A stretch of DNA of 41,212 nt from Burkholderiales bacterium (GTDB lineage: Bacteria > Pseudomonadota > Gammaproteobacteria > Burkholderiales > Casimicrobiaceae), in NCBI GenBank assembly GCA_025927765.1, contig JAICKU010000028.1, forward strand, positions 1 to 41,212, written 5' to 3'. The notes beneath the pieces are model-generated. The model made no database searches, was not told where the DNA came from, and was given only the letters and a program-made list of their open reading frames with translations. Made by a program: the position numbers and the translations under genes. Below are positions 1 to 41,212 of this stretch, piece by piece (position 1 is the first letter of the stretch; every line of letters starts with the position of its first letter).

Positions 1-664
1 CGACTTCGCTCATCACCGTGCGCACGTCGGCGAAGTCGACGTTGACGAGGCCGGGGTTGTTGATGACCTCGGCGATGCCCGACACCGCGCCGTGCAGCAC
101 GTCGTTGGCGGCGGCGAACGCCTCGAGCATCGACACGTCCTCGCCCAGCACGTCCATCAGCTTGTCGTTCGGGATGACGATCAGCGAGTCGACCTTCTTC
201 GTCAGTTCCTCGATGCCCGCCGCCGCCACGCGCTGACGCTTGCCCTCGAACTTGAACGGCCGCGTGACGACGGCGACCGTCAGGATGCCGAGGCTCTTCG
301 CGATGTCGGCAATCACCGGCGCCGCGCCGGTGCCCGTGCCGCCGCCCATGCCGGCCGTGATGAACAGCATGTCGGCGCCTTCGATCATGCCGGCGATGCG
401 ATCGCGATCCTCCATCGCCGCATCGCGGCCGATCTCCGGACGCGCACCGGCGCCAAGCCCGCGCGTCAACGTCGAGCCGAGTTGCAGTTGCGTACGCGCC
501 GTCGAGCGCTTCAATGCCTGCGAGTCGGTGTTCGCGCACATGAAGTCGACGCCGGTGAGACCGCGCGTGATCATGTGCTCGACCGCGTTGCCGCCGCAGC
601 CGCCGACGCCGATGACCTTGATGATCGCGCCTTCGTCCGGCGCTTCTTCGATGATTTCGAACAT
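1..664 (-). CDS. ftsZ: Cell division protein FtsZ (N-terminal 221 residues, cut by window edge)
   Basis: FtsZ is the tubulin-like GTPase that polymerises into the cytoplasmic Z ring and recruits the divisome. The visible part begins [20 protein letters not shown] and carries the GTP-binding tubulin signature GGGTGTG at residues 107-113, as well as the early glycine-rich nucleotide loop (VGGCGGNAV). The ATG at 662-664 is preceded by a good ribosome binding site (AGGAGA at 670-675, read on the minus strand). It lies 179 bases downstream of ftsA, by far the longest gap in this otherwise overlapping cluster, so it may have some expression of its own. The GTPase C-terminal half and the FtsA/ZipA-binding tail lie outside the window. 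Identification is certain; only completeness is unknown. Confidence 0.98.
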
Positions 665-684
665 GTGCTTCTCCTGGCTGGGTT

Positions 685-719
685 TCAGGTATCGGAGGTC
701 AGGTATCAGGTATCAGGTG
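685..719 (-). repeat. Five tandem heptamers in the ftsZ leader
   Basis: Read on the plus strand, 685-719 divides into five consecutive 7-base units: TCAGGTA, TCGGAGG, TCAGGTA, TCAGGTA, TCAGGTG. Three are identical, one differs at its last base, and one is diverged. On the ftsZ mRNA strand the unit reads TACCTGA. The array lies between ftsA and ftsZ, starting 21 bases upstream of the ftsZ start codon. Its far end forms one arm of the hairpin at 710-737. Heptamer tandem repeats of this kind occur as dispersed short repeats in some bacterial genomes; whether this unit recurs elsewhere in this genome cannot be seen here. Confidence 0.75.
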
Positions 720-737
720 ACCGAAGCCACCCGATAC
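710..737 (-). promoter_or_regulatory. 12-bp UUCG hairpin in the ftsA-ftsZ intergenic mRNA
   Basis: On the minus strand, 737 to 710 folds into a 12-base-pair stem with no bulge (two G-U pairs) closed by a C(UUCG)G tetraloop, a very stable loop type. The 5' arm is GTATCGGGTGGC and the 3' arm is GTCACCTGATAC. No run of U follows, so it does not look like an intrinsic terminator. A role in mRNA processing, stability or modulation of ftsZ translation is more likely, but that is inference. The 3' arm is built from the adjacent heptamer repeat. Confidence 0.6.
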
Positions 738-843
738 ATCACACGCGACCCCTTGTTGGTGTGCTCCATTGCTGCCGTTCCCCTTCGATTTCCACTCGTG
801 CCCGTCGTCGTTTTCTTTCCCTTGCCTGCCCTCGGTTCCCTGA

Positions 844-2073
844 CTAGAAATTCGCGCTGAACCATTGCCGCATCCGTTCCGCGATGCCGCCGATCCCCGC
901 CACCTGCGCCCGCGCGGCCTGCCCCCGCAGGAACTGCTCCCGCCCTTCGAGCAACAGCCCCACGGCCGTCGCGTAGCGCGGGCTGCGCACCACTTCCGCG
1001 AGCCCGCCCGCATAGCTCGGCACGCCGACGCGCACCGGCAGGTGGAAGAGCTCCTCGCCAAGCTCGGTCATGCCCTGCAGCAGCGCCGAGCCGCCGGTGA
1101 GCACGATCCCCGACGACAGCAGCTCCTCGAAGCCGGAGCGGCGCAGCTCCGCCTGCACCAGCGAATACAGCTCCTCGATGCGCGGCTCGATCACTTCGGC
1201 GAGCATCGGCTTGGAGAGCTTGCGCGGCCCGCGGTCACCGACGCCGGGCACTTCGATGACTGCGTTCTTGTCCGCGAGCTGACGCAGCGCGCAGCCGTGG
1301 CGAAGCTTCAGTTCCTCGGCTTCCTTCGTCGGCGTGCGCAGCGTCATCGCGATGTCGTTCGTCACCTGGTCGCCGGCGATCGGGATCACGGCGGTATGGC
1401 GGATCGCGCCGCCGGCGAACACGGCGAGGTCGGTCGTGCCGCCGCCGATGTCCATCAGGCACACGCCGAGCTCCTTCTCGTCGTCGTTCAGCACCGCCTT
1501 GGCGGACGCGAGCGGCTGCAGCATCACGTCGCGCACCTCGAGGCCGCAGCGGCGCACGCATTTGGTGATGTTCTCGACCGCGGACACCGCGCCGGTGACG
1601 ATGTGCACCTTCACCTCGAGGCGCACGCCGCTCATGCCGAGCGGCTCGCGCACGTCCTCCTGCCCGTCGATGATGAATTCCTGCGGCAGGATGTGCAGCA
1701 CCTGCTGGTCGTTGGGAATCGCGATCGCCTTCGCCGTTTCGACGACGCGGTCGATGTCGGCCTGCGTGACCTCCTTCTCCTTGATCGCGACCATGCCGCT
1801 CGAATTGAGGCTCTTGATGTGGCTGCCCGCGACGCCCGTGTAGACCTCGCTGATCCGGCAATCGGCCATCAGCTCGGCCTCCTCGAGCACGCGCTGGATC
1901 GAGCCCATCGTCGCCTCGATGTTGACGACGACGCCCTTCTTCAATCCGCGCGACGGCTGCGTGCCGAGGCCGATCACGTTGAGGCCGCCGTCGTCCAGCA
2001 CTTCCGCGACGATCGCGACGATCTTCGAGGTTCCGATGTCGAGCCCGACGATCAGGTTGCTGTTGTCTTTCAC
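844..2073 (-). CDS. ftsA: Cell division protein FtsA
   Basis: FtsA is an actin-fold ATPase that tethers FtsZ filaments to the inner membrane through a C-terminal amphipathic helix. The protein starts near KDNSNLIVGLDIGTSKIVAI, the phosphate-1 loop of the actin/Hsp70 fold, and has the second ATPase motif CLMDIGGGTTDLAVF and the late GIVLTGGSALLQG adenosine motif. It ends in ERMRQWFSANF, a plausible membrane-binding amphipathic tail. I chose the GTG at 2071-2073 (409 residues, close to the usual 410-420) with GGGGA just upstream. The longer open frame upstream of it overlaps ftsQ and does not encode FtsA-like sequence. It sits between ftsQ (61-base gap) and ftsZ. Confidence 0.97.
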   Translation of the reverse strand: MKDNSNLIVGLDIGTSKIVAIVAEVLDDGGLNVIGLGTQPSRGLKKGVVVNIEATMGSIQRVLEEAELMADCRISEVYTGVAGSHIKSLNSSGMVAIKEKEVTQADIDRVVETAKAIAIPNDQQVLHILPQEFIIDGQEDVREPLGMSGVRLEVKVHIVTGAVSAVENITKCVRRCGLEVRDVMLQPLASAKAVLNDDEKELGVCLMDIGGGTTDLAVFAGGAIRHTAVIPIAGDQVTNDIAMTLRTPTKEAEELKLRHGCALRQLADKNAVIEVPGVGDRGPRKLSKPMLAEVIEPRIEELYSLVQAELRRSGFEELLSSGIVLTGGSALLQGMTELGEELFHLPVRVGVPSYAGGLAEVVRSPRYATAVGLLLEGREQFLRGQAARAQVAGIGGIAERMRQWFSANF

Positions 2074-2134
2074 GATTCCCCTGTCATGCAAAGGCGCTTC
2101 GCGCGCATGCGCGGCACGCCGGTCGTTGTTCCAT

Positions 2135-2875
2135 TCATCCCTTCTTCGCCCCCTTCTCGCGAAACCCCGGCATTCGCGCGGCAAAGCCGTTGCGATACCG
2201 CAGATCGACGTGATCGACGCGCGTCCCGGTGCGCGCGAGCACGCCGATCGTCTTGCGATAGACGTCCAGGAAGCGCGCGAGGCGCTCGTTCGCGTCGTCG
2301 CGACCCACGTCGAGCGTGATCGCGCCGCCGTCGTCCGCGGCACGCAGCTGCCAGCCACCCCGCGCCGAGAGGCCGAGGCCGGTCAGGCGCAACCCATGCG
2401 GCGCGAGCTCGGCGTTCCATTCGCGAAAGCGCGCGGTCATCTGCGCAGCCTGGCCGTCGGGCCCGGCGAAGTCCGGAAGCGTGCCGGCGTAGTTCGCGAC
2501 GAACACGTCGCCGTGCGTGTCGACGAGCGTGCTGTCGTTCCAGCGCGCGAAGGGTTCGTGCTCGTCGACGGCGATCTCGAGGCGGCGCGGCCATTGCCGG
2601 CGCAGCGCGACCGAACGCACCCACGGCACGCGCGCCAGCGCTTCGCGGGCGCGGTCGAGGTTCATCGTGAAGAACGTGCCGCGCAGTTCGCTGCGCACGA
2701 TCGACTCGAGATGCGCGGCGCTCGCGCGCGCGAGCGGCGTCGTGACCACCACTTCGCGATACTCGAACGCGGGCAGCCGCGCGACGAAGTTCACGAGCGC
2801 GAACGTCAGGAACGCGAGCGCGATCACCGCCAGCGTGACGGCGATGGCGTTCAGCTGGCGCGCGTCATCCCACAT
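2135..2875 (-). CDS. ftsQ: Cell division protein FtsQ
   Basis: FtsQ is the bitopic inner-membrane scaffold that joins FtsB/FtsL to the early divisome. The 246-residue protein has a short cytoplasmic head, one membrane segment at about residues 12-33 ([20 protein letters not shown]), and then a periplasmic POTRA-like domain beginning with the typical [14 protein letters not shown] strand, followed by the conserved region around [13 protein letters not shown]. The ATG at 2873-2875 lies inside the end of ddlB, an 11-base overlap that suggests translational coupling. Length, topology and position between ddlB and ftsA all agree with FtsQ. Confidence 0.95.
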
Positions 2876-3794
2876 GGGCGCCCTTCAGGATCTCGACGCA
2901 GAGGTCGGGAAACGACATGCCCGCCTGCCGCGCCGCCATCGGCACGAGGCTGTGCCCGGTCATGCCGGGCGAGGTGTTCACTTCGAGAAACGAATACGTG
3001 CCGTCGGGACGCAGGATCAGGTCCAGGCGTCCCCAACCGCGGCAGCCGACGACATCGAACGCGGCGAGCGCCTGGCTGCGGATCCGCGCCTCGAGCGCGG
3101 CGTCGATGCCGCTCGGGCAAAAGTACTTCGTCTCGTCGGAGAAGTACTTGCTGTGGTAGTCGTAGTTGCCCTGCGGCGCCTCGATGCGGATCAGCGGCAA
3201 CGCTTGCCCATTGACGATCGACGCCGTCAACTCGACGCCGCTCACGAACTCCTCTACGAGCACGAGCGGATCGTGCGTCGCCGCGAGCTGCCACGCTTGC
3301 GCGAGCTCGTCGTGATCGACGTTCGTCACGCGCGTGATGCCGATCGTCGAGCCTTCGCGCGCGGGCTTCACGATCAGCGGCAATCCGAGTTCCGCCACCA
3401 CCCGATGCCAGTCGGTGGACGCGTCGACGACGCGGTAGCGCGGCGTGGGAATGCCCGACGCGAGCCATACGAGCTTCGTGCGCCATTTGTCCATCGCGAG
3501 CGCCGACGCCATCACGCCACTGCCGGTGTACGGGATGCCGAGCGTCTCGAGCGCGCCTTGCACCGTGCCGTCCTCGCCGAAACGTCCGTGCAGCGCGATG
3601 AAGACGCGCGCGAAGCCGTCGCGCGCAAGCTCGAACAGGTTGCGCTCCGACGGATCGAACGGATGCGCATCGACCCCGCGCTCGCGCAGCGCGCCGAGCA
3701 CGGCGTTGCCCGACATCAGCGACACCTCGCGCTCGGCGGACGGACCGCCGAGCAGCACCGCGACCCTGCCGAAGTCCGTTACGTTCGTAGTCAT
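2865..3794 (-). CDS. ddlB: D-alanine--D-alanine ligase
   Basis: This ATP-grasp enzyme joins two D-alanines to give the dipeptide that MurF adds to the peptidoglycan precursor. The 309-residue protein starts with [19 protein letters not shown], the family's N-terminal substrate-binding signature. It contains [20 protein letters not shown], the ATP-grasp lysine region around [16 protein letters not shown], and the metal-binding end [17 protein letters not shown]. The ATG at 3792-3794 overlaps the murB stop as ATGA. The longer frame upstream is murB sequence read out of frame. No sign of the changes expected in a D-Ala-D-Lac ligase was looked for in detail; the B-type assignment rests on dcw context. 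Confidence 0.97.
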
Positions 3795-4701
3795 GCGTCG
3801 TGGACCTCGCCGAGGATGCGCACTTCGGGCTCGAGCGAAACGCCCGTGCACGTGTGCACGACCTCGCGCACGTGCGCGATCAGCGCCTCGATGTCGGCCG
3901 AACGTGCGGTGCGCTCGGGATTGACGATGAAGTTCGCGTGCAGCTCCGAAACCCGCGCACCGCCGATCGCGCAGCCCTTCAGGCCGCAGCTTTCGATGAG
4001 CCGCGCCGCGTGATCGCCGGGCGGATTGCGAAACACGCTGCCCGCGTTGGGCAGCGACAGCGGCTGCGTCGCGATGCGCTTTGCGAGCAGCGACTTGATC
4101 GCGGCGCGCGAGGCGGCGACTTCGCCCTGCGGAAAACGGAACCAGGCGCCGGTGAACGGCGCGTCGAGCGGCGAACCGTCGACGAGGCGCACGCTGCGAT
4201 AGCCGATCGCGAATTCGTCGGGCAGGCGGATCGCGAAGCGCCCGTCGCGCAGCAGCGTCTCCACGCGCGCGACGTGACGCCACGTCTCGCCACCGTAGCA
4301 GCCGGCATTCATCGCGAGCGCGCCGCCGACGGTGCCCGGGATGCCCGCCAGGAACTCCGCGCCGGCGCAGCCGTGCATCGCAGCGAAGCGCGCGAGCTTC
4401 GGGCTGGCGACGCCGGCGTCGGCGTAGATGAGCCCGTCGGCCACGGCGAGCACCGCGCCCGGATCGTGCATCAGCACGACCGCACCGCGAATGCCGCCGT
4501 CGCGCACGAGGACGTTGCTGCCGAGACCCAGCACGGTGAGCGGCAGCGCCGGCGGCAATGCGTGAACGAACTGCGCGAGGTCGTCGCGATCCGCGGGCGC
4601 GTACAGGAGATCGGCGCAGCCGCCGGCGCGCCAGGTCGTGTGGCGCGCGATCGGCGCGTTGCGCCGGAGCGTGCCGCGGAGACCGATGAATTCGTTCATC
4701 A

Positions 4702-4705
<4 letters not shown>
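3791..4705 (-). CDS. murB: UDP-N-acetylenolpyruvoylglucosamine reductase
   Basis: MurB is the cytoplasmic FAD enzyme that reduces UDP-GlcNAc-enolpyruvate to UDP-MurNAc with NADPH. About 304 residues. Visible motifs are the FAD-binding [15 protein letters not shown] and [17 protein letters not shown], the [18 protein letters not shown] region, and the late [19 protein letters not shown] motif with the proton-donor serine at about residue 223. The start is three ATG codons in a row (4705, 4702, 4699); I give the longest, which overlaps the murC stop. The short length and GSVFRNP motif suit the type II enzymes. Having murB inside the dcw cluster is not the E. coli arrangement, but as I recall occurs in several betaproteobacterial lineages. 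Confidence 0.96.
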
Positions 4706-6077
<1,372 letters not shown>

Positions 6078-6081
<4 letters not shown>

Positions 6082-7145
6082 TTGACGAGCTCGAGGCAGG
6101 CGTCGGCGACGCGATCCGCCGCATCGCGGCGGCCGACCTGATGCGCGGCGATCGCCATCGTCAGCGCATCGGCGCGCGTGAGCGCACCGAGCACGCCGGC
6201 GAGCGGCATCGACGGCGACAGCAATTCGGCCTGCGGCATCACGATTGCGCCGCCCGCATCGAGCAGAAAGCGCGCGTTCGCGCTCTGCTCGTCGGCGATC
6301 GCGCCGGGCAGCGGCACGACGATGGCGCCGAGACCCACTGCGGCGAGCTCGGCGATCGTGAGTGCGCCGCCACGGCAGACGACGAGGTCGGCCCACGCAT
6401 AGCGCGCAGCCATGTCGTCGATGAACGAAACGCATTCGGCCGTCACGCCCGCCTTCGCGTACGCATCGCGCAGCGCCGCGATATGACGCTCGCCCGCCTG
6501 GTGCACGACCTGCGGGCGCCTCGGTTCGTCGATCGCGGCGAGCGCGGCCGGAATCGCCTGGTTGAGCGCCGCGGCGCCGAGGCTGCCGCCGACGACGAGC
6601 ACGCGCAGCGGCCCGCGGCGATCGGCAAAGCGTGCCTGCGGCGGCGGCAGCGCGACGATGTCGTCGCGCAACGGATTGCCGACGAAGTGCGCCTTCGACA
6701 TCGCATCGGGGAAGCCGAGCAGCACGCGATCCGCGCCGAACGCGAGGATGCGATTGGCGAGGCCTGCGACGGCATTCGCGTCGTGCACGACCAGCGGCTT
6801 GCCCGCCGCCACGCCCATCAACGCGCCGGGGAACGACGCGAAGCCGCCGAAGCCGATCACGACGTTGGGTTTGCGGCGGCGAATCACGCGCAGGCTGTCG
6901 ATGCAGGCGCGCATCAGCGCGAAGGGTCCCAGCACGAGCGTGCGCAAGCCCTTGCCGCGCACGCCGTAAAACGACACCGCCTCGAACTCGACGCCGTGCG
7001 CAGGCACGAGGCGCGCTTCCATGCCGTCGCGCGTGCCGAGCCAGAACACGCGGCAGCCGCGCGCGGCGAGCTTCGTCGCGACGGCGAGGCCGGGGAACAC
7101 GTGTCCGCCCGTGCCGCCGGTGGTGATCATCACCGTCGCGGTCAT
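6078..7145 (-). CDS. murG: Undecaprenyldiphospho-muramoylpentapeptide GlcNAc transferase
   Basis: MurG is the GT28 glycosyltransferase on the cytoplasmic face of the inner membrane that adds GlcNAc to lipid I, producing lipid II. The 355-residue protein has the N-terminal glycine loop [20 protein letters not shown], a second loop [16 protein letters not shown] at the start of the C-terminal domain, and the UDP-GlcNAc-binding region [20 protein letters not shown]. Its ATG (7143-7145) overlaps the ftsW stop. Length is normal. Confidence 0.97.
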
Positions 7146-8365
7146 TCCGAAAAGCCTCGCAACACGCGGCGATTTTCATAATCGACGCGCAACAGGATCG
7201 CGATCGCGACGCAGTTCGCGACGATGCCGCTGCCGCCGAACGACAGGAGCGGCAGCGTCAATCCCTTCGTCGGCAGCACGCCCATGTTGACGCCCATGTT
7301 GATGAACGTCTGCACGCCGATCCACACGCCGATGCCGTGCGCGACGAGCGCCGCGAACGGCCGGTCGAGCCGCGCGGCCTGCCGGCCGATCGCGTAGGCG
7401 CGAAACAAGAGCCATGCGAAGAGCGCGATCACCGCCGCTACGCCGAGAAAGCCCAGTTCCTCGGCGATGACGGCGAGCAGGAAGTCGGTGTGCGCTTCGG
7501 GCAGGTAGAGAAGCTTCTCGACGCTCGCACCGAGACCCACGCCGAGCCATTCGCCGCGGCCGAACGCGATCAGCGAATGCGACAGCTGGTAGCCCTTGTG
7601 CAGCGGGTCGGCCCAGGGGTCGAGGAAGTTCGTCAGGCGCTGCACGCGATACGGCGCCGCGATCAGGATCGCGGCGAGCGCGACCGGCAGCAGCACCGCA
7701 AGCCCGAGGAAGAGCCGCCAGTCGAGGCCGCCGACGAACAGGATGCCGAACGCGATCGCGAGGATCACGACGAACGCGCCGAAGTCCGGCTCGAGCAGCA
7801 GCAAGCCGCCGATCAGCACCATCACCGCGGAAAGCGGCGCGAACCCGCGCACCAGCGTCTGCGAGAGCGGCTGCTCGGCGTGCAGGAACGCGGCCTTGCG
7901 CACGGCGTAGCTCGCCGCATACAGAACCGCCGCGAGCTTCATGAATTCCGACGGCTGGATGTTCACGACCACGAGCGAGATCCAGCGCTTCGAGCCGTTC
8001 ACCGACTTGCCGATGCCGGGCACGAGCACGAGCACGAGCAGCACGGCGCCGATCGCGAAGAACCAGACGGCAACGCGGCGCCACACCTTGATCGGCACCT
8101 GGAACGTGACGAACGCCGCCAGGAGGCCGAGTGCCACGAACACCGCGTGCCGCACGAGGAAATACCACGCGCGATACCCGGTGTGCGACGACGCTTCCGC
8201 CATCGCGATCGACGCCGAATACACCATCACGAGGCCGAACGCGAGCAGCAGCAGCGTGCACCACGCGAGCGACGCGTCCCACGTCATCATCGTGCGCGGG
8301 TCGCGCGGCAGCGGATGCAGCGGCGGACGCGCGACGGCGGCACTGGCGGTGAGGCGCTTACGCAT
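7142..8365 (-). CDS. ftsW: Septal peptidoglycan polymerase FtsW
   Basis: FtsW is the SEDS-family glycosyltransferase that polymerises lipid II at the septum in complex with FtsI. The 407-residue protein is highly hydrophobic with about ten membrane segments. It contains the conserved periplasmic and loop motifs [45 protein letters not shown] and [19 protein letters not shown]. The ATG at 8363-8365 overlaps the murD stop; a later ATG pair near WDASLAW would give a shorter protein. Next to murG and ftsI in the cluster, as usual. Confidence 0.96.
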
Positions 8366-9740
8366 CGACGTCCTCGGCGAGCCGTGCCTTCACCAGCTCG
8401 GCGAAGCGACGTCCGCGCTCGGTGTAATCGCGAAACTGATCGAGGCTCGCGCATGCGGGCGACAGCAGCACGACGTCGCCGGGCTGCGCAATGTCGATCG
8501 CGCGCGACACGGCCGCGTCGAGCGTGCCGACGCTTTCGACGCGTACGCTCGATCCGGCGAGCGCACGCGCAATCTGCGATGCGTCGCGGCCGATCAGCAG
8601 CACGGCCCGGCACGCACGCTCGACGCTGCCGCGGAGCGGCGCGAAGCTTTGCCCCTTGCCGTCGCCGCCCGCGATCAGCACCACCGGGCGGTCGACGCCT
8701 TCGAGCGCGACCTGCGTCGCGGCAACCGTGGTGCCCTTCGAATCGTCGACGAACAGCACGCCGCCGGCGTCGACGACCGGGGCCATGCGATGGGGCAGTC
8801 CGTGAAACGCCGCGAGTGCCTCGTGCATCGGCCTTCCGACCTTCGCGACCGACGACGCGAGCGCGAGTGCGGCGAGCGCGTTCTGCACGTTGTGGCGGCC
8901 GACGAGTGCGAGGCGCGACGCCTGCATGATCAGTTCGCCGCCACGCGCGAGCCAGGCACCGTCGTTGCGCACGACGATGCCCCACTCCTCTTCGGACAGC
9001 GGCACGCCGGCGCCAAAGGTCTGGACCGTGTGCCCGGGGCGGCGCATCAGCCGCACGATCGCGTCGTCGCGATTGAGGATGGCCACGCTCGCGTTCGCGA
9101 GGATGCGCGCCTTCGCCGATGCGTAATCGGCGATGCCTTCGTAGCGGTCGAGATGATTCGCAGACACGTTCAGCACCGCGGCGGCGACCGGCGCGAGCGT
9201 CGACGTCGTCTCGAGCTGGTAACTGGAAAGCTCGAGCGCGAAGACCCGGGGCCACGGCTCGCCGTCCTCGATCGCCGCGAGCGCGTCGAGCACGGCATGA
9301 CCGATGTTGCCGGCGACGATCGTCGAAAGTCCGGCCGCGCGCATCAACGCCCCCGTCAGCGACACGACCGTCGACTTGCCGTTCGTGCCGGTGACGGCGA
9401 GCACCTTTTGATCCGCCGGCAGGCCGCGCGCGAAAAGCTCGATGTCGCCCACGAGCTCGACACCGTCGGCGACCGCGGCGCGAATCGCGGGATGCGATTG
9501 CGCGACGCCGGGGCTGATCGCGATCATGTCGACGCCGGCGAACGTCGCATCGGTGAATTCGCCGGTGACGAGTTCGACCTGCGGCAGCGCGCCGGCCAGC
9601 GCCTCGCGATTCGGGGGCGCGTCGCGCGTGTCCGCGACGCGCACGTTCGCGCCGTGGCGCGCGAGGTGGCGCGCCAGCGACAGGCCGGTCATGCCGAGCC
9701 CGAGAACGACGACGTTTCGACCCTGATAGCGTCCGTTCAT
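8358..9740 (-). CDS. murD: UDP-N-acetylmuramoyl-L-alanine--D-glutamate ligase
   Basis: MurD adds D-glutamate to UDP-MurNAc-L-Ala. The 460-residue protein has the N-terminal UDP-binding segment [20 protein letters not shown], the ATP loop [17 protein letters not shown], the central [10 protein letters not shown] motif, and a C-terminal domain with GLPHRMAPV and FVDDSKGTT. The final [12 protein letters not shown] stretch is typical of MurD. The ATG at 9738-9740 overlaps the mraY stop; the longer frame upstream is mraY read out of frame. Confidence 0.97.
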
Positions 9741-10888
9741 CTGAGCTTCAGCGTCGAGAGGCCGAAAAGTACGAGGAGCATGGTGATGATCCAGAACCGC
9801 ACGACGACCTGGTTCTCCTTCCAGCCCTTCAATTCGTAGTGGTGATGCAACGGCGCCATCCGGAACACGCGGCGCCCCGTCGTCTTGTACGACGCGACCT
9901 GGATCATCACCGACAGCGTCTCGACGACGAACACGCCGCCCATGATGAACAGCACGATCTCCTGCCGCACGATGATCGCGATCGCGCCGAGGGCCGCACC
10001 GAGCGCGAGTGCGCCGACGTCGCCCATGAACACGTCGGCCGGATACGCGTTGAACCAGAGGAAACCCAGGCCGGCGCCGCCGATCGCGCCGCAGATCACC
10101 GCGAGTTCGCCGGCGCCAGGAATGTGCGGAAAACCGAGATAGCGCGCGAAGATCGCGTTGCCGCTCACGTACGCGAAGATGCCGAGTGCTGCGCCGATCA
10201 TCACCGTGGGCATGATCGCGAGACCATCGAGGCCGTCGGTGAGGTTCACCGCGTTGCTCGTGCCGACGATCACGAAATACGACAGCGCCATGAAGCCCCA
10301 GACGCCGAGCGGATACGACACGGTCTTGAAAAACGGCACGATCAGGTCCGCCTTCGGCGACAGCCCCGCGCTGAAGCCGCTTTGCACCCACGCGAGGAAG
10401 TGATCGAGGAACGACGAGTTGTCGGTGGCCGACACCGAGAACGCGAGATAGACGGCCGCGACGACGCCGATGACCGATTGCCAGAAGTACTTTTCGCGCG
10501 CCGAAAGGCCCTTCGGGTTGCGCTCGACGACCTTGCGCCAGTCGTCCACCCAGCCCACGGCGCCGAAGCCGAGCGTGACGAGCAGCACCACCCAGACGAA
10601 GCGGTTGTCGAGGTCCGCCCACAGCAGCGTCGTGATCGCGATCGACACGAGGATCAGCGCGCCCCCCATCGTCGGCGTGCCGGCTTTCGTGAGATGCGTC
10701 TGCGGGCCGTCGTTGCGCACCGCCTGGCCGATGCGCATGCGCGCGAGCCACGCGATCATCCGCGGGCCCACGAGGAACGAGATCACCAGCGCGGTGATCA
10801 TCGCGAGCACCGCGCGGAGCGTGATGTAGCTGAACACGTTGAACGTGCGCACTTCGCGCGCCAGCGTTTCGGTGAGCCAGAGCAGCAT
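9737..10888 (-). CDS. mraY: Phospho-N-acetylmuramoyl-pentapeptide-transferase
   Basis: MraY is the inner-membrane enzyme that transfers phospho-MurNAc-pentapeptide to undecaprenyl phosphate, forming lipid I. The 383-residue protein has about ten membrane segments and the family's aspartate-rich motifs: [11 protein letters not shown] near the N-terminus, [21 protein letters not shown], and the late [15 protein letters not shown] histidine motif. The ATG (10886-10888) overlaps the murF stop by one base. It sits between murF and murD as in most proteobacteria. Confidence 0.98.
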
Positions 10889-12261
10889 CAGTGCGCGGCT
10901 CCCGTCGTCCCGGCCGAGAGCGCCGCCACTACGCGCTCCATCCGCATGAAGCGCGAGCCCTTGACCAGCACGTTCGCACCGCGCGGCACGGCGTCGCGGA
11001 CGTGCGAAGCCAGCGCGTCGACGTCGTCGAAATGCGCGGCACGCTCGCCGAAGGCGGCCGCCGCTTCGCGCGCGAGCGCGCCGGCCGCGAACAGCCGCTC
11101 GACGCCCGCCGCCTGCGCGTACTGGCCGATCTCGTGATGGAACGCCGGCCCTTCGTCGCCGACTTCGCCCATGTCGCCAAGCACGAGCAGGCGCGGCGCC
11201 GGGCGCTGCGCGAGCACGTCGATCGCCGCACGCACGGAATCGGGATTCGCGTTGTAGGTGTCGTCGATCACGTGCACACCGCCGGCCGTCGTGAAGACGG
11301 CAAGGCGTCCGCGCACCGGGCGGAACGCCTCGAGGCCCTGCACGATCGCGGTCAGCGAAACGCCGGCCGCGATCGCCGTTGCGGCCGCCGCCAGGGCATT
11401 GCGCGCCATGTGCCGGCCGGGCACGTGCAGCAGCACGCGCGCGCTGCCGAGCGGCGTCGCGAGTTCAAGCATCGAGCCTTCCGCGTGCGCGGCGACGCCG
11501 GCCGACACGTCGGCGCGCGCGTCGATCGCGAATTCGAGCGTCGCGCGGTCCCTGGCACGCGCGACACCGCGCCACACATCGGCGCGTGCGTCGTCGGCAT
11601 TCACGATCGCCGTACCGCCGTCGGTCAAAGCCGCCACGAGGTCCGCATGCTCCGCGGCCACTTCGTCGACGCTGCGCATGAACTCCTGGTGCTCGCGCTG
11701 CGCGTTCGTGACGACGGCCACCGTCGGCTTCAGCACGTCGGCGAGCTCGCGCGTCTCGCCGCGGTGGTTCATGCCGACTTCGAACACGGCGAGACGATGC
11801 ACGGGGCGCAGCGCGAGCAGTGCGAGCGGCAGGCCGATCGCGTTGTTGAAGTTGCCCGGCGTTGCCGCGACGGCTTCGCTGCCCACGGCGGCGCGGAAGA
11901 TCGCCGCGATCATTTCCTTCGTCGTCGTCTTGCCGTTGCTGCCCGCGACGCCGGCGACCGGGATGTCGAAGCGCGAACGCCAGTAGCGCGCCAGATCGGC
12001 GAGCGAGCGCAGCGGATCGTCGACGGCGATCAGGTTGCCGGGCAGCGACGCCGCGCGCGAGCGCTCCACGAGCGCGGCCGCTGCGCCGGCGGTCACCGCC
12101 TGCGCGACGAAGTCGTGGCCGTCGAAGCGCTCACCACGCAGCGCGACGAACAAGTCGCCGGGTGCGAGGGCGCGCGTATCGGTCGTGACGCGCACGAACG
12201 GTACGCAATCGCCGATGATCGATCCACCCACCGCGCCGGCGGCCATCGCCGTATCCATCAT
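10888..12261 (-). CDS. murF: UDP-N-acetylmuramoyl-tripeptide--D-alanyl-D-alanine ligase
   Basis: MurF adds the D-Ala-D-Ala dipeptide to the UDP-MurNAc tripeptide. About 457 residues. It shows [26 protein letters not shown] at the N-terminus (quoted in part: the sequence after TDTR matches the MurE/MurF fold), the ATP loop [27 protein letters not shown], and the C-terminal [15 protein letters not shown] motif characteristic of MurF. I chose the ATG at 12259-12261, which has GGAGG upstream with good spacing and overlaps the murE stop; an upstream ATG at 12297 lies deeper within murE and is less likely. Confidence 0.96.
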
Positions 12262-13718
12262 CCCGCCCTCCGGCGCGCCAGCACGTCCGCGACGCATGCA
12301 GCGTCGGAGAACGCTCTCCGCACGCCGTTCGATTCCTGGTAATCCTCATGTCCCTTCCCCGCCACGACGACCACGTCTCCTTCGCGCGCACTGCCCACCG
12401 CCTGCCCGATCGCGCGCGCACGATCGAGCTCGACCGACCATGTGCCGTTCGCGCGCGCCACGCCTTCGACGATCGCCGCGGCGATCGCTTGCGGGTCTTC
12501 GCTGCGCGGGTTGTCGCTCGTCACGATCACGCGATCGGCGAGCCGCGCCGCCACTTCACCCATCGGTGCGCGCTTGCCCGGATCGCGATCGCCGCCTGCA
12601 CCGAACACGCAAACGAGCGCGCCGCCTTCGCGCACCGCCGGCCGCACCGCACCGAGCACCTGCGCGAGCGCGTCGGGTGTGTGTGCGTAGTCGACGACGA
12701 CGAGGGGCGCGCATTCGCCGCCGAAGCGCTGCATGCGGCCTGGCGGCGGCGCAAGATGCGACAACGCGTCGACCGCGTCGTCGAGCGTGACGCCGCTCGC
12801 GAGCAGCGCGCCGAGCACGCCCTGCACGTTCTGCACGTTGAACGCGCCGGCGAGCGGCACGTGCAGCGTCGCATCGCCCTGCGGCGTCGTCAGCGCGAGC
12901 TTCATCCCCCACGACGACACCTCGATGTGCCGAGCTGCGATGTCCGCGCCATCGGCGCCGTAGGTGATCACGTTCGCGCCTGTCGCACCTGCGCGCTCGG
13001 TGAGCCTCGGCCCGAACGGGTCGCCGACGTTGACCACCGCAGTGCGCAGCCCCGGCCACGCGAAGAGGCGCGCCTTCGCCGCGCCGTACGCTTCCATCGT
13101 GCCGTGATAGTCGAGGTGATCGCGCGTCAGGTTGGTGAACAGCGCGACGTCGAACGCGACGCCGTCGACGCGACCCTGGTCGAGCCCATGCGACGACACC
13201 TCCATCGCGACTGCGGCGGCGCCCGCATCTCGCCATGCGGCGAGCGAGCGCTGCAGCACGCACGCGTCGGGCGTCGTATTCGTCGTGGGCCCGAGCGCGT
13301 CGACGAAACCGTTGCCGAGCGTGCCGGCGATGGCCGTTCTGCGACCGCAACACGACAGCGCCTGCGCGATCCAGTGCGCGCAGGACGTCTTGCCGTTCGT
13401 GCCCGTCACGCCGACCATCCACAGCGCGTGCGACGGATGGCCGTACACGGCCGAGGCGATCGGACCGATGTTCGACTTGAGATCGCGCACGCCGACGTGC
13501 GGAACCTGCCACGCGTCGTTCCACGCGAACGCCCGCGCTTCGTACACGACCGCCGTCGTACGACGCGCGAGCGCATCGGCGATGAAATCCCGACCGTCAC
13601 GTGCCGTGCCCGGGTAAGCCGCGAACGCGAGGCCATCGCTCACCGCGCGGCTGTCGGCGGTGATGCCGGCGAGCGGCGGCAGGCTCGCCACGAGAGCGTC
13701 CGCGTCGGCGACGGCCAT
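12258..13718 (-). CDS. murE: UDP-N-acetylmuramoyl-tripeptide synthetase (meso-DAP adding)
   Basis: MurE adds the third stem residue to UDP-MurNAc-L-Ala-D-Glu. The 486-residue protein has ITADSRAVSDGLAFAAYPG near the start, the ATP loop TGTNGKTSCAHWIAQAL, the FTNLTRDHLDYHGTMEAY motif, and VVDYAHTPDAL. The DNPR motif at residues 402-405 (VTSDNPRSEDP) is the known selector for meso-diaminopimelate over lysine, so the wall is of the usual Gram-negative chemistry. The ATG at 13716-13718 has AGGAAG upstream and overlaps the ftsI stop as ATGA. Confidence 0.97.
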   Translation of the reverse strand: MAVADADALVASLPPLAGITADSRAVSDGLAFAAYPGTARDGRDFIADALARRTTAVVYEARAFAWNDAWQVPHVGVRDLKSNIGPIASAVYGHPSHALWMVGVTGTNGKTSCAHWIAQALSCCGRRTAIAGTLGNGFVDALGPTTNTTPDACVLQRSLAAWRDAGAAAVAMEVSSHGLDQGRVDGVAFDVALFTNLTRDHLDYHGTMEAYGAAKARLFAWPGLRTAVVNVGDPFGPRLTERAGATGANVITYGADGADIAARHIEVSSWGMKLALTTPQGDATLHVPLAGAFNVQNVQGVLGALLASGVTLDDAVDALSHLAPPPGRMQRFGGECAPLVVVDYAHTPDALAQVLGAVRPAVREGGALVCVFGAGGDRDPGKRAPMGEVAARLADRVIVTSDNPRSEDPQAIAAAIVEGVARANGTWSVELDRARAIGQAVGSAREGDVVVVAGKGHEDYQESNGVRRAFSDAACVADVLARRRAG

Positions 13719-15520
13719 CAAGATTCTTCCTCAACGACCGTGCTTCCCGGCGGCGGCAACACGACGTTGTCGAACGGCGCATCGGTCGGAATGCCGAGCA
13801 TGCGCAGCGCCCCGCCCATCACGTTCGCGAACACCGGGCCGGCGACGCTTCCGCCGTAGTAATCGCCCCCGGTCGGCTCGTCGATCATGATCGCCACGAT
13901 GAGCCGCGGATTCGACGCGGGCGCCATGCCCACGAACGATGCGATGTACTTGCGCGTGTATTCGCGGCCTTCGACCTTGCGCGCGGTGCCGGTCTTGCCC
14001 GCGACGTGGTAACCGGCGATCTGCGCCTGCGGCGCCGTGCCGCCCGGTTGCGTGACGAGCTCGAGCATGCGGCGCACTTCGCGCGCGGTCTTCGCGGAAA
14101 TCACCGGCCGGCCCGCGACCGGTCCTTCCGTCTTCAGGATCGTCACCGGCTTCAGTTCGCCGTCATCGGCGAAGATCGTGTACGCGCGAGCGAGCTGCAC
14201 GAGATTCACGGAAAGCCCGTGGCCGTACGACATCGTCGCCTGCTCGATCGGCTTCCACGTCGTCGGCGCCCGCAGGCGTCCCGCGACTTCGCCGGGAAAG
14301 CCCGTCTTCGGCGTCGTACCGAAGCCCGCCTCCGAATACATGCGCCACAGCGTTTGTGCGGGCAGCGACAGTCCGATCTTCGCGGCGCCGATGTTCGACG
14401 ATTTCTGGATCACCTGCGCGACGGAAAGCGCGCCGCTGCGGTGCGCGTCGTGGATCGTGTTGGGCCCGATCGTCATCGCCCCGCCCTGCGTGTCGATCAT
14501 CGTGTCGGGCGTGACCTTGCCGGCCTCGAGCGCCGCCGCGATCGTGAACGGCTTCATCGTCGAGCCCGGCTCGAACGTGTCGGTGAGCGCGCGATTGCGC
14601 ATGCGATCGCGCGCAACCTTGTCGCGGCGATTCGGGTTGTACGTGGGCGCGTTCGCCAGCGCGAGGATCTCGCCGGTCTTCGCGTCGAGAATGCACAGGC
14701 TGCCCGCCTTCGCCTTCGTGCGCTCGAGCGCGGCCTTGAGCTCGCGAAAGGCGAGGTACTGCAGGCGCGAGTCGATCGACAGCGCGAGATCGCGGCCCGC
14801 CTGCGGCGCGCGGATCGACGCCACGTCCTCGACGATGTCGCCGCGACGATTGATGATCACGCGGCGGCTCCCCGGCGTGCCGCCCAACCACTTCTGCTGC
14901 GCGAGTTCGATGCCTTCCTGCCCGAGATCCTTGTCGCCGGTGAAGCCGACGATCTGCGCCGTCACTTCACCGCCCGGATAGTAGCGCCGGTACTCGTTCT
15001 GCTCGTACAGTCCCTTGATGCCGAGCTGCATCGCGCGCGCAGCGGTCTCCGGCGCGAGCTGCTTCGCGACGAACGCGAACTCGCCGTCGCCTGCGAAGCG
15101 CGCCGCAAGATCCTTCGGCGTGGTGTCGACGATCCTCGCGAGCGACGCGAGCTGCGCCGGCGTCGCCTCGACGCGGTCGCGGAACACCCACAGCGACTTC
15201 ACCGGCGTCGAGATCGCGAGCGCCTGCCCGGTGCGATCGACGATGCGGCCGCGATGCGCGGGCACTTCGAGCTCGCGCGAGAAGCGCGACTCGCCCTGCC
15301 CCTGCAGGAAGTCGTTCTCGACCCATTGCAGGTAGAGCGAACGGCCGAGCAGCACGGCGAAGAGCGCGGCGAGCGCGCCGAACAGCACGAGCGCGCGCAC
15401 GCGCGGCAGTTCGGCGCGCGGCGCCGTGCCGGCCTTCGCGCGCGGCGGCGTGCGTGGCTTCCACGCGCTCGCGCCGGTCCGCGTGACCGTATTGGCGGCG
15501 AGGCTGCCCCTGGCGCTCAT
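13718..15520 (-). CDS. ftsI: Peptidoglycan D,D-transpeptidase FtsI (PBP3)
   Basis: FtsI is the septum-specific transpeptidase that works with FtsW. The 600-residue protein has a basic cytoplasmic head, one membrane anchor at about residues 42-60 (ALVLFGALAALFAVLLGRS), and the class B dimerisation domain starting RGRIVDRTGQALAIS. Its penicillin-binding domain carries the three catalytic motifs: SxxK as STMK with the nucleophile at about S320, SxN as SSN, and KTG in HVAGKTGTARKV. The start is the ATG at 15518-15520, overlapping the ftsL stop; the longer frame is rsmH/ftsL DNA out of frame. Confidence 0.97.
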   Translation of the reverse strand: MSARGSLAANTVTRTGASAWKPRTPPRAKAGTAPRAELPRVRALVLFGALAALFAVLLGRSLYLQWVENDFLQGQGESRFSRELEVPAHRGRIVDRTGQALAISTPVKSLWVFRDRVEATPAQLASLARIVDTTPKDLAARFAGDGEFAFVAKQLAPETAARAMQLGIKGLYEQNEYRRYYPGGEVTAQIVGFTGDKDLGQEGIELAQQKWLGGTPGSRRVIINRRGDIVEDVASIRAPQAGRDLALSIDSRLQYLAFRELKAALERTKAKAGSLCILDAKTGEILALANAPTYNPNRRDKVARDRMRNRALTDTFEPGSTMKPFTIAAALEAGKVTPDTMIDTQGGAMTIGPNTIHDAHRSGALSVAQVIQKSSNIGAAKIGLSLPAQTLWRMYSEAGFGTTPKTGFPGEVAGRLRAPTTWKPIEQATMSYGHGLSVNLVQLARAYTIFADDGELKPVTILKTEGPVAGRPVISAKTAREVRRMLELVTQPGGTAPQAQIAGYHVAGKTGTARKVEGREYTRKYIASFVGMAPASNPRLIVAIMIDEPTGGDYYGGSVAGPVFANVMGGALRMLGIPTDAPFDNVVLPPPGSTVVEEES

Positions 15521-15861
15521 CGCGATGCCGCACCCGTCGACGCGATGGCAGCGCCGGCGCGATCGCAGCCGTTGTCGCCGGTGCATTTCGCGGCCTGCGC
15601 CGGTGCCTCGATGACCTGCACGCGCGACGGCAGCGGCATCTGCATGTGCAGCGATTCGCGCGCGATCTTCTCGACGCGCGCCGGCATCGCCCACGTCGAT
15701 TGCTCGAGCGACAGCTGGCCGTACTCGACCTCGTACTGGCGGGCGCGCTCGCGCTCGCGTTCGAGCTCGTTGAACGTGCGCCGTGCGTCGTGGCGCGACG
15801 TGACGAGCGACAGCGCGCAGCCGACCAGCACGAAGAGCAGCAGCAGGTTGATGCGCGTCAC
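15517..15861 (-). CDS. ftsL: Cell division protein FtsL
   Basis: FtsL is a small bitopic coiled-coil protein that forms the FtsQLB complex activating FtsWI. The 114-residue protein has one membrane segment right at the N-terminus (about residues 4-22, INLLLLFVLVGCALSLVTS). A charged helical, coiled-coil-prone stretch follows (RRTFNELERERERARQYEVE), then WAMPARVEKIARESLHM, the region that precedes the end in FtsL proteins. The start is a GTG at 15859-15861 with GGGGAGG upstream, overlapping the rsmH stop as GTGA. Sequence conservation in this family is low; topology, size and position make the call. Confidence 0.93.
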   Translation of the reverse strand: MTRINLLLLFVLVGCALSLVTSRHDARRTFNELERERERARQYEVEYGQLSLEQSTWAMPARVEKIARESLHMQMPLPSRVQVIEAPAQAAKCTGDNGCDRAGAAIASTGAASR

Positions 15862-16856
15862 GCCGCCTCCCCAAAGCCGCGCGGCCAGTCCGCGGGCAAC
15901 GGTGCCGACGTGCGCTCGGCCACGCGCAGCACCGCGCTTCGTGCACGCGGATTGCGCGCAAGCTCGCGCGCGCCGGGCTTGATCGCGCGGCCCACGAGCG
16001 CGAGCGGCGCTTTCGGCAGCGCGGCCTCGGCGATCGGCAGGCGCGCGATCTCGATGTCGCCGCCGTACGGCTTCGACGCGAACGCGAAGAAGCGCTTCAC
16101 GAGCCGGTCCTCGAGCGAATGGAAGCTGATCACGGCGAGCCGGCCCGCAGGAGCGAGGCGTTCCACGAGCGAGGGCAGCACGTCAGCCAATTCGACAAGC
16201 TCCCGGTTCACCGCAATCCGAAGGGCCTGGAAGGTGCGCGCCGCCGGATCCTGACGCCAATCACCCCGCGTGCGCGCGCCGATGGCTTGCGCGACGACGC
16301 GGGCGAGCTCGCGCGTCGTGACGATGGGTGCATGCTCGCGAGCCTTTGCAATCGCTGCTGCAACCGCCCGAGCAAACCGTTCCTCACCATAATCGCGGAT
16401 CACCCGTGTCAGTTCGTCGATGCCGGCGCGCGCGATGAATTGCGCGGCAGTTTCTCCGCGCGACGTATCCATCCGCATGTCGAGCGGACCTTCGTCGCGA
16501 TACGCGAAACCGCGTGCCGGCGTGTCGAGCTGCGGTGACGACACGCCGAGGTCGAGCAGCACGCCGTCGACGCGCTCGAGGCCAAGCACCGCGAGAACGG
16601 CCGGGAGTTCCGAGAACCAGGCGCGGCGAAACGTGAAGCGCGGATCGGCGATCGTGCGCGCGGCAGCCTCGGCATCGGCATCGCGGTCGACGGCGACGAG
16701 CCGCCCGTCGGGACCGAGCGCGGCGAGGATCGCGCGGGCGTGGCCGCCGCGGCCGAACGTGCCGTCGACGTAAACGCCGCGGGAACGGATCGCGAGGCCG
16801 GCGACGGCTTCGTCGAGCAGGACGGGAACGTGCGTTCCCGTGTCGGGCGCGGGCAT
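15858..16856 (-). CDS. rsmH: 16S rRNA (cytosine-1402-N4)-methyltransferase RsmH
   Basis: RsmH (MraW) methylates N4 of C1402 in the decoding centre of 16S rRNA using S-adenosylmethionine. The 332-residue protein begins with HVPVLLDEAVAGL and the SAM-binding VDGTFGRGGHARAILAALG. It continues with VDGVLLDLGVSSPQLDTPAR, the family signature, and ends with VISFHSLEDRLVKRFF and a late basic segment (NPRARSAVLRVAERT). The ATG at 16854-16856 lies 10 bases after the mraZ stop. Longer frames upstream are mraZ read out of frame. Confidence 0.97.
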   Translation of the reverse strand: MPAPDTGTHVPVLLDEAVAGLAIRSRGVYVDGTFGRGGHARAILAALGPDGRLVAVDRDADAEAAARTIADPRFTFRRAWFSELPAVLAVLGLERVDGVLLDLGVSSPQLDTPARGFAYRDEGPLDMRMDTSRGETAAQFIARAGIDELTRVIRDYGEERFARAVAAAIAKAREHAPIVTTRELARVVAQAIGARTRGDWRQDPAARTFQALRIAVNRELVELADVLPSLVERLAPAGRLAVISFHSLEDRLVKRFFAFASKPYGGDIEIARLPIAEAALPKAPLALVGRAIKPGARELARNPRARSAVLRVAERTSAPLPADWPRGFGEAA

Positions 16857-16866
16857 GAGGATGCGC

Positions 16867-17349
16867 TCAAAGGCTGAGGCCCTCGAGCTCGGGCGGCAGC
16901 TCGCCGGGGAAGGCGATCGACTTCGCCACCTGCGCCTGCCACCGCGCCTCGTCCCACAATTCGAGCTTGCGCCCCTGTCCGACCAGCGCAACGCGCCGCT
17001 CGAGTGCCGCGTAACGGCGAAGCGCGGGTGGCACCAGGATGCGCCCGGCGGCGTCGAGCTCGACTTCGTCGGCGTGGCCGACGATGAGGCGCTGGATGCT
17101 GCGGCTGCGCTCGTCGAACGACGACAGCGCCATCAGCCTCGCCTCGATCGGCTCCCAGGCCGCCATTGGATAGATCAGCAGGCACCCGCTGGGATCGGCG
17201 GTGACGATCACGTGGCCGTTGCCGGCGCCCGCAAGGCCTTCGCGGTGCCGTGCCGGCACGGCGAGGCGCCCCTTGGCATCGAGCACGAGCTCGGCGATGC
17301 CGCGGAACACGGTCGCGCGGCCGTTGCCGCCACTGCCGTTGCCCGCCAT
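16867..17349 (-). CDS. mraZ: Transcriptional regulator MraZ
   Basis: MraZ is an AbrB-like DNA-binding protein that forms a ring-shaped oligomer and represses its own dcw operon. The core VFRGIAELVLDAKGRLAVPARHRE and the second half VELDAAGRILVPPALRRYA (each quoted within 24 residues' span, with the DxxGR motif DAKGR and DAAGR) are the two swapped-hairpin repeats of the family. The start is uncertain. GTG at 17310 gives the canonical VFRG start and 147 residues; ATG at 17349 gives 160; GTG at 17373 has the best ribosome site (GGAGG, 6-base spacing) and gives 168. I report the ATG. It is the first gene of the cluster and lies directly behind its own binding boxes. Confidence 0.93.
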   Translation of the reverse strand: MAGNGSGGNGRATVFRGIAELVLDAKGRLAVPARHREGLAGAGNGHVIVTADPSGCLLIYPMAAWEPIEARLMALSSFDERSRSIQRLIVGHADEVELDAAGRILVPPALRRYAALERRVALVGQGRKLELWDEARWQAQVAKSIAFPGELPPELEGLSL

Positions 17350-17470
17350 GTCGCCGTTTGCGCCGCCCGCCACCACCGCCCTCCGCCCGCCCACCGGCAC
17401 CCGGCCGTTTGCTCAAGAAGTGAGTGCTCATCGACCCGGGCCGGCCCTTTTGGCCGCCTTCTCGACATCA

Positions 17471-17496
17471 ACCCACTTTCACCCACTTTTTACCAC
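17471..17496 (-). promoter_or_regulatory. MraZ operator: three 10-bp-spaced boxes
   Basis: On the plus strand 17471-17500 reads as three consecutive 10-mers: ACCCACTTTC, ACCCACTTTT, TACCACTGGG. Read towards mraZ these give GTGGT, GTGGG and GTGGG cores with a 10-bp repeat period. This matches the known MraZ site, which consists of three TGGGN-type direct repeats separated by 5 bases upstream of mraZ. They lie just downstream of the -10 box, so bound MraZ would cover the transcription start region, consistent with autorepression. Confidence 0.85.
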
Positions 17497-17504
17497 TGGG
17501 GCGC

Positions 17505-17533
17505 ACTATACGTGCGCTCCCTTGGGCGGTCAA
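17505..17533 (-). promoter_or_regulatory. Promoter of the dcw cluster (sigma70 type)
   Basis: On the minus strand there is a TTGACC -35 box (17528-17533), a 17-base spacer, and a TATAGT -10 box (17505-17510). Both hexamers are one or two bases from consensus and the spacing is optimal. A run of A (on the minus strand) immediately upstream of the -35 could act as an UP element. Transcription would begin at about 17496-17499, at the edge of the MraZ boxes, leaving a leader of roughly 120-190 bases before mraZ depending on its true start. Confidence 0.8.
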
Positions 17534-17831
17534 CGTTTTTTTGGTTGCGGAACAAGGACTTACGCAAAAAACACAACAACGACAAATCCGATAAGAATTA
17601 AACACTTACACGAGGCAATGAAAGCGCTTTCCCACTTCGCTCGCAGTTTAGGGGGCAATCCGTACGTTCGTTCGATGCCTCGGAGCCGGCTGTTGTATTC
17701 GTGCACGCACCGGGGCTCGCGTCGGTCAGCGAACGCTCGCCTCCCCGGAGTCGGCGCCGGTAGACTTTGATCGAATCCCGCGCCGGGTGAACCGGACGAC
17801 GGGCTACCATTCATACGACGGCGGAGGTCCC
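17534..17831. other. Divergent intergenic region between mraZ and the lipoprotein gene
   Basis: About 300 bases with no gene I can support. The part at about 17534-17620 is noticeably richer in A and T than its surroundings, with short A and T runs. A perfect 12-base palindrome, GAAAGCGCTTTC, lies at 17620-17631 and could be an operator. I found no convincing -35/-10 pair for the rightward lipoprotein-tamA-tamB transcript, though one must exist here or be atypical. Short open frames here lack recognisable protein features. Confidence 0.5.
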
Positions 17832-18206
17832 GTGCGGATCACTGGCATCATGTGTGTCATCGCGGCTGCGGGCCTGCTCTCCGCCTGCGCGCTTCGCGAC
17901 ACGCGGGACGATTACGACCGGTCGCAGGCCGCCGCGGGCCTCTGGGGCGACCGGCCCTTCGAGCTCATCGATTGGAATTTTCCCACCTCACGCAACCAGC
18001 CGCCGATCGAGGCGCCGAAGCGGATCCGGCTCGACCGCACGGCGATCGGCGTGACGTGGGCGACGCGCAATCCGCTGCCGCTCGAAGACAATCTCGCGCC
18101 GAACGGCGTGCCGCCGCCCAAGGCCGATGACGCGGGCGCGAAGGGTCCTCGTCCTGATCGCGGCGACGCTCGCGATCCCGTTCGCGAGCGCGTCGCTACA
18201 CGCTGA
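17832..18206 (+). CDS. Small predicted lipoprotein upstream of TamA
   Basis: A 124-residue protein I do not recognise. From the GTG at 17832, which has a clear GGAGG at 17823-17827, it starts with a short signal peptide and a lipobox LLSAC with the lipidated cysteine at residue 19. The middle region (DRPFELIDWNFP, then APKRIRLDRTAIGVTWATRN) looks like real protein, while the Pro/Asp/Arg-rich tail may be only loosely constrained because it overlaps the first 80 bases of tamA in another frame. It is presumably outer-membrane anchored and co-translated with tamA. An accessory role to the TAM complex is possible but is inference from position only. Confidence 0.65.
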   Translation: MRITGIMCVIAAAGLLSACALRDTRDDYDRSQAAAGLWGDRPFELIDWNFPTSRNQPPIEAPKRIRLDRTAIGVTWATRNPLPLEDNLAPNGVPPPKADDAGAKGPRPDRGDARDPVRERVATR

Positions 18207-19950
18207 GCCGCCGGCTGCGGCCGGCCGCGACGCCCCTCCACCCGATACCACCCCTGCCCCGGCGACGCACGCCGGGACGCTCGCCTATCGCGTCGAGATC
18301 GACGCGCCGAAGTCGCTGCGCGACGTGCTCGCCGCGAGCGTCGACCTCGTACGCTGGCAAAGCTACGAGGAGATGACCGAAAGCCTGTTCGACGCGCTCA
18401 TCGACAAGGCGGACGCGCAGGCCCGGGAAGCCGTCGCGACCGAAGGCTACTTCTCGCCGCGCATCGCCATCGACGTCGATCGGACGAAGACGCCGCGCGC
18501 CGTCACGCTGCACGTGACCCCGGGGCCGCAGGCGCAGGTGGCGAGGGTTCAACTCGACGTGAACGGCCCGGCGACCGGTGACCCCGAGGCCATGGCGGCG
18601 ATCGCGCGCATGAGGCGTGACTGGCCGTTGCCGCCGGGCACGCCGTTCAAGCAATCGGTGTGGATCGACGCGAAGGCGAAGGCGGTGGCGTCCATCGCGG
18701 GCAGCGCGTTCGCCGCCGCACATCTCGCGTCCTCCGAAGCGCGCGTCGATCCGCAGGCGGGGAGCGTCGATCTCGATGTCGCGATCGACAGCGGCCCGGT
18801 CTTTCACGTGGGCGACCTCGACATCCAGGGCCTGTCGCGCTACCCGGCCGACATCGTTCGTCATTACCGGGTGCAGAAGCCGGGCGACCGCTATTCGGTC
18901 GCCGAGCTCAACCAGTTCGTGCGACGGCTGAACGGCACCGGCTATTTCGCGAGCGTGCACGCCGCGATCGACACCGATCCGAACGAAGCGGCGAGCGCGC
19001 CCGTGCACGTGTCGGTGATCGAGGCGCCGCCGAAGAAGATCGAGGTGGGGCTCGGGTATTCGACCGATACCGCCTATCGCGCGAGCTTGAGCTATCGCGA
19101 CGTCGATACGTTCGGGCACGCCGTGCAGATGTCCGTCGACGCGCGCGTCGAATCGAAGCTGCAGAACCTGTCGCTGCGCTTCGTCGAGCCGCCCGCGGAA
19201 AACGGCTGGTCGCGCACGACGTTCGCGCGCGTCGAGCGCACCGACATCAGCGGGCTGACCACACGCACCGCGGCGACGGGCCTTCGCATGCGCTCGCTCG
19301 ACGAGCGCAATCAATGGCAATACGGGGCCGCGTTCTACGTCGACCGTGAAGAGCCGGCCGGGCTTCCGACCACGAACTCGCACGCGCTCTACATCGACGT
19401 CGAGCGCGCGTGGCGGCGCGTCGACGACATGGGCTCGCCGACGCAAGGCTACATCGTGCTCGCGCAGGCGGGCGTCGGCGTGCCCGGCGCATCGACGCGC
19501 GGATTCGAGCGGGTGATCGTGCGCTCGGCGTTCTGGCAACCGCTCGGTCGCTTGTGGTCGCTGACGGCACGTGCGGAGGCAGGCGCGGTCATTTCCCCCG
19601 ACCGGGCCTCGGTTCCGTCCGAATTGCTGTTCCGCACCGGGGGCGACACGACGGTGCGCGGCTACGCGTTCGAGAGCCTTGGCCTTCACGTGGGCAGCGT
19701 GGTGCTGCCCGTCCGCTATTACACGGTCGCGAGCATCGAGGCCACGCGCTGGATCAACGACACGATCGGCATCGCGACGTTCGTCGACGCCGGCAACGCG
19801 TTCGACCAGGTGTCCGATTTCACGCTCGCGATGGGCTACGGCATCGGCGCGCGCGTGCGCACGCCGATCGGCCCGTTTCGCCTCGACCTCGCGTACGGGC
19901 AGCAATCGCATCAGGTGCGATTGCACTTTTCCGTCGGGCTGACGTTCTGA
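18127..19950 (+). CDS. tamA: Outer-membrane translocation and assembly protein TamA (BamA/Omp85 family)
   Basis: TamA is an Omp85-family barrel that with TamB forms an inner-to-outer membrane complex needed for some outer-membrane proteins and lipid transport. The 607-residue protein has a signal peptide (RRVLVLIAATLAIPFASASLHA), N-terminal POTRA repeats through about residue 300 (for example FHVGDLDIQGLSRYP and GDRYSVAELNQFVRRLNGTG), then a beta-barrel. The barrel contains the diagnostic LLFRTGGDTTVRGYAFESLG, which holds the Omp85 loop-6 (V)RGY/F motif, and ends with RLHFSVGLTF, an outer-membrane C-terminal signature. The start ATG lies inside the upstream lipoprotein gene. Five bases separate its stop from the tamB start. 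Confidence 0.93.
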   Translation: MTRARRVLVLIAATLAIPFASASLHAEPPAAAGRDAPPPDTTPAPATHAGTLAYRVEIDAPKSLRDVLAASVDLVRWQSYEEMTESLFDALIDKADAQAREAVATEGYFSPRIAIDVDRTKTPRAVTLHVTPGPQAQVARVQLDVNGPATGDPEAMAAIARMRRDWPLPPGTPFKQSVWIDAKAKAVASIAGSAFAAAHLASSEARVDPQAGSVDLDVAIDSGPVFHVGDLDIQGLSRYPADIVRHYRVQKPGDRYSVAELNQFVRRLNGTGYFASVHAAIDTDPNEAASAPVHVSVIEAPPKKIEVGLGYSTDTAYRASLSYRDVDTFGHAVQMSVDARVESKLQNLSLRFVEPPAENGWSRTTFARVERTDISGLTTRTAATGLRMRSLDERNQWQYGAAFYVDREEPAGLPTTNSHALYIDVERAWRRVDDMGSPTQGYIVLAQAGVGVPGASTRGFERVIVRSAFWQPLGRLWSLTARAEAGAVISPDRASVPSELLFRTGGDTTVRGYAFESLGLHVGSVVLPVRYYTVASIEATRWINDTIGIATFVDAGNAFDQVSDFTLAMGYGIGARVRTPIGPFRLDLAYGQQSHQVRLHFSVGLTF

Positions 19951-19955
19951 GCCTG

Positions 19956-22900
19956 ATGCAGCAGGCATCGCCCGCACTCCCCTCCAGGCACCGCGGCTGG
20001 AAGATCGCGCTCGCGGTCATCGCGATCGTCGTCGTCGCGATCGCCGGCCTGATCGCGTTCGCGCTGTCCGATCGCGGACTGTCGTACATCGCATCGCGCG
20101 TCGAGAGCCACTCGGGCGGGCGCATCAGCGTCGAGCAGCCGAGCGGATCGCTCGCCGGGACGATGCGCTTCGGCCGCATCACGTGGCGCGGCGAAGACGT
20201 GACGCTCGTCGCCGACGACGTCGTCGTCGACTGGAAGCCCGGTGCGCTGCTCGGCCGGCATTTGCTGATTCGCGGCCTCGGCGCCCGCAAGGTCGCCCTC
20301 GCGATCAAGCCGTCGTCGAACGGCGCTGCGACCTCGCCACCCACGAATCTGCAATTGCCGCTCGACGTCGACATCGATCGCCTCGCGATCGGTGAACTCG
20401 ACTGGCAGGCGGGTCCGCGCTCGGGAAGCATCTCGGGCCTCGAGCTCGGCTACTCCGGCAACCGCAACGAACATCGCATTCGCGACCTGACGCTCGTGTC
20501 CGACTACGGTCGCCTCACGGGCAACGTGACCGTCGGTGCGAAGTCGCCGCTCGACGTGCATGGCAAGATCACGCTCGACGGCGCGGGGACGATCGAAGGT
20601 GCGCACGCGGACATCACGCTCACGGGTCCGCTCGCCATCCTCGACGTCGGCGCGAGCGGTGCGTGGCGCGACGTTTCTCTCGCGCTCCTCGCGACGGCGA
20701 CACCGTTCGCGAACACGCCCTTCAGCGCGGCGACGGCAGACCTGACCGGCCTCGATGCGAAGGCGTTCGACGCCTCGCTGCCGTCGACCCGCGCGAACGT
20801 GCATCTCGCATTCGCGCCGCAAGGCGGTGGCATCGCGGGAACGTTCGAAGCGGTGAACGATGCGGCGGGACCGATCGACACCGAGCGCGTGCCGTTCTCG
20901 CGCATCGCGGCGAAATTCGCCCTCGACATGCCGGTGCTCGACCTTTCCGACATGGTGGCGACCGTCGCCGACGGCGGCGAAGCGCGCGGCAAGGGCCAGG
21001 TCACGCTGTCGGGCGCATCGCGCGGCGTGCGTGTCGACGTCGACGTGGCGCGACTCGATCTCGCGCGACTCGACACCAAGCTCGTACAGACGAGTCTGGC
21101 CGGGAAGATACGCGCCGATGCGAACGGCGAGCGGCAGACGATCGAAGGCGACGTGCGCGAGCGCGACATGGCGCTCGCGTTCAACGCCGTCGTCGATGCT
21201 GAACGCGTCGATGTGCGCGAGTTCCGCGCGAGCAAGGCCGGCGGCTCGCTCGCAGGCTCCGCAACGCTTGCGCGCAACGACGCGAACGACTTCACGTTGA
21301 AGGCGCGCGCCGCGAACCTCGATCCGTCGCGCTTCGCCGCCCTGCCTGCCGCATCGCTCGACGCCACCGTCGACGCGAAGGGCGCACTGCATCCGGCGTT
21401 GCGCGTCACCGCCGGCGTCGCCGTCGCGCCGTCGAGCCGGGTCCAGGGCGTCGCGGTGTCCGGCAACGTGCAGGGCACGTTCACGCGCGAAAGCGCAGCC
21501 AACGTCGCGCTCGATGTGTACGCGGGTACTGCGCACGTGAAGGCCAACGGTGACGCAGGAAGCGCCGGCGACCGGCTCGCGATCGACATCGTTGCGCCGC
21601 AGCTCGCGGATCTCGCGCCGTTGTTGCCCGCATCGCTGCCGCAACCGCTCACGGGTTCGCTCGCCGCGACCGGGCACCTTGCGCTCGGCGCGAACACGGT
21701 CGGCGGCGACGTGTCGTGGCACGCACGCACGCTGCAGGCAGGCGATTACCACGTTGCCACGCTCGATGGCGAAGCGTCGATCGCACCCGCGCAGTCGACG
21801 CGCGCAACGCTCGATTCTCGGGCGCTGACGCTGCACATTGCCGCGACGAACGTGCTCGCCGGCACGCGCACCGCCGATGCGCTGGAGGCGACCGCGAACG
21901 GCACGCTCGCACGCCACCACCTGACGCTCGGCGCCCGCGCGCAGGGACAGGACGTGTCGCTCGCGCTCGACGGCACGCTGCGCAACGCCGACACGCCGGC
22001 GCGCGCCGAATGGAACGCGACGCTGCTGTCGCTCGACAATCGCGGCAGCGTGCCGCTTCGGCTCGTCGACCGCGCACAACTGACGCTGCGCGCGGGTTTC
22101 GCACGCCTGGCGGACGCGCGGTTCGATGTGGCCGACGGTCGAGTGAACGTCGCCGAACTCGCGTGGAACGAAGGCCGGATCACGACGAAGGGCTCGTTCA
22201 CCGAGATCCCGCTGACGAGTGCGGCACGGCTGTCCGGTCACGCGCTGCCCCTCGACTCGACGCTCGTGCTCGGCGGGCAATGGTCGATCGCCGCTTCACC
22301 CCAACTCAACGGAACGTTCTCGGTCACGCGCGAGCGCGGCGATCTCTTCGCCGAGATTCCCGGCGCGGACGCGACGACGCGGCAGGCCGCCGGCATCACC
22401 ACGTTCGCGCTCACGGGGACGGTGCGAAACGACACGGTCGACGCGCAACTGTCGTTCGTGTCGGCGCGCGCGGGTACCGTGAAAGGCAACGCGACGATCG
22501 GCGCGGTCGCGGGCGCTTCGGCGGGCGTGATCGATCCGCGCGCGCCGCTGCGCCTCGCCGTGCAGGGCGACCTGCCGTCGCTCGCTGTGTTCCAGCCGCT
22601 CTTCGGCACGACGCTCGCCGTCGACGGACGGGCAAGCCTCGACGTTGCCGCGAGCGGGACCGTGGGCGCGCCGCTGTGGACCGGGGCGCTCGAAGCCCGC
22701 GCACTGCGCGTGAGCGCGCCACAGTACGGCGTGCAGATGACCGACGGCGTGCTGCGCGCGCACCTCGCGCGAAACGGCATCGCGCTCGACACGTTCCATT
22801 TCGCCGGCGGCGACGGAACGCTCGACGCGAGCGGACTGATTGCGCTGCCCGGTGCGAAGGCTGCCACGACGCGCATCACGTGGAAGGCCGACCGTTTCCG

Positions 22901-23831
22901 CGTCGCGAACCGGCCCGACCTGCGCTTCGTGGTCGACGGCGGCGGCGCGATCGCGCTCGAGCAGGAGCACCTCGCGCTCACCGGCAGCCTGACCGTCGTC
23001 GAAGGCCACGTCGAATACGAATCGCAGCCGACCGGCCGGCTCGCGTCGGACATCGTGATCGAAGGCGCGCCGCGCAAGGTGTCGACGACGACGAATGCAC
23101 GCGCACCGCTCGCGCTCGACATCACCGTCGATCTCGGCAATCACCTCACGTTCACCGGCGAGGGCCTCGACGCCCGGCTCGCCGGCCGTCTGCACATCAC
23201 GACGAACGAGAACGGCCGCGTGCAGGCGAACGGCACGATCCGGACGGTGAACGGCACCTATTACGCATTCGGCCAGAAGCTCACGATCGACCGCGGCCGC
23301 GTGATCTTCGACGGGCCGATCGGCAATCCGGCGCTCGACGTCGTGGCGCTGCGCAAGAACCTGCCGGTGGAAGCAGGCGTCGAGATCTCGGGCACGGTGA
23401 AAGTGCCGCAGGTGCGCGTCACGTCGAATCCGCCGGTGCCGGAGAACGAAGCGCTCGCGTGGCTCGTGACGGGCCAGGGACTGAACAGCGGCGGCCGCAT
23501 CGATTACGGTGCGCTGTCCGCCGCGTCGGCCGCGCTCCTCGGCCGCAACGGCAAGCCGTTCACCGCGGAACTCGCGCAGCGGATCGGCCTCGACGAGATC
23601 TCGCTGCAACAGAGCGCAACCGCAGCGTCGGGAACGCAGAGCACCGTCAACCAGGTGCTCGTCCTCGGCAAGCGCATCAGCGACCGGCTGTCGCTCGGCT
23701 ACGAGCAGGGGCTGTCGCTCGCGAGTTCAGCGGTGCGGCTCGAGTACGCGCTCACGCGGCAGATCACGATCCGGGTGGAAGCGGGGACGACGAGCGGGGT
23801 GTCGATCGTGTATCGGCGGAGTTTCCGTTGA
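19956..23831 (+). CDS. tamB: Translocation and assembly protein TamB
   Basis: TamB is a large inner-membrane-anchored protein with a long beta-taco groove across the periplasm and a conserved C-terminal domain that contacts TamA. The 1291-residue protein has one N-terminal membrane segment (about residues 16-35, ALAVIAIVVVAIAGLIAFAL) and then AsmA-like repeats. It ends in the DUF490/TamB domain, seen from VEGHVEYESQPTGRLASDIV through NGTYYAFGQKLTIDRGRVIF and NPALDVVALRKNLPVEAGV. The terminal segment contains LAWLVTGQGL, ISDRLSLGYEQGL and IVYRRSFR. I chose the ATG at 19956, directly after the tamA stop. Its last 68 bases are also covered by the convergent YdcF-like gene. Confidence 0.95.
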   Translation: MQQASPALPSRHRGWKIALAVIAIVVVAIAGLIAFALSDRGLSYIASRVESHSGGRISVEQPSGSLAGTMRFGRITWRGEDVTLVADDVVVDWKPGALLGRHLLIRGLGARKVALAIKPSSNGAATSPPTNLQLPLDVDIDRLAIGELDWQAGPRSGSISGLELGYSGNRNEHRIRDLTLVSDYGRLTGNVTVGAKSPLDVHGKITLDGAGTIEGAHADITLTGPLAILDVGASGAWRDVSLALLATATPFANTPFSAATADLTGLDAKAFDASLPSTRANVHLAFAPQGGGIAGTFEAVNDAAGPIDTERVPFSRIAAKFALDMPVLDLSDMVATVADGGEARGKGQVTLSGASRGVRVDVDVARLDLARLDTKLVQTSLAGKIRADANGERQTIEGDVRERDMALAFNAVVDAERVDVREFRASKAGGSLAGSATLARNDANDFTLKARAANLDPSRFAALPAASLDATVDAKGALHPALRVTAGVAVAPSSRVQGVAVSGNVQGTFTRESAANVALDVYAGTAHVKANGDAGSAGDRLAIDIVAPQLADLAPLLPASLPQPLTGSLAATGHLALGANTVGGDVSWHARTLQAGDYHVATLDGEASIAPAQSTRATLDSRALTLHIAATNVLAGTRTADALEATANGTLARHHLTLGARAQGQDVSLALDGTLRNADTPARAEWNATLLSLDNRGSVPLRLVDRAQLTLRAGFARLADARFDVADGRVNVAELAWNEGRITTKGSFTEIPLTSAARLSGHALPLDSTLVLGGQWSIAASPQLNGTFSVTRERGDLFAEIPGADATTRQAAGITTFALTGTVRNDTVDAQLSFVSARAGTVKGNATIGAVAGASAGVIDPRAPLRLAVQGDLPSLAVFQPLFGTTLAVDGRASLDVAASGTVGAPLWTGALEARALRVSAPQYGVQMTDGVLRAHLARNGIALDTFHFAGGDGTLDASGLIALPGAKAATTRITWKADRFRVANRPDLRFVVDGGGAIALEQEHLALTGSLTVVEGHVEYESQPTGRLASDIVIEGAPRKVSTTTNARAPLALDITVDLGNHLTFTGEGLDARLAGRLHITTNENGRVQANGTIRTVNGTYYAFGQKLTIDRGRVIFDGPIGNPALDVVALRKNLPVEAGVEISGTVKVPQVRVTSNPPVPENEALAWLVTGQGLNSGGRIDYGALSAASAALLGRNGKPFTAELAQRIGLDEISLQQSATAASGTQSTVNQVLVLGKRISDRLSLGYEQGLSLASSAVRLEYALTRQITIRVEAGTTSGVSIVYRRSFR

Positions 23832-24576
23832 GCGCTTGCGTGACGTCGAAGAGCGCATTGCCGAGCAACTCGTAGCACGCGTAGTAGCTCATCACGAGCC
23901 CCTGCACGCCGGGCACGAAGTCGCCGAACGCGCGCGGCACCGCCGGCGGAATGCGAATCGGGGCAGCGACGACGGCGATACCGGCCGCCTCGAATTCCTT
24001 GCGGGAGCGCGGGAAGTCGAAGCTGTGACCGACCAGGATCACGTGCGAGATGCCGCTCTCGTGCAGCATCGCTGCCGAATCGACCGCGTTTTCGTGCGTG
24101 TTGTGCGAGCGAGCCTCGATCCACCGCACGGGCAGGCCGAACTCGTGCACGAGGACATTACGCATGAGCACCGCCTCCGCTGGCGCACCGCGGACGGCGC
24201 CGCCCGAAACGAGGATCGGCAGATGCGTTTGCCGGGCGAGGCGTGCGCCGTAACGCACGCGCTCGAGCGTGATCGCGTTGACGGTCGCGCCGCCATACTC
24301 CGGTGCATAGGTCCGCGTGCCGCCGCCGAGAATGACGATCGCCTGCGCCTGCCCCGCGCTGGCAACATCGAACGGCGGGGTACGATCGAGCAGCCGGATC
24401 AGGAACGCGCCGACCGCAGGCGTGGCGAGCAGCCACAGCGCGAGCACGCCGACGAGCGCGATGCGCCGGCCGGCGCGCGGCCGTCGGCCCGCCACGGCAA
24501 GGCCCGCGAGCGCGACGAGCAGCGGCGCGACCGGTGGCAGCGCGAGCAGCTTGACTGCATACTTCAGCCAGAACAA
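23764..24576 (-). CDS. YdcF/SanA-like (DUF218) membrane protein
   Basis: A 270-residue DUF218 protein; the family's biochemical role is still poorly defined (envelope-related and SAM-binding functions have been suggested). It has one or two N-terminal membrane segments (residues about 10-30 and 38-58). The family core begins AQAIVILGGGTRTYAPEYGG and continues with LPILVSGGAV, RSHNTHENAVDSA and HVILVGHSFDFPRS. The only usable start in frame is a TTG at 24574-24576, without a clear ribosome site, so the N-terminus is uncertain. The last about 20 residues (after LFDVTQALNG) look unconstrained and lie over the end of tamB on the opposite strand. Confidence 0.85.
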   Translation of the reverse strand: MFWLKYAVKLLALPPVAPLLVALAGLAVAGRRPRAGRRIALVGVLALWLLATPAVGAFLIRLLDRTPPFDVASAGQAQAIVILGGGTRTYAPEYGGATVNAITLERVRYGARLARQTHLPILVSGGAVRGAPAEAVLMRNVLVHEFGLPVRWIEARSHNTHENAVDSAAMLHESGISHVILVGHSFDFPRSRKEFEAAGIAVVAAPIRIPPAVPRAFGDFVPGVQGLVMSYYACYELLGNALFDVTQALNGNSADTRSTPRSSSPLPPGS

Positions 24577-24761
24577 TCGATTGCACCGATGGTCAATGAG
24601 ACGAGCATCACTTTAGCGCTGTCCGCCATCCGGCATATATGTGTCGATGAAATTTACAATGGCTTCGCGAGGGCGCGGGAATCGGCTCGCAACCCGTTGT
24701 TTTGTCTTGGGCGGAGACACTCGTCGATTGTTGGAACACGCATTGCTTGACTCCTCGGCAA
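24577..24761. other. Intergenic region before the HPr-rel-A unit
   Basis: This divergent gap of 185 bases separates the YdcF-like gene from the exported-protein gene. Around 24637-24660 it is A/T-rich (ATATATG, AAATTTAC). Near its right end it contains a sigma54-like promoter candidate, listed separately. I see no convincing sigma70 promoter for either direction and no gene. Confidence 0.45.
24731..24748 (+). promoter_or_regulatory. Candidate sigma54 promoter upstream of the HPr-rel-A unit
   Basis: The stretch TTGGAACACGCATTGCTT matches the sigma54 pattern TGGCACG-N4-TTGCW with two mismatches (TGGAACA, CGCA, TTGCT), and the GG and GC dinucleotides are exactly 10 bases apart. Expected transcription start is about 24757, only about 4 bases before the ATG at 24762. 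The message would therefore be nearly leaderless, which weakens the call. If real, it would link this unit to a sigma54 activator such as PrsR encoded in the same window. Confidence 0.35.
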
Positions 24762-25568
24762 ATGGCCATTCCTCCTGAATCCCCGTCGCCGGCGGACGCT
24801 TCGCCGTCCCCGAAGTCGAGCGGTCGTCGCCGGCTGTTGCAGGGCGGCTTGGCGGCCGCACCGGTCCTGATGACCGTCGCGAGCCGGCCGGTGTTCGGCC
24901 AGGTGTGCGAATCGGCGTCGGCAGCCACGTCGGTGCCTTCGAGCGGCGCGCGTGCGCAGATTACGTGCAGCGGCCTCACGCCCGATCAGTGGCAGGCCAT
25001 CCCCGACCAATGGCCGTCGCCTTACATCGCCGTCGCCGCGTCGTCGATCGGGACGGGCAGCACGAGTATGGGTACCACGTCCACGAGCGGTACCGGCACG
25101 ACCACCACGAGCGGCACGGGCACCACATCGACCGGCGGCTCGCTGCTAAGCCAGTACTCGACGCGTATCGGCGGGCAAAGCACCACGCTCGGCACGGCCG
25201 TCACGCCCGCGCCTGCCCCCGATCTTTATGGCGGCACGTCACTCGATCAGGCCAGTGCGCTGTCGTCCGGAAACGGCGCCACGCTCTATCACTGCGCCAC
25301 CACGGGCCTCGGCGGCCGGGTGTTCGGAAGCCGCACGATGATGAACGTCATCGGCATGACCGGGAGCGGCGGCAACCTCGACGCCCTTGGCCGGTACATC
25401 GTCGCCGCACTGCTCAACGCGCGCACCGGGCGCACGCCCGTACTCGACGAAGGCGGCGTGCGCAACATGTGGAACGACCTCGTGCATCGCGGCTACTTCG
25501 AGCCCACCGCGGGCGTACGCTGGGGCGCGCCGCAGATCGTCGCCTACCTCAAGACGACGATGGGTTAG
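24762..25568 (+). CDS. Tat-like exported Ser/Thr/Gly-rich protein, putative HPr-rel-A partner
   Basis: A 268-residue protein. A Pro/Ser-rich head (residues 1-20) is followed by a twin-arginine-like signal at about 22-47: RRRLLQGG, then a hydrophobic stretch, ending RPVFGQ before C49. C69-S-G-L-T-P-D-Q-W then begins a segment with DQWPSPY. Residues about 97-127 are almost only Ser, Thr and Gly with a roughly 8-residue repeat (SGTGTTTT, SGTGTTST). The C-terminal domain has YIVAALLNARTGRTPVL, NMWNDLVHRGYFEP and QIVAYLKTTMG. From memory, similar proteins with a C-x-x-R-TPGYWK motif and this C-terminus occur beside HPr-rel-A genes in Betaproteobacteria; here the TPGYWK motif looks degenerate. Function is unknown. 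I infer it is a substrate of the downstream kinase and transferase. The ATG at 24762 has no obvious ribosome site. Confidence 0.75.
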   Translation: MAIPPESPSPADASPSPKSSGRRRLLQGGLAAAPVLMTVASRPVFGQVCESASAATSVPSSGARAQITCSGLTPDQWQAIPDQWPSPYIAVAASSIGTGSTSMGTTSTSGTGTTTTSGTGTTSTGGSLLSQYSTRIGGQSTTLGTAVTPAPAPDLYGGTSLDQASALSSGNGATLYHCATTGLGGRVFGSRTMMNVIGMTGSGGNLDALGRYIVAALLNARTGRTPVLDEGGVRNMWNDLVHRGYFEPTAGVRWGAPQIVAYLKTTMG

Positions 25569-25587
25569 CCGCGCCTGCGGCACGGGT

Positions 25588-25884
25588 GTGGACGGGAATT
25601 CGCGCTGGTGCAGCGCGGCGCGCGACGTGCTCGGCATGCGCGTCCTCGACGACGAACTCGTCATCTATAATGAAACGACGGGCAGCACGCATCACCTGAG
25701 CGTGCTCGGAAGCGTCGTCATGCAAGCACTCGTTCGGTACCCCGACGGCATCGCGTTTCACGATCTGGTCCGCGCCATCTCCGACGACGAAGGTGCGCTC
25801 GTCGACGACGAACTCGAGGGTGCAGTCGCGCGGGCCCTCGACGGTCTCGCGGCACTGGGGCTCGCCGTGGCCATCGATCGTTGA
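25588..25884 (+). CDS. HPr-rel-A system PqqD-family peptide chaperone
   Basis: A 98-residue protein of the PqqD fold, the small winged-helix domain that binds precursor peptides and hands them to modifying enzymes. The sequence RVLDDELVIYNETTGSTHHL followed by SVLGSVVMQALVRYPDG has the PqqD/RRE pattern: a strand, a short turn, a second strand (TGSTHHLS), then helices. Its position directly before an HprK-related kinase points to the HPr-rel-A subgroup. Start is the GTG at 25588, 19 bases after the stop of the exported-protein gene. The stop overlaps the kinase start as TTGA. No leader-peptide binding partner has been shown; the upstream exported protein is the obvious candidate. Confidence 0.85.
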   Translation: MDGNSRWCSAARDVLGMRVLDDELVIYNETTGSTHHLSVLGSVVMQALVRYPDGIAFHDLVRAISDDEGALVDDELEGAVARALDGLAALGLAVAIDR

Positions 25885-26792
25885 TCGTCGCCGATCTTTC
25901 GCCGTCCGAACTGCGGCACCGGTTGCGCCATGAGGGCCTGAGGCTTTGCCTCGGTCCAGTTGCGGCCGAGATCCGCTCGCCGTTCCCGGTCGTCGAAGCC
26001 GGGATCGCCCTGCACTACGCGCGGCATCGCATCGTCGCGGACGACGCGTTCGCCGACTTCCATGTGTCGGTCGAGCCGCCATTCGGCATCCGGCGCTACG
26101 TCGGGCCACAGGCGTTGTTCAGGTTCGACGGCAGCACGACCTTCCATCCGCTCCCTGCCGCGCAGGCGTTCCCGCTCCTCGAATGGGGGCTGAACTGGTG
26201 CGTATCGGCGCAGTGCGATCACTTCCTGGTGCTGCACGCGGCGGTGCTCGAGCGCGCGGGACAGGCGTTGCTGCTGCCTGCGCCGCCGGGCTCCGGCAAG
26301 AGCACGCTTTGCGCCGCACTCGTCGCGCGCGGCTGGCGCCTGTTGTCCGACGAGCTCGCGATCCTCGACCTCGACGCGCCGCGCGTGCATCCGATGCCGC
26401 GGCCGATCAGCCTCAAGAACGCCTCGATCGACGTCATCCGCACGTTCTGGCCCAACGCGGCGATCGGCGCCCTCGTGCCCGAAACGCTCAAGGGCACCGT
26501 TGCGCACGTGCGACCTCCTGCGGAAAGCGTCGCGCGCGCAGGCGACGCGGCGAGCGTGTGTTTCGTCGTGCTGCCCGAGTTCGTGCACGGCGCGTCGACG
26601 GCCATGCAGCCGGTCGGTCGCGGCGAGGCCTTCATGCGTCTCGTCGACAGCAGCTTCAATTACGCGGTGCACGGCCGCGCGGGCTTCGATGCGCTCGGCG
26701 CACTCGTCGCCCACGCTCGGTGCCGCACCTTCCGCTACGGCGGTGCGCTCGACGAAGCGACCCGGGCGTTCGACGCACTCGCAACGTCGTGA
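25881..26792 (+). CDS. HprK-related kinase A
   Basis: A 303-residue protein related to the kinase domain of HPr serine kinase/phosphorylase. The P-loop is LLPAPPGSGKSTLCAAL with the lysine at K140, followed by the acidic RLLSDELAILDL motif, matching the HprK Walker A and catalytic acidic region. A distinct N-terminal domain of about 115 residues (for example SPFPVVEAGIALHYA and FHVSVEPP) is typical of the HPr-rel-A type and differs from HprK. No HPr gene is visible in the window, so it probably phosphorylates another target, plausibly serines or threonines of the exported partner. Start is a TTG overlapping the chaperone stop; the stop overlaps the next gene's GTG. Confidence 0.9.
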   Translation: MIVADLSPSELRHRLRHEGLRLCLGPVAAEIRSPFPVVEAGIALHYARHRIVADDAFADFHVSVEPPFGIRRYVGPQALFRFDGSTTFHPLPAAQAFPLLEWGLNWCVSAQCDHFLVLHAAVLERAGQALLLPAPPGSGKSTLCAALVARGWRLLSDELAILDLDAPRVHPMPRPISLKNASIDVIRTFWPNAAIGALVPETLKGTVAHVRPPAESVARAGDAASVCFVVLPEFVHGASTAMQPVGRGEAFMRLVDSSFNYAVHGRAGFDALGALVAHARCRTFRYGGALDEATRAFDALATS

Positions 26793-27862
26793 ACGCCCAC
26801 GCAGCGCGCACTCGCCTGCTCGTCGCGGCGCTCGCCGGCGAGCCGTACGTGCGCGACGATCGCGGCTACGAGCTCCTCGTGCGGAGCGCGCGCGAAGCCG
26901 ATCTGCTCGGCCGGCTCGCCTGGCGCTATGCCAGCACCGGACGAATCGACGAAGTGCCGGACGCGGCACGCGCGCATCTCGTCGGCGCGACGAACCGCGG
27001 CCGAGCGCAGCATGCCGCGGTCCGCCGGGAAACGCAGGCGATCGCCGACGCGTTGCGTAGCGTGCACACGCCCGTCGTGCTGCTGAAGGGCGCGGCCTAC
27101 CTTCTCGCGGGATTGCCCCCGGCGCATGGCCGCCTGTTCTCGGACATCGACATCCTCGTCGCGAAGGAACGCCTCGGCGACGTCGAGGCCGCGCTGATGC
27201 TCGCGGGATTCGCCACGACGCACCTGCATCCGTACGACCAGCGCTATTACCGGCGCTGGATGCACGAGCTGCCGCCGATGCTGCACCTGAAGCGCCAGAC
27301 GCTGCTCGACGTGCATCACACGATCGTTCCGGAAACGTCGGGCGTCGCGCTCGACGCGCGCGAGCTCTTCCGCGCCGCCGTGCCGATCGCGGGCACACCG
27401 TTCCTCGTGCTCTCGCCGCTCGACATGGTGCTGCACAGCGCGACCCACCTGATGCACAACGAGGAGTTCGGCCACGGGCTGCGCGACCTCGTGGACGTCG
27501 ACGCGCTGCTGCGCCATTTCGGCGCCGATCCCAGGTTCTGGCCGCGGCTCGCGGCGCGCGCGGGCGACCTCGATCTCGGCCGGCCGCTCTATTACGCGCT
27601 TCGCACCGCATCGCGCGTGCTCGGCACACCGGTACCCGAAGAAACGCAAAGGGCGATCGGCCGCTACGCGCCGCCGCTGCCAGTGCGCGCGCTGATGGAT
27701 CGCGTGCTCGAGCGCGCGCTCGCGCCTGCATCCGCGTCCGCCGCCACGCGCTGGGCGCGCCGCGCGCTCTACCTGCGGGGTCATTGGCTCAAGATGCCGG
27801 TACCGCTTCTCGCCTGGCACCTGGCGTTCAAGGCATTGCGCCGCGACGTCGAGCCCGCGTAG
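26789..27862 (+). CDS. Nucleotidyltransferase family protein (PF14907-like)
   Basis: A 357-residue protein of the nucleotidyltransferase family that often accompanies polysaccharide loci and some peptide-tailoring clusters. The core VVLLKGAAYLLAGLPPAHGR leads into FSDIDILV, with the metal-binding D119-x-D121 pair, then VHHTIVPE and FLVLSPLDMVLHSATHLMHN (the last with family-typical histidines). The start is a GTG overlapping the kinase stop (GTGA). Related enzymes modify phosphorylated lasso peptides, so here it may act after the kinase on the same substrate; the donor and product are unknown. It is the last gene of the unit and faces the serine protease gene, 35 bases away. Confidence 0.85.
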   Translation: MNAHAARTRLLVAALAGEPYVRDDRGYELLVRSAREADLLGRLAWRYASTGRIDEVPDAARAHLVGATNRGRAQHAAVRRETQAIADALRSVHTPVVLLKGAAYLLAGLPPAHGRLFSDIDILVAKERLGDVEAALMLAGFATTHLHPYDQRYYRRWMHELPPMLHLKRQTLLDVHHTIVPETSGVALDARELFRAAVPIAGTPFLVLSPLDMVLHSATHLMHNEEFGHGLRDLVDVDALLRHFGADPRFWPRLAARAGDLDLGRPLYYALRTASRVLGTPVPEETQRAIGRYAPPLPVRALMDRVLERALAPASASAATRWARRALYLRGHWLKMPVPLLAWHLAFKALRRDVEPA

Positions 27863-27897
27863 CCCCGCACCCGCGACGAGGCGCCTGGCCGATCGCT

Positions 27898-28704
27898 TCA
27901 GGGCGGTTTCGGCGCTGCGCCGGCCGCCGATTGCAGCAGCGCGCGCAGATGGTTCGCCGGCACGGCGTACGTGATGCCGCTCGGGTCGGTCAGCGCGCTT
28001 TCCTTCGTGCGCTTGACGAACACCATGTTGACGATGCCGATCACTTCGCCCGTGGCCGGGTCATAGACCGGGCTGCCGCTGTTGCCCGGATACGCGGTGG
28101 CGTCGAGCTGGAACACGGCGAACGATCCGCTCGACAGCCGATGGACGACCGCCGGGTCGAGCTGCGCCGCGTTCCCCTGCGGAATCGCGATCGGCGTGAC
28201 CGCCGACACCATGCCGCGATGCGTGACCGGAAACGGGCCGAGCACCGCGCCGATCGGAAAGCCGGTGATCAGCACGTCCTGCCCTTCGCGCACGCTCGCC
28301 GAATCGCGCAGCGCGAGCGGCGGCAATGCGTCGCCGGTGAGCTTGAGGAGCGCCAGGTCGGAGCCGGGATCGAACGCGGCGCGCCGCACTTCGCGCACCG
28401 TGACGCGATCGGGCGTCGCGCCCGGCGTCATGATCGCGAGCACCTCCTGATGCGCGAGGTCCACGCCCCCGGGCAGCACGTGCGCATTGGTGACGATCGT
28501 CGTGCCGTCGCCGACCGCGAAGCCGGTGCCGCGAAACGCGAATGGTGGCGAGCGCGTGCGCTCGAACGTGCCCACCGCGACGACGGAGCGCTTGACGCTC
28601 GCGATCGTATCGATGCGATCGGCGGCGGCGAGCGGCGGCGCGATCGCCAGCGCTGCTGCGGCGAGCACGAAAGCGTGAAGCAGGCGCCTTCGGTGGCGAT
28701 GCAT
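27898..28704 (-). CDS. Exported trypsin-like serine protease (no PDZ domain)
   Basis: A 268-residue protein with an N-terminal signal peptide (RRRLLHAFVLAAAALAIAPP, cleavage near AAA-D29) and a chymotrypsin-fold protease domain. The triad is visible as H75 (TNAHVL), D116 (SDLALLKL) and S209 (GNSGSPVYD). It is DegP-like in fold but too short for a PDZ domain, so it is not a full DegP/DegQ. It is the last gene of the leftward extracellular polymer transcript, 25 bases after the lytic transglycosylase. A role in periplasmic quality control or processing of secreted proteins is an inference. Confidence 0.9.
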   Translation of the reverse strand: MHRHRRRLLHAFVLAAAALAIAPPLAAADRIDTIASVKRSVVAVGTFERTRSPPFAFRGTGFAVGDGTTIVTNAHVLPGGVDLAHQEVLAIMTPGATPDRVTVREVRRAAFDPGSDLALLKLTGDALPPLALRDSASVREGQDVLITGFPIGAVLGPFPVTHRGMVSAVTPIAIPQGNAAQLDPAVVHRLSSGSFAVFQLDATAYPGNSGSPVYDPATGEVIGIVNMVFVKRTKESALTDPSGITYAVPANHLRALLQSAAGAAPKPP

Positions 28705-28729
28705 GCGGAGGTTCGCGCGTGCCGCGCGT

Positions 28730-29692
28730 TCAGTGCGCGTCGCCGTGCGCGGCGATGACCGACGGCGCGACGAGATCGGGGTCGAACGGATGATGCGGGC
28801 TGCGAAAGAGCCGCATCACGCGCCGGACGTAATCCTGCGTTTCGGGATACGGCGGTACACCCTTGTAGCGATCGACCGCGCGCTCGCCGGCGTTGTAGGC
28901 CGCCGCGGCCAGCGCGACTTCGCCGCGGTAATACGCGAGCAGCCAGCGCAGGTACGAAAGCCCGCCGCGCACGTTCTCCTTCACGTCGTAGCGGTTCTTC
29001 ACGTTGAACCGCGCCGCCGTCTCGGGGATGAGTTGCATCAGCCCGCGCGCATCCTTGACCGAGCGCGCGAGCGCGTTGAAGTTGGACTCGACCGCGACGA
29101 CGGCGAGCGCGAGCTTCGGATCGATGCCGAAGCGCGGCGCGATGCTCGTCACGAGGTCGGCGATCTTGCGCTTGTCGGGCGCCAGGTTGGCGAAGGGGTC
29201 GGGCGCGTCGTCGGCGTCGGCGATCGCCCATTCGGGCGCGCGCGCGGGCGGCGCAGGCGGGCGCATGCAGTCGGGCAGCACGCCGTGTACGCCGCCGAGG
29301 CGATCGAGCGTGAGCTTCGCGTAATGGTGACCGCTCCTGGCCGCGACATCGAACAGCGCGGACGCGGTGCCGTCGTCGTGAACGACGCCGCGGCCGTTCG
29401 CGTACATCCAGCCCAGTTGAAACGCCGCCTCGGCGCTGCCGGCCATCGCGGCGTCGCAATAGATCGCCGCGGCGATCTTCTCGTCCTTCGGCACGCCTTC
29501 GCCGTGCTCGTAGGCGAGTGCGCGCGCGAGTTTGTCGGCGGTCGACGGCACCGCGGCGACGTCGTGCGACGGGTCCGCTGCCGCGGCGTCGCCCGACGCG
29601 AGCGCGAGTGCGAGGCCCGCGCTCACGAACGTGCCCACCCACGCGGCGCCTGCGATGCGACCCGCCGGGGAGTCAGATCGCACTCGCGGCAC
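28730..29692 (-). CDS. Lytic transglycosylase with Sel1-like repeats
   Basis: A 320-residue protein with an N-terminal signal or anchor segment ([20 protein letters not shown]). Sel1/TPR-like repeats follow over about residues 50-125 ([40 protein letters not shown]). The C-terminal half is a soluble lytic transglycosylase (SLT) domain with the catalytic glutamate at E202 ([12 protein letters not shown]), [13 protein letters not shown] and [15 protein letters not shown]. It cleaves the glycan strands of peptidoglycan. The GTG start lies within the end of the epimerase gene (20-base overlap). In polymer loci such enzymes are thought to open the wall for envelope-spanning machinery. Confidence 0.92.
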
Positions 29693-30773
29693 CCGCTTGC
29701 TGAACGTCGTTCATTCGCGAAAGATGCGCCTCGTACCAGGGGAGCGCGTCGGCGAGCCCGCGCGCGACGTCCCATTGCGGCCGGTAGCCGAGCAGCCGCG
29801 CCGCCTTGCCGATGTCCGCCTGCGAATGACGCACGTCGCCCGCGCGGAAGTCGTCGTGCACGGCGGGCGCGATCACGAGTCCCGGGTGCCGGTCGGTGAT
29901 CAGAGCGCGCAGGTGCCGCTGAAGTTCATTGAGCGACAGGCGACCGCCGACGGCCACGTTGTAGACCTGGCCACAGGCGTTGGCATCGGCGACGGTGGCG
30001 GCGAGCAGATTGGCCTGCACCACGTTGCGGATGTAGCAGAAGTCGCGCGTCGTCTCGCCGTCGCCGTGGATCACGACCACGCGCCCGTCGAGCATCGACG
30101 CGACGAAGCGCGGAATGACGGCCGCGTACGCGCCGTGCGGATCCTGGCGCGGGCCGAACACGTTGAAATAGCGAAGCCCGATCGCCTCGAGGCCGTAGCA
30201 GCGCGCGAATGCGTTCGCGTAGAGCTCGTTCGCGTACTTCGTCACCGCGTAGGGCGACAGCGGCGCGCCGACGACGTCCTCGACCTTCGGCAGCGCCGGA
30301 TGGTCGCCGTACGCGGAGCTCGACGCCGCATACACGAAGCGCGACACGCGCGCGTCGCGCGCGGCGACGAGCATGTTGAGAAAACCGGTGTCGTTCGTCG
30401 CATGCGTGCGCAGCGGATCCTCGATCGAACGCGGCACCGATCCGAGCGCCGCCTCGTGCAGCACGATGTCGACACCCGCGCACGCACGCCGGCAGCTGTC
30501 GAGGTCGACGATGTCCGCTTCGAGGAACGTGTGACGCCGCCACGCGGTGGCGCCCACCTCGTTGCGGATCTCGTCGAGATTGCGGCGAAAGCCGGTCGCG
30601 AAGTTGTCAAAGCTCACCACGCTCTGGCCGAGCGACAGCAGTTCGGCCACGAGATGCGAGCCGATGAAACCCGCACTGCCGGTGACGAGCCAGCGGCGCG
30701 GATGCGCGCGCAACGAAGCGCGGGCGCGCGACAGCGCGTCCGCGCCGCTTTCGACGGCGGTCAGAGCCGCCAC
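29673..30773 (-). CDS. UDP-N-acetylglucosamine(uronate) 4-epimerase, TviC/WbpP type
   Basis: A short-chain dehydrogenase-type epimerase of about 366 residues. It has the NAD loop G32-x-x-G35-x-x-G38 in [15 protein letters not shown], the catalytic SSS and YxxxK residues ([19 protein letters not shown] and [11 protein letters not shown]), and the strongly conserved [16 protein letters not shown] and [20 protein letters not shown] segments. These match TviC of the Vi antigen and WbpP rather than GalE. With the upstream dehydrogenase it would give UDP-N-acetylgalactosaminuronic acid. The GTG start at 30773 overlaps the dehydrogenase stop by 13 bases; the first about 25 residues are weakly conserved, so the true start could be slightly downstream. 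Confidence 0.9.
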
Positions 30774-32050
30774 ACCGAGAAGCCGCGGTCGCGCAGTGCC
30801 TGCGCGTCCGACTGGCACTTGACGTCGACGAACAGCCCCGACGGCTCGAGCTTCGCAGCGAAGTCGTCGACCGGCCGCGACGTGAGGCCGGTGTGCGCGA
30901 CCGCCAGCACGACGGCGTGGGCGCGCGGCAACTTTTCCCACGCCGACAGCGTCACGCCGTACTCGTGCACCGCCTCGTCCGCATTCGCCACCGGATCGTG
31001 TACGTGCACGTCGGCGCCGTACGACTGCAGTTCGTGGATCACGTCGATCACGCGCGAATTGCGAAGGTCGGGGCAGTTCTCCTTGAACGTGAGGCCGAGC
31101 ACGTTGATCTTCGCGCCCTTGACCGGAAAGCCGGACTGGATCATCTGCTTCACCGTCTGCTCGGCGACGTACTTGCCCATGCCGTCGTTGATGCGGCGCC
31201 CGGCGAGGATCACCTGCGGGTGGTAGCCGAGCTTGTCCGCCTTGTGCGTGAGGTAGTACGGGTCGACGCCGATGCAATGGCCGCCGACGAGCCCGGGGCG
31301 AAACGGCAGGAAATTCCATTTCGTCCCCGCCGCCGTCAGCACGTCGTTCGTGTCGATGCCGATCTTGTGGAAGATCAGCGCGAGCTCGTTCATGAGCGCG
31401 ATGTTGAGATCGCGCTGCGTGTTCTCGATCACCTTCGCCGCCTCGGCCACCTTGATCGACGACGCGCGATGCACGCCGGCGGCGACCACGCTGCCGTAGA
31501 TTGCCGCCACCTGCTCGAGCGTCTGCGGCGTGTCGCCCGACACGACCTTGGTGATCTTCGTGAGCGTGTGCTCGCGATCGCCGGGATTGATGCGCTCCGG
31601 CGAATAGCCGACGAAGAAATCGCGCTGCCACTTCATGCCCGAGTGGCGCTCGATCACCGGCACGCAGATCTCCTCCGTCGCGCCCGGGTACACCGTCGAT
31701 TCGAACACGACGATCGCGCCCCGCTTCAGGTTGCGGCCCACCGATTCGCTCGCGCCGAGCAGCGGTCCGAAATCGGGCTGGTGCGCGTCGTCGATGGGCG
31801 TCGGTACGGCGACGACGATGAAGTCGGCGCGGCGCAGCGCTGCCGGGTCGGAGGTGACCTCGAGATGCTCCGCCGCGGCGAGATCGTCGCGGCTCACTTC
31901 GCCCGTCGGGTCGAAGCCGCTGCGATACGCGTCGATCTTCGCCGCCGACAGGTCGAAGCCGATCGTGCGGTACTGCTTGCCGAAGGCGACGGCGAGCGGC
32001 AGGCCAACGTAGCCCAACCCGACCACCGCGATGATGTTTGCGTTCGTCAT
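30761..32050 (-). CDS. tviB: UDP-N-acetylglucosamine 6-dehydrogenase, TviB/WbpO type
   Basis: A 429-residue NAD-dependent nucleotide sugar dehydrogenase that oxidises C6 of UDP-GlcNAc (or UDP-GalNAc) to the uronate. The Rossmann loop is [17 protein letters not shown] (G11-x-G13-x-x-G16), the central domain contains [12 protein letters not shown], and the catalytic cysteine is C259 in [18 protein letters not shown]. Many stretches, such as [20 protein letters not shown] and PLIDxx-like nucleotide-binding residues near the C-terminus, fit the TviB/WbpO subgroup rather than UDP-glucose dehydrogenase. Start is ATG at 32048-32050, 45 bases after prsT. It pairs functionally with the downstream epimerase. 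Confidence 0.9.
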
Positions 32051-32095
32051 CGTGACCCCTGCCGCGCGGCGCGGCGATGTTCGTTCGTGCGTCAG

Positions 32096-34879
32096 CTACA
32101 GCGCCGACATGGCCTTCTCGGCCTCGGCGCGGATCTTCGGTGCCTTCTCCGCCTTGGTGAGCGGCGTAAGCGCGTCGCGCGCGGCGGTCTTGTCGCCCGC
32201 GGCCGCAAGGGCCTGCCCGAGATGCAACTGGTACTCGAGCTGCCCCGGCGCCATCGCCGTCGCCATACGCAGCACCTGCACGCCGCGCTTTGCATTGCCG
32301 TTGCTCGTGTACGCGTACCCGAGCGTGTCGAGCACGCCCGGATTGAACGGCGCGAGCCGATGCGCCTGCTCGGCGTAGCCGAGGCCCTTGGGATCCTTCT
32401 TCTGCGTGAGCATCCAGCCCATGTTGTTCAGCGCGAGCACGTTGTCGGGGTCGATCTTCAGCACGCGCTCGTACGCGGGGATCGCGCTGTCGAGGTCGCC
32501 CTTCGCGAGGCTGCGCTCGGCGAGCAGCGTCGGCAGCGTCGCGTCGGTCGGATGCTGCTCGATGAAGCGCGTTGCCATCGCCTTGGCGTCCGCTCCCTTG
32601 CCCGCCGCCTCGAGCAGCGTGTAGTACCGCGCAGCGATCTGCGGCGTCGGCGTGCGCGAGAACGCTTCACGATAGCCGTTCGCGGCATCCTGCCACTTCT
32701 GCTGCACGGCGTAGATCTCGCCTTCGAGCGCAAAGCCGATCGCCTGCTTCGGCTCATCCTTCTGCAGCTTGCGCGCGTCCGCCAGCGCGGCGTCGGGACG
32801 GCCCCACGCGATATAGGTCTTCGCGAGCAGGCCCCAGGCCTGTGCAAGGTCGGGCTTCAGCGCCAGCGCCTTGCGCTCACTATCGACGGCGGATGCGAAT
32901 TCCTTGTTCGCGGCCTGCGTTTCCGCGAGCTGCAGCAGCGGCAGCGGATTGTGCGGCTGCAGCTGCGACAGGCGCTTGAACGTGCCGATCGCCTGGTTGT
33001 AGTCGCCGCTCAGCGCCTGGGTCGCCCCGGCGAGTGCCAGCAGCTGCGGACTGTCGGGGATTGCCGCGGTCGCGGCCTGCGCAGCGGAGACCGCGCTCTT
33101 CGCGTCGTGTCGACGCAGGTCGAACTCGATGCGGGCGACGCGCGCGCGGAGCGACGTCGGCTGATTGGCGACGGCGCGGTCGAGCGCACCCCTGACCTCG
33201 TCCTGCGATGCGCCGCTGACGGCCAGCACTTGCGCGTACGCGAGCAGCAGCTGCTCGCTGTTCGGGAACGTCTTCAGCAGGCGCTCGTAGCGCTCGCGCG
33301 CCGCCTGCGGGCGTCCTTCGCGCACGTCGAGGATGCCGAGGTTGTAGGCCGCGCCGAAGAAATCGGGCTGGACCTCGAGCGCCTTCTCGAAATTCGCGCG
33401 CGCGTCCTTCATGTCGCCCTTCGCGAGCGAGACGACGCCGCGCAGATCCCAGGGTAGCCCGCTCTTCGGCTGCTTCTTCTCGATGGTGGCGACCGCAGCG
33501 AGCGCCTTGTCGTAGTGACGCTGGCGCATTTCCGCGAAGAACAGCGCGAGATCGGCCTGGGAGCTCGACGCGTCGCTCGCGGCCAGCTTCTCGAGATCGT
33601 CGACGGCACGCTCGGTTTCGCCGCCGGCGTACCGCACTTCGGCGAGCCGAACCTGGCTTGCCATGTTGTTCTTGTCGACGCTGTTCGCGCGCTCGTACGC
33701 GCGCTCCGCCTGAGCCGCATCGCCGGATGCGAGATACGCTTCGCCCGCCGTTCGCAGCAACAGCGGATTGTCGGGCGCCGCGCGCAGCGCGGGCCCGAGC
33801 GTCTCGAGCGCCTGCGGTCCGCGCCCGGTGCGCAGGTACACGACCGCGAGCGCGCGGCGTGCACCGACATTCGCCGGCGTGCGCGTGACGACCTTGCGCA
33901 GCGCCTCTTCGGCGGTCGCGTACGCGCCGAGCTGATAGTCGACGAGGCCGGACAGATACAGCGTGGCGATGTCGTCGGGCCGCGCGGCGAGCACGCGCTG
34001 CAGCGCATCGCGCGCCTGCGCGTAATTACCTTGCGCGAACGAGACCAGCGCCTCACCGTAGATGGTGCGCAGCTCCTGCGGCTGGCTCTCCTTCATCTTC
34101 GCGAGCTGCGCCTTGCCCGTGGCGACGTCGCCCGACGTGACGGCAATCGCGAGCCGCATGTAGCGCAACGCGATCGATTCGGGATGCGCTTCGATCCCCT
34201 GGTCGAGCGCCTTGATCGCCGCGTCGCGCTTGCCTTCGCCCGAATCGAGCTGCGCGAGCATCAGGAGCGCATCCGCATTCTTCGCGTCCTTGGCCAGCAC
34301 TTTCTGGATCGCCGCGTGCGCGGCTGCGGAGTCGCCGTGCTGCGCGGCGATTTGCGCGAGGATCAGCGTCGCGCGAACGTTGTCGGGATCGTCGGCGAGC
34401 GCGACATCGGCCAGCCGCTTGGCCCGGTCCGCGTTGCCCTGCGCGAGCGCCGCGATCGCAACCCACGCGTCGAGGTCGGCGCGCGCGGCGCCGGTGGCGA
34501 GCTTCTGGTTGCCAAGCTCGCTCTCGACCTTCGCGAACTGCCCCTGCGACGCGAGCGCGCGCGCGAGGAGCGGCATCGTCCGGTCCGCGGGGGCGTTCAG
34601 TGCGATCGCCTTGCGCACTTCGGCTTCGGCCCCGGCGGCGTCGCCCGTCGCGAGCAGCGACTGCGCGAGCACGAGACGCGCGTCGGCGCTGTCCGGATCC
34701 TTCTGCAGCGCGTTCTTCGCCTCGATCACCGCCGCCTTGTAGTCGTTCTTCGCTGCGTACGCCTGCGCCGACTCGACGTACGCGGCAGCGTCGTGCCGGC
34801 CGCATGCGGTGAGCGCGAGCGCGGCGGCGAGCGCAACGCACGCGACACGCAAGCGGTACGGATGGTGGGTGTTGTTCAT
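32096..34879 (-). CDS. prsT: PEP-CTERM system TPR-repeat lipoprotein PrsT
   Basis: A 927-residue lipoprotein made almost entirely of tetratricopeptide repeats. The signal peptide ends at the lipobox ALTAC with lipidated C26. The TPR units recur about every 34 residues (for example [60 protein letters not shown]). Length and repeat content fit PrsT, a marker of exosortase A/PEP-CTERM polymer loci, where it is thought to act as a scaffold in polymer or protein export. The ATG at 34877-34879 has GGAG upstream and follows prsR by 19 bases. Its exact partners are unknown. Confidence 0.93.
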
Positions 34880-34898
34880 GTCGACTCCGTGGCTCCGG

Positions 34899-36247
<1,349 letters not shown>

Positions 36248-36251
<4 letters not shown>

Positions 36252-38338
36252 GCAACCTGTTCCTGAATCACCGCAGCGGCCGAAGACCCGGCGACGTCGA
36301 TGCGCGGCAGGCGCACCTCGATGCACGTTCCGGTGCCCTCCTCGCTCTCGACGCGGATCTCCCCGCCGATGCTCGCAACGTACTGCGAACTCTCGTACAC
36401 GCCGATGCCCATGCCCGCCGCCTTCGTCGTCTGGAACGGCTTGAACAGCCGTTCGCGAATGAATTGCGCGCTCATGCCGGCACCGCGATCGCGCACGCGC
36501 ACCGTCGCGTGACGCTCGCCGGCCTCGACACCTACATCGATGGCGCCGCTCGGCAGGCTCGCGTCGATCGCATTCTGCAACAGATGGCCGATCACCCGTT
36601 CGAGGCGGTCGTCGTGGCCGAGTGCAAGCAGCGTGCCCGGCGCATCGATCGTGAACGGCACGCGAGCATCGGACTTGGCCGCACATGCACGCCGCACCAC
36701 GGCACACAGGTCCACCTGCCGTGCGTTCTCCACGGCCGTCGTGCCGCTTCGCAGTTGCAACATCAGCGCGTTCATCCGCTCCACGACGTGCTCGACCGTC
36801 GCGAGCATGTCGGCCTGGAATTCCGGATTGTCGCGGTGGCGCTTCGCGTTCTTCAGCATCAGCGACAACTGCGCGATCAGGTTCTTGAGATCGTGCACGA
36901 TGAACGCCGACATCCGATTGAACGCCTCGAACTTGCGCGCCTCGAGCAATGCCTCGGTCGCCTGGACGTGGCCGAGGTAGCTCGCCGCCTGGCGGCTTGC
37001 GGTCTTCAGGAGGTCGCGCACTTCCCAGTCGACTTCGAGATGCGTGCGCGGCGAGGTGAGCACGACGAACGCGAGGAGGTCGGTGCCCGAGATGAGGGGC
37101 ACGACGAGCCACGACGAGGCGATGGCGGCCACGCTCGACGGAAGGCGCACGCCCTCGTAGCGCTCCGGGTATGCGCTGCATTCGGCGGTGTCGACGATCC
37201 AGCCGGTGCGCTGCAGGAACGTGCTGAATGCGCTGTCGTCCGGCCCGCCCGCGGCTGCAGCCGGCGCCGCACTGTTCCATCGCGCGTCGGGTACGTAACC
37301 CCGTCCATCGTCGCGCACGAAGAGCACGCCACCCGGGCTTTCGACGAGGTCGCCCAGCGCGTGCACGATACGCATCGGCAGCGTTTCGCCGGGGCTCTCG
37401 GTCGACAGCGTGCGCGTGAAGCGCAGCCATTCCTCGCGGTAGTCGTAGCGATACGAGAAGAAGTGCTTGCTGATGAATACGCGCAGGAACGAGCGGAAGC
37501 GGCCCGACGAGACCACGAGTGCGAGCACGAGCACGCCCGCGAACACGAGCTCGATCGACAGCGCGCGCGCCCAGTCCCCTCCGAAATAGCGCACGTAGTA
37601 GCCGGCCGCGGCGATCGCGAGGAGGAACGCGCCCGATGCGAGCAGCGCCGACGATTGCATGACGGCGCCGCGCGACAGATGCAGGTCGATCGTCCATTGG
37701 GTGTTGCGCACGGTCGCGATCGCGAGGAACGGCAGCACCAGCGCATTCGCCGCCCCGCGCGCAAGCCAGATGTCGGGATCGATGCGCCCGAACAACATCG
37801 CGTCGGCATAGAAGAAGAGGTCGAAGCCGAAGACGCCGGCGAGCGCGACGGCGAGCGGCTTCACGTTCCATCGCGCCTGCGCGTCCACGCGGCGTACGAG
37901 TTGCTCGAGTTGCATGAGGCCGAACACGGCGAGGCCGAGCCCGACGACGAGTCCGGCGCGCGGGCCGAGCCCGGGCAGCTCGTCGAACGGTTCGCCGAGC
38001 ATGACGCGCGCGACCAGCACGGCGCCGATCGCGACGACCAGCGACGACGCGTACCGGCGACGCACGCCATCGCCTTCGCCGGCCAGAAGATGCGCGAGGA
38101 ACGCGAACCACGCGGCATAACGCAACGCGTCGGCGGCATTGACGCCGATTTCTGCAACGGGGCCGCCATCGAGCGTCACCATGATCGAGCACGCAGCCCA
38201 AAGCGCGGTGAAGACGAGCGCCGCCAGCAACAGGCGCGCGCGCGCGTTGCGCATGGCGGCCGCAAAGATGCGAATCGCGAACGCGAGGTAGCCGGCCAGT
38301 GCAAGGCCAAAGCTCCAGGCGCCCACGGTAGCCGACAT
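36248..38338 (-). CDS. prsK: PEP-CTERM system sensor histidine kinase PrsK
   Basis: A 696-residue membrane kinase. The N-terminal about 280 residues contain some eight hydrophobic segments. A GAF-like domain follows (about 300-450, for example FVRDDGRGYVPDARW and SSWLVVPLISGTDLLAFVVL). The kinase core has the phosphoacceptor histidine at about H482 in SAFIVHDLKNLIAQLSLMLK, and the ATPase domain has LLQNAIDASLP (N box), VRDRGAGMS and AAGMGIGVYESSQY (G boxes). The HDLKN form of the H box is typical of PrsK. I prefer the ATG at 38336-38338 to an upstream GTG at 38350. It is the cognate kinase of PrsR; the signal is unknown. Confidence 0.93.
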
Positions 38339-38493
38339 GCCTGCTGTCACGAAACGTTCATCTCGAAGGGAGGAACGGGGTGACGCAAGAGGCCAGGCTT
38401 CGCGCGAACCCCGTCATCCAGAAAGCATGTCGGATCGCACGCGACGCCATGCTCGCGAAAGTCCCGTTGCGGTGAGGGCGTTACGGGGAATGC

Positions 38494-39876
38494 CTACCGT
38501 GCGCCTTCCCCGAGCAGGACGACCCGTACCGTTTCGAGCAGGATCACGAGATCGAGGAGCAGCGTGTGATTCTTGACGTAATAGAGGTCGTATTCGAGCT
38601 TCCGAATCGACTGCTCCACCGTCGCGCCGTAAGAGTACCGCACCTGTGCCCATCCGGTGAGGCCCGGCTTGACGCTGTGACGCACCGCGTAGAACGGGAT
38701 CTGCTCGGTCAGCATCGCGACGAACTCGGGACGTTCGGGCCGCGGACCGACGAAGCTCATTTCGCCTTTCAGTACGTTCAAAAGCTGCGGCAACTCGTCG
38801 ATGCGCGCGCGCCGGATGAAGCGACCGACGCGCGTCACCCGCGAGTCGTTGCGCGCGGCCCACGTGGCCTTCCCGTCCTGCTCGGCGTCGGGCAGCATGC
38901 TGCGAAACTTGAGCACGGTGAACGTGCGGCCGCGCAAGCCCACGCGCTCCTGCCGGTAAATGATGGGTCCGCCACCTTCGGCGGCGATCAGCAGCGCCGC
39001 CAGCAGCATGATGGGGGATGCCAGCACGATCAACGTCGCCGACACGATCAGGTCGAAGCAGCGCTTGACGGCCGAACGCAACGTGTTCTGGCGAAAGCCG
39101 TGGCCATAGATCAGCCAGCTCACCTTCAACGATTCGATCGGCACCTGCCCGTGCACGCGTTCGAAGTAACGCGCGAGGTCGGTGATCTGCACGCCGTCGA
39201 GCCGGCACTCGAGCAGCGAACGCAGCGGCAGGATGCCGCCGCGCTGCTGGCGCACCGCGACGATCACCTCGTCGATTCCGAGTTGACGCACGGTGTCCTC
39301 GAGCGCAGCGCCGCGCGCGACGATCTTCGCGGCCGGAACCACGCTTTCCTGCATTTTGTCGAGGCCGTAGAAACCGACGAGCTGGATGCCGAGCGGATTT
39401 GCCGCCGTGAGCGACGCCTCGACGAGCCTCGCTTCGGGCCCCGTGCCGAGCACGAGCACGCGATGCGGCAGCAGCACGGCGACGAGGGGCAGCACGACGA
39501 CGTGGCGCACGAGCAGAAGCCCGAGCAACGCGAGCAACACGGCGCTGCCCCAATCCTGCTCGAGGGGCGCGGTGCCGGGGAGCAGTTGCGCAACCAGGAA
39601 CGCGAGGGGAATGCCGACGGCGGGCGCGAGCACGACACGCAGCAGGTACGCGCCGACGGACAACGCCTGCGCGCGGTGATACAGGCCGAATGCGCCGTTC
39701 AGGCAGACGATCGTTGCGGCGAACACGAAGGCGACGAGCGCGACGTCCGAGCGTGCGACGGTGTGCGCAGGATCGAGCTGCAGCACGAGCAGGATCGCGG
39801 CGAACAGCCAGCACAGCTCCGCCCCGAGCTGAAAGAGCGTCGCACCCGAAATGTTCTCGCGGAAGAGGTTAAACAA
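38494..39876 (-). CDS. PEP-CTERM/XrtA-associated polyprenyl sugar phosphotransferase (TIGR03013 type)
   Basis: A 460-residue membrane enzyme that puts the first sugar phosphate onto undecaprenyl phosphate to start the exopolysaccharide repeat unit. It has about five N-terminal membrane segments, then a CoA-binding-like Rossmann region (RVLVLGTGPEARLVEASLT). The C-terminal bacterial sugar transferase domain starts at about residue 265 (KRCFDLIVSATLIVLASPIM), with RQERVGLRGRTFTVLKFRSM, RRARIDELPQLLNVLKGEMS and VGPRPERPEFV. This matches the family adjacent to prsK in exosortase A loci. Start is a TTG at 39874-39876 with GAGAGG upstream and no better start. A strong sigma54-like promoter lies about 145 bases upstream. 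Confidence 0.92.
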   Translation of the reverse strand: MFNLFRENISGATLFQLGAELCWLFAAILLVLQLDPAHTVARSDVALVAFVFAATIVCLNGAFGLYHRAQALSVGAYLLRVVLAPAVGIPLAFLVAQLLPGTAPLEQDWGSAVLLALLGLLLVRHVVVLPLVAVLLPHRVLVLGTGPEARLVEASLTAANPLGIQLVGFYGLDKMQESVVPAAKIVARGAALEDTVRQLGIDEVIVAVRQQRGGILPLRSLLECRLDGVQITDLARYFERVHGQVPIESLKVSWLIYGHGFRQNTLRSAVKRCFDLIVSATLIVLASPIMLLAALLIAAEGGGPIIYRQERVGLRGRTFTVLKFRSMLPDAEQDGKATWAARNDSRVTRVGRFIRRARIDELPQLLNVLKGEMSFVGPRPERPEFVAMLTEQIPFYAVRHSVKPGLTGWAQVRYSYGATVEQSIRKLEYDLYYVKNHTLLLDLVILLETVRVVLLGEGAR

Positions 39877-40018
39877 GCGCGCCTCTCACGCGCGACCTGC
39901 GCGGTCGCGAAAGCCTGTTCGGGAAACATGAGCGCTGTGCAACAGCATGATGATCGGGAGCTTCCGGTCTTCCGCGCGAACCCGCTACGCTCGGCCATTG
40001 ATTGGACCAAAGCAATTG

Positions 40019-40034
40019 AGCAAAGAGCATGCCA
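40019..40034 (-). promoter_or_regulatory. Strong sigma54 promoter candidate for the sugar transferase operon
   Basis: On the minus strand TGGCATGCTCTTTGCT fits the sigma54 consensus TGGCACG-N4-TTGCW with one mismatch (C to T), and the GG to GC distance is exactly 10 bases. Transcription should start at about 40008, giving a leader of about 130 bases to the TTG at 39876. The gene product and the downstream prsK-prsR suggest control, possibly autoregulation, by PrsR. Confidence 0.6.
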
Positions 40035-40039
40035 TGTTG

Positions 40040-40054
40040 TGGCATACGCTTCGC
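40040..40054 (+). promoter_or_regulatory. Weak divergent sigma54-like site
   Basis: The plus strand reads TGGCATACGCTTCGC. The -24 part (TGGCAT) is the mirror image of the leftward promoter's -24 box, separated by only 5 bases, and the GG to GC spacing is 10. The -12 part (TCGC) is poor and overall four consensus positions differ. It may be a second rightward promoter, or just the other half of a dyad protein-binding site (40029-40045). Confidence 0.25.
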
Positions 40055-40146
40055 CGGGCAACGGCGAGGCTTTTGGCACTTGGGATATCGAGAATATGTC
40101 GTAATCGACCTCCGCCGAAACATGATCCGCCGGCCGGTCATGATGC

Positions 40147-40172
40147 GGCAAAGCTGTGCATTACAGCTTGCC
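40147..40172. promoter_or_regulatory. Strong dyad upstream of the acyl-CoA ligase promoter
   Basis: The perfect inverted repeat AAGCTGT-GCATT-ACAGCTT (40151-40169) extends outwards to GGC and GCC with one extra A, giving about ten paired positions. It is centred about 25 bases upstream of the -24 box at 40183 and about 150 bases upstream of the leftward transcription start. It is a plausible regulator binding site for both directions; which protein binds is unknown. Confidence 0.5.
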
Positions 40173-40182
40173 TACGGTTCCT

Positions 40183-40197
40183 GGGCACGACATATGC
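40183..40197 (+). promoter_or_regulatory. Sigma54 promoter candidate for the acyl-CoA ligase operon
   Basis: The plus strand reads GGGCACGACATATGC. The GGCACG part of the -24 box is perfect, the first base is G instead of T, and the -12 box is ATGC instead of TTGC. The spacing between GG (40184-40185) and GC (40196-40197) is exactly 10. The start would be near 40209, about 100 bases before the ATG at 40312. Confidence 0.45.
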
Positions 40198-40311
40198 GCA
40201 GTGAGCGCCGGACACAGATTACTTCATCGCCTTGCCTCCGACGCACGAGCGCGCTCGCTGCACCCCTCATTCCGACGAACGTCAAAAATGCGTGAAGTAA
40301 GATCTGTCGCG

Positions 40312-41212
40312 ATGACCGAACTTTTGCACGATCTGCCGCTGCATGCGGCGCAACGAAACGGCAGCGCGCCGGCGCTCACGTCGAACGAGCGAACGCTTTC
40401 CTACGCGGAGCTCGCACATGCGATCGAATGCGCGTGCGCGGGCTTGCTCGGCCTCGGCATCGGGCGCGGCGAGCGCGTGGCCGTCTATCTCGACAAGCGG
40501 TTCGAAACGGTCGTCGCGATGTTCGGCGCCGCACGTGCAGGCGCTGTGTTCGTGCCGGTGAATCCCATCCTCAAGGCCGAGCAGGTCGTGCACATCCTGC
40601 GCGATTGCAACGTGCGCGTGCTCGTCACGGCGGGCGCGCGTGCGCAAGCGGTGATGCCCGCGCTCGCCGCGTGTCCCGATCTTCGGCACGTCGTCACGCT
40701 CGACGACGGCGACGACGACGTCTGCGGCAAGTCCGTTGTCGGCTGGAACGAATTCATGGCGGCGCCGGCGCGGCGCGCGCATCGCGTGATCGATACCGAC
40801 ATGACGTCCATCTTCTACACGTCGGGTAGCACCGGCAGGCCGAAGGGCGTGATGCTGTCGCACCGGAACATGGTTGCGGGCGCGACGAGCGTCGCGAGTT
40901 ATCTCGAGAATCAGGCGTCGGACACGTTGCTCGCGGCACTGCCGCTCACGTTCGATGCAGGCTTCAGTCAGCTGACGACGGCTTTTCACGTCGGCGCGCG
41001 TGTCGTCCTGCACAACTATCTGTTGCCGCGCGACGTGCTGGCGACGCTCGCCAAGGAACGCGTGACGGGGCTTACCGCCGTACCCCCGTTGTGGATCCAG
41101 CTTTCGCATTTGCGCTGGCCGGAGACCATCGCCGATCACCTTCGTTACTTCGCGAACACCGGCGGCCGCATGCCGCTCGAGACGTTGACGCGCTTGCGAC
41201 GCCTACTGCCGC
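40312..41212 (+). CDS. Acyl-CoA ligase (AMP-forming), exosortase A-associated (N-terminal 300 residues)
   Basis: An ANL-superfamily adenylating enzyme, cut by the right edge. It begins TELLHDLPLHAAQRNGSAPA and has the family's core: YAELAHAIECACAGL, RVAVYLDKRFETVVAMFGAA, VFVPVNPILKAEQV, and the AMP-binding P-loop TSIFYTSGSTGRPKGVMLSH. These are followed by ALPLTFDAGFSQLTTAFHVG and FANTGGRMP. Next to the PEP-CTERM sugar transferase and Prs genes it fits the exosortase A system-associated acyl-CoA ligase, usually the first gene of an operon that also holds a PLP-dependent decarboxylase, hydrolases and xrtA. Those would lie beyond the window. The ATG at 40312 has no strong ribosome site. The substrate acid is unknown. 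Confidence 0.9.
   Translation, partial: MTELLHDLPLHAAQRNGSAPALTSNERTLSYAELAHAIECACAGLLGLGIGRGERVAVYLDKRFETVVAMFGAARAGAVFVPVNPILKAEQVVHILRDCNVRVLVTAGARAQAVMPALAACPDLRHVVTLDDGDDDVCGKSVVGWNEFMAAPARRAHRVIDTDMTSIFYTSGSTGRPKGVMLSHRNMVAGATSVASYLENQASDTLLAALPLTFDAGFSQLTTAFHVGARVVLHNYLLPRDVLATLAKERVTGLTAVPPLWIQLSHLRWPETIADHLRYFANTGGRMPLETLTRLRRLLP

Follow-up and report, generated by a model that had tools for sequence, protein, structure and literature searches.

The window analysed here is a stretch of 41,212 nucleotides from a Burkholderiales bacterium (contig JAICKU010000028.1). Four consecutive open reading frames, here called A to D, lie on its forward strand with gaps of 19, -4 and -4 bases, exactly where the original prediction had placed them, and are followed by a series of context genes on the opposite strand:

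24762..25568, + strand: A, exported Ser/Thr/Gly-rich protein of 268 aa (ATG start), proposed precursor and substrate, with homologues at the kinase locus
24762..24902, + strand: proposed leader of A, residues 1-47, a Tat-like signal with an n-region, an RRRLLQ motif and a hydrophobic core ending ASRPVFGQ
24906..24932, + strand: mature start of A and candidate acceptor region, with C49, S53 and S57 at least 90% conserved in the window's class
25588..25884, + strand: B, PqqD-family peptide chaperone (RRE), GTG start; TIGR04353, 35.0 bits, cut-off 35
25881..26792, + strand: C, HprK-related kinase A (H119, P-loop K140, D157), TTG start; TIGR04352, 367 bits, cut-off 200
26789..27862, + strand: D, nucleotidyltransferase NTP_transf_5 (K100-G101, D119xD121, D174), GTG start; PF14907, 178 bits, cut-off 31.2
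27898..28704, - strand: trypsin-like protease (context), its cluster in 22 of 96 loci, window included
28730..29692, - strand: Sel1/SLT lytic transglycosylase-like protein (context), its cluster in 11 of 96 loci, window included
29673..32050, - strand: UDP-sugar C4-epimerase-like and nucleotide-sugar dehydrogenase genes (context)
32096..34930, - strand: PrsT, XrtA/PEP-CTERM system TPR protein (context), TIGR02917, 720 bits; its cluster in 19 of 96 loci, window included
34899..36230, - strand: PrsR, PEP-CTERM-box response regulator (context), TIGR02915, 714 bits
36248..38350, - strand: PrsK, XrtA/PEP-CTERM histidine kinase (context), TIGR02916, 778 bits

The translation of A contains GRRRLLQGGLAAAPVLMTVASRPVFG, and a longer form starting at a TTG at 24702 is possible.

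The model matches bear out the identities first proposed for the three other proteins, namely a PqqD-fold protein, an HprK-related kinase with P-loop K140 and a DxD nucleotidyltransferase. By curated score B and C are members of the HPr-rel-A system, B standing exactly at its cut-off; a Pfam scan of B matched no model. The P-loop Lys140, His119 and Asp157 of C are invariant in a 35-row alignment (where they are numbered 136, 115 and 153, since its row begins at residue 5), as are D119, D121 and D174 of D in an alignment of 168 rows. Compared with PDB sequences, C gave a best E of 0.22, with HprK entries at E 0.4. The HPr-rel-A family descriptions name no substrate, and our literature search found no mention of HPr-rel-A, of TIGR04352 or TIGR04353, or of their model names. 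Neither HPr nor a kinase is mentioned in the searched passages of RRE-Finder (PMC7470986) and of a 2025 RRE paper (PMC12710340); the terms twin-arginine and PqqD occur together in PMC8724576, PMC11763638 and PMC12676729, which by title deal with other subjects. We propose A as the missing partner of HPr-rel-A.

A survey of HPr-rel-A loci for a co-conserved neighbour with a common signal had been named beforehand as a way to refute the idea; such a neighbour was indeed found, and the survey supports it. By profile, 77 of the 96 kinase loci sampled contain A, a figure that rises to 89 when RR frames are scanned for more loosely; in seven loci (L107, L123, L124, L134, L140, L149 and L153) no A-like frame was found, a candidate at L107 having been dropped as spurious. 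Among 80 named loci, the best-scoring 80 of 192 confirmed relatives, 79 carry A, and at the single miss there are 349 bases of sequence upstream of the kinase frame. Five of these 80 also belong to the first set, leaving 74 of 75 new loci with A, and because these lie outside the building of the profile, the recurrence of A at the B-C-D locus takes the arrangement beyond chance. Within the 80 named loci, matches to A amount to 82 of 12,012 open reading frames, and two copies of A each are found in L157, L198 and L206.

The same association is seen at the level of genomes. The kinase is present in 50 of 300 genomes of the window's order. The A profile matches in 45 genomes, 43 of them kinase-positive; the 250 kinase-negative genomes gave just two matches to it (E<=0.001), both as a domain within large frames. 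A model of the 39-residue A leader (E<=1e-5) matched in 42 of the 300 genomes, all of them kinase-positive. In these searches the best first-look candidates per genome were scored (7, 3, 10 or 25, depending on the search), and absence is meant at that depth. The phylum sample had 61 genomes over the cut-off (left out: G022, G030, G097, G141, G149, G153, G165, G173 and G189). The four-gene unit occurs in many environmental Pseudomonadota.

These exported proteins share a twin-arginine leader followed by a mature start rich in Ser and Cys, the remainder being near chance between distant loci. After reduction of 169 A sequences to 150 non-redundant ones at 70% identity, RRx[FLIMV] is found in 146 of 150, with S-R-R-R-L-L-K as the commonest residues, and R22 and R23 are invariant in alignment A2 (46 rows hand-chosen from 67 candidates, mostly of the window's class). 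The Tat consensus is a motif of the S/T-R-R-x-F-L-K type followed by a hydrophobic core. The leaders of A fit this pattern and suggest use of Tat, for which TatC is encoded in the window's genome, although twin arginines plus a hydrophobic core would not by themselves prove it. In a sample of 1500 pairs of A, those whose kinases are 35-40% identical (309 pairs) retain 34% identity in the leader block versus 17% when shuffled, and 11% versus 8% in the mature part, a leader similarity that may partly be generic to RR signals; with kinases 55-95% identical (79 pairs), the values are 52% for the leader block and 37% for the mature part. Counted from the RR to the end, 149 of 150 measure 105-269 aa. 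Ser plus Thr make up 26.6% of the first 15 mature residues, versus 17.4% of the remainder (150 A). An acceptor Ser column common to all classes was not found, only the two Arg reaching 90% in 76 leader rows (alignment A3, 76 of the 150 leaders, which covers the other classes and includes some from genomes later searched).

The C-terminus that the original prediction expected neighbours to share falls into several classes among the 150 A. Of its overall interpretation, the co-conserved RR-leader partner and the analogy of tailoring families hold, and general conservation of the C-terminus does not; it also supposed that A is modified while folded. Using loose regular expressions, 42 of 150 end in C[WYF]xSF, 47 in YLxxT[MFW] and 61 in neither, and the idea of a C-terminal hydroxyl acceptor shared by all A was rejected; within the window's class, YLxxT[MFW] often has Asn in place of the Thr (YLxxNW). 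Neither NCBIfam nor Pfam gives a match to the window's A at E<=1, and PDB sequences give only chance-level antibody matches (best E 0.22); those of L059, L118 and L144 have no Pfam match, and that of L118 has one weak NCBIfam match, XdhC-related, with 17 bits against a cut-off of 350.

The cassette lies beside an exopolysaccharide locus, a link absent from the original prediction. PrsT, PrsR and PrsK of the XrtA/PEP-CTERM system (PMC1569441) are encoded 4-10 kb from it, XrtA itself is present in the genome, and kinase C co-occurs with this system across genomes: PrsK is found in 47 of 50 kinase-positive genomes of the order versus 28 of 250 kinase-negative ones. Since those 28 have PrsK and no cassette, the polysaccharide system can do without it. 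Unlike the substrates of that system, A bears an N-terminal RR signal, ends YLKTTMG, and shows no PEP-CTERM tail by NCBIfam and Pfam models at E<=1.

Two known kinds of system, both of Bacillota, combine the families of B, C and D. According to PMC9266682, the kinase PadeK of paeninodin phosphorylates the precursor on a C-terminal Ser, and PsmN is required for hexoses on the phosphoserine of pseudomycoidin. The lasso-tailoring analogy first drawn for the window holds family for family, the HprK-like kinase and nucleotidyltransferase being common to both, whereas the C-terminal Ser acceptor of paeninodin is not general among A. The expected lack of a lasso cyclase was confirmed: none matched among the 25 window frames scanned, and the best genome-wide score against NF033535 is 209 bits (cut-off 525), on another contig. 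At another locus, L123, the Asn-synthase neighbour (a single representative was scanned) proved to be an XrtA amidotransferase, with 825 bits for TIGR03108 (cut-off 816.9) and 253 for the lasso cyclase model.

The closer analogue of the cassette is the linear polyphosphorylated peptides (LPP), published in 2026 from the lpp cluster of Paenibacillus alginolyticus (PMC13381572). LPP clusters also lack a macrolactam cyclase, lie within polysaccharide clusters, and unite a discrete RRE, an HprK-like kinase and an NTP-transferase, as B, C and D do; their precursors, like A, are conserved at the N-terminus and variable at the C-terminus. According to the same paper, LppK phosphorylates core residue 3, a Ser near the core start being phosphorylated and the leader cut by a signal-peptidase-like enzyme, a fate to which we liken that proposed for A. 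There are differences too. LPP are limited to Bacillota according to their authors, whereas the loci described here belong to Pseudomonadota and have a Tat-like RR leader; the [Y/W]xxP motif that binds the RRE there is found in just 3 of 150 leaders of A, and Tyr and Trp are both missing from the leader in the window. LPP clusters, with precursors of 35-200 aa, also have their own SpI-type peptidase and MsbA-like transporter. No SpI was found among 20 annotated representatives of 50 neighbour clusters here, and one ABC-transporter cluster occurs in 13 loci.

On balance, we think it rather probable that the cassette serves as an operon for protein modification, linked to the XrtA/PEP-CTERM exopolysaccharide system, in which A is modified in the cell and then exported. 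A whole secreted protein would thereby be treated in much the way that peptide natural products are. The steps, acceptor site and export route that we infer would be these. B, as an RRE, would bind the RR leader of A, RREs being leader binders in known systems (PMC13381572). C would then phosphorylate A on Ser (or Thr), the likeliest site being the conserved Ser/Cys-rich segment right after the signal, and D would attach a nucleotidyl or sugar group to the phosphate. Finally, A would be exported, probably via Tat rather than Sec, and signal peptidase would cut off the leader, leaving phosphorylated or phosphoglycosylated A within the exopolysaccharide matrix. The addition by D is the weakest step, because deletion of the LPP NTP-transferase caused no detectable change (PMC13381572). 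Also counted against the mechanism are the score of B barely at its cut-off, the seven loci without an A-like frame and the rarity of [Y/W]xxP.

If true, this would give a kinase and chaperone pair named in databases the substrate, leader rule and biological setting that we could not find for it, and would mean that RRE-guided phosphorylation acts on whole exported proteins as well as on small peptides. It would also join the question of the role of HPr-rel-A to that of what the exopolysaccharide matrix is decorated with in XrtA-bearing bacteria. The proposal is testable, since locus-bearing relatives include Massilia, Duganella, Methylomonas, Nitrosomonas and Sulfuricella records.

The strong link to the polysaccharide system, together with the inferential status of A as substrate, also suits a reading in which B, C and D modify something else (a sugar-phosphate, a polysaccharide primer or PEP-CTERM proteins) and A is a mere exported partner acting at the same place. 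We regard this as unlikely: B belongs to a peptide-binding family, distant A share the leader and not the mature part, the A profile is nearly confined to kinase-positive genomes, and a second PqqD/kinase/nucleotidyltransferase locus of the genome surrounds a small RR peptide. Phosphorylation might instead fall on the leader and time export as a quality-control tag, mature A leaving unmodified, as the binding of leaders by RREs and the at least 90% conservation of Ser41, inside the signal region, in the window's class would allow; this seems distinctly improbable, since the addition of a group by D would presumably serve no purpose on a leader that is then cut off and lost, and the Ser/Thr enrichment is located past the signal. 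That the locus is a strict lasso-peptide or LPP cluster, with A or an unseen small frame as an ordinary RiPP precursor releasing a small peptide, is very improbable in spite of the identical three tailoring families, given the cyclase scores, the XrtA amidotransferase at L123, the 268 aa of A and the scarcity of [Y/W]xxP.

The modification of A before export may be one case of something wider. The second locus, which the original prediction did not include, has a PqqD protein, an HprK-like kinase and a PF14907 nucleotidyltransferase around an RR peptide of about 55 residues, a paralogue of which is encoded elsewhere in the genome. We tentatively suggest, with somewhat less than even confidence, that a Tat signal peptide can also be a RiPP leader, and that many Pseudomonadota possess a cytoplasmic apparatus, made up of PqqD, HprK-like kinase and NTP_transf_5, by which proteins and peptides with an RR leader are phosphorylated and capped ahead of export. 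This apparatus would yield phosphate or sugar-phosphate units bound to protein in the biofilm matrix, where they perhaps serve as polysaccharide attachment points. It would cover HPr-rel-A (whole proteins, tied to XrtA), the mini-cassette together with the second peptide encoded in trans, and those HprK-like kinases, some of them containing a PqqD-like part, that neighbour RR peptides of 60-95 residues. The last group is used solely in this broad reading, because the filter for small RR peptides is noisy: near low-scoring HprK homologues it gave 23 matches in 120 kb (21 loci), or 1.15 per 6 kb, and in the outer flank of HPr-rel-A loci 52 in 675 kb, or 0.46 per 6 kb. Near these low-scoring kinases, 20 of whose loci were hand-picked from a longer list, the leader profile (E<=0.01) matched only at L002 (7e-6) and in one frame of L286 (0.006).

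The proposed precursor (A), its putative peptide chaperone (B), kinase (C) and nucleotidyltransferase (NTase, D) form a four-gene cassette in the window:

24762-25568, + strand: A, exported Ser/Thr/Gly-rich protein with an RR leader, without known family in NCBIfam or Pfam
25588-25884, + strand: B, PqqD-family peptide chaperone (RRE), TIGR04353, 35.0 bits (cut-off 35)
25881-26792, + strand: C, HprK-related kinase A, TIGR04352, 367 bits (cut-off 200)
26789-27862, + strand: D, NTP_transf_5 nucleotidyltransferase, PF14907, 178 bits

The ORF coordinates return the spacing originally described for A-B, B-C and C-D (19, -4 and -4 bases). Judged by the family matches of B and C, the cassette is a member of HPr-rel-A, the system named by TIGR04352 and TIGR04353. 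The catalytic residues of C and D look intact and sit in invariant alignment columns: His119, Lys140 and Asp157 of the kinase (35 rows), and K100-G101, D119, D121 and D174 of the NTase (168 rows, with five loci entered twice).

Kinase matches above the TIGR04352 cut-off occur in 61 of the 398 genomes sampled from the phylum and in 50 of the 300 sampled from the order. The first survey comprised 96 loci, namely the window plus 95 fetched ones (from the order sample every one of the 49 besides the window, from the phylum sample 46 of the other 55), searched with iterated profiles seeded with the window proteins. These profiles matched A in 77 loci, B in 84, C in 96 and D in 90, with all four together in 65. 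In 70 of the 77 cases A lies on the strand of C and upstream of it; in six it is downstream, again on that strand, and in one it is on the opposite strand. Twelve of the 19 loci lacking A by profile carry directly upstream an ORF with RR and a hydrophobic core, so that A or such an ORF is present in 89 of the 96 loci. The second survey, a test set to which the same profiles were applied, covered the best 80 of at least 192 confirmed relatives from named genomes, whose hosts, judged from titles, are mostly environmental beta- and gammaproteobacteria; among these best 80, A was matched in 79 loci, B in 77, D in 79 and all four in 75, with 82 of 12,012 ORFs matching A. Once the five loci common to both surveys are removed, A is found in 74 of 75 new loci. 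The single locus without it, L190, has 349 bases preceding its kinase frame. The original prediction had proposed such a survey for a neighbour sharing signal peptide and C-terminus; the RR-leader neighbour is borne out by both surveys, whereas the C-termini of A differ by class.

At E<=0.001, an alignment of A with 46 rows, mostly of the window's class, matched 45 of the 300 order genomes. Of these, 43 belong to the 50 kinase-positive genomes (TIGR04352 over cut-off) and two to the 250 kinase-negative ones, G490 and G562, where only a mature-domain stretch is matched, within ORFs of 1046 and 1301 aa. In G452, one of the 43, the match lies only within a large ORF elsewhere. A leader model of 39 residues (76 rows, partly drawn from the genomes searched) matched 42 genomes at E<=1e-5, every one kinase-positive, the top kinase-negative genome scoring 4.3e-5. 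Since 85 genomes match at E<=0.01, this model fades into generic signals. As a separate observation, the mature domain of window-class A occurs within very large ORFs (1046-2888 aa), with the RR leader unmatched, in G472:C22, G490:C33, G562:C43 and G452:C65.

The anatomy of A was derived from 150 proteins of less than 70% mutual identity, whose selection demanded an R[RK] pair; this pair is missing in only two of 159 profile hits, both at contig ends. RRx[FLIMV] is present in 146 of the 150, and the most frequent residues of the leader read S-R-R-R-L-L-K-x-G (Ser in 39, Lys in 58), a pattern which we take to be the Tat consensus. TatC is encoded in the window's genome. Where kinases are 35-40% identical, A retains 34% identity in its leader block, against 17% after shuffling, and 11% against 8% in its mature part; with close kinases both parts are conserved, at 52% and 37%. 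Paired copies of A occur at L198:2531-4040, L206:5667-7104 and L157:3028-5542, and share 59%, 56% and 85% identity in the leader block, respectively, and 35%, 34% and 48% in the mature part. Proteins of the window's class show no variation at R22 and R23, and conservation of at least 90% at S41, C49, S53, S57, P74, W84 and N219; across all classes combined, the 90% level is reached by the two Arg alone. With the cleavage site placed by a crude rule, the combined share of Ser and Thr is 26.6% in the first 15 mature residues and 17.4% thereafter.

An RRE, a kinase and a transferase, together with a conserved leader, a variable body and duplicated precursors, are the pattern of leader-guided peptide modification. 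By analogy, B would bind the RR leader of A, C would phosphorylate a Ser close to the mature start, D would cap the phosphate, and A would then be exported and trimmed. In the linear polyphosphorylated peptides (LPP) of Bacillota, LppK is described as phosphorylating the third core residue, the leader is cut by a signal-peptidase-like enzyme, and the clusters are located in polysaccharide loci (PMC13381572); in pseudomycoidin, hexoses on phosphoserine reportedly require an NTase homologue (PMC9266682). The action proposed for the cassette would be like that of LPP, whereas the LPP leader motif is present in only three of 150 A proteins. The main text of PMC13381572 makes no mention of Proteobacteria, Pseudomonadota, Gram-negative or HPr-rel. 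The literature searched, which left out most subscription-journal papers, contained neither the term HPr-rel-A nor the TIGR04352/04353 names, nor exosortase together with PqqD, nor a Tat signal peptide with RiPP and leader peptide. A whole-genome model search for a lasso cyclase gave none above cut-off (top score 209 of 525 bits).

The leader model has two further matches in the window's own genome (G000), at locus L002 (3.5e-4) and on contig C99 (1.2e-4):

G000:C82:49259-52501: L002 set, ORFs 3-713 (-), 667-984 (+), 1028-1204 (+) and 1282-2151 (+)
G000:C99, L268, last ~56 residues of ORF 211-726, - strand: L002-like peptide, RREFAKKAVYVAPAILTLAVAPAYAKSGS plus a Pro/Asp/His-rich tail

L002 encodes an RR-leader peptide of ~55 aa with the tail KPDKPQKPHDKGDD, a PqqD protein (PF05402, 63.5 bits), an HprK-like kinase (57 bits to TIGR04352) and, on the other strand, an NTase (PF14907, 85 bits). 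The C99 peptide, close to the contig end, is a near copy (PRREFAKKAVYVAPAILTLAVAPAYAKSGSEK, then the Pro/Asp/His tail) and is perhaps a second substrate in trans. L002-type kinases are rare: a search of 200 order genomes gave further matches only at TIGR04352 loci, all of them weak. Among 20 hand-chosen low-scoring HprK loci, a D homologue is present in nine of the eleven loci L279-L289 and in L294, and the kinase frame contains a PqqD-like part, clearly so in L288 (PF05402, 28.8 bits, cut-off 23.4) and weakly in others. By regex and then by eye, a small RR- or KR-leader ORF lies nearby in ten of L279-L289 (all but L282), in some cases on the opposite strand or at a distance of about 1 kb, and the same search of L290-L298 gave none convincing. 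Since this filter was post hoc and noisy, these small peptides count as a lead only:

L285:2014-2224, L289:2090-2279 and L286:201-1007 (frame coordinates), also L288, L283, L287 and L279: small RR-/KR-leader peptides near HprK-like kinases, about 60-150 aa

Six of them were without match in an NCBIfam scan.

The cassette's surroundings include an exopolysaccharide system:

upstream: cell-division/murein cluster
18127-19950 and 19410-23831, + strand: TamA- and TamB-like pair, upstream, scores below curated cut-offs
23764-24576, - strand: ElyC-like gene, between this pair and the cassette, score below curated cut-off
downstream, - strand: trypsin-like protease, lytic transglycosylase-like protein, UDP-sugar enzymes
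downstream, - strand: PrsT, PrsR and PrsK of the XrtA/PEP-CTERM exopolysaccharide system

XrtA is encoded on a different contig of this genome. Among 20 annotated representatives of recurrent neighbour clusters at the surveyed loci are PrsR, PrsT, XrtA amidotransferase or XrtA glycosyltransferases. PrsK scores above the TIGR02916 cut-off in 75 of the 300 order genomes: 47 of the 50 kinase-positive ones (exceptions G402, G497 and G517) versus 28 of the 250 kinase-negative (Fisher p about 2e-31, with genomes treated as unrelated). In G489, G102 and G617, a distance of at least about 0.37 Mb separates the cassette from the PrsK locus, so the association is more than mere neighbourhood; the 28 kinase-negative genomes with PrsK, in turn, show that the polysaccharide system can work without the cassette. 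At twelve loci (L059, L067, L069-L074, L077, L079-L081), a prmC-like methyltransferase gene adjoins the cassette, mostly together with release-factor, hemA-like and glutaredoxin genes.
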